The notes under the pieces were generated by a model. It had not been told where the DNA came from. It did not search any database and saw only the letters and a list, made by a program, of their open reading frames with translations. From Capillimicrobium parvum (lineage in GTDB: Bacteria > Actinomycetota > Thermoleophilia > Solirubrobacterales > Solirubrobacteraceae): 64,000 bases of DNA. Below, one piece after another: positions 1 to 64,000 of the stretch; the stretch's first letter is position 1, and every line of letters begins with the position of its first letter. The translations under genes and the position numbers were made by a program. The DNA lies in contig NZ_CP087164.1 of the NCBI RefSeq assembly GCF_021172045.1, forward strand, positions 1,612,001-1,676,000. Direction: 5' to 3'.

Positions 1-93
1 GCGATCACCGAGCACCTCGGCCGGCGCTACCGCGACCACGACGACGTTTGGATCGAGGTCACCCACCGCGACGTGGACCGGTCGCCGAAGTGA
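1..93 (+). CDS. 3' end of an unidentified protein
   Basis: An open frame runs from base 1 to a TGA at 91-93 and encodes 30 residues, ending in the polar tail DVDRSPK. Codon positions have the G/C-rich third-base pattern of the neighbouring genes, so it is read as the C-terminus of a gene that starts left of the window. The fragment is too short to identify. It is followed 37 bases later by a VOC gene on the same strand. Confidence 0.6.
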   Translation, partial: AITEHLGRRYRDHDDVWIEVTHRDVDRSPK

Positions 94-130
94 ACGGCCG
101 CCGCGCGGCGTCCGCCGCGGATCCGGCTCG

Positions 131-499
131 GTGATCGCGCACATCGGGTTCGAGGTCTCCGATCTCGAGCGCTCCGCCCGCTTCTACGACGCAGTGTTCT
201 TCGCCCTCGGCGTCCGGCGGCTGCACGAGGCGCCCGCGGCGATCGCCTACGGCGTGATGGAGCCGGCGTTCTGGATCGTCAACCGCGCGCGCCCGCCCGC
301 GCCCGGCTACGGCCACGTCGCGCTGCGGGCGAGCGGCCGCGCGGCCGTGGACGCGGCGTTCGGCGCCGGGGTGGCCGCGGGCGGACGCAGCGACGGCCCG
401 CCCGGCCCGCGGCCGCAGTACGGGCCGCGCACCTACGCGGCCTACCTGCTCGACCCCGACGGCCTGCGCGTCGAGCTCGTCGCCGGGGCGGACGGCTGA
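131..499 (+). CDS. VOC (glyoxalase/bleomycin-resistance) superfamily protein
   Basis: A 122-residue protein beginning at GTG. The N-terminus [19 protein letters not shown] is the classic first beta-alpha unit of a vicinal-oxygen-chelate domain, and the C-terminal [13 protein letters not shown] is the usual last strand carrying the metal-ligand Glu. One VOC domain of this length normally works as a dimer that binds a metal and a small substrate or a drug. The substrate cannot be read from sequence. It sits just upstream of a UvrA-like gene and a second VOC gene lies nearby, which is compatible with a detoxification or antibiotic-resistance role. Confidence 0.85.
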
Positions 500-520
500 G
501 CGGAGGCGGCGCCAGGCCGA

Positions 521-561
521 TCAGGAATCGAGAAGCGCCCTCCGGGAGGCCCTCCTAGAGT
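521..561 (+). promoter_or_regulatory. Promoter of the UvrA-like gene with a repeated upstream box
   Basis: The 16-base box TCAGGAATCGAGAAGC lies at 521-536 and a -10 hexamer TAGAGT at 556-561, seven bases before the ATG at 569, so the message is predicted to be leaderless. The same box, with the same distances to its -10 and ATG, recurs at 3402. The box ends where a -35 element would lie, which fits an activator site for the nearby AraC-type regulator. Confidence 0.7.
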
Positions 562-568
562 GCCCGCC

Positions 569-2941
<2,373 letters not shown>

Positions 2942-2995
2942 CCGGAGCCCCGCCGGCCGGACCACGGCGGCGGCGGCGCGACGTACGATCTCGTC

Positions 2996-3439
<444 letters not shown>

Positions 3440-3449
3440 TGTGGCCGCC

Positions 3450-3860
3450 ATGGACATCACCATTCACTCAACCTTCCTGCCCCACGACGACCCCGAGGCG
3501 TCGCTGGCCTTCTACCGCGACAACCTCGGCTTCGAGGTCCGCAACGACGTGGGGTACGACGGGATGCGCTGGATCACCGTCGGCGCCCCCGCGCAGCCCG
3601 GCACCTCCATCGTCCTCACGCCGCCGGCCGCCGACCCCGGCATCACCGACGACGAGCGCCGCACCATCGCCGAGATGATGGCCAAGGGCACCTACGCCCA
3701 CCTCATCCTGGCCACCGAGGACCTCGACGCCGCCTTCGAGCACCTGCAGGCCAACGGCGCCGAGGTCGTCCAGGAGCCGACCGAGCAGCCCTACGGCGTC
3801 CGCGACTGCGCCTTCCGCGATCCGGCGGGCAACCTGATCCGCATCAACCAGCTCGGCTGA
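3450..3860 (+). CDS. VOC superfamily protein
   Basis: 136 residues starting at the leaderless-type ATG; an in-frame GTG at 3441 lies inside the -10 and is rejected. The order is typical of a one-domain VOC protein: HDDPEASLAFYRDNLGFEV at the N-terminus, DLDAAFEHLQANGAEVVQEP in the middle, and RDCAFRDPAGNLIRINQ at the end. Known relatives in AraC-linked clusters are annotated as glyoxalases or bleomycin-resistance-like proteins. Co-regulation with the UvrA-like ATPase through the shared promoter box is the main functional clue. Confidence 0.88.
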   Translation: MDITIHSTFLPHDDPEASLAFYRDNLGFEVRNDVGYDGMRWITVGAPAQPGTSIVLTPPAADPGITDDERRTIAEMMAKGTYAHLILATEDLDAAFEHLQANGAEVVQEPTEQPYGVRDCAFRDPAGNLIRINQLG

Positions 3861-3997
3861 GCCGCCCGCCGGTCGCGCCGCCCACCCGGGGAGGGCAGGA
3901 AGCGCCCTTGTGGCGGCGCCCGGCGCATGGGAAGGTCTCGGGAAGGCGGTCCCGAGAGGGTGCGCAGCGACATCGCACACCTCACCAAGGAGATCCG

Positions 3998-4786
3998 ATG
4001 ACCGTTGCCACCGAAGCGCCCGTTGTCGAGCTGGAGCAGGTCCGTCGCGAGATCCGCGCGATGTACCGCGAGGTCGCCCGCGATCCGGCCGGCGACTTTC
4101 ACTTCGAGATGGGCCGCGGCCTGGCCGAGCGGCTGGGCTATCCGGCGCCATGGCTGGACGCGGTGCCGGCGCAGGCGCTGGCGTCGTTCGCCGGGGTCGG
4201 GCACATGATCGATCTGGCCGAGCTGGCGCCCGGCGACCATGTCGTGGACCTGGGCAGCGGCTCGGGCACGGACGCGTTCGTGGCCGCGCACCTCGTGGGC
4301 CCCGGCGGGGGCGTGACGGGCGTGGACATGACCGAGCATCAGCTCGGCAAGGCGCGCACACAGCGCGACCTCGCCGGGATCGACCACGTCGTGTTCGTCA
4401 AGGGCTACGTCGAGGAGCCGCCGGTCGAGGCCGGCAGCGCCGATGCGGTGATCTCCAACGGGGTGTTGAACCTGGTGCCCGATAAGGCGCGCGCGTTCGC
4501 CGCCGCCGCCCGGGCGCTGCGTCCGGGCGGGCGCCTGGCGCTGGCCGACATCGTCAGCGCGCGCGAGCTCAAGGCGCGGACGCGGGCCAACACCCAGTTG
4601 TGGGCGGCGTGCATCGCGGGCGCCGTGCCGCTGGAGCGCTACCTCGACGGCATCCGCGTCGCCGGCCTCACCGTCGACGAGGTCCGCGTGAACCACCAGT
4701 ACCGCTTCGTCTCCCAGCGAGCGCTCGACGCCGCCGACACGTACGGCGTCGTGAGCGTCTCGATCCGGGCGACGAAGCCGAAGTAG
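3998..4786 (+). CDS. SAM-dependent class I methyltransferase
   Basis: 262 residues. ATG 3998 is chosen because AAGGAG lies five bases upstream (3988-3993); a longer in-frame start at 3908 has no ribosome site. Motif I is VVDLGSGSGTDAF (about residue 82), followed by GVDM and the motif IV region ADAVISNGVLNLVPDK, then LRPGGRLALADIV. The layout resembles arsenite methyltransferase-type enzymes, including a Cys in AACIAGA, but the full set of ArsM cysteines is not seen. The substrate is unknown. A small DUF4242 gene follows after a 63-base gap. Confidence 0.85.
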   Translation: MTVATEAPVVELEQVRREIRAMYREVARDPAGDFHFEMGRGLAERLGYPAPWLDAVPAQALASFAGVGHMIDLAELAPGDHVVDLGSGSGTDAFVAAHLVGPGGGVTGVDMTEHQLGKARTQRDLAGIDHVVFVKGYVEEPPVEAGSADAVISNGVLNLVPDKARAFAAAARALRPGGRLALADIVSARELKARTRANTQLWAACIAGAVPLERYLDGIRVAGLTVDEVRVNHQYRFVSQRALDAADTYGVVSVSIRATKPK

Positions 4787-4849
4787 GGAAGGCATCGGAG
4801 TCGCCCGGCGTCCTCCCTTTCCAACCACCCCACAAGGAGCACCACCACC

Positions 4850-5152
4850 ATGCAGCTCTACGCCATCCGCCGTCGCAACGCCTGGAAGACCCCCGCCGAG
4901 CTCCAGGCCACGGCGGAGCGCTCGGCCCGCGAGGGCGACAAGACCCCGGACCAGGTGCGGTGGATCCGGTCCTACGTCGTCAACGAGGACGACGGCACCC
5001 TCGGCACGGTCTGCATCTATGAGGCCGCCAGCCCGGAGGCGATCCGCGACCACGCGGCCCGCACCGACATGCCGGCCGACGAGATCACCCCGGTCGCCGA
5101 CACGGTCGTCGTGCGCCCCGACCCGGAGACCGCGGGCACCGCCGCCTCGTAG
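4850..5152 (+). CDS. DUF4242 family protein
   Basis: 100 residues with a good ribosome site (AAGGAG, 4836-4841). The sequence MQLYAIRRRNAWKTPAEL, VRWIRSYVVNEDDGTLGTVCIYEAASPEAIRDHA and MPADEI matches the ferredoxin-like DUF4242 family, whose best-known member is a small nickel-binding protein of Streptomyces. It follows the methyltransferase, and a cyclase gene begins 22 bases after its stop. Confidence 0.8.
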   Translation: MQLYAIRRRNAWKTPAELQATAERSAREGDKTPDQVRWIRSYVVNEDDGTLGTVCIYEAASPEAIRDHAARTDMPADEITPVADTVVVRPDPETAGTAAS

Positions 5153-5174
5153 CGGTCCAGCTGCCGGTGCCGCC

Positions 5175-5726
5175 ATGAGCCAGGAACGCCACCGCCTGCG
5201 CGTGCTCACCACGCTGCTGTTCACCGACATCGCCGGCTCCACGGAGCACGCGGCTCTGCTCGGCGACCGCCGCTGGCTCGACGTGCTCAACGCGCACGAC
5301 GAGCTGATCCGCGAGGAGGTGAGGGGCCACGGCGGCAACGTCATCAAGCTCCTGGGCGACGGGGCGCTGGCCACGTTCGGCGCTCCGTCACCCGCGCTCG
5401 CGGCCGCGGAGTCGATCAGCACGCGGGCGCTCGACGAGCTCGGCCTCGGGATCCGGTCGGGCGTCCACAGCGGCGAGTGCGACCTCGTCACCGGCGACGT
5501 CCGCGGCCTCGCGGTCCACGTCGGCGCCCGGGTCGCGGAGCTCGCCGCTCCGGGCGAGGTTCTCATGACCGGCACCGTCGCGGACCTGCTGATCGGTGCC
5601 GGCCACGACCTCGCCGATCGCGGCGAGCGCGTGCTGCGCGGCGTCCCCGGCCGCTGGCGGATGCTCGCGCTGCGGGCGCTGGCCGGCACGATCGCGCCCG
5701 TCGGGACGTTGTCGGAGGCGGCGTGA
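5175..5726 (+). CDS. Class III adenylate/guanylate cyclase, stand-alone domain
   Basis: 183 residues from ATG 5175; the open frame extends upstream to 5019 but overlaps DUF4242. Typical cyclase features are present: LLFTDIAGSTEHAALLGD with the metal-binding Asp, GGNVIKLLGDGALATFGAP with the second Asp, and GLGIRSGVHSGECDLVTGDVRGLAVHVGARVAELAAPGEVL. In many actinomycetes this exact cyclase type is fused to an alpha/beta hydrolase; here the hydrolase domain is at the end of the next gene, 18 bases downstream. Product is probably cAMP; substrate residues were not checked. Confidence 0.9.
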   Translation: MSQERHRLRVLTTLLFTDIAGSTEHAALLGDRRWLDVLNAHDELIREEVRGHGGNVIKLLGDGALATFGAPSPALAAAESISTRALDELGLGIRSGVHSGECDLVTGDVRGLAVHVGARVAELAAPGEVLMTGTVADLLIGAGHDLADRGERVLRGVPGRWRMLALRALAGTIAPVGTLSEAA

Positions 5727-5744
5727 ACCGGGCGGGCTGACGTC

Positions 5745-7850
5745 GTGGACTGCGTCGACGTCCTTCTGCTCGGCGCGTTCGCCGTGACGGTCGACGGCGC
5801 GGCGGTCGCGCCGCGCGACTGGCCTCAGCGGCGCGCGAGCGACCTCGTCAAGCTGCTCGCGCTCGCGCCCGGGCACCGGCTGACCCGTGAGCGCGTGCTC
5901 GACGCGCTCTGGCCGCACCTCGCCCCTGAGGCCGCGGCCGCCGCGCTGCACAAGGCCGCGCACTACGCCCGCCGCGCGATGGGCGACCGCGACGCCGTCG
6001 TGGTCGGCGGCGGCACCGTGGCGCTCGCGCCCGACGCCGCCGTGACGACCGACGCCGAGCGCTTCGAGGCGGATGCCGCCGCGCCCTACGGCGGCGAACT
6101 GCTGCCCGGAGACCTCTACGAGGAGTGGACCCGCGAGGCGCGCGAGCGCCTTCGCGCCCTGCATGCGGACCGCCTGCGCGCGGCCGGGGCGTGGGAGGCG
6201 CTTCTCGCCGAGGACCCGGCGGACGAGGAGGCACACCGCGCGCTCATGCGCCAGGCCGCCGCCTGCGGGGATCGTGCCGCGGCGGTGCGGCGCTTCCGCG
6301 CGCTGCGCGAGGAGCTCGCCCGTCTCGGCGCCCAGCCGTCGGCCGAGTCGCTGAAGCTGTATCGCGACGTGTCGCGCGGCCCGGCGGTGACGGCGCCGGT
6401 CGCGCCGCCCGAGCCGATGTTCGGGCGCGCGCCGACTCTGGCGGTCGCGCTGGACCGCCTCGACGTGGCCGACGCCGGCCGTGGCGGCGTGCTGCTGCTG
6501 TGCGGCGAGTCCGGCAGCGGCAAGACGCGAATCGCCGAGACGGTGCTCGCGGCCGCGGCGGGCCGGCGCTGGCACACGCTGCGCGGCACCGCGATCGCCC
6601 ACCGCGGGGCGCTGGGCGCCGTCGTGCAGGCCGTCGCCGCCCTGCTCGCCGAGCGTCCCGACCTCCTCGCGCACCTGTCGGCGGCCGCGGTCGCGGACTT
6701 CCGCGGCGCCGCGGTCCCCGGCGCCCCGGCGATCGGCGAGCTGCTCGCGTGCGCCGCCGAGGAGCGCGGCTGCGCGCTGCTGCTCGACGACCTCCACGCC
6801 GCCGACGAGGCGACCGTGCGCCTGGTCGAGGAGCTCGCCGCGACGGCGCCGGGCCACCGCCTGCTCGTGATCGCCGGCTGGCGGCCGTCGGAGGGCTCGT
6901 CGCATCTCGAGCGGGTCGCCGCGGCGCTGGAGGATCAGCGGCTGGCGGCCGCGGTGCGCATCGAGCCCGCCGAGCGCTCCGCCGTCCCCACGACCCGCTA
7001 CGCGGTGTCGTCCGACGGTGCGCGCATCGCCTACCAGGTGCTGGGGGAGGGGCCGCCGGACATCGTGCTGGTCCCGGGCTTCGTCTCGAACGTCGAGCAC
7101 GGCTGGGAGATGCCGGCCGCGCGCCGGCTGTTCCAGCGCCTGGCTGCCCGCGGCCGGCTGATCCTGTGGGACAAGCGCGGCAACGGCCTGTCGGATCCGG
7201 CCGGCCGGGCGCCGGGCCTGGACGAGCGCATGGAGGACCTGGCCGCCGTGATGGCCACCGCGGGCAGCGAGCGCGCCGTGCTCTTCGGCGTGTCCGAGGG
7301 CGGCCCGATGAGCATCCTCTTCGCGGCCGAGCACCCGGGGGCGGTCGAGGCGCTCGTGCTCTACGGCACGGCCGCGTGCTTCTACCGCGACGCGGACCAC
7401 CCGGCCGGCTGGCAGCCCGAGGTCGCCGAGCGGCTGGCCGACCGCCTCTACGAGCACTGGGGCACCGGCGCGCTGCTGCGGATCTTCGCGCCGAGCTGCG
7501 CCGGCGACCCGCTGAGCCGCGAGCTGTTCGGCCGCTTCCAGCGCGCCGGCGCGAGCCCGTCGATGGGCCGGGCCACCGTCGAGGCGATGCGTGACATCGA
7601 CCTGCGGCCGCTGCTGCCCTCGGTCCGCGCGCCGACCCTCGTCGTCCATCGCCGCGGAGACCGGATGATCTCGGTCGAGGGCGCCCGCCAGGTGGCGGGC
7701 GGCATCCCGGACGCCGTGCTCGTCGAGCTCGACGGCGACGACCACTTCCCGTGGCTCGGCGACACCGACCCGCTCACCGCGGAGATCGAGACGTTCCTCG
7801 ACGAGCTCGTCAGGCGGCGATCGCCGTCGCCCGCCGCCGCGCGCCCGTGA
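5745..7850 (+). CDS. BTAD regulator - P-loop ATPase - alpha/beta hydrolase fusion
   Basis: 701 residues, GTG start. Residues 1-215 are a SARP/BTAD-type DNA-binding and bacterial activation domain (LLLGAFAVTVDG, HRLTRERVLDALWPHLAPEAA, ELLPGDLYEEWTREARERL). Residues 225-400 are a P-loop domain with Walker A GESGSGKTR (about 250) and Walker B CALLLDDLHAADEA (about 342). From about 418 the chain becomes an alpha/beta hydrolase: LVPGFVSNVEHGWE, LILWDKRGNGLSD, nucleophile elbow GVSEGG and a late DDHFPW histidine. The C-terminus overlaps the convergent monooxygenase gene by 41 bases. BTAD-AAA is known; joined to this hydrolase it is uncommon. Confidence 0.85.
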   Translation: MDCVDVLLLGAFAVTVDGAAVAPRDWPQRRASDLVKLLALAPGHRLTRERVLDALWPHLAPEAAAAALHKAAHYARRAMGDRDAVVVGGGTVALAPDAAVTTDAERFEADAAAPYGGELLPGDLYEEWTREARERLRALHADRLRAAGAWEALLAEDPADEEAHRALMRQAAACGDRAAAVRRFRALREELARLGAQPSAESLKLYRDVSRGPAVTAPVAPPEPMFGRAPTLAVALDRLDVADAGRGGVLLLCGESGSGKTRIAETVLAAAAGRRWHTLRGTAIAHRGALGAVVQAVAALLAERPDLLAHLSAAAVADFRGAAVPGAPAIGELLACAAEERGCALLLDDLHAADEATVRLVEELAATAPGHRLLVIAGWRPSEGSSHLERVAAALEDQRLAAAVRIEPAERSAVPTTRYAVSSDGARIAYQVLGEGPPDIVLVPGFVSNVEHGWEMPAARRLFQRLAARGRLILWDKRGNGLSDPAGRAPGLDERMEDLAAVMATAGSERAVLFGVSEGGPMSILFAAEHPGAVEALVLYGTAACFYRDADHPAGWQPEVAERLADRLYEHWGTGALLRIFAPSCAGDPLSRELFGRFQRAGASPSMGRATVEAMRDIDLRPLLPSVRAPTLVVHRRGDRMISVEGARQVAGGIPDAVLVELDGDDHFPWLGDTDPLTAEIETFLDELVRRRSPSPAAARP

Positions 7851-9030
7851 TCACCGCCGCGATGTGGGCGGCGTCGGCGCCGACCCCGCCGATCATGTGG
7901 GAGGTGCGCCGGTGCTGGAACGGCAGGCCGAGCGCGTACAGCCCGGGGACGCGCGTGACGCCGCGGCGGTGGACGAGCTCGCCGTCGGCGTCGGTCGCGC
8001 CGTCGGGCAGCCAGTCGTAGCGGCGGCCGAAGCCCGTCGCCCACAGCACCGTGCCGATGCCGGCGGGGCGCAGGTCGAGCTCGGCGGGCCCGGGGGCCAG
8101 ATCCAGCGCGGCGGGCCAGGCCGACGGGGAGCCGGCCTGCGCGTCGAAGCGCGCGAGCAGCCGGCGCATACGCGCATCGGCCGCGCGGGCGGACTCGGGC
8201 AGGTCGGCCGCGAAGCGCGCCCGCGATCCCGCCCAGCCCAGCAGGCGCCCCGCGAGGGTCACCCCCGCGTCGCGCAGGACGCCCAGGTCGAGCCGCTCGC
8301 CGCCCCGCGCGCCCGTGAGTACGAGGCTCGCCGCGCGGCGCGCGGCCGCCGGATCGCGGACCTCGTCGATCGTGCGCTCGAGCTCACCGATCCGGCCGAG
8401 CCACGTCCACGCGTCGATCCCCCGGTGGCGGCGGATCATCCGCGCGTGACGGCCGGCGGCGAGGACGACCTCGCGGCCGGCGCGCCGCAGCTCCAGGGCG
8501 AGCTGCTGGCCGGTCGGTCCCGCGCCGACGACGAGGACGCCGCCGTCGGGCAGCGCGCCCGGCGACCGGTACGCCGCGGCGTGCAGCGAGAGCACGCCGC
8601 GCGGCACGGCGGCCGCGCTCTCCGGCAGCCGCAGCCGGTCGGCGGCGCCCGTGGCCACGACGACCCCCTCGGCCCGCCAGGTGCCGCCGTCGGTCTCGAC
8701 ATGGAACGCGCCGCCGCGGCGGCGCACCGCGTGGACCCGCGTGCGACCGATCACCGGTGCGGCGAAGGACGCCGCGTAGGCGCCGAGCCGGGCGATGAGC
8801 TCGTCGCGCGTCATGAAGGCATGCGGGTCGGCGATCGGCGCGTCGCCGGGCAGGCGGCTGAGCCAGTTCGGCGTCAGCAGCGTGAGCGAGTCCCAGCGGC
8901 CGGTGCGCCAGCGCTCGCCGACCCGGCCGCGCTCGACGAGCACGTGATCGCGCCCGGCGAGCGTCAGCTCCCGGCTCAGGGCGAGGCCCGCCTGGCCGGC
9001 GCCGACGATGAGCGTGTCCGTGCGCGGCAT
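7810..9030 (-). CDS. FAD/NAD(P)H-dependent flavin monooxygenase-like oxidoreductase
   Basis: 406 residues. The N-terminal FAD-binding motif is TLIVGAGQAGLALSREL, followed by RWRTGRWDSLTLLTPNWLSRLPGD; a second Rossmann motif VLVVGAGPTGQQLALEL lies near residue 165. VVVATGAADRLRLP and VLWATGFGRRYDWLPD are typical of the CzcO/flavin monooxygenase group of putative K+ transport-linked flavoproteins and FMOs. It is four bases downstream of an acyl-CoA dehydrogenase gene on the same strand, suggesting a shared transcript and a catabolic or desulfonation-like redox role. Confidence 0.87.
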   Translation of the reverse strand: MPRTDTLIVGAGQAGLALSRELTLAGRDHVLVERGRVGERWRTGRWDSLTLLTPNWLSRLPGDAPIADPHAFMTRDELIARLGAYAASFAAPVIGRTRVHAVRRRGGAFHVETDGGTWRAEGVVVATGAADRLRLPESAAAVPRGVLSLHAAAYRSPGALPDGGVLVVGAGPTGQQLALELRRAGREVVLAAGRHARMIRRHRGIDAWTWLGRIGELERTIDEVRDPAAARRAASLVLTGARGGERLDLGVLRDAGVTLAGRLLGWAGSRARFAADLPESARAADARMRRLLARFDAQAGSPSAWPAALDLAPGPAELDLRPAGIGTVLWATGFGRRYDWLPDGATDADGELVHRRGVTRVPGLYALGLPFQHRRTSHMIGGVGADAAHIAAVITGARRRATAIAA

Positions 9031-9033
9031 GGC

Positions 9034-10257
9034 TCAGTGCAGCTCCGGGTCGCGGCCGAGCGCGGCACGCGCGACGAACTCGTGGGCGCGGTTGGCGCCG
9101 AGCGGATGCATGAACCCGATCGCGCGCACGTCGCGCAGCGCCCGGGCGATCGGATGGCCGGACCGATAGGCGGCGCCGCCGGCGAGCGCCATCGCGCGGT
9201 CGACGACCCGCGGCGCGGCCTCGCCGACGAGCGCCTTCGTCGCCTGCGCCTCAGCGAACAGCGCGTGGATCTCCGTCGCCGTGCCGGCGTCACGCGGCCG
9301 GCGGTCGTGATGGTCGTCGATGAGCATCGCGGCGCGGCCGAGCGCGCCGCGCGCCGCGGTGAGGTCGAGCTCGCTGTCGGCGAGCAGCGTGCCGGCCCGG
9401 CCGTGCGTCGCGGCGCCGTTGCCGCCGGCCAGCGCCGCGAGCGCGTTGGCGTGGGCGGCCTCGGCGATCCCGAGCGAGGCGGAGGCGTGAAACAGCCCGG
9501 CGGTGAGGTTGCGGTCCATGTAGCCGGTGGCGTCGCCGGCCGGGAACCCGCCGCGCAGCGCGCCGGCGGGCAGCTCGACGCGGTCGAACGTGACGGTGTG
9601 GCTGGCGGACGCGCGCATGCCGAGACCGTCCCAGTCGTCGTGGACTCGCACCCCAGGCGCGTCGGCGGCGATCTGGGCGTAGCCGTAGCGCTCGGCGCCG
9701 GCCTCGTCGGCGAACGTCACGGCAGCGTAGAAGTGCGTCGCGGCGGCGGACATCGTGCAGAACGCCTTGCGCCCGTCGACGCGCCATCCGCGCTCGGTGC
9801 GCGTGGCGACGGTGGCGGGCCGCGTGAGGTCCTGGCCGTGCTCGCTGATCGCGGCGGCGAGCACGACGCCGTCACGGACGGCGGCGGCCAGCGACGACCC
9901 GAAGGCCGCGGCGCGGCGGGCGTCGCCCGCGGCCTCGGCGATCTGCCGGCGGCGCACCATGCTCAGCACCGCGACGAGGTGCATGTTCGTGCCGATGGCG
10001 ACGGAGGCGTCGCCGCGGGCCAGGCGCGACGCGGCGACGACGACGTCGTGGACGGACGCGACGCCGAGCCCGCCCAGCTCGGGCGGCACGGGCGCGGCGA
10101 GGTAGCCCGCGGCACGCAGCGCATCGAGCGCGGCCACCGGGTAGGCGGCGCGCTCGTCATGGGCGCCGGCGGATGCGGCGAGGTGTCCGGACAGGGTCTC
10201 GGCGAGGCCGACGAGGCGAGCGCCGGCCGGGGTCCTGGCGGTGAGGTCGAGGGGCAT
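9034..10257 (-). CDS. Acyl-CoA dehydrogenase family flavoprotein
   Basis: 407 residues with the acyl-CoA dehydrogenase order: N-terminal helical domain (VPPELGGLGVASVHDVV, AIGTNMHLVAVLSMV), a middle beta domain (GWRVDGRKAFCTMSAAATHFY, VHDDWDGLGMRASASHTVTFDRVELPAG) and a C-terminal four-helix bundle ending REALRDVRAIGFMHPLG-like. The middle domain resembles SfnB/DszC-type monooxygenases of the superfamily as much as true dehydrogenases. The neighbouring flavin monooxygenase and OsmC genes share strand and close spacing. Confidence 0.85.
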   Translation of the reverse strand: MPLDLTARTPAGARLVGLAETLSGHLAASAGAHDERAAYPVAALDALRAAGYLAAPVPPELGGLGVASVHDVVVAASRLARGDASVAIGTNMHLVAVLSMVRRRQIAEAAGDARRAAAFGSSLAAAVRDGVVLAAAISEHGQDLTRPATVATRTERGWRVDGRKAFCTMSAAATHFYAAVTFADEAGAERYGYAQIAADAPGVRVHDDWDGLGMRASASHTVTFDRVELPAGALRGGFPAGDATGYMDRNLTAGLFHASASLGIAEAAHANALAALAGGNGAATHGRAGTLLADSELDLTAARGALGRAAMLIDDHHDRRPRDAGTATEIHALFAEAQATKALVGEAAPRVVDRAMALAGGAAYRSGHPIARALRDVRAIGFMHPLGANRAHEFVARAALGRDPELH

Positions 10258-10324
10258 CGCGATCGTCTCCTTCGGTCGGTGCAGGCGGCCCGGGCCGGCG
10301 CGCGGCCGGCCCGGGAGATCCGCC

Positions 10325-10894
10325 TCACGCGGCGTCGACCTCCACGTCGACCGGCACCCCGTGGGTGACCATGTCGTAGACGGCCGACCGCGCCCGGCCG
10401 CGCGCGACGACCTCGCGCAGCTTCTCTGCCGGGGCGTCGCCCTCGACGCGGAACGCCACGCGGATGCTCGTGAAGCCGTTGCGATGGCGGTCGTCGAGCC
10501 CGAGCGCGCCCTGGACGTCCATGTCGCCCTCGAGCACGGACTCGACGCTCGTGAGGCGCACCTTGCGCGCGGCGGCGACGTAGACGATCGAGGTCGTCAG
10601 GCACGCGGCCAGCGCATGCAGCAGGTGCTCGGCCGGGTTCGGGCCGGTGTCGGTGCCGAGCAGGATCGCCGGCTCGCCGGCGTCCACGGCGAACGCCGCC
10701 TCACGGGAGGTGTCCTCGCCGCCGGCCGCGTAGAAGCCCTGGATCGTCGAGCGGTTGTGGGCGCCGTCGATCCAGCGGTTGCGGGCCCGGAAGGTGAACT
10801 TCGCGAGCTCCGGCTGCTGCTTGAGCAGGTCGAGCGTGCCGAACATCTGCTCGGTGTCCACGCCGTTGCGGACGCGCTCCTGGACCTGGGTCAT
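10325..10894 (-). CDS. OsmC-family protein
   Basis: 189 residues starting at 10894 behind a GGAGGG ribosome site. GTDTGPNPAEHLLHALAACLTTSIVYVAAARKV is the OsmC signature with one of the two family cysteines; the C-terminal half contains FRVEGDAPAEKLREVVARGRARSAVYDMVTHGVPVDVEVD. Classical OsmC/Ohr peroxidases use two cysteines, and only this one is apparent, so hydroperoxide reduction is uncertain. The long open frame that continues upstream to 14170 is a shadow of the divergent regulator gene. It is the first gene of a three-gene minus-strand group. Confidence 0.87.
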   Translation of the reverse strand: MTQVQERVRNGVDTEQMFGTLDLLKQQPELAKFTFRARNRWIDGAHNRSTIQGFYAAGGEDTSREAAFAVDAGEPAILLGTDTGPNPAEHLLHALAACLTTSIVYVAAARKVRLTSVESVLEGDMDVQGALGLDDRHRNGFTSIRVAFRVEGDAPAEKLREVVARGRARSAVYDMVTHGVPVDVEVDAA

Positions 10895-11026
10895 GTCGGT
10901 CCCTCCTGGTGTCGGCGGGGCGGCCCGCCGGATGGTTGGTGGTGTCGACGGGGACCCTCGCGACCCGGGCTTCCCAGAACCTTCCGAGGCGACGATCCGG
11001 CTCGCGGTGCATTGCAGGATCGGCGC

Positions 11027-15251
<4,225 letters not shown>

Positions 15252-15257
15252 TGGTTC

Positions 15258-15405
15258 GTCTCGCAACCATCGGCCTGGAAGGTGGGTTGTCGGCGCCGCC
15301 AGGCAAGGACGCAGACCCGAAGGAATCCCTCTGGGATTTCGAGTGGTCGAGGACGCAGCGTGGCGGTGATCGACGGCCCGCATTCCGGGTCGATGGTTGC
15401 GGGAC
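15258..15405 (+). ncRNA. Candidate structured RNA (cis-regulatory) between gap and pgk
   Basis: Bases 15258-15272 pair with 15391-15405 in a 15-bp helix with a single G-U, enclosing 118 bases. Inside are a helix GCCTGG/CCAGGC (15273-15278 with 15299-15304), a hairpin 15322-15329/15333-15340 with a three-base loop, and a possible loop pseudoknot GGGTT (15284-15288) with GACCC (15314-15318). The octamer GGACGCAG occurs twice, at 15307 and 15351. The 3' strand of the closing helix ends nine bases before the pgk start and contains the only purine-rich ribosome-site candidate. I do not recognise a described riboswitch class. Confidence 0.6.
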
Positions 15406-15414
15406 GGGCCACGA

Positions 15415-16539
15415 GTGAAGACGCTCGACGACCTCGACGTCGGGGGCAGACGCGTCCTGGTGCGGGTCGACTTCAACGTCCCGCTCCAGGACGGCGCGAT
15501 CACGGATGACACGCGGATCCGGGGCGCGCTGCCGACGCTGCGCGAGCTGCGCGAGAAGGGCGCGGCGCAGGTGGTCCTCGTCTCCCATCTCGGCCGCCCG
15601 AAGGGCGCGCCCGATCCTAGGTACTCGCTCGCCCCCGTCGCGGCGCGGCTGAGCGAGCTGCTCGGGACCGACGTCGCGTTCGGCGACGACGCGCCCTCGG
15701 ACGCCGAACTCGTTCTGCTCGAGAACATCCGCTTCGAGCCGGGGGAGACGAAGAACGACCCCGAGCTCGCGCGGCGGCTCGCGGCGCGCGCCGACGTCTA
15801 CGTCGACGACGCGTTCGGCGCGGCGCACCGCGCGCACGCCTCGACCGACGGGGTCGCGCACCTGCTGCCCCACGCGGCGGGCCGGCTGCTGCAGCGCGAG
15901 GTCGAGACGCTGACCGGCATCCTCGCCGACCCCCGCCGGCCGTTCGTGGCCGTCGTGGGCGGGGCGAAGGTGACCGACAAGATCGGCGTCCTGCGGCGCT
16001 TCCTCGAGGTGGCCGACCGCGTGCTGATCGGCGGGGCGATGGCGTTCCCGTTCCTGCGCGCGCAGGGCCACGCCGTCGGCGCCTCGCTGTGCGCGGCTGA
16101 CGACGTGGAGGCCGCTCGGGGGCTGGTCGGCGACGACAAGCTCGGCCTCCCGGTCGACCTCGTCCTGGGCCGCGAGTTCTCCGCGGACACCGAGACGCGC
16201 GAGCTCGACGGCGTCGACGTGCCCGACGGCTGGATGGGCCTCGACATCGGGCCGCGCAGCGCGCAGCTGTACGCCCAGGAGATCGCCGGCGCCGGCACGG
16301 TGTGCTGGAACGGGCCGATGGGCGCGTTCGAGCTCGCGCCGTTCGCGGCGGGCACGAAGGCGGTGGCCGAGGCGGTCGCCGCGAGCCCGGCGACCACGGT
16401 GGTCGGAGGCGGCGACTCGGTCGCCGCGGTGGTGCAGTTCGGTCTGTCGGATCAGGTCGACCATGTCTCGACGGGCGGCGGAGCCTCGCTCGAGCTCATC
16501 GAAGGCAAGCAGCTCCCGGGCGTGGAGGCCCTTTCATGA
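15415..16539 (+). CDS. pgk: Phosphoglycerate kinase
   Basis: 374 residues, slightly short of the usual 390-400. GTG 15415 gives the family N-terminus KTLDDLDVGGRRVLVRVDFNVPL; a TTG at 15397 lies inside the RNA closing helix and is rejected. Also visible are LLENIRFEPGETKND, VGGAKVTDKI, and the nucleotide-binding TTVVGGGDSVAAV and STGGGASLELIEGKQLPGV. It transfers phosphate from 1,3-bisphosphoglycerate to ADP. No clear AGGAGG-type ribosome site precedes it, and the stop overlaps the tpiA start by ATGA. Confidence 0.97.
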   Translation: MKTLDDLDVGGRRVLVRVDFNVPLQDGAITDDTRIRGALPTLRELREKGAAQVVLVSHLGRPKGAPDPRYSLAPVAARLSELLGTDVAFGDDAPSDAELVLLENIRFEPGETKNDPELARRLAARADVYVDDAFGAAHRAHASTDGVAHLLPHAAGRLLQREVETLTGILADPRRPFVAVVGGAKVTDKIGVLRRFLEVADRVLIGGAMAFPFLRAQGHAVGASLCAADDVEAARGLVGDDKLGLPVDLVLGREFSADTETRELDGVDVPDGWMGLDIGPRSAQLYAQEIAGAGTVCWNGPMGAFELAPFAAGTKAVAEAVAASPATTVVGGGDSVAAVVQFGLSDQVDHVSTGGGASLELIEGKQLPGVEALS

Positions 16540-17312
16540 GCGACGATCGCACTCGGACCCCGTTCATCGCGGGCAACTGGAAGATGCACAAGACCATCGC
16601 GGAGGCCGAGGCGTTCGTCGCCGGGCTCCTGCCGCGCGTCGCGGACGCCGATGGCGTCGAGGTCTCGCTGTGCGTCCCGTTCACGGCGCTGCAGGCGGTC
16701 GTCGACTCGACCCGCGGCTCGCGGGTGGAGGTCTACGCGCAGAACATGCACGAGGCCCCGGAGGGCGCGTTCACCGGCGAGGTGTCGGCGGCGATGCTCA
16801 CCGAGCTCGACGTGCACGGCGCGCTGCTCGGGCACTCCGAGCGCCGCCAGTTCTTCGGCGAGAACGACCGCGCGCTCCAGCAGAAGGTGCCGGCCGCGCT
16901 GGCGGCCGGGCTCAAGCCGATGCTGTGCGTCGGCGAGACCGAGGAGGAGCGCGAGGCGGGCGACACCGAGCGCAAGCTCCGCCACCAGGTCCAGGAGGGC
17001 CTCGAGAAGGTCCCGCTCGAGCGGCTGGCGGAGGTGACGATCGCCTACGAGCCGATCTGGGCGATCGGCACCGGCCGGGTCGCGACGCCCGACCAGGCGC
17101 AGGAGGCCATCGCGTTCGTCCGGGCGCTCGTCGCCGGGTTCGACAAGGAGGCCTCCGAGCAGGTGCGCGTGCTCTACGGCGGATCGGTGAAGGCCGACAA
17201 CGCCGCCGAGCTCCTGGCGCTGCCGGACGTCGACGGCGCGCTCGTCGGCGGGGCGTCGCTGGACCCGGCGTCCTTCGCGGCCATCGTCGACGCGGCGCGG
17301 GGCGCGGCGTGA
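16536..17312 (+). CDS. tpiA: Triosephosphate isomerase
   Basis: 258 residues; ATG 16536 overlaps the pgk stop by four bases. Catalytic residues are seen in FIAGNWKMHK (Asn/Lys), LLGHSERRQFFGE (His) and VTIAYEPIWAIGTGR (Glu), and the phosphate loop is VLYGGSVKADNAAEL followed by GALVGGASL. It interconverts dihydroxyacetone phosphate and glyceraldehyde-3-phosphate. The tight overlap implies translational coupling with pgk and gpmI. Confidence 0.98.
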   Translation: MSDDRTRTPFIAGNWKMHKTIAEAEAFVAGLLPRVADADGVEVSLCVPFTALQAVVDSTRGSRVEVYAQNMHEAPEGAFTGEVSAAMLTELDVHGALLGHSERRQFFGENDRALQQKVPAALAAGLKPMLCVGETEEEREAGDTERKLRHQVQEGLEKVPLERLAEVTIAYEPIWAIGTGRVATPDQAQEAIAFVRALVAGFDKEASEQVRVLYGGSVKADNAAELLALPDVDGALVGGASLDPASFAAIVDAARGAA

Positions 17313-18805
17313 CGGAGACCGTCCCGGCGGTCTGCCTCGTCGTCCTCGACGGGTGGGGTCTGGCCCCCGACGGCCCGGGCAACGCGATCTCACAGGCGGA
17401 CACGCCGGTGATGGACCGGCTGTGGGCGACGTATCCGCACGCGCAGCTGCGCACGAGCGGCCCGGACGTCGGGCTGCCGCCCGGGCAGATGGGCAACTCG
17501 GAGGTCGGCCACCTGAACCTCGGCGCGGGCGCGGTCGTCAAGCAGGACCTTCTGCGCATCGACGAGGCGCTGGCGGCGCGCGAGTTCCCGGGCGTGCTGC
17601 GCGAGGCGATGCGCGAGTCCGAGCGCGTGCACCTCATCGGGCTCGTGTCCGACGGCGGCGTGCACTCCTCGATCGAGCATCTCGAGGCGCTCGTGGAGCT
17701 CGGTCGGTCCGAGGGCGTCACCGACCTCGTCATCCATGCCTTCACCGACGGGCGCGACACGCTGCCCCACAACGGCGCGGCGTACCTGGACCGGGTCGCC
17801 GGATGGGACGGCGTGCGGGTCGGCTCGGTCGTCGGCCGCTACTTCGCGATGGACCGCGACCGGCGCTGGGAGCGCGTGCGGCAGGCCTACGACCTGCTCG
17901 TCCACGGCACGGCCCAGCACCACGTCGAGGCGGCGGGCGACGCGGCCCGCGAGGCCTACGCGCGCGAGGAGACCGACGAGTTCATCACCGCGACGACGGT
18001 CGGCGCCGAGGCGCGCATCCGGCCGGGCGACAGCGTCATCGCGTTCAACTTCCGGCCCGACCGGATGCGGGAGATCACGCGGGCGCTGGCGGACCCCGGC
18101 TTCGCGGAGGTCGACCGGCGCGGCGCGGAGCCGGTGGAGCGCTACGCGACGATGACCGAGTACGAGGAGGGCTGGCCGTACCCCGTCGCCTTCCCGCCCC
18201 ACCGGCCGGCGGCGACGCTCTCGGCGATCGTGGCGGCGCGCGGCCTCCGGCAGCTGCACGTCGCGGAGACCGAGAAGTATCCGCACGTGACGTACTTCTT
18301 CGGCGGCGGCGAGGAGACCCCGTACGCGGGCGAGCGGCGCGAGCTCGTCGACTCCCCGCGCGACGTGCCGACCTACGACCACAAGCCGGCGATGAGCGCG
18401 CCCGAGGCGGCGCGGGCGTTCGTCGGCGCGTGGCGCGAGGACGGGTTCGGCTTCGGGATCATCAACTTCGCCAACGCCGACATGGTGGGCCACACCGGCG
18501 TGATTCCCGCGGCGGTCGAGGCGGTCGAGACGGTGGACCGCTGCCTGGGCGAGGTGGTCGAGGCAGTGCGTTCGTCGGGCGGCGTGTGCATCGTCACGGC
18601 CGACCACGGGAACGCCGACCACATGCTCGAGCCCGACGGCTCGCCGAACACCGCCCACTCGCTGAACCCGGTGCCGCTGATCGTCACGCTCGACGGCGTG
18701 CGGCTGCGCGAGGAAGGCATCCTCGCCGACGTGGCGCCGACCGTGCTGGCGCTGCTCGGCATCGAGCAGCCGCCCGAGATGACCGGGAGGTCGATGATCC
18801 GATGA
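17309..18805 (+). CDS. gpmI: 2,3-bisphosphoglycerate-independent phosphoglycerate mutase
   Basis: 498 residues from GTG 17309, overlapping the tpiA stop by four bases. The alkaline-phosphatase-fold enzyme shows LVVLDGWGL near the N-terminus, the catalytic serine in PPGQMGNSEVGHLNLGAG, SDGGVHSSIEHLEAL, FTDGRDTLP, and the metal-ligand stretches NFANADMVGHTG and TADHGNADHM. It converts 3- to 2-phosphoglycerate and needs Mn2+ in known relatives. The stop overlaps the start of the next gene. Confidence 0.97.
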   Translation: MTETVPAVCLVVLDGWGLAPDGPGNAISQADTPVMDRLWATYPHAQLRTSGPDVGLPPGQMGNSEVGHLNLGAGAVVKQDLLRIDEALAAREFPGVLREAMRESERVHLIGLVSDGGVHSSIEHLEALVELGRSEGVTDLVIHAFTDGRDTLPHNGAAYLDRVAGWDGVRVGSVVGRYFAMDRDRRWERVRQAYDLLVHGTAQHHVEAAGDAAREAYAREETDEFITATTVGAEARIRPGDSVIAFNFRPDRMREITRALADPGFAEVDRRGAEPVERYATMTEYEEGWPYPVAFPPHRPAATLSAIVAARGLRQLHVAETEKYPHVTYFFGGGEETPYAGERRELVDSPRDVPTYDHKPAMSAPEAARAFVGAWREDGFGFGIINFANADMVGHTGVIPAAVEAVETVDRCLGEVVEAVRSSGGVCIVTADHGNADHMLEPDGSPNTAHSLNPVPLIVTLDGVRLREEGILADVAPTVLALLGIEQPPEMTGRSMIR

Positions 18806-19767
18806 TCGCCGCGTACGCCCAGTCGATCTCCGACGACGACCCGCTCTCGGGCCTCGTCGTCGGTGAGCGGCCCGACCCCGAACCGCCGGCGGGGTGGACG
18901 ACGGTGCAGGTCCGCGCGGCGGCGCTCAACCACCACGACCTGTGGTCGCTGCGCGGGCAGGGGCTGCGCGCGGACCAGGTGCCGATGATCCTCGGCACGG
19001 ACGCCGCGGGCGTCGACGAGGACGGCAACGCCGTGATCGTGCACTCGGTCATCAGCCGCGACGACTGGCGCGGGGACGAGACGCTCGACCCGAAGCGCTC
19101 GCTGCTGTCCGAGGTGCACCAGGGCGCCATGGCCGAGCGGGTGATGGTGCCCAGGCGCAACCTCGTGCCGAAGCCGGACGCGCTGTCCTTCGAAGAGGCG
19201 GCGTGCCTGCCGACGGCGTGGCTGACCGCCTACCGGATGCTGTTCGTCAAGGCGCAGGCGCAGCCCGGGCAGACCGTGCTCGTGCAGGGCGCGACGGGCG
19301 GCGTCGCCACGGCGGCGGTCGCGCTCGGGCGCCAGGCGGGGCTGCGGATGTGGGTGACGAGCCGCGACGAGGAGAAGCGAACGCGTGCGGTGGAGCTCGG
19401 GGCCGATGCGGCGTTCGAGACCGGCGCGCGGCTGCCCGACCGCGTCGACGTGGTGCTCGAGACGGTGGGCGAGGCGACGTGGAGCCACTCGCTGCGCTCC
19501 CTGCGGCCCGGCGGGACGCTGGTCGTGGCCGGCGCGACGAGCGGGTTCGGCCCCTCGGCCGAGCTGCCGCGCCTGTTCTTCCTCCAGCTCAACGTCCTCG
19601 GCTCGACGATGGGAACGCGCGACGAGCTGGTGCAGCTCGTGCGGCTGCTCGAGGTCAGCGGGCTGCGGCCGGTCGTCGACCGGGTCCTGCCGCTGGCCGA
19701 CGCGCGCGAGGGCTTCGCCGCGATGGCCGCGGGCGACCTGGTCGGCAAGGTCGTGTTCACGCCGTGA
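18802..19767 (+). CDS. Zinc-free MDR quinone oxidoreductase-like protein
   Basis: 321 residues; ATG 18802 overlaps the gpmI stop. The GroES-like N-terminal domain (VQVRAAALNHHDLWSLRGQG, ILGTDAAGVDEDG) is followed by the NADP-binding motif VLVQGATGGVATAAVALGRQ and DAREGFAAMAAGDLVGKVVF. The structural-zinc cysteines of alcohol dehydrogenases are missing, as in QOR-type enzymes. The substrate is unknown; sharing a glycolytic operon is probably coincidental co-transcription. The last 18 codons and following bases have been duplicated in tandem just downstream. Confidence 0.9.
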   Translation: MIAAYAQSISDDDPLSGLVVGERPDPEPPAGWTTVQVRAAALNHHDLWSLRGQGLRADQVPMILGTDAAGVDEDGNAVIVHSVISRDDWRGDETLDPKRSLLSEVHQGAMAERVMVPRRNLVPKPDALSFEEAACLPTAWLTAYRMLFVKAQAQPGQTVLVQGATGGVATAAVALGRQAGLRMWVTSRDEEKRTRAVELGADAAFETGARLPDRVDVVLETVGEATWSHSLRSLRPGGTLVVAGATSGFGPSAELPRLFFLQLNVLGSTMGTRDELVQLVRLLEVSGLRPVVDRVLPLADAREGFAAMAAGDLVGKVVFTP

Positions 19768-19843
19768 AGCGCCTGACGCTTCGCCGCGATGGCCGCGGGC
19801 GACCTGGTTGGCAAGGTCGTGTCACGCCGTCAAGCGCCTGACG
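19713..19843. repeat. Tandem duplication of the 3' end of the oxidoreductase gene
   Basis: A 66-base unit at 19713-19778, spanning the last 18 codons, the stop and 11 bases beyond, is followed directly by a 65-base copy at 19779-19843. The second copy differs by C to T in the GTC codon, loss of one T, and G to C in the old stop. A further partial copy of about nine bases follows. This is a recent slippage-type duplication in which the second copy is already decaying. Confidence 0.9.
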
Positions 19844-20058
19844 CTCGCCGCGTTCTGACGGCTTGCGGGGGGATCGTCGTCAAGCCGAAGGAGGAGGCGG
19901 CGGCCCGCCGGCTCCGGACTGGGTCAGGGTCGTATGGGGAGCCGGCGGACCGCCGCGGTGCGTCCTGGGGGAGGATTCGCACGGGCATCCTCACTCGGGT
20001 ACCTCAAGCCGAGGTCAAGATCGGGTGAAAGGTTCCTGATCCCGATACCGTGGCGCGC
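19844..20058. other. Intergenic region with a leaderless-type promoter at its end
   Basis: No credible gene is seen in these 215 bases; a 79-codon frame at 19789-20028 only reads the duplicated gene tail. The far end carries the hexamer TACCGT at 20046-20051, seven bases before the ATG of the next gene. Confidence 0.5.
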
Positions 20059-20649
20059 ATGAAGGAGATCCTCCCGGGCGTCCAGCACTGGTCGGCGACC
20101 CATCCGGGCATCGGCAAGCTGGTGCACTCCTACGCGGTCGGCACGACGCTGATCGACCCGCTGCTCGGTCCGGACGGTCTCGACGCGCTGCCCGGCCCGG
20201 TGTCCCAGATCCTCCTGACCAACCGGCACCACTACCGGTCGAGCGGGGAGATCGCCGAGCGCTTCCGCTGTCCCGTGCGCTGCCACCACGCCGGGCTGCA
20301 CGAGTTCGCGGGGACCGACCGCGTCGTCGAGGGCTTCGAGTGGGGCGACCGCCTGGCGGACGACGTCGTCGCAGTGAAGCTCGACGCGATCTGCGACGAG
20401 GAGACGGTCCTGCACATCGCGGGCGGCGACGGGGCGCTGGCGTTCGCGGACGGCCTGGTCGAGTGGGAGGGCCGGCTGGGCTTCGTGCCGGACTTCCTGC
20501 TCGGCGACGATCCGCAGGACGTCAAGGCGCGCCTGCACGAGGGCCTGTCCGCGCTGCTGGACCTCGAGTTCGACACGCTCCTGCTCGCCCACGGCGAGCC
20601 GGTGGTGGGCGGCGGCAAGGACGCGCTGCGCCGGTTCCTGGCCGGCTGA
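20059..20649 (+). CDS. Metallo-beta-lactamase-fold-like protein with altered metal site
   Basis: 196 residues. ATG 20059 stands seven bases behind TACCGT, so it is preferred over GTG 20050. The fold is suggested by GVQHWSATHPGIGKLVHSYAVGTTLIDPL, the strand ILLTNRHHYRSSGEIAERF where MBL hydrolases have THxHxDH, the buried LHIAGGDGALAFADG, FLLGDDPQDVKARLHEGLSALLDLEFDTLLLAHGEPVVGGG, and a final DALRRFL helix. The canonical metal-binding HxHxDH is reduced to NRHHYR, so hydrolase activity is doubtful. Related actinobacterial proteins are annotated only as MBL-like. Confidence 0.7.
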   Translation: MKEILPGVQHWSATHPGIGKLVHSYAVGTTLIDPLLGPDGLDALPGPVSQILLTNRHHYRSSGEIAERFRCPVRCHHAGLHEFAGTDRVVEGFEWGDRLADDVVAVKLDAICDEETVLHIAGGDGALAFADGLVEWEGRLGFVPDFLLGDDPQDVKARLHEGLSALLDLEFDTLLLAHGEPVVGGGKDALRRFLAG

Positions 20650-20670
20650 CCGCGCCCGCGCGTCCGCCCC

Positions 20671-20712
20671 TGGACAACTCGTTGTGCGGACAACGACTCT
20701 GTTTGCTACGGT
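20671..20712 (+). promoter_or_regulatory. Promoter and probable auto-operator of the MarR gene
   Basis: Three alternating half-sites occur in a row: ACAAC (20674), GTTGT (20681) and ACAAC (20690), giving two overlapping inverted repeats with 2- and 4-base spacers. A -10-like TACGGT lies at 20707-20712. The layout fits a MarR dimer site overlapping the -35 region. Confidence 0.6.
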
Positions 20713-20727
20713 CCGACCGCGCGCGCG

Positions 20728-21180
20728 ATGACGGCCCCGACCTCGCCCCATCTCCTCACGCCGACCGAGCTTCGCGCCTGGCGTGGCTTCCTGCGCGTGC
20801 ACTCGACGCTCGTCAAGGCGCTCGACGGCGAACTCGAGCGCGCCCACGGGTTGAGCCTCACGTCCTACGAGGTGCTCATGTTCCTCGGCGACGCGCCCGA
20901 GGGCCAGTTGCGCATGCACGACCTCGCCAGCAACGTCCTGCTCAGCCGCAGCGGTCTGACCCGCCTGGCCGACCGGCTCGAGCGCGACGGCCTCATCGAG
21001 CGTCATCCGTGCGAGGACGACGCCCGCGGCTCGTTCGCGGTGATCACCGATCTGGGCCGCGGCCGGCTGCAGGCCGCCCGCGCGACGCACCTCGACGGCG
21101 TGCGCCGCCACTTCCTCTCCCACCTCTCGCCCGAGGACCAGGACCGCCTGGGCGAGACGTGGGAGCGCATCGCCGGCTGA
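20728..21180 (+). CDS. MarR-family transcriptional regulator
   Basis: 150 residues. The winged helix-turn-helix is plain: LTSYEVLMFLGDAPEGQLRMHDLASNVLLSRSGLTRLADRLERDGLIER, with the wing CEDDARGSFAVITDLGRGRL. N- and C-terminal helices for dimerisation flank it. It likely binds the ACAAC/GTTGT repeats in its own promoter. A strong hairpin follows the gene. The nearest target candidates are the MBL-like gene upstream and hsp20 downstream. Confidence 0.93.
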   Translation: MTAPTSPHLLTPTELRAWRGFLRVHSTLVKALDGELERAHGLSLTSYEVLMFLGDAPEGQLRMHDLASNVLLSRSGLTRLADRLERDGLIERHPCEDDARGSFAVITDLGRGRLQAARATHLDGVRRHFLSHLSPEDQDRLGETWERIAG

Positions 21181-21224
21181 AGCGGCGCAGTCCGGTTCGC
21201 GGCCGACCTGCCGGCCCGGCGTGT

Positions 21225-21259
21225 GGCCGTCCATGCCCGCTCAGCGGGCACGGACGGCC
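21225..21259 (+). terminator. Strong hairpin after the MarR gene
   Basis: GGCCGTCC (21225-21232) pairs with GGACGGCC (21252-21259) and TGCCCGCT (21234-21241) with AGCGGGCA (21243-21250), interrupted by one A-C mismatch. There is no T run, so it is either a GC-rich actinobacterial intrinsic terminator or an RNA-end stabiliser. Confidence 0.6.
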
Positions 21260-21307
21260 GACCGTCCGCGCGCGAACATAAATATCGCTAAGCGAGCACG
21301 AGAAGAC

Positions 21308-21337
21308 TTGACACGTCGAGGCTGAGATTTCTATACT
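21308..21337 (+). promoter_or_regulatory. Strong sigma-70-type promoter for hsp20
   Basis: A perfect -35 TTGACA (21308-21313) and -10 TATACT (21332-21337) are separated by 18 bases, rare in this GC-rich window. A short palindrome TCGCTAAGCGA lies upstream at 21285-21295. No convincing HspR (HAIR) repeat is seen. Confidence 0.8.
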
Positions 21338-21376
21338 GCGCGCCATCAGGTACCCGCCAATCACAGGAGGCCACCC

Positions 21377-21835
21377 ATGGCACTTGTCCGCTGGGAGCCG
21401 GTGACCATGAACCGGCTGTTCACGAACCTCTTCGACACCCCGACCGGCGCTGCTCCGTCCGTGTCGCGCTGGGTCCCGGCGATGGATCTCGCCGAGACGC
21501 AGGACGCGTACGTGCTCCGCGCCGACCTGCCGGGCCTGTCGCCGGACGACGTCACGATCGAGCTCGAGCATCGCGTCCTCACGGTCTCCGGCGAGCGCCG
21601 GGCCGAGGAGGCCGCCGAGGGCACCGGCTGGCGCCGGGTCGAGCGCAGCTTCGGTGCGTTCAAGCGGTCGCTCACGCTGCCCGAGGGCATCGACGCCGGC
21701 GCGGTCGCCGCGTCGTTCGACAACGGCGTGCTCACCGTCACCATCCCGAAGCCCGAGGAGCGCAAGCCGCGCCGCGTGTCCATCGCCGTCGAGGGCGCGC
21801 AGCCCAAGGCGATCGAGGGCTCCGAGGCCGAGTAG
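21377..21835 (+). CDS. Small heat-shock protein, Hsp20/alpha-crystallin family
   Basis: 152 residues, ATG 21377 behind AGGAGG (21365-21370). The alpha-crystallin domain runs from about residue 35 to 135: AMDLAETQDAYVLRADLPGLSPDDVTIELEHRVLTVSGER, then FGAFKRSLTLPEGIDAGAVAASFDNGVLTVTIPKPE with the conserved GVL. Short N- and C-terminal extensions are normal for the class that forms oligomers and holds unfolded proteins. It has its own strong promoter; the tgt gene starts 23 bases downstream with a separate -10. Confidence 0.96.
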   Translation: MALVRWEPVTMNRLFTNLFDTPTGAAPSVSRWVPAMDLAETQDAYVLRADLPGLSPDDVTIELEHRVLTVSGERRAEEAAEGTGWRRVERSFGAFKRSLTLPEGIDAGAVAASFDNGVLTVTIPKPEERKPRRVSIAVEGAQPKAIEGSEAE

Positions 21836-21858
21836 GGGAGGCAGTAGCGTGCGAGCGC

Positions 21859-23079
21859 GTGATCAGCGCGCTCGCCATCCTCTCGCGCGACCCCGGCTCG
21901 CAGGCGCGGGCCGGGGTCCTGCGCACCGCCCACGGCGAGGTGCGCACACCCGCCTTCGTCCCGCTCGCCACGAAGGCGACCGTGAAGGGCCTAGAGCCCC
22001 GCGACGTGGCCGGCCTCGGCTACGACATGGTGCTCGGCAACACCTTCCACCTCTTCCTCGAACCGGGCCATGAGCGCATCGCCCGCTTCGGCGGGCTGCA
22101 CCGCTTCATGCGCTGGGACGGCCCGATCATCACGGACTCCGGCGGCTTCCAGGTCTTCAGCATGGGCCACGGGACGGTGGCCGACGAGATCAAGGGCCGC
22201 GCGCCGCAGGGCGCCGACCGCTCCGGCGCCATCCTCGAGATCGCCGAGGAGGGCGTGCGCTTCAAGTCGTACATCAACGGCGACGAGCGCTTCATGGCGC
22301 CCGAGACGTCGATGGAGGTCCAGGCCGCGCTCGGCTCCGACCTCGCGCTGGTCTTCGACGAGTGCACGCCGTTCCACGCCACCCGCGACTACACGGCCCG
22401 CTCGACCGAGCGCACGCACCGCTGGCTGCGCCGCTGCCTGGACTGGCACGCCGAGCACGGGCCGCCCGAGCAGCTCGTCTTCGGCATCGTCCAGGGCGGC
22501 GTCCACGACGACCTGCGCCGCGAGTCGACCGAGATCGTCGGCACGAGCGAGGTCGACGGCGTCGCGATCGGCGGCTCGCTCGGCGAGACGAAGGCGCAGA
22601 TGCACGAGGTCGCCGGCTGGTCGACGCAGGTCCTCGACGAGGTCGCCCCGGACAAGCCGCGCCACCTGCTCGGCATCGGCGAGGTCGACGACCTGATCCG
22701 CGGCGTCGAGCTCGGCATCGACCACTTCGACTGCGCCATGCCGACGCGCATCGCCCGCCATGGCATGGCGCTCGTGCCCGACCCCGAGCGGCGCTGGCGC
22801 GTCGACCTCACGGGCGCACGCTTCAAGGACTCCGACGAGCCGATCCTCGACGGCTGCCCGTGCCCGTGCTGCGCCGCCGGCTTCAGCCGCGGCTACCTGC
22901 GCTACCTGCTAAAGGCGCGCGAGCTGACGGGCATGCGGCTCGTCACGCTGCACAACCTGGCGTTCGTCTCCCGGCTCATGACCGATCTGCGGGAGGCGAT
23001 CCTGCAGGGGACGTTGCGCGAGGTGGCCGCCGCCTTGCGGACCGGCGCGGCGCCGGGGCTTTCCAGAAGCGCGGCGTGA
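21859..23079 (+). CDS. tgt: tRNA-guanine transglycosylase
   Basis: 406 residues from GTG 21859, eight bases behind TAGCGT (21845-21850). Family motifs are complete: TPAFVPLATKATVKGL, GPIITDSGGFQVFS with the first catalytic Asp, GIGEVDDLIRGVELGIDHFDCAMPTRIARHG with the nucleophile Asp, and the zinc site CPCPCC with the later THNL-type His. It exchanges guanine 34 in GUN-anticodon tRNAs for a queuosine precursor. Its 3' end overlaps the convergent acyltransferase gene by 104 bases, and the last 20 residues are lineage-specific. Confidence 0.96.
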   Translation: MISALAILSRDPGSQARAGVLRTAHGEVRTPAFVPLATKATVKGLEPRDVAGLGYDMVLGNTFHLFLEPGHERIARFGGLHRFMRWDGPIITDSGGFQVFSMGHGTVADEIKGRAPQGADRSGAILEIAEEGVRFKSYINGDERFMAPETSMEVQAALGSDLALVFDECTPFHATRDYTARSTERTHRWLRRCLDWHAEHGPPEQLVFGIVQGGVHDDLRRESTEIVGTSEVDGVAIGGSLGETKAQMHEVAGWSTQVLDEVAPDKPRHLLGIGEVDDLIRGVELGIDHFDCAMPTRIARHGMALVPDPERRWRVDLTGARFKDSDEPILDGCPCPCCAAGFSRGYLRYLLKARELTGMRLVTLHNLAFVSRLMTDLREAILQGTLREVAAALRTGAAPGLSRSAA

Positions 23080-24511
23080 GCCGGGAGAGCTCGTCGAGCT
23101 CCTCGCGCAGCCCTTCGATCATCGACCAGACGTCGGGCACCATCTCGCGGTCGGCGACGATGCCGAAGTCCAGATGGTCGAGGTAGCTCATGACGGTGAT
23201 GTTCAGCCCGACGCCGTCGGTGATCACGGACACCGGGTAGTGCGCCTCGAGCCGCGCGCCGGCGCAGAACAGCGGGACGCGCGGGCCCGGCACGTTGGAG
23301 ATGATGAGGTTCAGCGGCGGCCGCCGGCCCGCCAGCACCGAGAGCGTCGTCCGCGCGGCACGGGCGGCGACCGCGGGCGGGATGAAGCGCGTGACGTCGG
23401 TGAGCAGGTCGGCCGGCAGGGCGCGATGGCGGTCCTTGGCCGTCAGGAGCGTGTCGTGCGTGCGCTCCAGGCGCCGGCGCGGGTCGGGCTCGTCGGTGGC
23501 GACCGGAACGACCATGACCGACACGCGGTTGCCGAACGTGCCCGACTGCTCCGGTGAGCGCACCGAGACCGGCACCATCGCCAGCAGCGGCTCCGCGGGA
23601 AGGGCGTCGTGGTCCATGAGCCAGCGCCGGACGGCGCCCGCGGAGATCGAGACGACCACGTCGTTGACCGTGAAGCCGTACGCGTTCTTGATCTCCTTGA
23701 CCGCGTCGAGCGAGAGCCGGCCGAAGGCGAAGCGCCGGTGCGGCGAGATCGGCCCGTTGAACGGCGTGATCGGCGCCGGCGCGGTCGGGAACTCGAGGAC
23801 GTCGTGCTGGGGGCCGGGGACGATGCGCTGTGCGACGCGGCTGAGGATCCTGAGGCCGGGGAGGTCCCGGGTGCCGGGCAGCGCGCGCAGATAGGGCAGC
23901 GTCCCCGGCACGGCCCGCAGCGCCCGCAGCGGCTGCAACGGGAGGTTCGCGATGCCGCGGGCGAGCATCTCGGCCTCGGTCGGCTCACGCTCGGCCGGCG
24001 ACGGCTCCGGGGGCGGGACGTCGCGGCCCTCGGGCGATGGGTCGAGCAGCGCGGTCAGGATCTCGGCGCCCGAGACGCCGTCGACCACCGCATGGTGGAT
24101 CTTCGTCAGCATCGCGACGCGGCCGTCCGGCAGGCCGTGGATGAGGTAGAGCTCCCACAGGGGCCGCGAGCGGTCCAGCGGCCGGGCGACGATGCGGGCG
24201 ACCTGCTCGGCCAGCTTGTCGTCGCCGGCACCGGGCGGCAGCGCCAGGTCGCGGACGTGGAAGTCGAGGTCGAAGTGGGGGTCCTCGATCCACGACGGGT
24301 AGTCGAGCCCGAGCGGCACGTTGACGAGCTTCCAGCGCATCGGCGGCAGGAGCGGCAGCCGCTCGCTGACCAGCCGGCTCAGGTCCGCCACGTCGAGCGT
24401 GCCGGACGGCGTCGTCGACGGGTCCAGGATCGCCAGCCCCGAGACGTGGCCGACCGTCCGCGGGCTCTCGATGGCCAGGAACTGCGCGTCGAGACTGGTC
24501 AACTGCCGCAT
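22976..24511 (-). CDS. Wax ester synthase/diacylglycerol acyltransferase (WS/DGAT)
   Basis: 511 residues with an AGGAGG ribosome site before the start. The active-site motif HHAVVDG is in AMLTKIHHAVVDGVSGAEIL (about residue 135), and the family signatures PLWELYLIHGLPDGR, NDVVVSISAGAVRRWL, LNLIISNVPGPR and YPVSVITDGVGLNITVMSYLDHLDFGIVADRE are all present. It esterifies acyl-CoA to fatty alcohols or diacylglycerol for storage lipid. The proline/arginine-rich last 30 residues lie inside the tgt overlap and may be a late extension. Confidence 0.95.
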   Translation of the reverse strand: MRQLTSLDAQFLAIESPRTVGHVSGLAILDPSTTPSGTLDVADLSRLVSERLPLLPPMRWKLVNVPLGLDYPSWIEDPHFDLDFHVRDLALPPGAGDDKLAEQVARIVARPLDRSRPLWELYLIHGLPDGRVAMLTKIHHAVVDGVSGAEILTALLDPSPEGRDVPPPEPSPAEREPTEAEMLARGIANLPLQPLRALRAVPGTLPYLRALPGTRDLPGLRILSRVAQRIVPGPQHDVLEFPTAPAPITPFNGPISPHRRFAFGRLSLDAVKEIKNAYGFTVNDVVVSISAGAVRRWLMDHDALPAEPLLAMVPVSVRSPEQSGTFGNRVSVMVVPVATDEPDPRRRLERTHDTLLTAKDRHRALPADLLTDVTRFIPPAVAARAARTTLSVLAGRRPPLNLIISNVPGPRVPLFCAGARLEAHYPVSVITDGVGLNITVMSYLDHLDFGIVADREMVPDVWSMIEGLREELDELSRLTPRFWKAPAPRRSARRRPPRATSPAGSPPADRS

Positions 24512-24589
24512 GTCACCCTCCTGCTCGCAGGCCGGGTATCCGGCTGCGACGTGAAGCTACCGCGTTCGCGCGCAGTTGGGAGAGGGCGC

Positions 24590-24691
24590 CGCGCCTACGC
24601 CGACGGGGACCGCGGCGACAGCGGCCCCGAGCCGGGCCCCCGCGCCTACGCCGACGGGGGCCGCGGCGACAGCGGTCCCGAGCCGGGCCCC
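24590..24691. repeat. 51-bp tandem duplication at the 3' end of the SDR gene
   Basis: Two adjacent 51-base copies (24590-24640 and 24641-24691) differ at two positions. The unit equals 17 codons. The copy nearest the gene encodes the C-terminal GPGSGPLSPRPPSA and stop; the second is now untranslated spacer before the WS/DGAT gene. Confidence 0.9.
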
Positions 24692-25515
24692 TGGGGGTTG
24701 GCCTCGGCGATGCCGATCGCCTCGCGGACGTCCTTGCGGCGCGCCGCGCCGAGCCCGATGAGCGGGTTGAGCACCCCGCGCCCCCAGAGCGCGAGTCCGA
24801 CCCACTTCGGCGCGTAGACCCGCCGCGCCCGGGTCTCGACGCCGGTGACGATCGCGGCGGTCGCATCGGCCAGCGGCGCCGGCTTGCCGATCAGCCCGCC
24901 GGCCTGCGTCGCCGGGTGCCGCTGGGCCTCGCGCACCATGTCGGTGTCGATGAACGAGAAGTAGGCACAGCCCACGGCGACGCCCTTGTGGGCGAGCTCG
25001 CCGCGCAGCGCGTCCGCGAACGCCTCGACCGCCGCTTTGCTCGCCGCGTACGGCGCCATCATCGGCGCGTGCATCGCCGCGGCCAGCGAGGCGACCGGCA
25101 GGATGTAGCCGCGCCGGTCGATGACGTGCGCCAGGGCGGCATGGACCGTGTGGTAGACGCCGAGGACGTTGACCTCGATCGTCCGTTCGAACGCGGCGGG
25201 GTCGAGCGTCGTCACGGTGCCCATCGGCGAGATGCCGGCGTTCGCGATCACCACGTCGATGCCGCCGAAGCGCTCGGCGGTGCCCGCCACGGCGGCGTCC
25301 ATCGCCGCCCGGTCGGTGACGTCGGCCTCGAACCACGCGGCGCGGTCGCCCAGCTCGCCGGCCAGCGCGGCGAGGCGCTCGGGCTCGAGGCCCACGAGCG
25401 CGACCTGCGCGCCACGGCCGTGCAGCTCGCGCGCCGCCGCCGCGCCGATCCCACGGGCGGCGCCGGTGACGAGCACGACCTTGCCGGACACCGGGTAGCT
25501 CGTGCGGCGGGCCAT
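24646..25515 (-). CDS. Short-chain dehydrogenase/reductase
   Basis: 289 residues. Classical SDR: cofactor motif VVLVTGAARGIGAAAA, NAG in VVIANAGISPMG, active-site Ser and YxxxK in SLAAAMHAPMMAPYAASKAAVEAF, and FIDTDMVRE after it. A C-terminal extension with RARRVYAPKWVGLALWGRGVLNPLIGLG suggests membrane contact, as in lipid-related SDRs. It precedes the WS/DGAT gene on the same strand, which makes a fatty-alcohol or lipid role attractive but unproven. A -10 TAGTCT lies nine bases before the start. Confidence 0.9.
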   Translation of the reverse strand: MARRTSYPVSGKVVLVTGAARGIGAAAARELHGRGAQVALVGLEPERLAALAGELGDRAAWFEADVTDRAAMDAAVAGTAERFGGIDVVIANAGISPMGTVTTLDPAAFERTIEVNVLGVYHTVHAALAHVIDRRGYILPVASLAAAMHAPMMAPYAASKAAVEAFADALRGELAHKGVAVGCAYFSFIDTDMVREAQRHPATQAGGLIGKPAPLADATAAIVTGVETRARRVYAPKWVGLALWGRGVLNPLIGLGAARRKDVREAIGIAEANPQGPGSGPLSPRPPSA

Positions 25516-25559
25516 CGGCGGGCGAGACTACTCCACGGCCCGCGCGCGCGGCGCCGCGC

Positions 25560-26777
25560 CTACTTCGTGTTGTCGGAGATGAGCTGCTTCATCGCGTCCA
25601 CGCTCTGCTGCACCGAGTCGTAGACGACCCTGCGCAGCTGCACGCGCTGGCTGTCGCTCATCGAGGACACGATCGCGATCCCGACGCCCGCCCCGATCAG
25701 GGCGAGCACGAGGAGCACGGCGAGCGTGCGCCGCCGGCGCTGGCGCTTGGTGGGCCGTCCACGAGCGGCCGTGCGGGCGGCGGCGGGCGCGGGGGCCGGG
25801 GCCGGGCCCGGGCGACGCCGGTTCACCGGCTCGCGCGGGACCACGCGGGGCTGCTCGCTGGTGGCGCCGCCGCGGTCGTGGGCGCCGAGCACCGAGGTCG
25901 CCTCGGTGCCGCCCATGAAGCTCGTTGCCGCGGTCGCCTCCTCGGGCGCGATGCCCGCGGCCGCCCGGTCGAGCGCCTCGCCCATCGTCCGCGCGCTCCC
26001 GTAGCGGGCGCGCGGGTGGATCGACAGCGCGACCGCCACCGCGGACGCGAGCGCCGGGTTGACGTCGCCGCGCAGCCGGTCCAGCGGCGGCGGCACCTCG
26101 CGCTGCTGCTTGAGCACCAGCTCCGACAGCGAGGCGGCCTCGTATGGAAGCCGGCCGGCCAGGCACTGGTAGGTGACGACGCCGAGCGAGTAGAGGTCCG
26201 CCTGGGGCCCGGCCTCCTCGCCGGCCGCCTGTTCGGGCGCCAGGTAGGCGGCCGTGCCGAGCACGGAGCCCACCTGCGTGATCGACGACTGATCGGTCGC
26301 CCGCGCGATCCCGAAGTCGGCGAGCTTGACGATCCCGTCCGGCGTGATGAGCAGGTTGCCGGGCTTGACGTCGCGGTGCACGACGCCCTGGCGGTGCGCG
26401 TAGTCCAGCCCGTGGCAGGCCTGGACGACGATGTCGAGCGTCTCCGCGACGTCGAGCTGCGGGCGCTCGCGCAGCAGCTGGGCCAGCGACTGGCCGGGGA
26501 CGTACTCCATGACGATGAAGTGGCGCCCGCTGGCCGGGTCCAGGCCCGAGTCGAAGACCTGGACGACGTTGGGGTGCACGAGCTTGGCCGCCGACAGCGC
26601 CTCGCGCTGGAAGCGCGAGACGAAGGTCGGATCGTCGGCGAGGTGCTCGGCGAGCAGCTTGATCGCGACGTGGCGCTCGAGGCGCGTGTCCGTCGCCAGA
26701 TGCACCGTCGACATGCCGCCCAGCCCGAGGCGCCCCTCGATCCGGTAGCGCCCGGCGATCTCCGTGCCGCCCGTCAT
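25560..26777 (-). CDS. Membrane-anchored Ser/Thr protein kinase (PknB-like, no PASTA)
   Basis: 405 residues. The N-terminal kinase domain has the glycine loop GRLGLGGMSTVHLA, VAIK lysine, catalytic HRDVKPGNLL, DFG in KLADFGIAR, activation segment ending GTAAYLAPEQ, and DLYSLGVVTYQCLAGRLPYEA. A proline/arginine-rich linker (about 300-355) precedes one membrane helix RTLAVLLVLALIGAGVGIAIV and a short outer tail of about 35 residues without PASTA repeats. The start overlaps the stop of the upstream lipoprotein gene by four bases, so the pair is translationally coupled and the lipoprotein may supply the extracellular part. Confidence 0.95.
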   Translation of the reverse strand: MTGGTEIAGRYRIEGRLGLGGMSTVHLATDTRLERHVAIKLLAEHLADDPTFVSRFQREALSAAKLVHPNVVQVFDSGLDPASGRHFIVMEYVPGQSLAQLLRERPQLDVAETLDIVVQACHGLDYAHRQGVVHRDVKPGNLLITPDGIVKLADFGIARATDQSSITQVGSVLGTAAYLAPEQAAGEEAGPQADLYSLGVVTYQCLAGRLPYEAASLSELVLKQQREVPPPLDRLRGDVNPALASAVAVALSIHPRARYGSARTMGEALDRAAAGIAPEEATAATSFMGGTEATSVLGAHDRGGATSEQPRVVPREPVNRRRPGPAPAPAPAAARTAARGRPTKRQRRRRTLAVLLVLALIGAGVGIAIVSSMSDSQRVQLRRVVYDSVQQSVDAMKQLISDNTK

Positions 26778-27349
26778 GGCGTCGCCGCCCCTCCGCCCGT
26801 CCCGCCGGCGCCGCCGGCGCCGGTGTTGCCGGGGACGGTCGCGCCGCCGGAGCCGCCGGTGGTCGTGGGCGGCGGCTCGGTCGCGGGCGGGGTCGTCGGG
26901 ATCGTCGTCGGCGTCGTCTGCGTCGGGACCGTCTCGGTCGGCGTCGTGGGCACCGTCGCGGTCGGCGTCGTGGGCGTCGTCGCGGTGGGCGTGGTCGGCG
27001 TCGTCTGCGTCGTGGTGGTCGGCACGGTGGCCGACTTCGCCGCCTGGATCGCGCAGCGGTCCGGCGAGATCTGCGCGAGGTTCGCGACTCCCTCCTGCAG
27101 GCGCTGGCGCAGGGCGGCGTCGACGCGGCTCGGCAGCCCGTTGACCTGCTGCTGGAGGTCCGCCAGCTCGCCCGGCAGCCCGCCGCACTGCCCGCGGCGC
27201 ACCGAGGATTCGATCTGGTCGAGCTGCTGCTGCATCGCGTCCGCGTCGCTCGATCCGATCAGGCCCCTGGCGTCGCCGCCGCAGGCGACGAGGATCGCGC
27301 ACGCGGTGCCGAGGACGAGGGCGAGCATGCAGGCGAAGGCACGGCGCAT
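26774..27349 (-). CDS. Thr/Pro-repeat lipoprotein coupled to the kinase gene
   Basis: 191 residues. A signal peptide ends in the lipobox LVAC (LGTACAILVACGG). The mature part has a helical segment with ADAMQQQLDQIESSVRRGQCGGLPGELADLQQQV and LRQRLQEGVANLAQ, two further Cys (GQCGG, DRCAI), and then a 60-residue low-complexity tail of TTPT/TPTATVP repeats and a Gly-rich end. It is probably anchored outside the membrane with a wall-spanning stalk. It lies directly upstream of, and overlaps, the Ser/Thr kinase gene. Confidence 0.8.
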   Translation of the reverse strand: MRRAFACMLALVLGTACAILVACGGDARGLIGSSDADAMQQQLDQIESSVRRGQCGGLPGELADLQQQVNGLPSRVDAALRQRLQEGVANLAQISPDRCAIQAAKSATVPTTTTQTTPTTPTATTPTTPTATVPTTPTETVPTQTTPTTIPTTPPATEPPPTTTGGSGGATVPGNTGAGGAGGTGGGAATP

Positions 27350-27351
27350 CC

Positions 27352-28083
27352 TCACTGACCGTAGCCGAGGCGGTCGGCGAGAGAGTCGGGCAGGCGCGCG
27401 GCGCGGATGGCCGCCTGCGCGCCGCCGATGTCGTAGTCGACGCGCCGCCACTGCGCCGTGCGGGCGTCCAGGTCGAGCAGCATCCAGGCGGCCCGCTGGT
27501 CGCCGTCGCGGGGCTGGCCGACCGATCCCGGGTTCAGCAGCCACTCGCCCTCGGCGAGGTCGAGCTCGTCGCCGCCGCGGCGCGGCTCGCCCGTGGCCAG
27601 CTCGCCATCGAGGCGGACGAACGAGAGCGCGACGTGCGAATGGCCGACGATGCAGACCCGGTGGCCCTGCGCGTCGAGGCACAGCTCGGCCAGCAGCGCC
27701 GAGAGCACGTACTCCCAGACGGGATCGCGGGGGCTCGCGTGGTAGAGGCCGACGGAGCGGTCCTCGTCGTGCGTGCGCAGCGTGCGCAGCCAGTCGACGT
27801 TCGCCTCGTCCATGACCTCCCGCGTCCAGCGGGCCGCGATCTCCGCCCCGCGCGAGAACTCGTCGAGCGACAGCTCGCCCGTCACGGCCAGATCGTGGTT
27901 GCCGGACAGGCAGATCGTGGCGTGGCGCCGGGCGAGCTCCACACACGCGTCGGGCTCGGCGCCGTACCCGACGAGATCGCCGAGGCACCAGGTCTCGGCG
28001 GCCACGGTCGTGGCGATGTCGTCGAGGACGGCCTGGAAGGCGTGGCGGTTGCCGTGGATGTCAGAGACGATGGCGACCTGCAT
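27352..28083 (-). CDS. Calcineurin-like metallophosphoesterase (YfcE/diadenosine-type)
   Basis: 243 residues. All dimetal motifs are present: VAIVSDIHGNRHAFQAVLDD, WCLGDLVGYGAEPD, CLSGNHDLAVTGE, and VCIVGHSHVALSF, followed by LLNPGSVGQPRDGD. This arrangement matches the YfcE/MJ0936-like phosphodiesterase group. The natural substrate is not predictable. It is two bases from the lipoprotein gene and probably the first gene of a phosphoesterase-lipoprotein-kinase transcript. Confidence 0.93.
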   Translation of the reverse strand: MQVAIVSDIHGNRHAFQAVLDDIATTVAAETWCLGDLVGYGAEPDACVELARRHATICLSGNHDLAVTGELSLDEFSRGAEIAARWTREVMDEANVDWLRTLRTHDEDRSVGLYHASPRDPVWEYVLSALLAELCLDAQGHRVCIVGHSHVALSFVRLDGELATGEPRRGGDELDLAEGEWLLNPGSVGQPRDGDQRAAWMLLDLDARTAQWRRVDYDIGGAQAAIRAARLPDSLADRLGYGQ

Positions 28084-28304
28084 GGGGGACGCGGTTCGCG
28101 ACCGTACGAGGCTAGTGCAGCCGCCCGGAAGTTCTTCGAGGTATTCGGTGGATGATCGTGCGTGGCTGGGGGCGGTCGCCGGCCGCTCGCATACTGGTGG
28201 TACGTGTGCGGTCGGCGACCGCCGTCAGACGCGTGCGAGCGCCGCCGAGACCCGAAGAACTTGCGGATGGGTGTACTCGTGATCGGGCGATGCGGCGCCG
28301 GCGT
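28084..28304. other. Intergenic region with a long inverted repeat
   Basis: The 221 bases between the phosphoesterase start and the GGDEF-EAL stop have no convincing gene. GCGGTCGCCG (28172-28181) and CGGCGACCGC (28213-28222) form a 10-bp inverted repeat with a 31-base loop, a plausible transcription-end structure for the GGDEF-EAL gene. Confidence 0.4.
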
Positions 28305-30521
28305 TCAGGCGGCGGCGGGCAGCTCGCCGCCGTCGCGGCTGCGCAGCCAGGCCTCGAGCCCGGCGGCGGGAAGCGCGCGCGAGAGCAGGTACCCCTGCGC
28401 GACGGTGCAGCCGGCGTCGGCGAGGTGGCTCCACGCGCCGGCGGTCTCGACGCCCTCCGCGACCACGGTCATGCTCAGGTCGCGCCCCAGCAGCGCCACG
28501 GAGCGCACGATCGCGGCCGAGCCGGCGTCGTCCTTGAGCGCCTGCACGAAGCTGCGGTCGATCTTCAGCTCGTCGACGGGGAGGCGGACGAGGTGGGCGA
28601 GCGAGGCGTGGCCGGTGCCGAAGTCGTCGAGCGAGATGGGGCAGCCGAGCTCGCGCAGCTCCTGAAGCGTCGTCATCACCCGCTCGGGCTGCGCCATCAC
28701 GGTGTTCTCGGTGACCTCGATCTTCAGCCAGCGGCCGGCGAGGTCGTGGGCGTCGAGGAGCGCCTGCACCTCGCCGGCCAGCGCACCGTCGACGAGGTCG
28801 GCGGTGGCGAGGTTGACGGCGACGGGCAGGTCGACGCCGCTCGCCCGCCAGCGCGCGGCCTGGGCGACCGCCTCGCGCAGGACGTAGCGGCCCAGCCGGC
28901 GCATCATCCCGGCGCCCTCGAGCGCGCTGAGGAAGGCGCCCGGGGCGAGCAGCCCGCGGCTCGGGTGCTGCCAGCGGACCAGCGCCTCGACCGCCACGAT
29001 GCGCCCGTCGATCAGGTCGGCCTGCGGCTGGTAATGCAGGACGAGCTCGTCGGCGTGCTCGAGCGCGCGGCGCAGCTCGCCGATGAGCGCGAGCTTGTCG
29101 CGCGAGTGCTCGTCGCGGCTGGCGTCGTACTCGACGACCTGCACGCCCGCGCCCTTGGCCTGGTACATCGCCACGTCGGCGCGCTGCAGCAGCTCCTCGA
29201 CGGTCGTGCCGTCGTCGGGATGCACGGCGATGCCGACGCTCGCGTCGACGTGCAGGCGCAGGTCGCCGAGCGAGAACGACTGGTCGAGCGTGTCCTGCAG
29301 GCGCTTGGCCACCTGGCGGGCTCCCGCGGCGCCCGCGCCCGGGCACAGCACGGCGAACTCGTCGCCGCCGAGGCGGGCCAGCGTGTCCGCCGGGCGCAGC
29401 GCCGACGACAGGCGCGGGCCCAGCTGGCTGAGGAGGAGGTCGCCGGCCTGATGGCCGAGGGTGTCGTTGAGCTCCTTGAAGCGGTCCAGGTCGAGCATGA
29501 GCACCGCCGCCGGGCGCCCGGGATGGCGGTGCAGCTGGGTGCGCAGGGCGTCGAGGAACCCGCGGCGGTTGCTGAGGCCGGTCAGCTCGTCGGTGTGCGC
29601 GAGACGGTGCGAATCCGGCATGTCGCGCATCTGGACGTAGGAGTCCAGCGCGCGGTAGCTGGCCACGAGGACGGCCGCGACGGCCAGCCAGAGGCCCGCG
29701 GGCCACAACGTGACGAAGTTGCCGGCGATGACGATCCCGAGGCTGGCGAGGAACAGCGCGAACGGCCAGGCGAGCCGCTTGGCGACCGTCATCGTCGCGG
29801 GCGGGATCGCGCGGGAGCTCTGCCACGGCGCGACCGCGATCACGAGCATCGCCGCCGACCACAGCAGCACGCTCAGCGAGGTCGGTGATCCGCCGCCCTG
29901 GGAGACCCATAGCAGGTCGCCGGCGGCCAGGACGATCATCGCACCGCCCCACACGACCCAGTCGCGCCCCGGCTGCCAGCGCGCGATCGTGAACATCGCG
30001 ACCACCAGCGCGATCAGCGCGATGTCGGTCACCGGGAACGCGAGCTTGGAGACGTCGTCGGCGCTGCCGGGCATGAGCAGCGGCAGGATGATCCCGAAGC
30101 CGATCGCTGCGATGCCGAGCACGCCGGCGACGGCGTCCAGCCACAGCCCGACCGGCAGCCGCGGGCAGCGGTCCCTCAGCTCGAGGGCCAGGAACACCAC
30201 CATGCACGGGTAGAAGGCGAGGAAGAGGAACAGGTCGGGCGTCGTGGAGCCGTGCTGGAACGAGTAGGTCCACAGCACGTTGCCGGCCGCCCACGAGCCG
30301 ACGCCCAGCGCCGCGATCAGCCAGTGCCGGCGGCGCACGGTGAAGGCGCAGACGAGCACGCCCAGGAAGGCGATGCCCGGGATGAGGGCGGCGGCCGCAT
30401 CGTCGAAGATCGCGTCGCCCGTCGCGCCGGGCCACGCGCCCAGGACGTGCAGGAGCTGGCCGGCGAGCAGGATGCCGGCGACGGCGTAGAGGGCGCGCAG
30501 CCAAGGGGGAGCCGAACCCAT
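28305..30521 (-). CDS. Membrane-bound GGDEF-EAL protein (c-di-GMP turnover)
   Basis: 738 residues. The first 270 residues hold eight to ten hydrophobic helices, an integral membrane sensor of MASE type. The GGDEF domain starts at HTDELTGLSNRRGFLDAL and has an intact RLGGDEFAVL (about residue 386). The EAL domain shows EALVRWQHP (about 509), NLATADLVDG, KIEVTENTVM, SLDDFGTGHASLAHL and DELKIDRSFV, so the metal ligands for phosphodiesterase activity are kept. Both making and degrading c-di-GMP are possible. No other c-di-GMP gene is in the window. Confidence 0.95.
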   Translation of the reverse strand: MGSAPPWLRALYAVAGILLAGQLLHVLGAWPGATGDAIFDDAAAALIPGIAFLGVLVCAFTVRRRHWLIAALGVGSWAAGNVLWTYSFQHGSTTPDLFLFLAFYPCMVVFLALELRDRCPRLPVGLWLDAVAGVLGIAAIGFGIILPLLMPGSADDVSKLAFPVTDIALIALVVAMFTIARWQPGRDWVVWGGAMIVLAAGDLLWVSQGGGSPTSLSVLLWSAAMLVIAVAPWQSSRAIPPATMTVAKRLAWPFALFLASLGIVIAGNFVTLWPAGLWLAVAAVLVASYRALDSYVQMRDMPDSHRLAHTDELTGLSNRRGFLDALRTQLHRHPGRPAAVLMLDLDRFKELNDTLGHQAGDLLLSQLGPRLSSALRPADTLARLGGDEFAVLCPGAGAAGARQVAKRLQDTLDQSFSLGDLRLHVDASVGIAVHPDDGTTVEELLQRADVAMYQAKGAGVQVVEYDASRDEHSRDKLALIGELRRALEHADELVLHYQPQADLIDGRIVAVEALVRWQHPSRGLLAPGAFLSALEGAGMMRRLGRYVLREAVAQAARWRASGVDLPVAVNLATADLVDGALAGEVQALLDAHDLAGRWLKIEVTENTVMAQPERVMTTLQELRELGCPISLDDFGTGHASLAHLVRLPVDELKIDRSFVQALKDDAGSAAIVRSVALLGRDLSMTVVAEGVETAGAWSHLADAGCTVAQGYLLSRALPAAGLEAWLRSRDGGELPAAA

Positions 30522-30568
30522 GCCCCGGTCATCGACCGGTCAGGCCGACTGGTTGAGCGCGGCTCCGG

Positions 30569-30883
30569 CTACTGCGGCTGCGGCGGCTGCTCGCCGCCGA
30601 ACTCGGGCAGGTTCTTGATGCCCTCGCGGGTGCGCCACTTGGAGTAGTTGTCCTCCATCGCGTCGATCAGCTCGCGCATGAACCGCGGCGAGAGGTTGAC
30701 GCGGGAGACGACCACACCGGGGATCTCGTCGTCCTCCACCTCGTGGTCGACGCGAGCGAACGTGATCGTGAACTCGTAGTCGCTGTGACTGACGTTCGCG
30801 AAGTTCGCGTACACCCCGGCCATGATCTCCGGCGAGAAGTGGATGTTGATGTGGCGCTCTGGGCCCTGGTCGTCGCCTGCCAT
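30569..30883 (-). CDS. DUF3467 family protein
   Basis: 104 residues from ATG 30883. The block INIHFSPEIMAGVYANFANVSHSDYEFTITFARV is the DUF3467 signature, and NLSPRFMRELIDAMEDNYSKWRTREGIKNLPEF completes the domain. Family members are widespread, small and cytosolic, of unknown function. It is divergent from rlmH with only 19 bases between the starts. Confidence 0.85.
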   Translation of the reverse strand: MAGDDQGPERHINIHFSPEIMAGVYANFANVSHSDYEFTITFARVDHEVEDDEIPGVVVSRVNLSPRFMRELIDAMEDNYSKWRTREGIKNLPEFGGEQPPQPQ

Positions 30884-30902
30884 GCGCTTAGCATCCCAGG
30901 TC

Positions 30903-31310
30903 GTGAGGCTCATCGTCGTGTCCGTCGGCCGTCTGCGCCCGCCGTACGTCGACGACGTCCTGCACTACAAGAAGCTCCTCGCCCGGCACGCGCGCCTCGA
31001 GCTCATCGAGGTCCGTGAGGACGAGCGGGTCGCGCGCCGCATCCCGGAGCGGGCGTTCGTATCGCTGCTGGACCGCCAGGGCGAGGCGTTCGACTCGCTG
31101 TCCTTCTCGCGCTTCCTCGAGGACCGCCGCCAGTCGGGCCGGGATCTCTGCTTCGTGATCGGCGGCCCGGTGGGCCTCGACCTGGAGGGCGTCGACCACC
31201 GCTTCTCGCTCGGGCCGCTGACGCTGCCCCACCAGCTCGCCCGCGTCGTCCTGCTCGAGCAGCTCCTGCGCGGCCACAAGATCCTGGCCAACGAGCCATA
31301 CCATCTGTGA
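30903..31310 (+). CDS. rlmH: 23S rRNA pseudouridine-1915 N3-methyltransferase
   Basis: 135 residues from GTG 30903; the open frame reaches upstream but into the divergent gene. SPOUT-family features: RLIVVSVGRLRPPYVDDVLHYKKLL at the N-terminus and the knotted SAM site LCFVIGGPVGLDLEGVDHRFSLGPLTLPHQLARVVLLEQLLRGHKILANEPYHL. E. coli RlmH has 155 residues, so this copy is compact with a trimmed middle. It modifies helix 69 of the 50S subunit. argS starts four bases after its stop. Confidence 0.95.
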   Translation: MRLIVVSVGRLRPPYVDDVLHYKKLLARHARLELIEVREDERVARRIPERAFVSLLDRQGEAFDSLSFSRFLEDRRQSGRDLCFVIGGPVGLDLEGVDHRFSLGPLTLPHQLARVVLLEQLLRGHKILANEPYHL

Positions 31311-31314
31311 TCCC

Positions 31315-32907
31315 ATGTCCTCCGGCGCTCTGCAAGACCTCCACACGACCGTGCTCGAAGCGGCGACCGCCCTCGCCGCCGCGCCGCCGCGCTCCGAGCC
31401 GACGCTGGAGCGGCCGAAGAAGGCGGCGTTCGGGGACCTGTCGACGAACGCGGCGATGCTGCTCGCGCCGGTGCTCAAGTCCGCGCCGCGCGACGTGGCC
31501 GGCCGGCTCGGCGACGAGCTCAGCGGGCGCCTCGGCGACCGGCTCGAGCGCGTCGAGGTCGCCGGCCCCGGCTTCCTGAACCTGTTCCTCGGCGACCCGT
31601 GGTTCGTCGACGCGCTGCGCAGCGTGCTCGGAGCCGGGGACGGCTTCGGCGGCGCCGGCGCGCCGGTCGCGGAGAAGGTCGACGTCGAGTTCGTCTCGGC
31701 GAACCCGACCGGGCCGATGCACGTCGGGCACGCCCGCAACGCCGCGTACGGCGACGCGCTGTGCCGGATCCTCGCCTTCCACGGGCACGCCGTCACCCGC
31801 GAGTTCTACGTCAACGACTACGGCTCCCAGGTGCGCCGGTTCGCGGAGTCGATCCGCGCGCGGGCGCGCGGCGAGGAGGTGCCGGAAGGCGGCTACCGGG
31901 GCGAGTACGTCTCCGAGCTCGTCGACCTCGACGACGGCGAGATATCGCTCGACGAGCTCGGCCGGCGCGGCGTGGCGGCCATGCTCGAGCGCATGCGGGC
32001 GTCGCTCGAGCGCTTCGCGGTGGCCCCGTTCGACCTCTTCTTCTCCGAGCGCAGCCTGCACCCCGAGAAGGTGCAGCACGCGTTCGACATCCTCGCCGAA
32101 CAGGGCAACACGTACCGCCACGACGGCGCCCTGTGGTGCCGGACGACCGCGTTCGGCGACGACAAGGACCGGGTCCTCGTGCGCTCGACCGGCGAGCACA
32201 CGTACTTCGCCAGCGACACCGCCTACCACCAGGACAAGCGCGAGCGCGGTTTCGACCGGCTCGTCGACGTGTGGGGCGCCGACCACCACGGCTACGTCAA
32301 GCGGACGAAGGCGGCCTACCAGGCGCTGGGCGGAGACCCGGACGCGCTGGACCTCCTGATCATGCAGTTCGTCTCGCTGCCCGAGGGCAAGATGAGCAAG
32401 CGCGCGGGCGAGTTCGTCACGCTCGACGACCTCGTCGACGAGATCGGGGTGGACGCCGCCCGCTGGTTCCTGCTGCAGCGCTCGCACGACACGACGATCG
32501 AGCTCGACCTCGACCTGGCCAAGCGCGAGAGCGCGGAGAACCCGGTCTACTACGTCCAGTACGCGCACGCCCGGATCGCGAGCGTGCTGGCCAAGGCGGG
32601 CTTCGCGGCGTCCGGCGCCGCCGGGTTCGACGAGCGGTCGCTGCCGCTGGAGCCGGGCGAGCGGGCGCTGATCATGAAGCTGCTGGCGTTCCCCGGCGAG
32701 GTGGCCGAGGCGGTCGAGCGCCGCGCGCCGCACCGGATCGCCGTCTACGCGCTCGAGCTGGCCCAGGAGTTCACCGCGTTCTACCGCGACTGCCGCGTGG
32801 TCGGATCGGAGGTGCAGGACTTCCGGCTGGCGCTCTGCGTCGCCGCGAAGCGCACGATCGCCCGGGCGCTCGACCTCCTCGGGGTCAGCGCGCCGGAGTC
32901 GATGTAG
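31315..32907 (+). CDS. argS: Arginyl-tRNA synthetase
   Basis: 530 residues, class I synthetase. Motifs: the Add1-like N-terminus with PKKAAFGDLSTNAAM, signature VSANPTGPMHVGHARNAAYGD (HIGH variant HVGH), SDTAYHQDKRERGFDRLVDVWGADHHGYVKRTKAA, and EGKMSKRAGEFV. The anticodon-binding DALR domain ends the protein. It charges tRNA-Arg and is essential. The 3' end overlaps the convergent SRPBCC gene by 23 bases. Confidence 0.97.
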   Translation: MSSGALQDLHTTVLEAATALAAAPPRSEPTLERPKKAAFGDLSTNAAMLLAPVLKSAPRDVAGRLGDELSGRLGDRLERVEVAGPGFLNLFLGDPWFVDALRSVLGAGDGFGGAGAPVAEKVDVEFVSANPTGPMHVGHARNAAYGDALCRILAFHGHAVTREFYVNDYGSQVRRFAESIRARARGEEVPEGGYRGEYVSELVDLDDGEISLDELGRRGVAAMLERMRASLERFAVAPFDLFFSERSLHPEKVQHAFDILAEQGNTYRHDGALWCRTTAFGDDKDRVLVRSTGEHTYFASDTAYHQDKRERGFDRLVDVWGADHHGYVKRTKAAYQALGGDPDALDLLIMQFVSLPEGKMSKRAGEFVTLDDLVDEIGVDAARWFLLQRSHDTTIELDLDLAKRESAENPVYYVQYAHARIASVLAKAGFAASGAAGFDERSLPLEPGERALIMKLLAFPGEVAEAVERRAPHRIAVYALELAQEFTAFYRDCRVVGSEVQDFRLALCVAAKRTIARALDLLGVSAPESM

Positions 32908-33346
32908 GCCCCGCCTCGACGCGGCGCTTGAGCTCGCCGTAGTCGCGGCGGAAGCTGCGCTCGAGGATCCGGCGCAGGAGCGGCTCGGCCAGGCGCAGCG
33001 GGCCGTGGATGGGGCCCTCGGCGACGTAGTCGAGGCGGGTGCCGCCGGCGGGCGTGGGCGCGAGGCGGTGGCGCGCGGCGACGCGGATCGGGCCGTCGAG
33101 CGGGCGCAGGTCGAAGGCGTGCGCGGGCTCGAGGCGCTCGACCGCGATGGTCGAGGTCATGTCGCGGCCGAAGGGGCCGGCGTTGACCTCGACGATCCGC
33201 GAGCCGGTGCGCAGCGGGCCCGGCGGGTCGGGCGTCGCCGAGCGCTTGATGGCCATCCACTCCGGAAGCTTCGCCGGATCCGTCAGGTAGGCGAAGACGG
33301 CGGCGGGCGGACGGTCGACCTCGATGGTGAACGCGATGCGGATCAT
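32885..33346 (-). CDS. SRPBCC (polyketide cyclase/START-like) protein
   Basis: 153 residues with the typical helix-grip opening FTIEVDRPPAAVFAYLTDPAKLPEWM, the strand RTGSRIVEV, RLEPAHAFDLRPLDG and GGTRLDYVAEG, and the long final helix LAEPLLRRILERSFRRDYGELKRRVEAG. These proteins bind hydrophobic ligands in a central cavity; the ligand is unknown. It precedes ccdA's gene by strand but 18 bases separate the two and no functional link is evident. Confidence 0.88.
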   Translation of the reverse strand: MIRIAFTIEVDRPPAAVFAYLTDPAKLPEWMAIKRSATPDPPGPLRTGSRIVEVNAGPFGRDMTSTIAVERLEPAHAFDLRPLDGPIRVAARHRLAPTPAGGTRLDYVAEGPIHGPLRLAEPLLRRILERSFRRDYGELKRRVEAGPTSTPAR

Positions 33347-33364
33347 GGCGCCGGCCGTTCAGGC

Positions 33365-34120
33365 TCAGATCGAGTAGATGAAGTCCAGGCCGACGTCGCC
33401 GAGGAGCTTCTGGACCTCGCTGTTGAGGCGGGTCAGCTCCTGGGTGTAGATGAGCACGCCCATCACGATGAGCACAGCGCCGGAGACCGCGGTGATCACG
33501 AGGTAGTGGTCGCGCAGCCAGCGGAAGGCGTTCGTCGCGCGGTTGAACGCGACCGCGGTCAGCAGGAACGGCACGGCGAGCCCGGCCGAGTAGAACGCGA
33601 GCAGCACGCCGCCGTGAGACACCGAGTCGCTCGTGGCCGCCGCGGCGAGGATCGCGCTCAGCGTCGGGCCGATGCACGGCGTCCAGGCGAACGCGAACGC
33701 CGCGCCGGCGATGAGCGGCCCGCCGGAGCCGGCCTTGCGGATCAGCGTGTCCGGCCGCCACTCCTTGTTGAGCTTCGGCACGAACGGCGTCAGGACGAAG
33801 AACACGCCCATCGCGATGATGAGCGCGCCGGCGATCTTGTCGAGCGTCACCCGGTGGTCGTTGAGGGTCTGGCCGAGCCCGGTCGCCGTCATGCCGAGCG
33901 CGACGAACATCAGCGTGAACGACAGGCAGAAGATGATCGCCGGCCACAGGACGCGCATCATCGGGTGGTGACGGTCGCGCAGGTCGGTGATCGACACGCC
34001 GCTGACCGCGGACAGGTAGCCGGGCACGAGCGGCAGCACGCAGGGGGAGATGAAGGAGACGAACCCGACCGCGAACGCGGCGAGGACCGTGGTGCCGGGC
34101 GACGTGGCCTGCGCGAGCAT
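33365..34120 (-). CDS. ccdA: Cytochrome c biogenesis thiol-reductant transporter CcdA
   Basis: 251 residues starting at 34120, two bases after the ccmH stop. Six or seven membrane helices, with the two redox cysteines in SFISPCVLPLVPGYLSAVSG and FAFAWTPCIGPTLSAIL. It carries electrons from cytosolic thioredoxin across the membrane to extracytoplasmic thiol proteins such as the ResA-like protein encoded just upstream. The order resA-ccmH-ccdA on one strand forms a reductive branch of cytochrome c assembly. Confidence 0.94.
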   Translation of the reverse strand: MLAQATSPGTTVLAAFAVGFVSFISPCVLPLVPGYLSAVSGVSITDLRDRHHPMMRVLWPAIIFCLSFTLMFVALGMTATGLGQTLNDHRVTLDKIAGALIIAMGVFFVLTPFVPKLNKEWRPDTLIRKAGSGGPLIAGAAFAFAWTPCIGPTLSAILAAAATSDSVSHGGVLLAFYSAGLAVPFLLTAVAFNRATNAFRWLRDHYLVITAVSGAVLIVMGVLIYTQELTRLNSEVQKLLGDVGLDFIYSI

Positions 34121-34122
34121 GG

Positions 34123-34605
34123 TCAGCGGTACCGCGCGAGGTCCTCGTCGAGGCGGGCGGCCTCCTCGGGCGTGACCCCGGGTCCGTCGTCGCCGGCGGC
34201 GCCCGGCTCGTCCGGCCCGCGGGCGGCCTGGCGCCGGCGCCAGCGCGGCGCGAGCACCGCGACGGCGGCGATGAGCACGGCGAAGACGAGCGCGGGCACG
34301 AGCCAGTTGGTCACCTCGAATCCGCCGCCCTCGGGCGAGGCGATCACCGCATCGCCGTACTCGCCGCGCAGCGCCTCCTTGATCTCGGCCTTCGTCCTGC
34401 CCTGGGCGATGAGCCGGCTGATGAGCGCGCGCTCGCGATCGGCCTGCGGCGCCTCGGCGATGTTCAGCGGAACGCCGCAGACGACGCACATGACCTCGTC
34501 CTCGACGTCGTTGAGCGTCGTCCGGGGCGTGGCGGCGGAGGCGGCGCCGGCGGGCGCGGCGACCGCGAAGAGGAGCGCGATGAGCAGGAGCGAGCGGCGG
34601 AGCAT
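34123..34605 (-). CDS. ccmH: Cytochrome c maturation protein CcmH (CycL-type)
   Basis: 160 residues. A signal peptide (LLLIALLFAVAAPAGAASA) is followed by VEDEVMCVVCGVPLNIAEAPQADRERALISRLIAQGRTKAEIKEAL with the CxxC of the apocytochrome thiol reductase, then a membrane helix NWLVPALVFAVLIAAVAVLAPRW and a short charged tail. CcmH keeps the haem-binding cysteines of apocytochrome c reduced. The start overlaps the resA-like stop by one base. Confidence 0.94.
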   Translation of the reverse strand: MLRRSLLLIALLFAVAAPAGAASAATPRTTLNDVEDEVMCVVCGVPLNIAEAPQADRERALISRLIAQGRTKAEIKEALRGEYGDAVIASPEGGGFEVTNWLVPALVFAVLIAAVAVLAPRWRRRQAARGPDEPGAAGDDGPGVTPEEAARLDEDLARYR

Positions 34606-35153
34606 CAGTTCTCCAGGGCGGCGCTGAGCGCCCGGTCCAGGAACTTGCCGTCGACCTGCCCGCGCGAGAGCGCGACGACCCGGCCCTTGCGGTCGATGAT
34701 GAACGTCTCCGGTAGCGCCCGCGTGCCGTACTTCTGGGCGAGCTTGCCGTCCACGTCGCGGACCGAGGGGTACGTGAGGCCGTGGTCGCGCATGAACGCC
34801 TCGGAGTCGCTCGACGCGTCGCGGAAGGTCACGCCGAGCACCGTCCCCGCTCCGTCCTGCTGCAGGCGCTTCTGCGCCCGCTCGAGCTGCGGCGCCTCCG
34901 CCTTGCACGGCTCGCACCACGAGGCCCAGAAGTTCAGCACGACGACCTTGCCCCGCAGATCGGCCACCGACCGGGTGCGGCCGCGAGCGCCCAGCACGGG
35001 CAGCGCGAGGTCGGGCGCGGTGGGCCGCTGGCCCTTCTTGACCGCCTCGTCAAGCGTCTTGTCCTCGCTCCTGGCGGCGACGCCGTACACGAGCAGGCCG
35101 ACGAGCGCGGCGACCGCGAGCACAGCGACGAGGGGGAAAGCGGTGCGCCTCAT
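34605..35153 (-). CDS. TlpA/ResA-like extracytoplasmic thioredoxin
   Basis: 182 residues. An N-terminal membrane anchor (AFPLVAVLAVAALVGLLVYGV) precedes a thioredoxin-fold domain with VVVLNFWASWCEPCKAEAPQLE (active WCEPC), YPSVRDVDGKLAQKYGTRALPETFIIDRKGRVV and the cis-Pro ALPE. It probably reduces apocytochrome c or CcmH using electrons from CcdA. The frame extends upstream through the tRNA to 35444, but that part is the reverse of tRNA-Gly and not coding. Confidence 0.94.
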   Translation of the reverse strand: MRRTAFPLVAVLAVAALVGLLVYGVAARSEDKTLDEAVKKGQRPTAPDLALPVLGARGRTRSVADLRGKVVVLNFWASWCEPCKAEAPQLERAQKRLQQDGAGTVLGVTFRDASSDSEAFMRDHGLTYPSVRDVDGKLAQKYGTRALPETFIIDRKGRVVALSRGQVDGKFLDRALSAALEN

Positions 35154-35200
35154 CCGCCGTCCCAGGGTAGTCGCTGGTCGCGCTAGGATCCTGCGCTCAA

Positions 35201-35271
35201 GCGGGATTAGTTCATCGGTAGAACGCGAGCTTCCCAAGCTCGAGAGACGGGTTCGATTCCCGTATCCCGCT
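35201..35271 (+). tRNA. tRNA-Gly(CCC)
   Basis: 71 bases with a perfect seven-pair acceptor (GCGGGAT with ATCCCGC), D-arm, a CGAGC/GCTCG anticodon stem around TTCCCAA (anticodon CCC), and T-arm GACGGGTTCGATTCCCGT. CCA is not encoded. The gene is intact and serves as the attachment site of the integrated element: its 3' half from 35248 is repeated at 48322. Confidence 0.97.
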
Positions 35272-35306
35272 CTGGCGGAAGCCCCGGCCTCTACGGGGCT
35301 TTCGTC
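35248..35306. repeat. Left attachment repeat (att1)
   Basis: 59 bases identical to 48322-48380: the T-arm and acceptor 3' strand of tRNA-Gly plus the hairpin terminator behind it. Similarity continues weakly for about 40 bases past the core into the arm sites. Confidence 0.95.
35279..35302 (+). terminator. Intrinsic terminator of tRNA-Gly
   Basis: AAGCCCCG (35279-35286) pairs with CGGGGCTT (35294-35301) around a seven-base loop, followed by TCGTCATTT. The hairpin is part of the att core and so is present again at 48353 and, with one mismatch, at 50787. Confidence 0.75.
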
Positions 35307-35322
35307 ATTTCTGGGGGATGGC

Positions 35323-35344
35323 GAGGTACCAATGAGGTACCAAT
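35323..35344. repeat. Two tandem integrase arm-type sites, left end
   Basis: GAGGTACCAAT occurs twice back to back (35323-35333, 35334-35344). The same 11-mer, with one-base variation, is found twice just inside the right end and again, diverged, just outside the right att repeat. This is the pattern expected of integrase N-terminal-domain binding sites. Confidence 0.7.
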
Positions 35345-35573
35345 TTCCTGCCGGCGGCGTCATCCGCCTTGTCTTCGCAGCGCTCCCGGAGGTCATCAAC
35401 GACGAAGGAGCGAGCCCCCGGGCCTGGGGGCGATAAGACCGCAACGGAATGGGTTCCCATGCTCCTACCGCGCGCCGCCGAGAGGTCGCGGATCACCCGC
35501 CGGCCGGGCACGCCGGACTTCGGAACGCACCGCGCGGGTAGGTAGACGAACGTCCCCAACGCGGAGGTCGACC
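35345..35573. other. Non-coding left end of the element
   Basis: No gene is supported in these 229 bases. A short GC hairpin (GCCCCC/GGGGGC near 35418-35434) is visible; a promoter for the DUF2188 gene is likely but not clear. AGGTCGACC before 35574 can serve as its ribosome site. Confidence 0.4.
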
Positions 35574-35798
35574 ATGACCCGGCTTCACGTCGTACCCGAT
35601 GGCGATCGCTGGGCGGTCAAGCTGGAAGGCAGCGACTCGCCTCAGAGCACCCACGGAACCCAGGCGGAGGCGGAGAAGGCGGCGAAGTCCACGTCGGGCG
35701 TGACGGAGGTGATCATCCACGGTCGCGACGGCAAGATTCGCGACAGCGACACGATGGACCGAGCCCACGAAGGCCCGGGGCGCGACAAGGTGCACTAG
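35574..35798 (+). CDS. DUF2188 family protein
   Basis: 74 residues. HVVPDGDRWAVKLEGSDSPQSTHGTQAEAEKAAKSTSGVTEVIIHGRDGKIRDSDT follows the DUF2188 pattern exactly: a small beta-rich domain with a helix (TQAEAEKAA) and a terminal HGRDGKI. Members are common in bacteria and mobile DNA, function unknown. The stop overlaps that of the convergent zinc-finger gene by four bases. Confidence 0.85.
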   Translation: MTRLHVVPDGDRWAVKLEGSDSPQSTHGTQAEAEKAAKSTSGVTEVIIHGRDGKIRDSDTMDRAHEGPGRDKVH

Positions 35799-36127
35799 AT
35801 CGGGCCGGCGTGACGGCTGTCGTGGCGGGCGGTCAGCGCAAGTTGCGTTGCGCGTCGCCGCACGTCGCACGCCTCGCAGCCGGCGAACTCTGGGCACGCC
35901 GCCGTCGCGATCCATGACCGATCGGGTCTCGCGAGCAGCTTGCGGGACATGCGGTCGATCCTGCGGCCGTAGGCGCGGGCGCACGCCGGGCAGAGCCAGC
36001 CGGGCTGGTGCGGCGTCCAGCCAATCTCGAGAGGAGGGCGGAAATGGCCAGCGCATGCGATGCAGTCGCGGTCGCCTACGGTTGGTTGCGATTGGCCTGC
36101 CCATGACACGAACGCATGTTCGCGCAT
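35795..36127 (-). CDS. Putative small zinc-finger protein
   Basis: 110 residues, not recognised. Cys pairs are arranged like zinc ligands: DCIACAGH, LCPACARAYG and ACPEFAGCEAC. Codon-position composition supports translation on this strand and its start is divergent from the gene at 36264 across a repeat-rich gap. Possibly a DNA-binding or regulatory protein of the element. Confidence 0.55.
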   Translation of the reverse strand: MREHAFVSWAGQSQPTVGDRDCIACAGHFRPPLEIGWTPHQPGWLCPACARAYGRRIDRMSRKLLARPDRSWIATAACPEFAGCEACDVRRRATQLALTARHDSRHAGPI

Positions 36128-36158
36128 GAAACGCGCATGAAGCGTTCACGAACGTTTG
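36106..36158. repeat. Iteron-like repeat cluster in a divergent promoter region
   Basis: CACGAACG is present at 36108 and 36147, and GCGCATGAA at 36122 and 36133. Two of the units form an interrupted palindrome ending in AACGC/GCGTT. The cluster covers the start of the minus-strand zinc-finger gene and lies upstream of the gene at 36264, so it may be an operator or replication iteron. Confidence 0.5.
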
Positions 36159-36263
36159 CCTCATTGTGCTCCGAACGGTCAGCGGTTAGGTTGGGTCACA
36201 CAACGGAATCGCCCCCGCGCCGCTGACACGGCCGGGGGCATGGCCCAAGGAGGAGGTAGCTCC

Positions 36264-36797
36264 ATGGACGCGCAGAACGCTATCTGCGTTGGTAGCCCGC
36301 TGTCGGCATGGATCGTCAACCACGACGACGGGACCCTGTCGATCAGTGTCCCGCCCATCCTCATCGAAGGGATGCGAACGAGGTTGTTGCACGACTACGC
36401 GGTGGCGGCCGTCAGGCTGGCAGATGGTTTCGTAGACGAGCTGGCGCCGCGGGACTACGGACACGAGCGCGACCCATCGAGCGTGGTTACGGACACCGCG
36501 GTCACGGCCGATCGTGTCGAGTCCCTGCGAGAGCGCTGCGAAGCGGTCGCGGTGGCCCATGAGCAGCTCGACACGTTCGGCTGGACGGAGCCGAGGGACG
36601 TCACGTTGCGACGCGACCGCGATTGGTGGCTGCGGGCGGCGAGCGCCGAGATCACGGAGGTCGCCGGCTGCGTCACCGCGACGGTCGAGGACGGACCGCG
36701 CTACGCCAATCAGGAAGAGTGGGTGGAGCGGGTGGTCGAGTGGCAGGCGCACCTGGCGGAGGCTGTGGCCTTCCTGGGGGCGCTGCAAGCCGCCTGA
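36264..36797 (+). CDS. Hypothetical protein of the element
   Basis: 177 residues from ATG 36264 behind AAGGAGGAGG. No family is recognised. The middle is helical and charged (RLADGFVDELAPRDYGHERD, VESLRERCEAVAVAHEQLDTFGW), and the end ANQEEWVERVVEWQAHLAEAVAFLGALQ is a long amphipathic helix. There is no signal or membrane segment. It is the first of a rightward group on the left half of the element. Confidence 0.65.
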   Translation: MDAQNAICVGSPLSAWIVNHDDGTLSISVPPILIEGMRTRLLHDYAVAAVRLADGFVDELAPRDYGHERDPSSVVTDTAVTADRVESLRERCEAVAVAHEQLDTFGWTEPRDVTLRRDRDWWLRAASAEITEVAGCVTATVEDGPRYANQEEWVERVVEWQAHLAEAVAFLGALQAA

Positions 36798-36864
36798 CGG
36801 CCGTCGGAGCGGCTGCCAAGGGGATTCCCTTCGTGGCCGCTCCGCCGCCGGTAGCGGCCCTAGG

Positions 36865-37380
36865 ATGTGTTTCACCGTGAGACGACGCGTCTACACCGAA
36901 CACGACCAGGCCGAAGCGCTCATGATGCTCGCTGTCTGCCGCGGCAACGCCGAGGAAGCCCGCCGCCGGATGAAGGCGCGCGGCGACGACCCGCCCCCGG
37001 CGAGCACACTGAACATGTGGCGTACCGCGCAAGCCGACCGGTACGAGGACATCCGTAGCGAGATCAGCGTGAAGATCACCGCGGAGGTCGCGAACCAGGC
37101 GGAGGAGATCATGCTCGAGGCCGGCGAGCTCGAACGCGAGATGCTGGCGCGCATCCGTGAGGAGCTACCGAACATCAAGCCGGGCGAGCTGCCCGGGGCG
37201 TTGCGGAACGTGACGACGACGAAGGCGCTGAACAACGACAAGATCGCTGGCCCGATTCGGGGCCGGCCGACCGTAATCACCGAGCACCGGGACGCCACCC
37301 AGATCCTCGCTGAGTTGCAGCGCCTCGGCGTGATCGACAGCACCGCCGAAGAGATATCCGCGCTGCCGCCTGCCGCGTAG
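36865..37380 (+). CDS. HTH protein, small-terminase-like
   Basis: 171 residues from ATG 36865 (a GTG at 36877 is an alternative; TAGGAT at 36861-36866 could be its -10). An N-terminal helix-turn-helix region HDQAEALMMLAVCRGNAEEARRRMKARGDDPPPASTLNMWR is followed by a long helical stretch SEISVKITAEVANQAEEIMLEAGELEREMLARIREEL and a C-terminal LRNVTTTKALNNDKIAGPIRGRP. Small terminases of actinophages have this HTH plus oligomerising-helix plan. The match is by pattern only; a generic DNA-binding protein is possible. Confidence 0.5.
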   Translation: MCFTVRRRVYTEHDQAEALMMLAVCRGNAEEARRRMKARGDDPPPASTLNMWRTAQADRYEDIRSEISVKITAEVANQAEEIMLEAGELEREMLARIREELPNIKPGELPGALRNVTTTKALNNDKIAGPIRGRPTVITEHRDATQILAELQRLGVIDSTAEEISALPPAA

Positions 37381-37401
37381 AGTCGCGCCAACACTGGCGC
37401 C

Positions 37402-37866
37402 ATGAAAGGAACTCGTATGCGACGCACGACCGTCGCCGCTCTTCTCGCGATCACGATCGCTGTTCTCTGGGCGGTTCCCGCCTTCGGTGGACCTTCGATC
37501 GCAACGTTGTCACGTCGGATCGCTGGTGTAGGTGACCGTGAGCAGCGTCACTACAACGAGGTGGACCGCCGGATCAAAGCCGCTGTTCTGCTCACGCTCC
37601 AGCGTGGCGTCGTGACAGACGTGCAGAGTGCGACGATGGCCCAGAACGGGCGCTTCTACTCGGGAAGTGTGGGGTGCCAGTTCGGATACCGGCTGACGGG
37701 AGGCGGGGTCGACTGGGGGTTTTCGAGCGTCTACCTCGACTACGCGGTCGTATCAAGCGCGCCGGATCTGAGCGGCACCGTGTGGCGCGCCACGGCCAGT
37801 CAGGGTCTGTCCCCTGCGCCCGATGTGCTCCCGAGCGTCTATGCCGTCTGCATCAAGGCCGGTTGA
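37402..37866 (+). CDS. Secreted hypothetical protein
   Basis: 154 residues. A signal peptide MRRTTVAALLAITIAVLWAVPAFGG is clear. The mature part begins with a helix-forming SRRIAGVGDREQRHYNEVDRRIKAAVLLTL and has two Cys (SVGCQFG, AVCIKA) that could form a disulfide. No family recognised. It may be an exported surface or exclusion factor of the element. Confidence 0.6.
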   Translation: MKGTRMRRTTVAALLAITIAVLWAVPAFGGPSIATLSRRIAGVGDREQRHYNEVDRRIKAAVLLTLQRGVVTDVQSATMAQNGRFYSGSVGCQFGYRLTGGGVDWGFSSVYLDYAVVSSAPDLSGTVWRATASQGLSPAPDVLPSVYAVCIKAG

Positions 37867-38095
37867 CGAGATCACGGCTTACTCGCCCACGGTAGGTGCT
37901 GGACACGCTGACAGAGCGCCAGCCCGGCATGGTGCCGAAAGCGGGTCGAAGTGGCTCCGGTGTGGGCGTTAAAATCGGTGAAGTCATTGCCACTATTTGA
38001 AGCCAGGGGAAGATCGCCTCGCAACTTCATCGCCCGGCCACACCGGGAATTGGGGAACCGAAAGCATCGGACTTCGGCGAAGGAGACGATCACTG

Positions 38096-38581
38096 ATGGC
38101 TCGCATTTCAAAGGCTTCGCGGTTCACCACGGTCCGGGCGTTCTCTGCGCAGCTCTCTGCCGGGGCCACAACGGGCACGTATATCTCGTCTGTCGCGTCG
38201 GGCGGCACCGTGACCAACATCCAGTTCGTTCTGCGCGGAACGCTGCTCGCCGAGCACGGCACCAGATTCCGAGTGCGGACGCATGTCTGGTCCCTCGGCA
38301 ACGCCGGCAGCGATCCCACGACCACCGCGAAGGTGTCGCTCTATCAAGCAACGATCGCAGCGGCCACCACCGGATTCACGGCCACCCTCGGGTCGGAGGT
38401 CGCTTCCTCAGCGATCTCTGGGCTCGCTCCGACGCCTCGAGGCACGATCGTCAACGGCGAATCTTCGGACTTCACCATTGATCCCAGCAAGGTCTATGTG
38501 CCGGTGGTGGAGCTGCTCACCGCCAACCTGCCCGCGAGCACCAGCTTCACGTCCTACGTCGACATCATCGCGATCGACTAG
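38096..38581 (+). CDS. Hypothetical beta-rich protein, virion-like
   Basis: 161 residues, ATG 38096 behind AAGGAGA. The chain is rich in Ser/Thr/Ala/Gly and beta-strand formers (GATTGTYISSVASGGTVTNIQFVLRGTLL; SKVYVPVVELLTANLPASTSFTSYVDIIAID), lacks a signal peptide and has no Cys. This composition resembles phage decoration or fibre-head proteins. No homolog is recognised. The 230 bases before it carry no gene. Confidence 0.5.
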   Translation: MARISKASRFTTVRAFSAQLSAGATTGTYISSVASGGTVTNIQFVLRGTLLAEHGTRFRVRTHVWSLGNAGSDPTTTAKVSLYQATIAAATTGFTATLGSEVASSAISGLAPTPRGTIVNGESSDFTIDPSKVYVPVVELLTANLPASTSFTSYVDIIAID

Positions 38582-38722
38582 GCCCGCCTGGTGGGCGACA
38601 GCGAGTGGCGAGCGACCGTCTAGCGGTTCTTCGGCGGACCACTCGACAGATGTTCGACCGCTGAAAGCTCTCCAGCGGGTTAATGTCGGTCGTTCGGTTT
38701 GGGTCTCCACGGAAGGGTCTCG

Positions 38723-39307
38723 ATGCTTCGCCTGTTCGCCGCACTTGCTGCTTTCGCCCTGCTGGCTTTCGCCGGCTGCGGAACCACCGACGACAGCTCC
38801 TCTGGAGGCTCAACCGGCAGTGGCGAGTCCGGCGCCAAGAGCGAGTCGGACGGCTGCGGATTCAAGGCCACAGATGACTGCACGCCGCACGTCGGAGCCG
38901 ATGGCAAGGTTCGTGTCGACGCGATCGTGTGGAACCTCGAGTCAGCGCGCACAACCAACACGATCGGGGAGCAACAGTACGGGTTGGGCGCCAAGGCCGA
39001 TGGCGTCTTCGTCGTCGTCAAACTCAAGGCGACGAGCAAGAAGGACGAATCCGCGACCCTCTCCGACAATGTCATCAAGCTCGAGGTCAACGGCAACACA
39101 TACGACCCCGACAGCGACGGGAGCATCGCAGCGATCGGAGCTGGTGACGAGCCGTTCTTCCTCGAGACGCTCAATCCCGACTCGACCGAGAAGGGCACGG
39201 TGGTGTTCGATGTGCCGAAGAAGGTGCTCAACGACAAGCCCGAGTTGCGATTCGGCGAGCTCGGGTTCGGCGACACCCATGCGTACATCGCGCTCCCCCA
39301 GATCTAG
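38723..39307 (+). CDS. DUF4352-like lipoprotein
   Basis: 194 residues from ATG 38723. The signal peptide ends at the lipobox FAGC (ALLAFAGCGTTDD), then a Ser/Gly linker and a beta-sandwich: VDAIVWNLESARTTNTIGEQQYGLGAKADGVFVVVKLKATSKKDESATLSDNVIKLEVNGNTYDPDSDG is the DUF4352/telokin-like pattern, ending VVFDVPKKVLNDKPELRFGELGF. It is anchored on the outer face. Phage-encoded lipoproteins often block superinfection, which is a possible role here. Confidence 0.75.
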   Translation: MLRLFAALAAFALLAFAGCGTTDDSSSGGSTGSGESGAKSESDGCGFKATDDCTPHVGADGKVRVDAIVWNLESARTTNTIGEQQYGLGAKADGVFVVVKLKATSKKDESATLSDNVIKLEVNGNTYDPDSDGSIAAIGAGDEPFFLETLNPDSTEKGTVVFDVPKKVLNDKPELRFGELGFGDTHAYIALPQI

Positions 39308-39334
39308 CCCAGTGCCGAACCACCGGTGAAATCC

Positions 39335-40039
39335 ATGTCACGCTCGCAAGCTCCCCCCGTGTCGGCTGTCATTGACCAATCACGTTTCCCAGCCTTGTTT
39401 TCCTTCGTGAGTTGGGGCATCGACATGCAGCTCGGCGACATCCGAGACATGCTCAGGCTGCCCATGTTTGACGTTGGGCTAGAAGCCGGCCAGAACTTCG
39501 CAGCGACCACTTCGCTGGTTAATGTGATCGCCGGCGCCTCGGTCTGGTTCTACGACGCCTCAGAGGACGGGCTGTCCAACCGCGGAGACCGTAGTCGCCG
39601 CTATCGAGAGACTCTCGAGGGGTATTGGCCATGGGATACCGAGGCCGTTGACTCTGAGATAGGAATCAAGGTGCTCTACGACCACGTGCGAAACCCGCTC
39701 GCGCACGCATTTGGCATGCCAGGCCTGGACGAAGGCACGCTGATCTCGATTGCCAAGAGCCCGCTAACCGAAGCGCAGATCGCTGAGATCGACCACGCCG
39801 AGACACGGCCCAGCTGGATCGGCCCAACGATGATGCCCGCACCATCAGGTGCGCCCGACCGCGCGTATTTCGTGAACGTCCCAGCGCTTTACTGGGGGGT
39901 GCGGCGGACGCTCTACGCGGTGCTGACCGACGAGCAGCAACTGCCAGCCGCCGATGCTCTGGCCCAATCGCTGATGCGCTCCCTCGTACACCCCAACGCC
40001 TCATGGCGCGCGTCCGGCTCAGCGCCAGCGGGCGGCTAG
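39335..40039 (+). CDS. Hypothetical protein with HEPN-like RNxxxH motif
   Basis: 234 residues from ATG 39335 (GTG 39326 is an alternative). KVLYDHVRNPLAHAFGM contains R-N-P-L-A-H, the R-x4-H element that marks catalytic HEPN RNases and many HEPN-like helical proteins. The N-terminal half has SVWFYDASEDGLSNRGDRSRRYRETLEGYWPWD, which is unrecognised. It belongs to the cargo-like group with the lipoprotein gene 27 bases upstream. HEPN assignment rests on one motif and its setting. Confidence 0.5.
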   Translation: MSRSQAPPVSAVIDQSRFPALFSFVSWGIDMQLGDIRDMLRLPMFDVGLEAGQNFAATTSLVNVIAGASVWFYDASEDGLSNRGDRSRRYRETLEGYWPWDTEAVDSEIGIKVLYDHVRNPLAHAFGMPGLDEGTLISIAKSPLTEAQIAEIDHAETRPSWIGPTMMPAPSGAPDRAYFVNVPALYWGVRRTLYAVLTDEQQLPAADALAQSLMRSLVHPNASWRASGSAPAGG

Positions 40040-40390
40040 GCGATCCAGCACTCAAACGGCAGCGACCCAGGCCGAAACCCACGGCCCGCGCACACGCACC
40101 CCAAAACCCCCGATCCCACCGGGGCACACGCCCCCACACGCGCCCAAACCCGCCGAAACCCCCAAAGATCAACAACACCAGTAAGCCTACAGCCCGAGTG
40201 CGCTTGCGGCTGGGATCGTTGCCGAAAACGCGCGTGAGGCACCCGCGCGCTTCTGCCCTGCTTCTCGTTACGCGCATAGGCTTGTGGCAGCCGAAGCGCC
40301 GGAGCCACAAAGGAAGCTCGGGGACAATGCGGATCGCGCGAACGTAGGCTGATCCTCCACTGTGATCCGTGGCACGCTCAACGTCTGCTC
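40040..40390. other. Non-coding C-rich tract
   Basis: No gene is supported. From 40095 to 40165 the plus strand has at least seven C runs of three to five bases in a row, with few G, so the minus strand can form G-quadruplexes. The region separates the rightward cargo genes from the serine recombinase unit. Confidence 0.55.
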
Positions 40391-40400
40391 GAGTCGGTCT

Positions 40401-40429
40401 GTACAGCAATCGGTCGTTTGCTGTACGGT
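40401..40429 (+). promoter_or_regulatory. Inverted-repeat operator before the serine recombinase
   Basis: GTACAGCAA (40401-40409) and TTGCTGTAC (40418-40426) are perfect inverted arms with an 8-base spacer; the right arm overlaps a -10-like TACGGT (40424-40429). This fits a dimeric repressor site, possibly for the recombinase itself or the excisionase-like protein encoded nearby. Confidence 0.6.
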
Positions 40430-40500
40430 CGCTCCTCTAGTGGGCCGGCGACGGGGGCAACCGTCCCGGCCCGTGGCACCGAGGCGATAGGAGCGCCCTG

Positions 40501-41166
40501 ATGCGAGTTGTAGGTTACGTGCGGGTCAGTACCGAAGAGCAGGCGGATAGCCGAGCTGGGCTGGACGCACAGCGAGCTGCGATCGCCGCTGAGGCGCAGC
40601 GTCGTGGTTGGACGCTAGTCGACGTCATCGAGGACGCTGGGTATTCCGCCAAGGATCTGCGTCGGCCCGGCATCCGTGTGGCGCTCGAGGCGATGGCCTC
40701 AGGTCACGCTGATGTCCTGATCGTCGCCAAGCTGGACCGCTTGTCACGCTCGCTGGTCGATTTCGCCGGACTGATGGCGACCGCTCAGCGTCAGGGGTGG
40801 GCTTGCCTCGCGCTCGACACACCGGCCGACCCGACAACCCCGATGGGCGAGGCGATGGTTTCGATCATGGCCACGTTCGCTCAGCTTGAGCGGCGTCTGA
40901 TCGGCCAGCGCACACGAGACGGGTTGGCCGCGAAGCGCGCGGCCGGCGTGCGGCTCGGGCGTCGCTCAGAACTCCCGGTCACGGTCGTCTCGCGCATCGT
41001 CCGTGAGCGCGCAGAAGGCCGCAGCTTGCGCGCCATTGCTGAGCACCTCAACGCTGACAGCGTGGCGACCGGCCAGGGCGGAAAGCGCTGGTACGCCTCG
41101 AGCGTCCGGGCGGCGTTGAGTGCCGCCGAGCGCAATGGCGCCTCGACGCCCGTACAAACCGTCTGA
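40501..41166 (+). CDS. Serine recombinase (resolvase/invertase family)
   Basis: 221 residues. The catalytic serine is in VVGYVRVSTEEQADSRAGLDAQ, with the conserved arginines in AKLDRLSRSLVDF and FAQLERRLIGQRTRDGLAAKR. The C-terminus has a resolvase-type helix-turn-helix (EGRSLRAIAEHLNADSV, GKRWYASSVRAAL). The length is that of small resolvases, and it lacks the long C-terminal domain of large serine integrases. It likely resolves or inverts DNA in the element or acts as a regulator. Confidence 0.9.
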   Translation: MRVVGYVRVSTEEQADSRAGLDAQRAAIAAEAQRRGWTLVDVIEDAGYSAKDLRRPGIRVALEAMASGHADVLIVAKLDRLSRSLVDFAGLMATAQRQGWACLALDTPADPTTPMGEAMVSIMATFAQLERRLIGQRTRDGLAAKRAAGVRLGRRSELPVTVVSRIVRERAEGRSLRAIAEHLNADSVATGQGGKRWYASSVRAALSAAERNGASTPVQTV

Positions 41167-41184
41167 CGTACCGATGACCGACGC

Positions 41185-41436
41185 CTATGTGGCATCGCGA
41201 TCGGCGAGCCACTCATCGCATATCGAGAGTCGGTAGCGCCGGCTGCCGCCCACCATCCGTGACGGCATCCCCTGTGTCTGCCACCGGCGGACTGTGCGGC
41301 CGGACACCCCAAAGTGGTTCGCAACGACACGTTCGGCCACCCACGGCTGCCATCGCGTCCCGTGATCGTCGAAGCGGTCCGGGAAGGGGATGACCATCCC
41401 GCCAACGTCGGCTTGGCCACTACTCGGTGTACGCAT
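41185..41436 (-). CDS. Excisionase-like helix-turn-helix protein
   Basis: 83 residues. RWQPWVAERVVANHFGVSGRTVRRWQTQGMPSRMVGGSRRYRLSICDEWLADRDAT follows the winged-helix MerR/AlpA/HTH_17 plan (HFGVSGRTVRRWQxxGMP...RRYRL). It is convergent with the serine recombinase and divergent from the 41933 gene. It could be a second excisionase or a repressor for the adjacent operator sites. Confidence 0.75.
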   Translation of the reverse strand: MRTPSSGQADVGGMVIPFPDRFDDHGTRWQPWVAERVVANHFGVSGRTVRRWQTQGMPSRMVGGSRRYRLSICDEWLADRDAT

Positions 41437-41932
41437 TGCCGTCCTCTCCTGGCCATCACTGTCAGGGGAGCATTTAGCCCCACCCTGGCCACGTCAAGAG
41501 CCGGACCTGTCAGTCGAGCGGTGACCATGAGGCGGTGGTGAGTCCGTGCTTCACGGTAGCTTCGGGGTCTCGTAAGGGGAAACCCGGTCGCATCGTCAGT
41601 GTGAGCCCCGAGCGTGTCCTTTCATATGAGAGGGACACACGTCGCCACCAAACCCGAATCCCGCCCACCGTATTTGGCGCGTCCGCGCTCGCAAGCGCAA
41701 GGGGGGAGGGGCCTTCGCGTTCCGTTGCGATCCCGAATCTATTCTTCCGCGGGCTGCTCAAATTCTGGCGGTTAACGGCTTTTCTGCGACAGAAGTGCGT
41801 CAGTTTGTGCTGCGGATTGATGCCGGGTGGGCAGGTAGACTGGGGGTGTGCTGCATGACCGTGATATAGCTGTGAGTTGCCTGGGCCGCTGGTGGTGGCC
41901 GTTTGCGCGCGTGTGCGGCGGGTGGGTGTGTG
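41437..41932. other. Large divergent intergenic region with operator-like repeats
   Basis: Nearly 500 bases lack a convincing gene (a 107-codon frame at 41535-41858 has no family features). CTGTCAG occurs at 41459 and 41507 and again twice-like near 42732-42753. A hairpin GTGTCC/GGACAC encloses ATAT at 41614-41638. A promoter for 41933 probably lies near 41840 (TAGACT). Confidence 0.45.
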
Positions 41933-42709
41933 ATGGCTAGGGCGGGCTTGCTGCGGTACACCAATCCGAACACGTGGACGTTCCCGGGTGGCTGGCAGTA
42001 CAACCCGCCCCAGCAGCAGGCGCCTGCGGTCCTGCCGGCCAACAGTACTCAGCCGGGGGCGCCTCCGGGCGAGGTGGTGCCGTTCGATGCGGCGTTGACC
42101 GCGCAGCTCAACGGGGCTGATTTGAACTACGGCAACACGTTGGCGGCTCTGGCGGCGCAGGAGCCGATCATCCAGCGTTCGTTTGGGTATCAGGATGATG
42201 GGTCGATTGACCCGAACAACCCGTTCTCGAGGGCGCAGCTTCTTCAACGGGCGTATCAGCAGACCCAGCGCGGAACGGGGAACCGGTACGCCGCCCGCGG
42301 GCAACTGTATTCCGGGGCGTTGCAGCGGGCGCAGAGCGATAACCAGTTCAACTATCAGGCGCAGGACGCGATGCTGAGGGGTTCGTATGCGCAGCAGCTT
42401 GCGGAGCTCGCCGGGTTGCAGGCTGATGCGGCGAACACGAGGAACAACCAGCGGAGCGATGCGTACGAGAACTGGGTGATGTCGCAGGTGGCGAACCGGA
42501 ACGCTCCACCTGTTGATCCAAGTCCGGCGCCTGCTGGTGGCCCCAGTCCCGAGGAACCCCTGGGTCCGGCGTCTCCGATGCCGCCGCAGCAGTCGTTCGC
42601 GAGTCTTCAGGGCACCCCGGTGGAGCAGTATCTGCGCGCGGTGTATGCCGCGTCTCAGGGAGCGGGATCTGCCGGTGGGCTTGTGGGTCGCCTGTTCGCT
42701 CGGCGGTAG
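41933..42709 (+). CDS. Phage virion-like protein, Gln/Asn-rich
   Basis: 258 residues from ATG 41933. The N-terminus LRYTNPNTWTFPGGWQYNPPQQQ is followed by a helical core rich in Gln, Asn and Ala: FSRAQLLQRAYQQTQRGTGNRYAARGQLYSGALQRAQSDNQFNYQAQDAML. This composition and the RGQLYSGALQ stretch resemble proteins in the structural module of actinobacteriophages. Its codon use (many CAG, TTG and T-ending codons) differs from chromosomal genes here. The final third is Pro-rich. Exact role unknown. Confidence 0.6.
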   Translation: MARAGLLRYTNPNTWTFPGGWQYNPPQQQAPAVLPANSTQPGAPPGEVVPFDAALTAQLNGADLNYGNTLAALAAQEPIIQRSFGYQDDGSIDPNNPFSRAQLLQRAYQQTQRGTGNRYAARGQLYSGALQRAQSDNQFNYQAQDAMLRGSYAQQLAELAGLQADAANTRNNQRSDAYENWVMSQVANRNAPPVDPSPAPAGGPSPEEPLGPASPMPPQQSFASLQGTPVEQYLRAVYAASQGAGSAGGLVGRLFARR

Positions 42710-42731
42710 CTCCGCGCCTTGCTGTGACGGA

Positions 42732-42761
42732 CTGTCATTACGACCACTGTCAGTGGTAGTG
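42732..42761 (+). promoter_or_regulatory. Palindromic operator/promoter downstream of the virion-like gene
   Basis: ACCACTGTCAGTGGT (42743-42757) is a perfect odd palindrome. It lies between a -35-like CTGTCA (42732-42737) and a -10 TAGTGT (42756-42761) 18 bases apart, so a repressor bound here would block transcription. The next start codon is 222 bases away and an intrinsic terminator intervenes. Confidence 0.55.
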
Positions 42762-42838
42762 TTGCCGGTACAGCGTCAACGCTTGGAACACGTTCACGCT
42801 TAGAACCACCCCCACGCATCATCCACTGAACGCCTCTC

Positions 42839-42877
42839 CTAAGGGCCACTCTTCGCGGAGTGGCCCTTAGTTGTTTT
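42839..42877 (+). terminator. Strong intrinsic terminator
   Basis: CTAAGGGCCACTC (42839-42851) and GAGTGGCCCTTAG (42858-42870) form a perfect 13-bp stem with a TTCGCG loop followed by TTGTTTT. It is the best Rho-independent terminator in the window. It ends either the 41933 transcript or a short RNA started at about 42768. Confidence 0.9.
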
Positions 42878-42983
42878 CTGTGCACCGCCGGACCGCGCAC
42901 TATGATCCGCGCCGTTCAGTGGAGGATGACGCGCGAGTTCCAGCGTGGCACCTCCAGAAAAGTTCATATATGGAGGTCCCGCT

Positions 42984-43556
42984 ATGGGAACCACATTGGC
43001 CCGAGAGGGCACGGATGTTCAGCCTGCGGAGCATGTTCAGGCCGCGGAATGGCTCGAGCTGATCGCCGAGGCCGAGAGGTACGAGGTGATTACGGGTGAG
43101 CGAGCCGATACGTACCGGAGATACGTGGTTGTCTGCCGTCAGCAGTTCGAGCGTCATGCGCCGGGGCTGCGACGGGACATCAAGCGGGCGCAGGTCGCGA
43201 GCGCACATTACGAGAAGGTCGAGCCGATTCGCCGCCGGATCGTCCGTGCGGTCCGTGAGCGGGCAGCGCGGGTAGTGCGATCGGCGAGGGGTTTTTACGT
43301 CGCTACGGCTGCGCGTGAGCACCGCGTGGCGCCTTCCCGCCGTCGCGCGTCCACGAGCCGCGACGACGGCGACAGCGGGCCAGAACCAGCAGCGAACGGC
43401 CCGACGCTCAGTGTTGAGCAGTTTGCTGGGCTCACCGCTGGCCTGACTAGCAGCGAGCGCAACACGGTGTTCAACGGGCTGTCTGTCAGGCTGCGTCAGC
43501 AGTTCTGGGATGACGTGCAGGCCCGAACGAACCGCAACCGGGAGGTAGCGCGATGA
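42984..43556 (+). CDS. Hypothetical protein preceding the primase-helicase
   Basis: 190 residues from ATG 42984 with TGGAGGT upstream. HVQAAEWLELIAEAERYEVITGERADTYRRYVVVCRQQFERHAPGLRRDIKRAQVASAHYEKVEPIRRRIVRAVRERAARVVRSARGFYV is helical and basic; the C-terminal half has a linker (SRDDGDSGPEPA) then VEQFAGLTAGLTSSERNTVFNGLSVRLRQQFWDDVQA. It overlaps the primase gene by four bases and may be a replication accessory. No family recognised. Confidence 0.65.
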   Translation: MGTTLAREGTDVQPAEHVQAAEWLELIAEAERYEVITGERADTYRRYVVVCRQQFERHAPGLRRDIKRAQVASAHYEKVEPIRRRIVRAVRERAARVVRSARGFYVATAAREHRVAPSRRRASTSRDDGDSGPEPAANGPTLSVEQFAGLTAGLTSSERNTVFNGLSVRLRQQFWDDVQARTNRNREVAR

Positions 43557-45685
43557 CTACTCTCGATTGCGTAGATGTGCGCGCGCTTTTCGCCGACCTC
43601 GGTGTGTCATTGCCGGCCGGCGGGCCCAACGTGTCCGTGTCGTGCTTCGCGCCAGGCGACGTTCATCGCAACGGGGATCGGAGCCCCTCCGCCAGCGTGA
43701 ACGTCGAGACGGGCGCCTGGCTATGCCATGGGTGCGGAGCGAAGGGCGGCGCGTACGACGCTGCGCTCGCACAGGGACGGGCACCGGGTGATGCGATGGA
43801 GTTGCTCAAGCGCCATGGGCTGGTTGGCGGGGATGACACGCCTCGCCGCGGCGCCGCCAGTCGCTCGGGTGGCGATAGACCCCCCGCCGCGCTTCCCGAC
43901 GAGGCGACGCTCGTCCAGTGGCAGCAGGACTTGCAGGGACACGCCAAGCTGCTCAAGCGTCTCGAGGATCGGAACGGCTGGACGGCCCGGGCGCTCGCTG
44001 CGGCCGGGGCTGGGTGGGGCCAGGCGGATGGCTGGCGGGAGAAGCGCCTCGTGTTCCCGATCAATGACACCGGCGGAGAGCTCATTAACGTGGTCGGCTA
44101 CCTCCCAGGAGGCGAGCCGAAGTCGCTAGCGCTCCGAGGACGCCCACGGGACATCTTCCCGCCCGTCGAGACGATCGAGGGCCATGAGGTGACGATCGTC
44201 GAGGGTGAGGGCGACGCGGTGAGCATGAACGTGTTCGAGTTGCCCGCGGTCGCGATTCCCGGCACCGGGGCCGCGACGGGCTTCAGCAAGTACGCGGCTC
44301 GGTTCGCGCTCGTCGATCGTGTGAACGTGTCGATGGATTGCGACCCGCAGGGCCGTGGCGCCCGAGAGGCGATCGCGGCCGCGTTGCACGCTGTCGGCGT
44401 GGATGTTCGCGTTCTCGACATCGACCCGGGCCGGGATGACGGCTACGACGTTGGCGACATGTTGCGGGAAGCCTCAGAGTTCGGCGCTGACGGCGTGGCG
44501 AGCGCAAAGAAGGCGCTCATGGCGCTGGCGCGGGAGGCGGTGTCGTGGTCGCCGCCAGGGGATGTCGTTTCTGAGCCCGCCCACGAGGCAACGTCTGGTG
44601 TGGCCGACGAGATCGCGGTTCCGGCCACGAGCGAGACGCCCGTGGGGGAGACAGACCGCTACGCGGGCCGGATCATCGACCTCGACGCCCTACTCGCCAA
44701 GCCGCCCGAGCCTATCCCGTGGCGGGTGCAAGGTGTAGTCGCTGACGGCACACTGACAATCGTCAGCGGCGAGAGCGGCGGCGGCAAATCATGGCTCGCA
44801 CAGGCGCTCTGCACAGGTGTCGCCCGCGGCCAAGCCATGGCGGGCATCCTCTGCGTCAAGGGGATCGCGCTCTACATCGACGCGGAGATGGGGCCACGAA
44901 TGTTCGTGGACCAGCGGCTACGGCCCACCGGTGCCACGACCGCCGAGTTCCAGTACATCGACGCGATGGGGCTCGACATCTCCATGCCGGACGACCTCGT
45001 ATGGGTCCGTCGCCAGGTCGAGAAGCTGGGCGCGAACCTTGTGGTGATCGACTCGCTACGCCGGCTCACGCCGTCGAAGTCAGAGAATGATTCCGACGAT
45101 ATGGCCCCCGCCGTGTCCGCCCTGGCGAAGCTCGCGCGTGACACGAAAGCCGCTGTCGTACTGATCCACCACAAGGGCGACTCGGAGAAGTTCTTCCGCG
45201 GCTCGTCGGCGATCAAGGATCAGGCCGACGCGCTGTTCGCCCTGCTGCGCGACCCCAACGACGAGGACGCCCCACGCACTCTCAGTTGCGGCGGAGGGCG
45301 CGGCAAGATGCGCTACGCGCCCGAGCCGGCCGATGTCTTCCTTGGCATCAGTCCCGAGTGCGGAGGTGTCGAGAGTTCTTCGCCTCCGGAGAACCCCGGG
45401 CCGCAGGTCCCGGCGAGAGAGGCGGTAGCCGCAGCGATCAAGGCGGCGCTGCCCGCAGCAACGAAGACGGAAGTCGCCCGGAAGGTCGGGCGAGCGATCA
45501 ATGACAGGACGTTCCGCGACGCATGGCGCGATCTCGAGGAGGCGGGCGAAATCGCGGAGAACTCGCGCATTTGGGAGGGTAGTAGTCATCGCCAGCCCCT
45601 AGACAACATGACGACTACTACCCCCCTCCACACGGAGGGCCGGCGTCGCGAAGCGATCTACGGCGACGAGAGGGCGGCGGCATGA
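43553..45685 (+). CDS. CHC2/TOPRIM primase fused to RecA-like replicative helicase
   Basis: 710 residues. N-terminal CHC2 zinc ribbon: SCFAPGDVHRNGDRSPSASV then WLCHGCGAKGG (about 27-66). TOPRIM domain: VTIVEGEGDAVSMNVFELPAVAIPGTGAATGF with DCDP later (about 213-265). From about residue 375 an AAA_25/RepA-type ATPase: VADGTLTIVSGESGGGKSWLAQAL (Walker A), ALYIDAEMG, NLVVIDSLRRL (Walker B), VVLIHHKGDSEKFFRGSSAIKDQAD. A C-terminal winged-helix-like stretch (PAATKTEVARKVGRAINDRTFRDAWRDLEEAGEI) follows. It should prime and unwind the element's DNA after excision, as P4 alpha-type proteins do. Confidence 0.92.
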   Translation: MTTLDCVDVRALFADLGVSLPAGGPNVSVSCFAPGDVHRNGDRSPSASVNVETGAWLCHGCGAKGGAYDAALAQGRAPGDAMELLKRHGLVGGDDTPRRGAASRSGGDRPPAALPDEATLVQWQQDLQGHAKLLKRLEDRNGWTARALAAAGAGWGQADGWREKRLVFPINDTGGELINVVGYLPGGEPKSLALRGRPRDIFPPVETIEGHEVTIVEGEGDAVSMNVFELPAVAIPGTGAATGFSKYAARFALVDRVNVSMDCDPQGRGAREAIAAALHAVGVDVRVLDIDPGRDDGYDVGDMLREASEFGADGVASAKKALMALAREAVSWSPPGDVVSEPAHEATSGVADEIAVPATSETPVGETDRYAGRIIDLDALLAKPPEPIPWRVQGVVADGTLTIVSGESGGGKSWLAQALCTGVARGQAMAGILCVKGIALYIDAEMGPRMFVDQRLRPTGATTAEFQYIDAMGLDISMPDDLVWVRRQVEKLGANLVVIDSLRRLTPSKSENDSDDMAPAVSALAKLARDTKAAVVLIHHKGDSEKFFRGSSAIKDQADALFALLRDPNDEDAPRTLSCGGGRGKMRYAPEPADVFLGISPECGGVESSSPPENPGPQVPAREAVAAAIKAALPAATKTEVARKVGRAINDRTFRDAWRDLEEAGEIAENSRIWEGSSHRQPLDNMTTTTPLHTEGRRREAIYGDERAAA

Positions 45686-45912
45686 GTACTGGCTCGTCTA
45701 CGCACCCGCACGCCCGACTGGTGGACGCGTTGGAGGCGGCTGAGATGCTGGGGGTGCCCAAGACGTGGGTGCTGGCGGAGGCCCGCGCCGATCGGGTGCC
45801 TCATGTGCGGTTGGGCCGGTACGTCCGCTTCGAGCCCGCCCAGCTTGAGACGTGGTGGCAGTCGCGACGCCGAGGACCGCAGCGAGCCGGCCGGGTCGGC
45901 CGAGCGGCTTAG
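45682..45912 (+). CDS. AlpA/excisionase-type HTH protein
   Basis: 76 residues overlapping the primase stop by ATGA. LVDALEAAEMLGVPKTWVLAEARADRVPHVRLGRYVRFEPAQLETWWQSRR is a textbook excisionase-family helix-turn-helix (HTH_17). With the integrase starting 31 bases later, it is the likely directionality factor for excision. Confidence 0.88.
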   Translation: MSTGSSTHPHARLVDALEAAEMLGVPKTWVLAEARADRVPHVRLGRYVRFEPAQLETWWQSRRRGPQRAGRVGRAA

Positions 45913-45943
45913 GATGCCGCGACCGCGAACGTCGAGGAGCGAC

Positions 45944-47173
45944 ATGACGACATCCCTTGCTGAGAAGCCGAGGCGGTCCTACGGGACGGGCGGGCTCTTC
46001 GTTCGAGCCGACCGCAGCGGACGGCAGACGTGGTACGGCAAGTGGCGCACGAACGGCCGACAGATCAAGCGCAGGATCGGCCCGAAGCGCGGCGAGGGCT
46101 CGCGTGACGGGCTGACCCGGACGCAAGCGGAGGCGGAACTTCGCCGGCTGATCGCTGAGACGCCAGGGGCAGCGCGGGTAGGGGAGCGGCTGACGATGCA
46201 TGAGGCCGGCCGGCGCTATACGCGCTACCTGGCAGCGTCGGGGCGCAAGCCGTCAACGCTCGCTGCCGTGCGCGGGCACCTGGCTCACTGGATCGAGCCG
46301 TTCTTCGCGGATCGCGCGATCGACGGAATCCGGACCGAGGATGTGGCGGATCTTGTGACGCTGATGCAGGCCGGGCAGCGGCCAGGAGGGCTGAGACGGA
46401 CTAAGCCGCTGTCGCCGAAGACGATCCGCAACGCGATCGGCACGTTGAACGCGCTGATGTCGTATGCCCAGCGGAAGGGCTGGACGGGATCGAACCCCGT
46501 CCTGGATCTCGAGTTGCCCGTCGTCGAGCCCGACGAGGACATCCGGTTCCTCGAGCCTGTAGAGGTCGAGGCGGTCGGAGCCGCAGCAACGTCGGGGACG
46601 TACGAGGCGGTTGATCGGGCGCTCTACATCACCGCGGCGATGACCGGACTCCGACAGGGCGAGTTGATCGCGTTGCGGTGGCGCGACGTCGACTGGACCG
46701 CGGGCCGCATCCGGGTCAGGCAGAACTACGTGCTGGGCGAGTTTGGGACGCCGAAGAGCCGTCGATCGACCAGAAGCGTGCCGATGGCTGACCGGGTCGC
46801 CGGGGAGCTCGACTCGCTGTTCAAGGCGTCGAGCATGCAGGGCGACGACGACCTCGTGTTCGCTGACCCGCTGACTGGCGGGCCGCTCGCGAAGGCGGCG
46901 ATTCTCCGCCGGTTCCGCAAGGCGCTCAGGGTCGCGAGGCTCGATGACGCGCATGTCTTCCATGACCTACGGCACACGTTCGGGACGCGGATGGCTGCGG
47001 CCGGTGTGCCAATGAGGACGTTGCAGGAGTGGATGGGACATCGCGATATCGCGACTACGCAGCGGTATGCGGACTACGCCCCAGCACCTGAGCACGAAGC
47101 GGCTTTAATCGCCGGAGCGTTCAGATCGTCGTCGCCGATCGTTTCGGCCGCGCCTGGTGTCGTGAGCCCGTGA
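45944..47173 (+). CDS. int: Tyrosine site-specific integrase
   Basis: 409 residues from ATG 45944 (GAGGAG upstream; ATG 45914 is an alternative). An N-terminal arm-binding region (GTGGLFVRADRSGRQTWYGKWRTNGRQIKRRIG) is followed by a SAM-like core-binding domain (TMHEAGRRYTRYLAASGRKPSTLAAVRGHL) and the catalytic domain with Arg in MTGLRQGELIALRW, HDLRHTFGT, GH in WMGHRDI, and Tyr in TTQRYADYAP. It recombines the tRNA-Gly 3' end with the element's att site. A decayed relative lies at 50571. Confidence 0.96.
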   Translation: MTTSLAEKPRRSYGTGGLFVRADRSGRQTWYGKWRTNGRQIKRRIGPKRGEGSRDGLTRTQAEAELRRLIAETPGAARVGERLTMHEAGRRYTRYLAASGRKPSTLAAVRGHLAHWIEPFFADRAIDGIRTEDVADLVTLMQAGQRPGGLRRTKPLSPKTIRNAIGTLNALMSYAQRKGWTGSNPVLDLELPVVEPDEDIRFLEPVEVEAVGAAATSGTYEAVDRALYITAAMTGLRQGELIALRWRDVDWTAGRIRVRQNYVLGEFGTPKSRRSTRSVPMADRVAGELDSLFKASSMQGDDDLVFADPLTGGPLAKAAILRRFRKALRVARLDDAHVFHDLRHTFGTRMAAAGVPMRTLQEWMGHRDIATTQRYADYAPAPEHEAALIAGAFRSSSPIVSAAPGVVSP

Positions 47174-47185
47174 GAGCATCAGCGA

Positions 47186-48247
47186 ATGGACGGACTGCGC
47201 GAACTCGCGCTACTCGAGAGCCGTGACTACCTCGAAATCCGATTTCAACAGCGGCATCAACGCGAACTGAGCGCCAGCAAGGCCCGGTCGATCATCGCCC
47301 ACCTAATCCAGGGCCGTGACTACTGGGCCAGCGCACAAGGCGCAAGCGACCTGATCCGACCGCTGCTCCAGTACTACGGCGCGCTGGCTTTCGCCCGCGC
47401 CGCGATCCTCTTTCAAGGCCGAGAACAGAACGAGGAGGCCCTAACCGGAGGGCACGGGCTAAAAGCCATTCAGTGGCGCCAGGAGCTCTCACAGGGACCG
47501 CGTGCCTTGCTTGATCTCCGGATCCGAGTTACGGGCGGGACCATGCAACAGATCGCGAACGCCACGGGAAATCATGAGCCTTCACGGATCTACACCGCTC
47601 CGTTCCCGTCCTGGAATCTGCATCGTCGCGTCGGTACGCCCTCGATTGAGGGTGCGGAAGTGCGGATTCGTGATCTCCTTAACCGCCTGCCGGCGACCAT
47701 CAAAATGTACGAGAGAGTCACCGGTTTGCGTGCGGCTGCCTATCCCGGCTTTGCATTCGAGGTCGGGGAACGCCGCCCTGGCATGCCCGGGCCCGAGGTG
47801 ATCGTGTTCGAAGGATTAGCGGGACTGCCTACACCGGACGAACTCCGCAGCGCGCTTCAGTTGAGCGAGGACCAAGAGATTCACGAGCGCCAGAACCATC
47901 AATGGGGACAAGGCGGACCAGCCCGGACGTACTACATGAGCCGAGACGACGACATCTCAGAGCGATGTCTGGCGACGGGTGCTGACGGGAGCGCCTGGGT
48001 GATCACTCCGATGCCCGACGGCACGGTCTGGTCGCAACTACTAATGATGCTCGCCCTTAGCTTCTGTCTTGGGGCGCTCGTCCGATATCACCCGACGCTG
48101 TGGATGGATCTCGCGGGGCAGGCGCGGGGTGATATCGCCCTTCCGCTCGTCCGCCACGCGCAAGAAGCAATCGATCAGCAGATCCCGCACCTTATGGCGC
48201 AGCATTTCAAGCTGCGCGCCGGGGTACCAATCGAGGTACCAATCTGA
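47186..48247 (+). CDS. YaaC-like protein, cargo between int and attR
   Basis: 353 residues starting 13 bases after int. The N-terminal pattern SKARSIIAHLIQGRDYWASAQGASDLIRPLLQYYGALAFARAAILF matches the helical YaaC family (B. subtilis YaaC, function unknown). The middle and C-terminal parts are mixed alpha/beta with a hydrophobic WSQLLMMLALSFCLGALVRYHPTLWMDLAG as in YaaC. Its 3' end carries two of the arm-type repeats, so the integrase sites are embedded in coding sequence. Position between integrase and att is a usual place for defence or fitness cargo. Confidence 0.75.
   Translation: MDGLRELALLESRDYLEIRFQQRHQRELSASKARSIIAHLIQGRDYWASAQGASDLIRPLLQYYGALAFARAAILFQGREQNEEALTGGHGLKAIQWRQELSQGPRALLDLRIRVTGGTMQQIANATGNHEPSRIYTAPFPSWNLHRRVGTPSIEGAEVRIRDLLNRLPATIKMYERVTGLRAAAYPGFAFEVGERRPGMPGPEVIVFEGLAGLPTPDELRSALQLSEDQEIHERQNHQWGQGGPARTYYMSRDDDISERCLATGADGSAWVITPMPDGTVWSQLLMMLALSFCLGALVRYHPTLWMDLAGQARGDIALPLVRHAQEAIDQQIPHLMAQHFKLRAGVPIEVPI
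48221..48243. repeat. Two integrase arm-type sites, right end
   Basis: GGGGTACCAAT (48221-48231) and GAGGTACCAAT (48233-48243) are one base apart, in the same orientation as the left pair at 35323. They overlap the last codons of the YaaC-like gene. Confidence 0.7.
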
Positions 48248-48321
48248 GCAAACCTCAGCGCACCTGAGCAGACCGGACACCACTCAGCCAAGCGGAAAGC
48301 GCGGCAGAGCAGCGCTTTCGG

Positions 48322-48380
48322 CGGGTTCGATTCCCGTATCCCGCTCTGGCGGAAGCCCCGGCCTCTACGGGGCTTTCGTC
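48322..48380. repeat. Right attachment repeat (att2)
   Basis: 59 bases identical to 35248-35306. It is a partial tRNA-Gly copy (T-arm and acceptor 3' strand) with the terminator hairpin. The sequence right of it (gtttttt, then GGTAGCGATGAGGTAGCAAT) resembles the region right of att1 and not ordinary chromosome. Confidence 0.95.
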
Positions 48381-48452
48381 GTTTTTTGGGGGGCAGCCGT
48401 GGTAGCGATGAGGTAGCAATGTGCGGTCAACACGAGCGTTTAGATTGGCGCC

Positions 48453-48923
48453 GTGTTCATCGCCCAACTCGTCTTCAACGAGCAAGCGGTCGACAAACTG
48501 GCCTCCCGAGGCATCACGATCGCGAACGTCCGAAGCGTTGCCGACGCAGGGCCCTACTGCCCCGCGAATCCCAATCCGAGGGTGCCTGGCAGCCGACTGA
48601 TGATCGGCATCGACCTCCGGGGCCGGGGCCTCACCATCGTCTTGCAGCCTGACGAGAGCGACGATGCTGTCTGGCACGTCATGACAGGGTGGCCCTCCTC
48701 ACCCCGACGCAGCGTGCGGCTTGGCAAAAGCACGTCTGACGAAGATCATGAAGCACGTGGACCACCGCGCCCATCACCCCACCATCGACCTAGATCCAAC
48801 GGAGGAGTTCCCGCTCGAGGAAGGCGAGCGGCCGAGCCCGAATCCGAGCGTGGAGGTTGTGCTCGCGGTACCCGTGTCACGGGCCGATGTTCGGGCGCTC
48901 GAGGCGCTTGCGCAGATCAATGA
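48453..48923 (+). CDS. BrnT/DUF4258-like toxin with overlapping extension
   Basis: 156 residues from GTG 48453, six bases behind TAGATT. The first 95 residues (VFNEQAVDKLASRGITIANVRSVADAGPYCPANPNPRVPGSRLMIGIDLRGRGLTIVLQPDESDDAVWHVMTGWPSSPR) follow the small BrnT/DUF4258-like ribonuclease-toxin plan. After about residue 95 the chain becomes Arg/Pro-rich and runs over the next gene in another frame, so a one-base indel near 48730 may have removed the original stop; a TGA is available one frame away at 48737. Confidence 0.6.
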   Translation: MFIAQLVFNEQAVDKLASRGITIANVRSVADAGPYCPANPNPRVPGSRLMIGIDLRGRGLTIVLQPDESDDAVWHVMTGWPSSPRRSVRLGKSTSDEDHEARGPPRPSPHHRPRSNGGVPARGRRAAEPESERGGCARGTRVTGRCSGARGACADQ

Positions 48924-49083
48924 CGTCTCAGCGGTCGCGATGGCCAAGGCCTTCCTTCACGAGGCGGTCGCCATTCGCCTTGGCTCGGCATCCGGTCACC
49001 GCACTGCGCACCGCGCTAGGCGCACCTCCATCCCAACCTTTCGGCAGCGGCTGTGGTGGCTGCTGCGCGCCCCACGCACATGA
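48748..49083 (+). CDS. Antitoxin-like partner protein
   Basis: 111 residues from ATG 48748. An acidic N-terminal part (HHPTIDLDPTEEFPLEEGERPSPNPSVEVVLAVPVSRADVRALEALAQINDVSAVAMAKAFLHEAV) looks like a small ribbon-helix-helix/antitoxin-type module, followed by a basic tail. It overlaps the toxin-like frame and its stop overlaps the next start by ATGA. The role follows from position and size and is not proven. Confidence 0.5.
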   Translation: MKHVDHRAHHPTIDLDPTEEFPLEEGERPSPNPSVEVVLAVPVSRADVRALEALAQINDVSAVAMAKAFLHEAVAIRLGSASGHRTAHRARRTSIPTFRQRLWWLLRAPRT

Positions 49084-49346
49084 CCACCGCCCAACTCGGC
49101 TCCTACACCTTCGATCGCGTCACCTACGACGACGCGAACGACGTGCTGTACCTCGGCGACGGCGTCGCCGGCGAAGAGACCGACCTCGGCCACATGTTCA
49201 TGTACCCCGACGACACCAGCCGCGAGGTCGTCGGCGCAGTGCTCGAGGCGCCCCGCCAGGACCTCGAGCAGCGCGGCGCGCTGCTCGTCACGCTGCCCGA
49301 CGGCCGGCGCGTCGACGCCAGCACGCTCGCGCGGTTCTGTCGCTGA
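49080..49346 (+). CDS. DUF2283-like protein
   Basis: 88 residues, ATG overlapping the previous stop. GSYTFDRVTYDDANDVLYLGDGVAGEETDLGHMFMYPDDTSREVVGAVLEAP corresponds to the DUF2283 pattern YDxxxDVLYL..., a small beta-rich domain that often accompanies toxin-like DUF4258 genes. It ends 18 bases before the tRNA-Cys-like gene. Confidence 0.7.
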   Translation: MTTAQLGSYTFDRVTYDDANDVLYLGDGVAGEETDLGHMFMYPDDTSREVVGAVLEAPRQDLEQRGALLVTLPDGRRVDASTLARFCR

Positions 49347-49364
49347 CCCGCCGGTAGAGCACCG

Positions 49365-49435
49365 CGCCCGGTGGCCGAGTGGTGAGGCGGCGGCCTGCAG
49401 AGCCGTCCACGCGGGTTCGATCCCCGGCCGGGGGT
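49365..49435 (+). tRNA. tRNA-Cys(GCA)-like gene with two mismatches
   Basis: A 71-base cloverleaf: D-arm GCC/GGC, anticodon stem GCGGC/GCCGT around CTGCAGA (anticodon GCA), T-loop TTCGATC and discriminator T as in tRNA-Cys. Pairs 2-71 and 49-65 are G-G mismatches, and base 37 is G. It may be a functional but divergent tRNA or a decaying copy. It lies inside the second element. Confidence 0.7.
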
Positions 49436-50570
49436 CTCAGCGCCGGACTCACCACCGGGTCAAGACGACGAACGGGCGGCATTGTTAAGCGCTCGTCGCC
49501 GACGACTAGCGCCTGTGATGCCCTGACGCGACGCCATACTCAAATGCACCGCAACCTCAATGTGGCGGGTGCAGACCCACGGTGCATCGGCACCAGAGCG
49601 CCGGCGGGAAGAGTCCTGGAGACCACCGGGAAACAGAGGCCACTATGCGGCCATCAGATGTAACGCGCCCGGAACTGCAGACAGGATCTCGCGAAGGTGG
49701 TCGACCGTGGTGTTCGTATCCGCGATGAGAACGTCGAGATCGGCGGCGACGCGACCGCTCGAGCACGCCTGTCGCAACGTTTCCCACCTGGCCAGCTTGC
49801 TGAGTTCGCCGTCGAGGTCGAGCAGCAAGTGCGCCCACACATCCAACGGCAGTCCGCTATCGGCCAACCGTGAGTTCGACCCCGCCGTCTGCGTGGTTCT
49901 CACGACTCGTCTCCGTGATCGCGGCGGCCTGCTCACCCGCCCTTACGCAGGCCTCGCCGAGTGTTCAGCGAGCCTAACACGGAGGAGCGTTTCGGGTCCA
50001 GCCCTCGTCAGCCGGCGGACAGGGCGGCATACGGGGTCGGCGGGACACGGCCTGCGGGGCCCGAAAACGCGCGAGCACGACGAGCGACGCGACCACGCGC
50101 GTCCACTGCACTCGCGTGGACCGCTCGCAGCCCCCGGTGACGGTGAACTGGGCACGCGACGGACAAGAGCAGGCCGATCCGGGTACTACGACGAACATCA
50201 TGGCCGATCTCGATGTTCTCGCTCGAACGGCGGCGCAGTCGCGACGACTGGCCGACTACTACGCTTGCGCAGACAGAACCTGTCCAGTTGACAAGCACCC
50301 ACCAGGACAAGCCCGTGATGCGCACGCGCGCCAGCTGAGGGAACGGCTCCTCGCACTCAGAGTGCCGGACCACGTGCCCCGCGTCGCCTTGCACTGACCG
50401 CATACAGCCACGGTTTGCGCGCCGCGCATGACGCCCGGCTGCCCGACCGCAGTCTTCTTCGTTACGTCGTCCGGGCGTTACACAGGCGCGGCATGGTCGG
50501 GCTGCCCACTGAGGTCGTACGCGGGCACCGCTGCCTGCGTGTCCTTACCGGCTCTCGTATCCGCGGCTAG
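49436..50570. other. Gene-poor decayed interval
   Basis: About 1.1 kb without a strongly supported gene. Open frames at 49643-49936 (minus, 97 codons, helical LDVWAHLLLDLDGELSKLARWETLRQACSS stretch) and 50200-50397 (plus, 65 codons) could be remnants. G+C and codon-phase signals are weak, as expected of degraded mobile DNA. Confidence 0.45.
49643..49936 (-). CDS. Possible small helical protein
   Basis: 97 codons. The second half LDVWAHLLLDLDGELSKLARWETLRQACSSGRVAADLDVLIADTNTTVDHLREILSAVPGALHLMAA has protein-like composition and heptad-like leucines; the first 30 residues are basic and atypical. The start is uncertain and nothing is recognised. It may be a fragment of a larger lost gene. Confidence 0.3.
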   Translation of the reverse strand: MSRPPRSRRRVVRTTQTAGSNSRLADSGLPLDVWAHLLLDLDGELSKLARWETLRQACSSGRVAADLDVLIADTNTTVDHLREILSAVPGALHLMAA

Positions 50571-50705
50571 AGCGCTGGATGCGGCAAAGCTCGACGACAC
50601 GCATGTCTTCCACGACCGGCGCCACACGTTCGGTACCCGCATGGCCGCGGCTGGCGTGCCATGCGAACGTTGCAGGACTGGATGGGCCATCGGATCACGG
50701 TGCGG
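50571..50705 (+). pseudogene. Remnant of a tyrosine integrase
   Basis: The frame LDDTHVFHDRRHTFGTRMAAAGV matches the catalytic region of the integrase at 45944 (LDDAHVFHDLRHTFGTRMAAAGVP). One base is missing at 50660/50661; the next frame then continues MRTLQDWMGHR, as in the intact protein, after which the catalytic tyrosine region is scrambled. Only about 45 codons are left. It abuts the third att copy, the same gene-to-att arrangement as in the intact element. Confidence 0.85.
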
Positions 50706-50771
50706 TGTTCGATGCCTCAGACGATCGTGACGCCGGCCTCCGGGGCACGATCGCGGACCCGGACAGCGACC

Positions 50772-50819
50772 ATCCCGCTCTGGCGGAAGCCCCGGCCTCT
50801 ACCGGGCTTTCGTCGTTTT
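50772..50819. repeat. Third, partial attachment repeat (att3)
   Basis: 48 bases from ATCCCGCTCTGGCGGAAGCC to the T run match att2 with one mismatch in the terminator stem (CTACCGGG instead of CTACGGGG). The tRNA T-arm part is missing. It marks the outer right boundary of the tandem elements. Confidence 0.85.
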
Positions 50820-50946
50820 CGTGCTCCACTCCGACCGGGACGGTCATCGTTGCCGGCGCGCCGCTCGACCGGAAGGTTTGGGCGACGTCCGGTGATGGGG
50901 ATGGTGTGGTCATCGGTTCTCTCCGAGCACTCAGGGCGCGGGGCGC

Positions 50947-51186
50947 ATGACGGTTCGGGCGAACGAGGCGCTGAAGCGCGCCGCTCGGGCACGGGCACGG
51001 GCGCTCGAGTTGCGCGAGGCCGCGCAGCTCGAACGCGACGAGGTGCCGCGCGCGCAGCTGGAGCGCGACGCCGGTCTGCTCGAGCGGGCCGCCACCGCGC
51101 TCGAGGACAGCTTCGCCCGGGTTCGTGAAATCGAGGCGCTCGAGGTCACGCTCGCCGATCGCCGAAGCCGGTTCACGAAGTCCTGA
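50947..51186 (+). CDS. Small Arg/Glu-rich coiled-coil protein
   Basis: 79 residues: NEALKRAARARARALELREAAQLERDEVPRAQLERDAGLLERAATALEDSFARVREIEALEVTLADRR is almost wholly helical with heptad-like spacing. Third-position G/C bias supports coding. It is the first chromosomal gene right of att3. Function unknown. Confidence 0.55.
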   Translation: MTVRANEALKRAARARARALELREAAQLERDEVPRAQLERDAGLLERAATALEDSFARVREIEALEVTLADRRSRFTKS

Positions 51187-51263
51187 CCCGCTTTCGGGCG
51201 TCGCCCGGTCGGAGACCCGCCCGCCTGATGTGGAGAAGCGCGCCCGTGGGGTAGTGGCGCGCG

Positions 51264-51404
51264 ATGTTCGTGTTCTTCAGCAGCCGGATGGGCTGCTTCG
51301 GCTCGTTGCTGTTCTCCGTGATCGTGACGCTGCTGCTCATCGCGCTGCTCGGCGGCATGGATGGCTGCGGCCTCGGCGGCGGTGGTGGCGGCAGCGACTT
51401 CTGA
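51264..51404 (+). CDS. 46-residue single-span membrane protein
   Basis: ATG 51264 to TGA 51402 encodes MFVFFSSRMGCFGSLLFSVI then a Leu-rich span VTLLLIALLGGM and a Gly-rich tail ending in GGSDF. One transmembrane segment with a short cysteine-containing N-terminus and glycine tail is typical of a small conserved actinobacterial membrane peptide. It precedes the MarR gene by 86 bases. Confidence 0.65.
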   Translation: MFVFFSSRMGCFGSLLFSVIVTLLLIALLGGMDGCGLGGGGGGSDF

Positions 51405-51460
51405 GCTGCGCTCTCCGGAGGTCGGCGCGTAGGCGCAAGCACCCGCGGTGGCGTGGACAT

Positions 51461-51483
51461 ATTGTATTGCAATGCAATACAAT
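51461..51483 (+). promoter_or_regulatory. 23-bp palindromic operator of the MarR-MFS operon
   Basis: ATTGTATTGC and GCAATACAAT flank AAT, a perfect inverted repeat with 10-bp arms and an AT-rich core unlike its surroundings. It ends seven bases before the MarR start, so the regulator probably represses its own operon here. Confidence 0.85.
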
Positions 51484-51490
51484 TGCCGAC

Positions 51491-51952
51491 GTGAGCGCCG
51501 TCGCCCCATCGCGCACCGAGGCGATCGACCTCGTCGCCAGCACCCTCCTGCCGCGTGCGTCGCTGCTGACGCGGCTGCTGCTGCGGTCGGGCCCGGACCG
51601 CCTCTCGCGGACCGAGTCCGCGCTGCTCGCCGGCCTGGACGCCGGGCCCCGGCGCATCACCGAGCTCGCCGAGACGCAGGTCCTCGCGCAGCCGACCGTC
51701 ACCCAACTCGTGGACCGCCTGCAGCGTCGCGGCCTCGTCGAGCGGGAGCGCTCGACCGAGGACGGACGCGTCGTGCTCGTCTCGCTGTCCGACGCGGGGC
51801 GGGCCGAGCTGGGGGCCGTGCGCGCCCACTACCGCGGCGTCCTGCGCGCGCTGACCGCGGAGCTGCCCGACGACGAGGTCAGGGCGCTCGTCGCCGCCAC
51901 CGAGACCATCGGCCATCTGATCGACGCGCTCCAGGAGCGGGGCGAGTCGTGA
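51491..51952 (+). CDS. MarR-family repressor of the adjacent MFS pump
   Basis: 153 residues from GTG 51491. The winged HTH is LSRTESALLAGLDAGPRRITELAETQVLAQPTVTQLVDRLQRRGLVERERSTEDGRVVLVSLSDAGRAELG. Its stop overlaps the MFS start by GTGA, and a perfect palindrome lies just upstream. This is the common repressor-pump arrangement in which the pump's substrate or a related drug relieves repression. Confidence 0.94.
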   Translation: MSAVAPSRTEAIDLVASTLLPRASLLTRLLLRSGPDRLSRTESALLAGLDAGPRRITELAETQVLAQPTVTQLVDRLQRRGLVERERSTEDGRVVLVSLSDAGRAELGAVRAHYRGVLRALTAELPDDEVRALVAATETIGHLIDALQERGES

Positions 51953-53379
51953 CCGCTGCGCTGCGCCGCGACGCCATGCTGGCCCCAGTCCTCATCTTCG
52001 TCACGATGGTGACCGCCATCGTCAGCGCCCTCGGGGCGCCGCTCATCCCGACGATCGCCGAGGACCTCCACGTCTCGATCAGCACCGCACAGTGGTCGCT
52101 CACCGCCGCGCTGCTCTCCGGCGCGATCGCCGCGCCCATCCTCGGCCGCCTCGGCGACGGGCCGCACCGGCGCCGGACGCTGGCCGCCGGACTCGCCGTC
52201 GTCACCGCCGGCGGCATCGTCTCCGCCGTCGCGACCGACCTTGCCGTGCTCGTCGCCGGCCGGGCGATGCAGGGCGTCGGCCTCGGGCTCGTCCCGCTGA
52301 CCATGGCCGCCGCGCGCGACCACCTCCCGCGCGAGCGCGTGGCCCCGGTGATCGCGCTGCTGTCCGTCTGCGCGGCCGCGGGCGTCGGCGCCGGCTACCC
52401 GCTCACCGGCTTGATCGCGGACGGCCTCGGCCTGTCCGCCGCGTTCTGGTTCGGCGCCGTCGTCGGCGGCCTCGCGCTCGCCGCCACGCTGGCGGTCGTG
52501 CCGCGCAGCAGTGACGGCCACGGCGCCCGCCTCGACATCGCCGGGGCGGCGCTGCTCTCGCTCGGCCTCGTCGCGCTGCTGCTCGCGATCGCCGAGGGCG
52601 GCACCTGGTCGTGGAGCTCACCCGCGGTCGTCGCGCTGCTCGCCGGCGCGGTCCTCCTGCTGGGCGCATGGGTCTTCCAGCAGCTGCGCTGCTCCGCGCC
52701 GCTCGTCGAGCTGCGCCTCCTGCGCCATCCGTCGGTCCTGACCGGGAACGCCGTCGGGCTCGTCCAGGGCGTCGCGATGTACATCAACATCTCCACGGTC
52801 ATCGCCTACGTGCAGACCCCCACGGCCGCCGGCTACGGGTTCGGGGCGAGCGTCGTGGTCGCCGGCCTAATCCTCGTGCCGTTCTCGATCATGAGCCTCG
52901 CGGCGAGCCGCATGCTGCCGTGGCTGGCGCACACGATCGGCGAGCGCGCGATCCTGCCGCTCGGCGCGCTGACCGTCGGCACCGCGAGCGCCTTCTTCGC
53001 CCTCCTGCACGGCGGCCTCTGGGAGGCGTTCGTGATGATGGCGATCATCGGCGTCGGCCTCGGGCTGTCGTTCGCGGCGATTCCCGGCCTGATCGTCCGC
53101 TCTGTGCCGCGCCGCGAGACCGGCAGCGCGATGGGCTTCTACCAGGTGGTCCGGTACGTCGGCTTCTCGCTCGGCAGCGCCCTCACGGCGGCGGTCCTCG
53201 CCGGCCACACCCCCGCGGGGTCCCAGCTGCCGACCGAGAACGGCTACGGCGTCGCGCTGTGGATCGCGGTCGGCTTCTGCGTCGTTGCGGCGGTGCTCGC
53301 ATGGGTCCTTCCGGAGCGCCGGGCAAGCCGCGCGCGGAGCCGGCCGGCAACCGCGCCCGAGCGGATCGTGGCCGAGTAG
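51949..53379 (+). CDS. MFS drug/multidrug transporter, DHA2-like (14 TM)
   Basis: 476 residues from GTG 51949. About 14 membrane helices; motif A variant GRLGDGPHRRRTLAAGLAVVTAGG between helices 2 and 3, and motif C-like GAGYPLTGLIADGLGLSAAFW in helix 5 typical of antiporters. The N-terminus ALGAPLIPTIAEDLHVSISTAQWSLTAALL is the DHA2 signature. It is expected to export a hydrophobic drug or metabolite against protons under MarR control. Confidence 0.93.
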   Translation: MTAALRRDAMLAPVLIFVTMVTAIVSALGAPLIPTIAEDLHVSISTAQWSLTAALLSGAIAAPILGRLGDGPHRRRTLAAGLAVVTAGGIVSAVATDLAVLVAGRAMQGVGLGLVPLTMAAARDHLPRERVAPVIALLSVCAAAGVGAGYPLTGLIADGLGLSAAFWFGAVVGGLALAATLAVVPRSSDGHGARLDIAGAALLSLGLVALLLAIAEGGTWSWSSPAVVALLAGAVLLLGAWVFQQLRCSAPLVELRLLRHPSVLTGNAVGLVQGVAMYINISTVIAYVQTPTAAGYGFGASVVVAGLILVPFSIMSLAASRMLPWLAHTIGERAILPLGALTVGTASAFFALLHGGLWEAFVMMAIIGVGLGLSFAAIPGLIVRSVPRRETGSAMGFYQVVRYVGFSLGSALTAAVLAGHTPAGSQLPTENGYGVALWIAVGFCVVAAVLAWVLPERRASRARSRPATAPERIVAE

Positions 53380-53388
53380 GCTCGGCTC

Positions 53389-53658
53389 ATGGCCACGCGA
53401 CCGCACACCTCCGAGCTCGACCACGAATCCAAGCCGCGCCGGCGGATCACGGCGACCCAGATCGGCTTCGCGATCGTGCTCTGCCTGATGCTGGCGTTCG
53501 CCCTGGCGAACTTCCAGTACGTGCGGGTCAACTGGATCTTCGGCACCTGGCGCACGCCGCTGATCGTGGCGCTCGGCGTCGCGTTCCTGCTCGGCGCCGG
53601 CGTCGGTGCGCTGGCCGTGCGCCAGCGGACCAGCAGGAAGAAGAAGAAGAGCGCCTAG
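53389..53658 (+). CDS. LapA (DUF1049)-domain membrane protein
   Basis: 89 residues, ATG six bases behind TAGGCT. ITATQIGFAIVLCLMLAFALANFQYVRVNWIFGTWRTPLIVALGVAFLLGAGVGALAVRQR has the two membrane helices and the NFQYVRVNWIFG link of the LapA/DUF1049 family. A Lys-rich tail follows. Members affect envelope assembly in other bacteria; here unknown. Confidence 0.85.
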   Translation: MATRPHTSELDHESKPRRRITATQIGFAIVLCLMLAFALANFQYVRVNWIFGTWRTPLIVALGVAFLLGAGVGALAVRQRTSRKKKKSA

Positions 53659-53683
53659 TGGCCGATGGTCTCCATGCCAACCG

Positions 53684-54055
53684 CTAGCTCACCCGGTAGC
53701 CGAAGTTCAGCGTGACCGTGGTGCGGGGCGTGCCGCCGCGGTAGACGCACGTCCAGCGGATGCGCGATCCGGCGATCACCGGCGTGCAGCGGTAGCCGGC
53801 CGCCTTCATCGGCATCTCGGCGCCCTCGCGCACCAGCGTGCGGACGACCCGGCCGACGACGCCGCAGCGTGCCTTGCGGGTCGCGGTCGAATCGGCGTCG
53901 GCGATGTTCACCCCGGCGGTGAGCTTGCCGCCGGGGACGCCCGCGACCTTCAGCGGGCAGACCCCCGAGGCGGGGTTGGAGTCGGCGGCGACAGCGGCGG
54001 TGGGGGCGGCGAGCGCGAGGGCCGCGCCGGCGGCGAGGAGCGTGAGTCGAAGCAT
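53684..54055 (-). CDS. Secreted hypothetical protein with four cysteines
   Basis: 123 residues. Signal peptide MLRLTLLAAGAALALAAPTAAVAADS; mature part has Cys in SGVCPLKV, KARCGVVGR, GYRCTPV and WTCVYRG, suggesting two disulfides, and ends TVTLNFGYRVS. No family recognised. It is divergent from the structured region at 54114. Confidence 0.7.
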   Translation of the reverse strand: MLRLTLLAAGAALALAAPTAAVAADSNPASGVCPLKVAGVPGGKLTAGVNIADADSTATRKARCGVVGRVVRTLVREGAEMPMKAAGYRCTPVIAGSRIRWTCVYRGGTPRTTVTLNFGYRVS

Positions 54056-54113
54056 TCCGGGACAAATCGGCGTTCCCTCGTCTGGGCTTTAGGTTCGGGG
54101 GTAACGTCGCGCT

Positions 54114-54229
54114 TGACCTGGTCGGTTCGGACTCCTCCTACGAAGCGGCCAGGTGGAGCAGAGCACCCTCGATCTACCTCCAGGGATCGAGGACCCCGGC
54201 GACGCCTCGGCCCCACGGGCCGGGGCGTC
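54114..54229 (+). ncRNA. Candidate structured RNA upstream of 54284
   Basis: CCTGGTCG (54118-54125) can pair with CGGCCAGG (54146-54153); CCTCGATC (54167-54174) with GATCGAGG (54185-54192); and GACGCC-t-CGGCCC (54201-54213) with GGGCCG-g-GGCGTC (54217-54229). A loop segment CTCC (54135) could also pair with GGAG (54155). A -10-like TAACGT at 54102-54107 would start the RNA near 54114. Base pairing is dense for a non-coding stretch, but in 70% G+C DNA chance stems are common. Confidence 0.4.
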
Positions 54230-54283
54230 GATCGTTTGCGGCGCCGCGTGCACCGGCGGCCGTCACCGGGTAGCCCGCCTCAC

Positions 54284-54658
54284 ATGCCGACCGAACCCGA
54301 ACCCGTCACGCTCGCCCAGCTGGCCCGTCGCGCCGCGGAGATCGTCGACCCGGACGACGAGAACGCGGACGTCGGCGAGTTCGCCCAGCTGCTCGAGGAC
54401 GCCGACGAGCCCGCGCGCGCCCTGCTCGAGGAGCCGCTCGACGAGCGGATCGCCGAGGTCGTGCGGCGCATCGACCCCGAGCAGGAGGTGCCGCAGATCG
54501 TCATGGCGGGCGCCATCGTGCGCTATCTCGCGCACAAGACACAGCAGACCGGCGACGACCGCGAGGCGCTGCTGCGCCTCGCCGCCCGCGCCGAGTTCCA
54601 CGGCGATCCGCCGCCCGTGGTCGCCGACTGGCTCGTCGACCAGGGCGTCGTGGTCTGA
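54284..54658 (+). CDS. Conserved-type acidic hypothetical protein
   Basis: 124 residues from ATG 54284. TLAQLARRAAEIVDPDDENADVGEFAQLLEDADEPARALLEEPLDERIAEVVRRIDPEQEVPQIVMAGAIVRYLAHK is acidic and helical; the C-terminus GDPPPVVADWLVDQGVVV is hydrophobic. No Cys, signal or membrane segment. Codon bias is strongly coding. Function unknown. Confidence 0.75.
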   Translation: MPTEPEPVTLAQLARRAAEIVDPDDENADVGEFAQLLEDADEPARALLEEPLDERIAEVVRRIDPEQEVPQIVMAGAIVRYLAHKTQQTGDDREALLRLAARAEFHGDPPPVVADWLVDQGVVV

Positions 54659-54690
54659 GGCGGCCGCCTCGCCCGGGCGCTTCGGCCCGG

Positions 54691-55107
54691 TCAGCTGGGC
54701 AGAGACGACCCGGCGAAGCCGAAGAACCACACGCCGAACGCCAGCAGCGCGACGCTCACCGACACGACCATCACGCTGTCGAGGATCGTGCGCTGGCGGG
54801 TGGACCCGCGCTCGCCGCGCATCGACTTCTGCCACGACGCCTGGACGCGCTGCCGGCGCGGGGCGCGCAGGACGGCGGCGTAGAGGCGGTCCAGCCGGGA
54901 GAGCACCTTGCCGATGATCACCATCGTCACCGGGATGCCGACGATCACGAGCAGGTACGGCCCGAGCGACGGCGAGGAGCCCTCCTGCAGCTTCGACCCC
55001 AGCCACAGCCAGAGCACCGGCACGACGACCCACATGGCGACCGATCCGGCTGCCATGAGCAGGATGAGCACCAGCGCGACGGGGCGGCTCAAGAGCTTCC
55101 TGACCAT
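54691..55107 (-). CDS. Membrane protein of unknown function
   Basis: 138 residues from ATG 55107 (GTG 55131 is an alternative). Three membrane helices: VALVLILLMAAGSVAMWVVVPVLWLWLG, LGPYLLVIVGIPVTMVIIGKVL and ILDSVMVVSVSVALLAFGVWFFGFAG, with a basic cytosolic loop RLYAAVLRAPRRQRVQASWQKSMRGERGSTRQR between. Not assigned to a family. Confidence 0.75.
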   Translation of the reverse strand: MVRKLLSRPVALVLILLMAAGSVAMWVVVPVLWLWLGSKLQEGSSPSLGPYLLVIVGIPVTMVIIGKVLSRLDRLYAAVLRAPRRQRVQASWQKSMRGERGSTRQRTILDSVMVVSVSVALLAFGVWFFGFAGSSLPS

Positions 55108-55163
55108 CGGGTCAGCAAGGTACCCGGACACGCCGGGGATCTAATCGCGGGTGGGGCTCGCCG

Positions 55164-55487
55164 CTACCAGGCCTGAGTCGTGCCGCAATGCGGGCACGAG
55201 ACCGAGGTCGACACGGGCGCGGCGAACACCATCCCGCAGGAGCAGGTGTACGTCGCTCGGTCGATCGGGCCGCCGGCCTCCCGCACCCGGGCCTCCGGGT
55301 CTGGAGGCTCCGCTGCCGGAGCCGGAGCCGGAGCCGGCGTGGGAGCGGTCGCTGTCGCCGGGGCGGCGGCCGTGGGGTCCGGGCGGTCCGTCCGCTCCGG
55401 CCGGGTCGGGGCGCGGCGCGCGGACGTGGGCCCGAGTCGCTGGAGCTGGCGGGCTATACGAGATCGCATGGGGGTTGACGGGGACAT
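55164..55487 (-). CDS. Small zinc-ribbon protein with Ala/Pro linker
   Basis: 107 residues from ATG 55487 (AGAGGA upstream). An Arg-rich start is followed by a low-complexity AAAPATATAPTPAPAPAPAAE linker and a C-terminal zinc ribbon YTCSCGMVFAAPVSTSVSCPHCGTTQAW (CxC plus CxxC). Probably a cytosolic metal-binding or protein-interaction module. It ends next to the 55107 gene and is divergent from ccmE. Confidence 0.7.
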   Translation of the reverse strand: MSPSTPMRSRIARQLQRLGPTSARRAPTRPERTDRPDPTAAAPATATAPTPAPAPAPAAEPPDPEARVREAGGPIDRATYTCSCGMVFAAPVSTSVSCPHCGTTQAW

Positions 55488-55614
55488 CGCTTTTTCCTCT
55501 CTGCCCCAAAGGACGCCGCGGGACGCCATTCGTTTCGCAACATCCATCGAATTTCCTGGGCGATCGCTTGAGCGCGCCGTTCGGCGCGTGACCTTCGTAG
55601 ACTGCAAGCCAGAC

Positions 55615-56022
55615 ATGAACCCCGCCCGCAAACGCCGTATCCGCCTGGTCATCGCCCTCACCGCCGCGCTGCTGCTGGCCAGCGGCCTCGTCTACACGAG
55701 CTTCAGCGCCGGCAGCCAGGCCAAGAGCCCCAGCGACCTGCTCGCCGGGGTCGACAAGGGCCGCACCTACCAGCTCACCGGCAAGGTTGCCGACGGCTCG
55801 GTCCGGCGCGAGGGCGAGGAGCTGCTGTTCAAGGTGCGCGACCGCAAGGGCACCGCGGCGGTGCCGGTGCGCTACACGGGCACGGTGCCCGACCCGTTCC
55901 GGGAGGGCCGCGAGGTCATCGTCACCGTGAAGCGGGGATCCGACGGGACGTTCGTCGGCGAGCGCGACTCGCTGATCACGAAGTGCCCGTCGAAGTTCAC
56001 CGCCGAGAAGACGCCGTCGTAG
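55615..56022 (+). CDS. ccmE: Cytochrome c maturation haem chaperone CcmE, cysteine type
   Basis: 135 residues from ATG 55615; the upstream open frame is antisense to the zinc-ribbon gene. One N-terminal membrane helix (IRLVIALTAALLLASGLVYTSF) and an OB-fold (GRTYQLTGKVADGSVRREGEELLFKVRDRKGTAAVPVRYTGTVPDPFREGREVIVTVKR). The haem-binding His of E. coli CcmE is replaced by Cys in LITKCPSKF. Cys-type CcmE proteins usually show CxxxY; here the Tyr is Phe. ccmF begins 11 bases later. Confidence 0.92.
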   Translation: MNPARKRRIRLVIALTAALLLASGLVYTSFSAGSQAKSPSDLLAGVDKGRTYQLTGKVADGSVRREGEELLFKVRDRKGTAAVPVRYTGTVPDPFREGREVIVTVKRGSDGTFVGERDSLITKCPSKFTAEKTPS

Positions 56023-56033
56023 GGCGCTGACCG

Positions 56034-58199
56034 ATGGCGATCGTCGGCCGCGCGGCCCTGATCATCGCCCTGGGGGTCTGTGCCTACGGGATGTTCGCCG
56101 CCCTCTACGGCGTGCGGACCGGCCGGCGCGAGTGGGTCGACTCGGCGCGGCGCTCCGTCTACGCGCTGGCCGCGCTGCTCACGGTCGCGTTCGCGGTCCT
56201 CGAGATCGCTTTCCTGCGCTCGGACTTCCACTTCGTCACGGTCGCGCAGCACTCGTCGACCACCACGCCGACCTTCTACAAGGCCGCCGCCGTGTGGTCC
56301 TCGCAGGAGGGCTCGCTGCTGCTGTGGGTCTGGCTGCTGTCCCTGTGGTCGAGCCTGGTGCTGTTCATGACGCGCCGGCGCATGCGCGACGTCGTGCCCT
56401 GGGCGACGACCGTGCTGCTCGGCTACGGCGCGTTCTTCTGCGTGCTGCTCGTCTTCAAGGTCACGCCGTTCGAGACGGTCGTGGCGGCGCCGCCCGAGGG
56501 CGTCGGCCTCAACCCGCTGCTGCGCCACCCGAGCATGATGATCCACCCGCCCATGCTGTACTCGGGCTACACGCTGTTCGCGATCCCGTTCGCGTTCGCG
56601 GTGGGCGCGCTGATCGCGCGGCGGGTGGACGCCGAGTGGATCCGCTCGACGCGCCGGTTCGCCCTGGCCGCGTGGCTGTTCCTCGGCATCGGGATCCTCC
56701 TCGGCGCGCGCTGGTCCTACGCGGAGCTCGGCTGGGGCGGCTACTGGGCCTGGGATCCCGTCGAGAACGCCTCGCTCATGCCGTGGCTGATCGGCACCGC
56801 GTTCCTGCACTCCGTGATGATCCAGGAGAAGCGGGGGATGCTGAAGATCTGGAACGTGTCGCTCGTCCTGGCGACCGGCACGCTCTGCGTCCTCGGCACG
56901 TTCCTCGTGCGCAGCGGCATCCTGAACTCCATCCACGCGTTCGGCGCGTCGACGCTCGGCATCCCGTTCGTCGTGCTGATCTGCGGGATGGCGCTCGGGT
57001 CGATCGCGCTGGTGATCTGGCGGCGCGATGTCCTGCGCTCCGAGCACCGCCTGGACTCGCTGTTCTCCCGCGAGGCGGTGTTCCTGCTGAACAACATCGT
57101 CCTCGTCGCGCTGTGCTTCGTCGTCTTCTGGGGCACGTTCTTCCCGCTGATCTCCGAGGCGGTCACCGGCAACGAGACGTCGGTCGGGCCGCCGTGGTTC
57201 AACCGCTACACGGTGCCGCTCGCGCTCGTCCTCGTACTGCTGTCGGGGATCGGCCCGCTCATCGCCTGGCGCCGCGCGACCGTGGCGAACCTCCGCCGGA
57301 CGTTCACCGTCCCGGTCCTGTGCGGGCTCGTCGCGCTCGTCGCGCTTCTGCCGGTCGGCGGCGTGCCGCAGAAGCCGCTCGCGCTGGCGATGTTCGCGCT
57401 GGCGGCGTTCGTGGCGGGCACGGTCGGCCAGGAGATCTTCCGCGGGGTGCGCGCCCGGCGGGCCATGTCGCACGAGCCGGTGCCGATGGCGTTCGTCTCG
57501 CTCGTGCGTCGCAACCGCCGGCGCTACGGCGGCTACTTCGTCCACCTCGGCATCGCGATCCTCTTCGTCGGCGTGGCCGGCTCGTCGGCCTTCCAGGTGG
57601 CGCGCGACATCACGCTCAAGCCGGGCCAGTCGGCCCGCGTGGACGGCTACGACGTGCGCTACGTGCAGGCGACCGGCACCGCGTCGGACCCGCAGGACAC
57701 CGGAGCGGCGCTCGTGCTCGGCGCGGTGCTGCAGGTGTCCAAGGACGGCAAGGTCGTCACGACCCTGCGCCCGTCGCGCGGCTACTACCCGGCGATGAAC
57801 CCGACGATGCCGCCCGTGCAGCGCCTGGTCTCGGGCGAGGGCGAGAGCGAGATCGGGCTCGACGCCGGGGTCACCCACGACCTGTGGAGCGCGGTGAGCC
57901 CGGACCTGACCTGGGTGATGAAGGCGGTGGGCGGGGCCGACCGCTTCATCGCGTCGCCGCAGGGCGAGGGGCTCACGACGGCCGCCGCGCTGCAGGGGAT
58001 CGCGCTCGCCTACGAGCGCCAGCCGCCCGCGACGACGTTCAGGGTGATCAACTCACCGCTGGTGTTCTGGATCTGGGCGGGCAGCCTCATCGTCTTCTCG
58101 GGCGGCCTGATCGCCCTGTGGCCGGCGCCCGACGCCGCGCGCCGGCGCGCCACCGCGGGCCTGAAGGCGCGCGTGGCCCAGGATCTCGGCCAGGCTTGA
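56034..58199 (+). CDS. ccmF: Cytochrome c haem lyase CcmF
   Basis: 721 residues with about 14 membrane helices. The WWD haem-handling motif is GWGGYWAWDPVENASLMPWL, preceded by HPSMMIHPPMLYSGYTLF with haem-ligand histidines, and a large extracytoplasmic C-terminal segment lies between GYFVHLGIAILFVGVAGSSAF and the last helix VFWIWAGSLIVFSGGLIALWP. It joins haem from CcmE to apocytochrome c. Full length, intact. Confidence 0.96.
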   Translation: MAIVGRAALIIALGVCAYGMFAALYGVRTGRREWVDSARRSVYALAALLTVAFAVLEIAFLRSDFHFVTVAQHSSTTTPTFYKAAAVWSSQEGSLLLWVWLLSLWSSLVLFMTRRRMRDVVPWATTVLLGYGAFFCVLLVFKVTPFETVVAAPPEGVGLNPLLRHPSMMIHPPMLYSGYTLFAIPFAFAVGALIARRVDAEWIRSTRRFALAAWLFLGIGILLGARWSYAELGWGGYWAWDPVENASLMPWLIGTAFLHSVMIQEKRGMLKIWNVSLVLATGTLCVLGTFLVRSGILNSIHAFGASTLGIPFVVLICGMALGSIALVIWRRDVLRSEHRLDSLFSREAVFLLNNIVLVALCFVVFWGTFFPLISEAVTGNETSVGPPWFNRYTVPLALVLVLLSGIGPLIAWRRATVANLRRTFTVPVLCGLVALVALLPVGGVPQKPLALAMFALAAFVAGTVGQEIFRGVRARRAMSHEPVPMAFVSLVRRNRRRYGGYFVHLGIAILFVGVAGSSAFQVARDITLKPGQSARVDGYDVRYVQATGTASDPQDTGAALVLGAVLQVSKDGKVVTTLRPSRGYYPAMNPTMPPVQRLVSGEGESEIGLDAGVTHDLWSAVSPDLTWVMKAVGGADRFIASPQGEGLTTAAALQGIALAYERQPPATTFRVINSPLVFWIWAGSLIVFSGGLIALWPAPDAARRRATAGLKARVAQDLGQA

Positions 58200-58205
58200 G
58201 CCCCG

Positions 58206-58490
58206 GTGGACGTGCTCGCGCTGCTGGCGATCCTCGCCCTGCTCCTGCTCGTCGTCGCCGCGGTGTCGGCGCCGCTGCGGCGCCGGCGCGTGGACGCGGT
58301 GCGCGAGCGCGACCACACCGACCGCGACGAGCTCGAGGCCCAGCGCGAGGCGAAGTACCGCGAGATCCGCGACGCCGAGCTCGACCACCAGACCGGGAAG
58401 CTGTCCGAGCCCGACTGGCGCGTGCTCGACCGCCAACTGCGGGCCGAGGCGGTGGAGATCCTGCGCCGCCTCGACGAGCTCGAAGACTGA
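58206..58490 (+). CDS. CcmI-like short membrane protein
   Basis: 94 residues from GTG 58206, six bases after ccmF. One membrane helix LLAILALLLLVVAAVSAPL, then a charged helical domain EREAKYREIRDAELDHQTGKLSEPDWRVLDRQLRAEAVEILRRLDEL. The KYREI.D.E.D...GKL...DW..L...L motif is the N-terminal CcmI region; the TPR part of full CcmI is absent. Likely an assembly factor with CcmF. Confidence 0.75.
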   Translation: MDVLALLAILALLLLVVAAVSAPLRRRRVDAVRERDHTDRDELEAQREAKYREIRDAELDHQTGKLSEPDWRVLDRQLRAEAVEILRRLDELED

Positions 58491-58515
58491 TCGGACCCAC
58501 TACGATGCGGGCCTC

Positions 58516-58743
58516 ATGGAGCTGATCCTCGACGTCGTCCAGGTCTTCCTCGCGGTCCTGCTCATCTTCCTGGTGCTCATGCACTCGGGCAAGGACGCGG
58601 GCCTCTCCGGCGCGTTCGGCGTGGGCACCGGCGCGGGCCCGCTCGGCGGCGGCTCGCTCGTCGAGCGCAACCTGAACCGCTGGACGGTCGGGATCGCGAT
58701 CGCGTTCGTGATCAACACGATCATCCTCATCAAGATCGGCTGA
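58516..58743 (+). CDS. secG: Preprotein translocase subunit SecG
   Basis: 75 residues. Two membrane helices, VVQVFLAVLLIFLVLMHSGKDAGLSGAFG and NRWTVGIAIAFVINTIILIKIG, with the Gly-rich loop typical of SecG. It stabilises the SecYE channel. A TACGAT hexamer lies nine bases before ATG 58516, so transcription likely starts two or three bases upstream of the start codon. Confidence 0.95.
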   Translation: MELILDVVQVFLAVLLIFLVLMHSGKDAGLSGAFGVGTGAGPLGGGSLVERNLNRWTVGIAIAFVINTIILIKIG

Positions 58744-58798
58744 CGAGCGGGTTCGGCGACGGACCCCGTCGCTCCGGCCCACCTGGTAAGGGTTGATC

Positions 58799-59662
58799 GT
58801 GCACCGTGGCGGCCTCCTGGCGCTCGTCGTCGTCCTCGTGGGCCTCGCCGGCTGCGGCGGCGGGGAGCCAACGTCGGCACGGCACGCGGCCGAGACCGGG
58901 GCCGGTCAGGTCGCCAACGGGCCGGCGAAGGCATCCGAGCAGCCGGCGATCGGCCCGACCGGGCTCGCCCCGGTCCATCGCACGCGCCCGGGCCCTGTGC
59001 CCATCCTCATGTACCACGTCGTCGGCAACATCACCCCCGGGGCCCCGTATCCCGACCTGTGGGTGTCACCGGAGCTCTTCGCGCGGCAGATGGAGGCGCT
59101 GCGGGTCGCGGGCTACCACGCGGTGACCCTCGACGCCGTCCTGGACAACTGGCGCAACCGCGCGAAGCTGCCGTCCAAGCCCGTCGTGCTCTCCTTCGAC
59201 GACGGCTACTACGGCCAGTCGCACTACGCGGCGCCCGTCCTGCGCCGCCTGGGCTGGCCGGGCGTCCTGAACCTCGCGCTGCACAACCTCGGGCACGACG
59301 GCATCAGCGCGCGCCGCGTCCGCCGGCTGATCGCTGCCGGCTGGGAGATCGACTCGCACACGCTGACGCACCCGGACCTCACGACGCTGGCGCCGCACCC
59401 CCTGCGGCGCGAGCTGGCCGGGTCGAGGGCCGAGATCAAGCGGCGCTTCGGGGTCCCGGTCAACGCGTTCTGCTACCCCGCCGGGCACTACGACCCCACG
59501 GTGCAGGCCGCGGTGCGCGCCGCGGGCTACCGCGCGGCGACGACCGAGATCCCGGGAGATGCCGCGCCGGACGACGATCCCTACGCGCTGCCGCGCATCC
59601 GCGTCCGCGGGGGCGAGTCGCCGACCGAGCTCGTCGGGGCGCTTGCGAGCGCGGCCGGCTGA
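58799..59662 (+). CDS. Polysaccharide deacetylase (NodB) lipoprotein
   Basis: 287 residues from GTG 58799 (TTG 58793 possible). Signal peptide with lipobox LAGC (VVLVGLAGCGGG). NodB domain: PVPILMYHVVG, VVLSFDDGYYGQSHYAAPVLRRLGWPGVLNL with the catalytic and metal Asp, IDSHTLTHPDLTTL with both metal His, and AFCYPAGHYDPTVQAAVRAAGYRAATTE. It probably deacetylates cell-wall or capsule glycan outside the membrane. Confidence 0.94.
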   Translation: MHRGGLLALVVVLVGLAGCGGGEPTSARHAAETGAGQVANGPAKASEQPAIGPTGLAPVHRTRPGPVPILMYHVVGNITPGAPYPDLWVSPELFARQMEALRVAGYHAVTLDAVLDNWRNRAKLPSKPVVLSFDDGYYGQSHYAAPVLRRLGWPGVLNLALHNLGHDGISARRVRRLIAAGWEIDSHTLTHPDLTTLAPHPLRRELAGSRAEIKRRFGVPVNAFCYPAGHYDPTVQAAVRAAGYRAATTEIPGDAAPDDDPYALPRIRVRGGESPTELVGALASAAG

Positions 59663-59668
59663 CCCCGC

Positions 59669-61039
59669 TCAGGCGCCGCCCGTGATGCGGAACCCGTCCG
59701 CGCGCAGCGCCGGCGCAACGGTGCCCGAGGCGAACCGCGTGCCGTAGAACTCGGCCTCGCTGACCAGCCGCTGGGCGGAGGTCAGCGCCTCGGTCGCCGC
59801 CAGGATCCGCAGGACCGAGTCGGTGAAGCGCACGTCGCGCAGCGGCCGCGCGATCCGGCCGTCCTCGACGAGGAAGGTGCCCTCGCGCGAGACGCCCGTC
59901 AACAGCGCGCTGCGCTCGTGGACGACGTTGAGGTACCAGAGGCGGGTGATGTAGATGCCGCGCTCGATCGGCGCGGCGAGCTCGTCCACCGACGCGGCGC
60001 CGCCGCCGGCCAGGACGAGGTTGCGCGTCCCCGGGCCCCAGGCGCTGCCGCCGGGCTCGAGCGCGTGGCCGGTCGACGCGGCGCCGTCGCCGGCGATCGC
60101 GGCGGAGCGCGTGTCGTGGACGACCGCGCGCGCGACGCCGTCCTCGATCAGGGGCCGGGGCGCCTTCGGCACGCCCTCGGCGTCGAACGCCCGCGGCAGC
60201 GTGCCGGGGAAGCGCGGGGCGTCGGACAGCTCGATGCCCCGCGCCGCGACGCGGGCGCCGAGCCGGCCGACGAGCGCGCCGCGGCCCTCGGCGTGGGCGA
60301 GGCCGTTGAAGGCGAGGTCGCCGAGCATGTCCAGCAGCGCCCCGACCGCCTCGTGCTCGAGGACGACCGGGTACTCGCCGGGCTCCAGGCCGGCCGCCTG
60401 GCCGGTGACCACCTTCGCGGCGGCGCGGTGCGCGAGGGCGGCGCCGTCGACGTGGCCGAGGCCCGTGCCGGCGCCGGCCGCGAAGCCCGCGCGGCCGGAG
60501 GCGTCCCGGCACAGCACGCGCATCGCGGCGTCCGTGACCCGGTCGGCGACGGCCAGGCCCCGCGAGGACGTGATCGCCGTACGGACGTCGCCCGCGGTCC
60601 AGACGCCGTCGGCGTCCAGGCCGTGCTCACCGGCCGCGCCGGCGGCGGCCGCCAGCGCGGCGCCGGCGGCGGCGGGGTCGAGCTCGGCGGTCGCCGCGTC
60701 GAAGCCGTCGTGCCCGCCGCCCGCTGCGGGTTCCGGCAGGCCCGGGTAGATGCCCGGTCCCGAGCGGGCGGCGGCCTCGGCGGCCCGGCGGGCGCGCCCG
60801 GCGGTGGCGCGCAGCGTCGCGTCGTCGAGCGCGGTGCAGGACGCCCCACCGGTCTGCCCGTCCACGACCGAGAGGACGTGGACGGTGACGGTGTCCAGGG
60901 CGGTGGCCTGGGTCGGGACCGAGCCGGCGAAGCGGTTGGTCAGCGAGCGCTCGTGCACCACGGTGACCTGGGTCTCGCCGCCGCCGGCCGCCTCCAGGAC
61001 CCGGCCCGCGAGGTCGAGCGGATCGGGCGGGCCGGTCAT
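59669..61039 (-). CDS. TldE/PmbA-like modulator protease subunit
   Basis: 456 residues from 61039, overlapping the tldD stop by four bases. It aligns with the PmbA/TldE half: no HExxxH, but VVLEHEAVGALLDMLGDLAFNGLAHAEGRGALVGRLG in its place, and the C-terminal beta domain TRNLVLAGGGAASVDELAAPIERGIYITRLWYLNVVHERSALLTGVSREGTFLVEDGRIARPLRDVRFTDSVLRIL. With TldD it forms a heterodimeric protease that trims peptides, including modified natural-product precursors. Confidence 0.9.
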   Translation of the reverse strand: MTGPPDPLDLAGRVLEAAGGGETQVTVVHERSLTNRFAGSVPTQATALDTVTVHVLSVVDGQTGGASCTALDDATLRATAGRARRAAEAAARSGPGIYPGLPEPAAGGGHDGFDAATAELDPAAAGAALAAAAGAAGEHGLDADGVWTAGDVRTAITSSRGLAVADRVTDAAMRVLCRDASGRAGFAAGAGTGLGHVDGAALAHRAAAKVVTGQAAGLEPGEYPVVLEHEAVGALLDMLGDLAFNGLAHAEGRGALVGRLGARVAARGIELSDAPRFPGTLPRAFDAEGVPKAPRPLIEDGVARAVVHDTRSAAIAGDGAASTGHALEPGGSAWGPGTRNLVLAGGGAASVDELAAPIERGIYITRLWYLNVVHERSALLTGVSREGTFLVEDGRIARPLRDVRFTDSVLRILAATEALTSAQRLVSEAEFYGTRFASGTVAPALRADGFRITGGA

Positions 61040-62553
61040 CGCGCCGCCGTCCGGCAGCGCGCCTCGGAGGGTCCCGGACCGCCGCCACCCGCGCCCACCT
61101 CGACGCCCCGGAACCGCGCCGGCGCGGTGCCGTGCGAGACCGCCATGATCTGGCCCGGCTCGCCCTTGCCGCAGTTCAGCAGCCCGTGCAGGCGCCATTC
61201 GGGCGCCGAGCAGACCGCGTCCAGCGACCCCCAGAACCGGGGCGACACGCCCGCGTAGGAGGCGTTGCGATACAGCCGGCCGAGCTCTCCGCGCCGGATC
61301 TCGCGCGCGATCTCCGTCCCGAACTGGAAGTGCAGGCGGCGGTCGTCGATCGACCACGAGCGGTTCGTCTCGAGATACAGGCCCTCACCGGTGTCGGCCA
61401 GCAGGTCGGCGAGCGACCCGGCGCCGCCCGGCTCGAGCGAGACGTTCGTCATCCGGACGATCGGCTGGCGCGCGAAGCCGTCGGCGCGCGCGCAGCCGCC
61501 CGACTCGGCGAGCCCGATGGCGGCCGCGGACGTCCGGTCCGACAGCGCGGCCCGCAGGATCCCGCCGTCGACGAGCGTCGTGCGCCGCGCCGCCACGCCC
61601 TCGTCGTCCCAGGCGAACGTGCCCAGGCCGCCGGGCAGCGTGGCGTCGGCCGTGACGTGCATGGGCTCCGAGCCGAAGCGCAGCGAGCCGATGTCCGACG
61701 GCGCGATCCAGCTCGTGCCGGCGTAGGACGCCTCGGCGCCGAGCATGCGGTCGAGCTCGAGCGCGTGGCCGATCGACTCGTGGACCTGCAGCGCGAGCTG
61801 CTCGCCGCCCAGCACGAGCGTGACGGGGCCCGTCGGGCACACCGGAGCGGTGAGCAGCGCCACCGCCTCCTCGGCGACCCGCGGCGCGTTCGCCGCGAGG
61901 TCCAGGCTCAGCAGGTGCTCCCAGCCCGCCGCGGCGACCGATCCGCCGTGCCCGCTCGGGTACGAACGCACCTGCGCCTCGTCGCCGTCGACGGCCAGCG
62001 CCTCCAGGCCGCCGCCGCAGTGGACGATCGTCTGCTCGCACAGCGCCCCGGCGGTCGAGGCGAACGTGACGTGCGTGCGGACGCTCAGGCAGGACGCCTC
62101 GCGGCGCGCGATGCGCGCGTCGCCCGCCATCGCCGCCTCGGCGGCCAGCAGGTGATCGAGCTTCACGTCGACCGAGACGGCGAACGGGTCCTGCGCGCAC
62201 GGCGACGCCCAGGTGCCCGTGGCGGGCGTCACGCCGGTCACTGCCGCCGCCCATGCGCGCCGGCCGGCGGCCGGGCGCGGCTGGGCCTCGGCGACCGCGA
62301 TCGCGCGGGCGAGCGCGCCGCGCGCGGCGGCGGGCGTCATCTCGGCGGTGGCGGCGAAGCCCCAGGCACCGCCGCTGCGCACCCGGACGCCAACCCCGGC
62401 CGACGCCTCCGACTCCAGCCACTCGACGGCGCCGTTGCGCACGCCGATCGCCTCGCTGTCGCGGACGACGACCCGCGCCTCGGCGTGGTCGCACCCGGCG
62501 GGGACGACGCCGAGGAGGTCCTGCAGGAGGTCGCGCACGGACACGGCGGTCAT
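61036..62553 (-). CDS. tldD: TldD metalloprotease
   Basis: 505 residues. The zinc motif HESIGH is in QLALQVHESIGHALELDRMLGAEASYAGTSW (about residue 256), and the third ligand region IVRMTNVSLEPGGAGSLADLLADTGEGLYLETN is present. The N-terminal RNGAVEWLESEASAGVGVRVRSGGAWGFAAT is the standard TldD/PmbA entry. It pairs with the TldE gene downstream. No peptide-modification cluster is seen in the window. Confidence 0.93.
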   Translation of the reverse strand: MTAVSVRDLLQDLLGVVPAGCDHAEARVVVRDSEAIGVRNGAVEWLESEASAGVGVRVRSGGAWGFAATAEMTPAAARGALARAIAVAEAQPRPAAGRRAWAAAVTGVTPATGTWASPCAQDPFAVSVDVKLDHLLAAEAAMAGDARIARREASCLSVRTHVTFASTAGALCEQTIVHCGGGLEALAVDGDEAQVRSYPSGHGGSVAAAGWEHLLSLDLAANAPRVAEEAVALLTAPVCPTGPVTLVLGGEQLALQVHESIGHALELDRMLGAEASYAGTSWIAPSDIGSLRFGSEPMHVTADATLPGGLGTFAWDDEGVAARRTTLVDGGILRAALSDRTSAAAIGLAESGGCARADGFARQPIVRMTNVSLEPGGAGSLADLLADTGEGLYLETNRSWSIDDRRLHFQFGTEIAREIRRGELGRLYRNASYAGVSPRFWGSLDAVCSAPEWRLHGLLNCGKGEPGQIMAVSHGTAPARFRGVEVGAGGGGPGPSEARCRTAAR

Positions 62554-63543
62554 CTACCAGGCGGCCGTGTACAGCGCCAGCAGCTCGTCCGCGTCGGCGG
62601 CGGGCGGCGTGAGCTCCAGGCCGTCGGCGCGCCGGGCCGCGGCGGCGGCGATCGCCGGCAGCGCGTCGTGGGGGACGCCGAGGTCGCGGATGCGCTCGGC
62701 GCCCGCGTGCCGGGCGAGGTCGGCGGCGACGCCCGCGGCCTCGGCGCCCATCGCCGCCTCGATGCGGCCCAGGCGCTCGGGCGAGCGGCTGCGCAGCGCC
62801 TCGACCGTGTGGGGGAGCAGGACGGCGTTCGCCGGTCCGTGGGCGACGCCGGCCTCGCGCACGAGCGTCTGGGCGGCGACGTGGTGCAGGCCGTAGCCCT
62901 GGCCGTCGATCGCGTAGCCGGACAGCAGGGCGCCGAGCGCGAGCGCGTCGCGGTCGGGCTCGGCGGTCTCCCACGCGCGGGTGATCAGCCGCGCCGCCTC
63001 GATCGCGGCGAGCGTCGGCACCGGCGAGGCGTGGACCGTGAGCGGACCCTCGATCGCGTGGGCCAGCGCGTTGGCGGCGCTGGCCGCGAGCGGACCGGGC
63101 GGCTGGGACGCCGCCAGGGTCGGGTCGGTGAGGACGATGGACGGGCGCAGCGGCCGCAGGCGCAGGCCGCGGGGCGGCCGGTGCACGCCGGTCATCTCGG
63201 CGGCCGACAGGGTCGTGGGGACGGCGGCGAGCGCGCGGGCGCAGGCCGCGCCGGCGATGCCCTTGCCGACGTCGATGACCCGCCCGCCGCCGAGCGCGAC
63301 GATCAGCAGGCCGGCGGCGTCGCCGAGGCGCTCGAGCAGGTCGCCGGCCGCGTCGTCGACCCGGCCGGCCGGGACGTCATGGCGCTCGCCGGCCGCCTCG
63401 ACGATGGAGGGCGCCGCGGCGGCCGCACGGGGCGTGGTGAGCAGCAGGTAGCCGTCGCCGAGGAGCGAGGGCGCGTCGGCGAGCGCGCCGCGGCCGAAAC
63501 GGATCGTGCGCTCGCCGTCCTGCCAGCGAAAGCTCTCGGTCAT
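62554..63543 (-). CDS. Iron-containing alcohol dehydrogenase / maleylacetate reductase-like
   Basis: 329 residues from ATG 63543. NAD-binding region LLIVALGGGRVIDVGKGIAG, the AVPTTLSAAEMTGVHR motif, and metal-ligand His in NALAHAIEGPLTVHASP, YGLHHVAAQTLV and AGVAHGPANAVLLPHTVEAL. TTLSAAEMT is the maleylacetate reductase pattern. Some expected metal ligands may be altered, so the true substrate is unclear. Adjacent to tldD on the same strand without a gap. Confidence 0.87.
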   Translation of the reverse strand: MTESFRWQDGERTIRFGRGALADAPSLLGDGYLLLTTPRAAAAAPSIVEAAGERHDVPAGRVDDAAGDLLERLGDAAGLLIVALGGGRVIDVGKGIAGAACARALAAVPTTLSAAEMTGVHRPPRGLRLRPLRPSIVLTDPTLAASQPPGPLAASAANALAHAIEGPLTVHASPVPTLAAIEAARLITRAWETAEPDRDALALGALLSGYAIDGQGYGLHHVAAQTLVREAGVAHGPANAVLLPHTVEALRSRSPERLGRIEAAMGAEAAGVAADLARHAGAERIRDLGVPHDALPAIAAAAARRADGLELTPPAADADELLALYTAAW

Positions 63544-63702
63544 CCGGTGCAGTATGCGCGGCGCGCGGCCGGGCCGCACAGCGGCGTTCGGCCGCCCGTG
63601 CCCGCTGAGCGCGCGCAGACGGCCGGACGTGAAGCGATGGCCTGGGGGCGGGACGCCGCGGCCGTCCGGCGGCGGGGCACGCGCCCGCCGCCGGCGGCAA
63701 CG
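63544..63702. other. Short intergenic GC-rich region
   Basis: No gene is supported; several short frames are Arg/Pro-rich shadows. A promoter for the alcohol dehydrogenase gene is expected near 63550-63590 but no clear hexamers are seen. Confidence 0.35.
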
Positions 63703-64000
63703 TCACGGTCGCGCGAGCGCGACGGCCGGCGAGGGGCGGCGGAGGGAAAGCCGCCGGCGCCGGTTCGTGCTCCCCGGGATGCCCATGAGGCGGGCACGCG
63801 TGCGGAGGAGCTCGACGAGGTCCGCGGTGGGGCGGAAGGGGTCGGCGACGGCCCGATCCTGCTCGACGGCGAGCGCGGCCACGACGTCGCCCTCGACGTC
63901 GGCCACGAGGACCTCGCCCTGCAGCGCGGCGGCGCTGTCGAGAGCGGCGAGGCGCGTCAGCGCGCGCTCGTCCTCGGGGCGCGCCGGCCGGATGACGATG
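63703..64000 (-). CDS. GNAT-tail-like hypothetical protein, 5' end outside window
   Basis: At least 98 codons are open to the window edge: IVIRPARPEDERALTRLAALDSAAALQGEVLVADVEGDVVAALAVEQDRAVADPFRPTADLVELLRTRARLMG and a basic tail. IRPARPEDERALTRLAALD is a GNAT-like opening, but the domain is shortened to one strand pair. Related short proteins are common in actinomycetes with unknown role. Confidence 0.65.
   Translation of the reverse strand, partial: IVIRPARPEDERALTRLAALDSAAALQGEVLVADVEGDVVAALAVEQDRAVADPFRPTADLVELLRTRARLMGIPGSTNRRRRLSLRRPSPAVALARP

Follow-up and report, generated by a model that had tools for sequence, protein, structure and literature searches.

A candidate capsid-less phage satellite in a tRNA-Gly gene of the soil actinobacterium Capillimicrobium parvum

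Boundaries and gene content of the element

In the soil actinobacterium Capillimicrobium parvum, the 3' end of a tRNA-Gly(CCC) gene is occupied by an integrated element of 13.07 kb, located at positions 35248-48380 of the window (the whole analysed stretch of 64,000 nt). The element is delimited by an exact direct repeat of 59 bp, which begins in the T-arm of the tRNA and runs through the terminator hairpin (attL, 35248-35306, and attR, 48322-48380, both on the + strand), so that the distance between the two att copies amounts to 13,074 bp. The left end retains the tRNA gene that serves as integration target (35201-35272, + strand) in intact form. Two copies of an 11-bp site are found inside each end of the element. 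On the left, GAGGTACCAAT is repeated in tandem (35323-35344, + strand, starts at 35323 and 35334), and on the right GGGGTACCAAT, with one mismatch (start 48221), is followed by GAGGTACCAAT (start 48233; together 48221-48243, + strand). Judged by sequence, these copies are probably arm-type sites of the integrase. The G+C content drops from about 0.72 outside to 0.62-0.69 within the element, and tRNAs were the sole matches of an Rfam scan. The exact repeat in the tRNA gene, the paired sites and the G+C drop confirm the element delimited here by the initial annotation. Directly to the right of attR, positions 48381-50825 contain the remnant of an older tandem element, with an arm-like site at 48410, a C-terminal integrase fragment of 82-88% nucleotide identity (50584-50692) and, from 50772, a degenerate third copy of the att. 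In the relative G345, tRNA-Gly(CCC) is occupied by a different integrase element.

Family assignments were made with Pfam, PHROGs and NCBIfam, and all genes named in the following lie on the + strand except one. The right part of the element carries a replication operon with a strong terminator-like hairpin just 5' of it (42839-42870, + strand). Here, an orphan gene (42984-43556) overlaps the start of the gene for a CHC2/TOPRIM primase (residues 1-330) fused to an AAA_25 ATPase (residues 367-700; 43553-45685), followed by genes for an AlpA-like excisionase (xis, 45682-45912), a tyrosine integrase (int, 45944-47173) and a YaaC-family cargo protein (47186-48247). The integrase matches PF00589 (2.9e-31) and the excisionase HTH_17 (1.1e-8) and TIGR01764. 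In the primase-AAA protein, Toprim_2 scored above its cut-off and AAA_25 with 8.7e-30, and the CHC2 zinc finger stayed below its own cut-off. The original assignment of integrase, AlpA-like excisionase and CHC2/TOPRIM-helicase is thus borne out by family matches, and all three reading frames are open.

The left part encodes a DUF2188 protein (35574-35798), which was also the only match of a PADLOC scan (PDC-S16), a TerS-like protein with a helix-turn-helix (HTH) and a coiled coil (36865-37380), a DUF4352 lipoprotein-like protein (38723-39307) and a small serine recombinase of the resolvase/invertase type (40501-41166). A second AlpA/Nu1-like HTH protein is encoded on the - strand (41185-41436; Phage_Nu1 4.4e-5, below cut-off) and has a homologue in L010. 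Besides the orphan at 42984, five proteins gave no family match, encoded at 36264-36797, 37402-37866 (with a signal-like N-terminal segment), 38096-38581 (beta-rich in a low-confidence model), 39326-40039 (possible cargo) and 41933-42709 (low-complexity). YaaC and the other cargo may serve the host or its defence.

Among the ORFs of the element, no family above threshold was found for large terminase (TerL), portal, capsid or tail (Pfam, PHROGs, NCBIfam), and none was reported for lysis genes. Families of relaxases, T4SS/coupling proteins and FtsK were likewise missing from these ORFs, a search that an element carrying only an oriT would escape. With proteins of related elements as tblastn queries, no relic of a packaging module was detected between 35.2 and 51.0 kb. 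All proteins of the element except primase-AAA, integrase and YaaC are shorter than 270 aa, a length below that of a usual TerL or portal. The absence of portal, large terminase, major capsid and tail, as initially annotated, was upheld by these searches; packaging or capsid functions among the hypothetical proteins and conjugation genes, the outcomes named as refuting a satellite, were looked for and not seen.

The gene at 36865 had been annotated as TerS-like. A homologue of its product is encoded in a prophage of G404 together with TerL, portal and major head protein, and further homologues were found in a contig of G667, in a short stretch adjoining tRNA-Met in G695 and in two IMG/VR contigs, the latter reached via the protein of G667; the gene is thereby linked to phages. 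The match to Mu gp27 in Pfam was weak (0.0076) and below cut-off, PDB sequences gave no notable match, a Foldseek search with a single-sequence AF2 model (pLDDT 68) returned no fold match, and TerL was not found next to the homologue in the examined flanks of two viral contigs. On these grounds, an assignment as proved TerS was rejected. The phage homologues of the annotated protein stand, a TerS fold and adjacency to TerL were not seen, and we treat 36865 as a candidate TerS.

The proteins at 38096 and 41933 had been described as virion-like, a claim that did not hold up. No phage homologue was found for either, and the orphans tested against viral collections had no homologue there. The resemblance of 41933 to a protein of the G404 prophage is at chance level, as 33 of 500 shuffled sequences scored as high, and 41933 was rejected as a virion protein; the genome matches obtained for 41933 and 42984 were weak (E 5e-4 to 0.01) and treated as noise. 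The AF2 model of 38096 is beta-rich with a pLDDT of 48, and with this confidence and no homologues the protein was rejected as capsid or tail component.

Relatives in viral contigs and bacterial chromosomes

The best matches of the AAA half and of the excisionase, and some of the best of the integrase, lie in tail-less elements that encode their own capsid. The AAA half is 73% identical to that of IMG/VR contig L005 (76% over 952 bp of DNA). L005 further encodes an HNH protein, TerL, portal and a fusion of protease and major capsid protein (MCP). On L103 and L122, genes for an excisionase (61-62% identical) and an integrase (34-47%) share the contig with TerL, portal and protease-MCP. Relatives of this capsid module lie in two chromosomal islands; the gene lists of all relatives are approximate, coming from a simple home-made gene caller. 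L065 (G351) is a complete island of 10.4 kb in tRNA-Pro with a 14-bp att, encoding HNH, TerL, portal, protease-MCP, a head-tail adaptor, an integrase and, upstream of the latter, a small HTH-like ORF; no tail gene was recognised among its ORFs scanned, which covered the small ones in part. L070 (G497), an island of about 9.1 kb in tRNA-Arg, combines a lone HK97-type MCP with AAA, a xis-like gene and int.

When IMG/VR was searched with a TerL profile, 36 contigs with 43-100% identity were obtained, L005 included, all with a length of at most 11.3 kb versus up to 63.6 kb for contigs with distant TerLs, a difference to be read with contig truncation in mind. Nearly all of the 36 carry TerL in divergent orientation to portal and protease-MCP, the exceptions being L108 and L123. 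Contig L117 (10,494 bp) is probably complete, since it has a terminal repeat of 123 bp. Both L117 and L119 encode integrases and connectors, and no family of tail tube, tape measure or baseplate was found among their scanned proteins, the sole tail match being a weak one to a connector-type protein. Viral contigs and tRNA-integrated islands thus appear, from their gene content, to form one family of about 10 kb with TerL, portal, protease-MCP and connectors, resembling the capsid-forming phage-inducible chromosomal islands (cf-PICIs). No description of such a tail-less capsid-forming family was found in the literature searched, and no second element carrying the whole gene set of the one in tRNA-Gly was detected.

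A second line of kinship leads to integrative and conjugative elements (ICEs) of the same bacterial family, whose primases are 38-44% identical to that of the element. In L148, an integrase (45%) and an excisionase (41%) are encoded downstream of a T4SS coupling protein (PF02534). AAA (73%) and xis (61-62%) have far closer counterparts in capsid-bearing elements than in ICEs. In the integrase tree, the element groups with L122, the L148 integrase (entered as L024) and the remnant from its own genome; the fork among these is open, and the tree gives no order as to whether the integrases of capsid elements or of ICEs are nearer. Capsid-less islands with a primase/AAA-xis-int arrangement also occur in G121, G345 and G218.

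The genome of C. parvum itself harbors a degraded sibling, L090, in tRNA-His at about 4.146-4.155 Mb. Its att of 46 bp is broken by a Mutator-type insertion (PF00872) with an 8-bp duplication, CGAACCCC. What is left in L090 are integrase fragments, which across the catalytic half are 54-59% identical to the integrase of the element, together with the remains of a primase, part of a portal (56% identical to L005) and pieces of TerL (55-59% identical to L064). This content indicates that a related int-primase cassette and a tail-less packaging module were once present in cis in the history of the strain. A resident helper phage was not detected in the genome with the portal, TerL and single MCP models tried, as neither PF04860 nor the MCP of L005 gave a match; of three weak terminase matches, one corresponds to L090 and two lie among ordinary chromosomal genes.

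Comparison with known elements and interpretation

Phage-inducible chromosomal islands (PICIs) are characterised by a size of about 15 kb, the lack of structural and lytic genes, an integrase, an AlpA- or Stl-type regulator and a primase-replication module, by att sites not used by prophages, by redirection of packaging through their own TerS, the helper cos or Rpp, and by helper-induced excision, packaging and interference with the helper (PMC6092414). The element agrees with PICIs in size, in having no recognised structural or lytic genes and, at the domain level, in its int/AlpA/primase content. Compared by feature list, with gene families at the domain level only, it resembles SaPIs and EcCICFT073 in its roughly 13 kb, tRNA integration, integrase, AlpA-like protein and primase, possible TerS and cargo (PMC6092414). 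By the features listed in PMC10690885, cf-PICIs themselves encode TerL, portal, protease, MCP and connectors. The relatives L065, L117, L119 and L122, with TerL, portal, protease-MCP and/or connectors and no recognised tail genes, largely fit this list, and the element shares cassette genes with such capsid-forming relatives, whereas it has no capsid or packaging module itself and falls outside the group. The relatives differ from cf-PICIs by a TerL divergent from the portal and a protease fused to MCP, and no TerS was identified in them.

P4-like satellites also combine an integrase, an AlpA/Vis-type regulator and a primase-helicase with a lack of structural genes, but the primase of the element consists of TOPRIM and AAA_25 and is not the P4-type alpha primase-helicase; Sid, Psu, Delta or other P4 families were not reported for the element in general family scans. 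The Streptomyces satellites MulchRoom and MiniFlayer (PMC10690885) share the actinobacterial host and, with the relatives, capsid genes without a full set of tail genes; they are without key replication genes, whereas the element brings a replication gene along and encodes no capsid. L043, L045, L046 and L148, ICEs found in the same bacterial family, possess a primase-xis-int cassette of the same kind and differ by conjugation genes (PF02534 in L148), of which the element has none. The element shows neither the relaxase, coupling or FtsK families of ICEs, AICEs and IMEs, a search that an oriT alone would escape, nor the packaging, capsid and tail modules of prophages. Given this mixed outcome, its membership in any of these families is not taken as proven. 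In a survey of actinobacterial prophages, elements below 15 kb were regarded as possible satellites (PMC10023795). The literature searched contained nothing relevant on satellites in Thermoleophilia or Solirubrobacter, and earlier reports may exist.

We give an even chance to the reading that the element is a helper-dependent, capsid-less phage satellite of the PICI type. It is based on the boundaries, the arm-like sites, the gene set with its absences, the kinship of AAA, xis and int to elements with TerL, portal and MCP, the 36 contigs of at most 11.3 kb, the complete island L065, L090 and the phage homologues of 36865. Because the element has its own integration and replication genes, neither shell nor mating genes, and closest relatives that make shells without tails, it probably spreads by borrowing the particles of another phage. 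Infection or induction of a helper would lead to excision by Xis and Int, and the primase-AAA protein would replicate the excised DNA. Redirection of this DNA into particles may depend on the TerS-like protein or on a packaging site that is shared; the particles would come from a tailed phage or from a sibling element that forms capsids. In a longer, tripartite chain in soil actinobacteria, which we consider very unlikely, a tailed phage would lend its tails to the capsid-forming elements of about 10 kb and their capsids would package the element, as a satellite of a satellite. Against a satellite count the closeness of primase and integrase to ICE genes as well, the lack of a TerS fold match and of a neighbouring TerL in the case of 36865, the lack of a detected resident helper and the lack of a second element with the full gene set. 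The satellite interpretation of the initial annotation thus retains its support from the absences, the relatives and L090, and loses that from the virion-like proteins, with a primase/int cassette that is shared with ICEs.

The ICE kinship lends weight to an unlikely but serious alternative, an integrative genomic island of IME-like nature that moves by excision and conjugative mobilisation or by chance transduction, with no dedicated parasitism of phages. The primases of same-family ICEs, the integrase and excisionase of L148 next to a coupling protein and the similar capsid-less islands of G121, G345 and G218 speak for such an island, whereas the element has no relaxase or coupling gene, its AAA and xis are nearer to capsid-bearing elements, and 36865 is linked to phages. 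The latter link also speaks for a stranded derivative of a capsid-forming tail-less element or prophage, immobile after loss of the packaging module and gain of cargo. L090, which keeps pieces of TerL and portal, and the decayed remnant abutting attR indicate that decay is common in this genome; yet the att repeats of the element are identical, both pairs of arm-like sites and the open frames of int, xis and primase-AAA are preserved, and the tblastn search brought up no trace of TerL, portal or MCP, and we regard this derivation as rather unlikely. That a capsid protein escaped recognition among the orphans at 36264, 37402, 38096, 41933 and 42984, none of which matches a family, and that the element would thus be a small but complete virus, is hardly to be expected in view of the protein lengths given above and of the viral collections, in which the orphans tested had no homologue.

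Beyond the element itself, the locus points to tail-less capsid-forming elements of about 10 kb that occur in this lineage both as viral contigs and in chromosomes, together with capsid-less relatives that share their cassette. These provide named and testable elements for the question of how capsid modules come into satellites and disappear from them. Furthermore, where TerL, portal and MCP are encoded on a short viral contig, this contig may represent a whole satellite and not a fragment of a tailed phage.

Elements sharing genes with the island

The primase-xis-int cassette of the island in tRNA-Gly(CCC) (35248-48380) is common to the ICE-like elements L148, L045, L043, L046 and L048, all from the same bacterial family, and a T4SS coupling protein is encoded in L148. 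A homologue of the gene at 36865..37380 (+), which encodes a putative TerS-like HTH and coiled-coil protein, is carried by a prophage of genome G404 (loci L039, L050 and L051) together with genes for a serine integrase, a portal and a major head protein.

Capsid-forming and degraded elements

Small viral contigs and chromosomal islands of 4-11.3 kb (L091-L126 from IMG/VR and L064-L067) form one family, in which portal and protease-MCP genes are divergent from TerL, connectors and integrases are also present and no tail families were recognised. The tRNA-Arg island of genome G497 (L070:6857-16048, ~9.1 kb) harbors a single HK97-type major capsid protein, AAA, an xis-like gene and int; neither portal nor terminase was recognised in it. 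The source genome itself contains a degraded element in tRNA-His (L090:6283-15104; G000:C1 ~4.146-4.155 Mb) with remnants of int, primase, portal and TerL. A Mutator-family transposase gene, accompanied by an 8-bp duplication, sits within the attR of this element and divides that site in two.

The tRNA-Gly(CCC) site

Right of attR (48322-48380), the remnant of an older tandem element (48381-50825) includes a low-scoring tRNA-Cys(GCA) gene (49365-49436, 36.5 bits). In genome G345 (L052 and L042), similar CcdA/TlpA-type genes lie upstream of the same tRNA-Gly(CCC) (L052:9128-9201). Next after this copy comes an integrase-primase-AAA element other than the island at 35248-48380; tRNA-Gly(CCC) is an integration hotspot.
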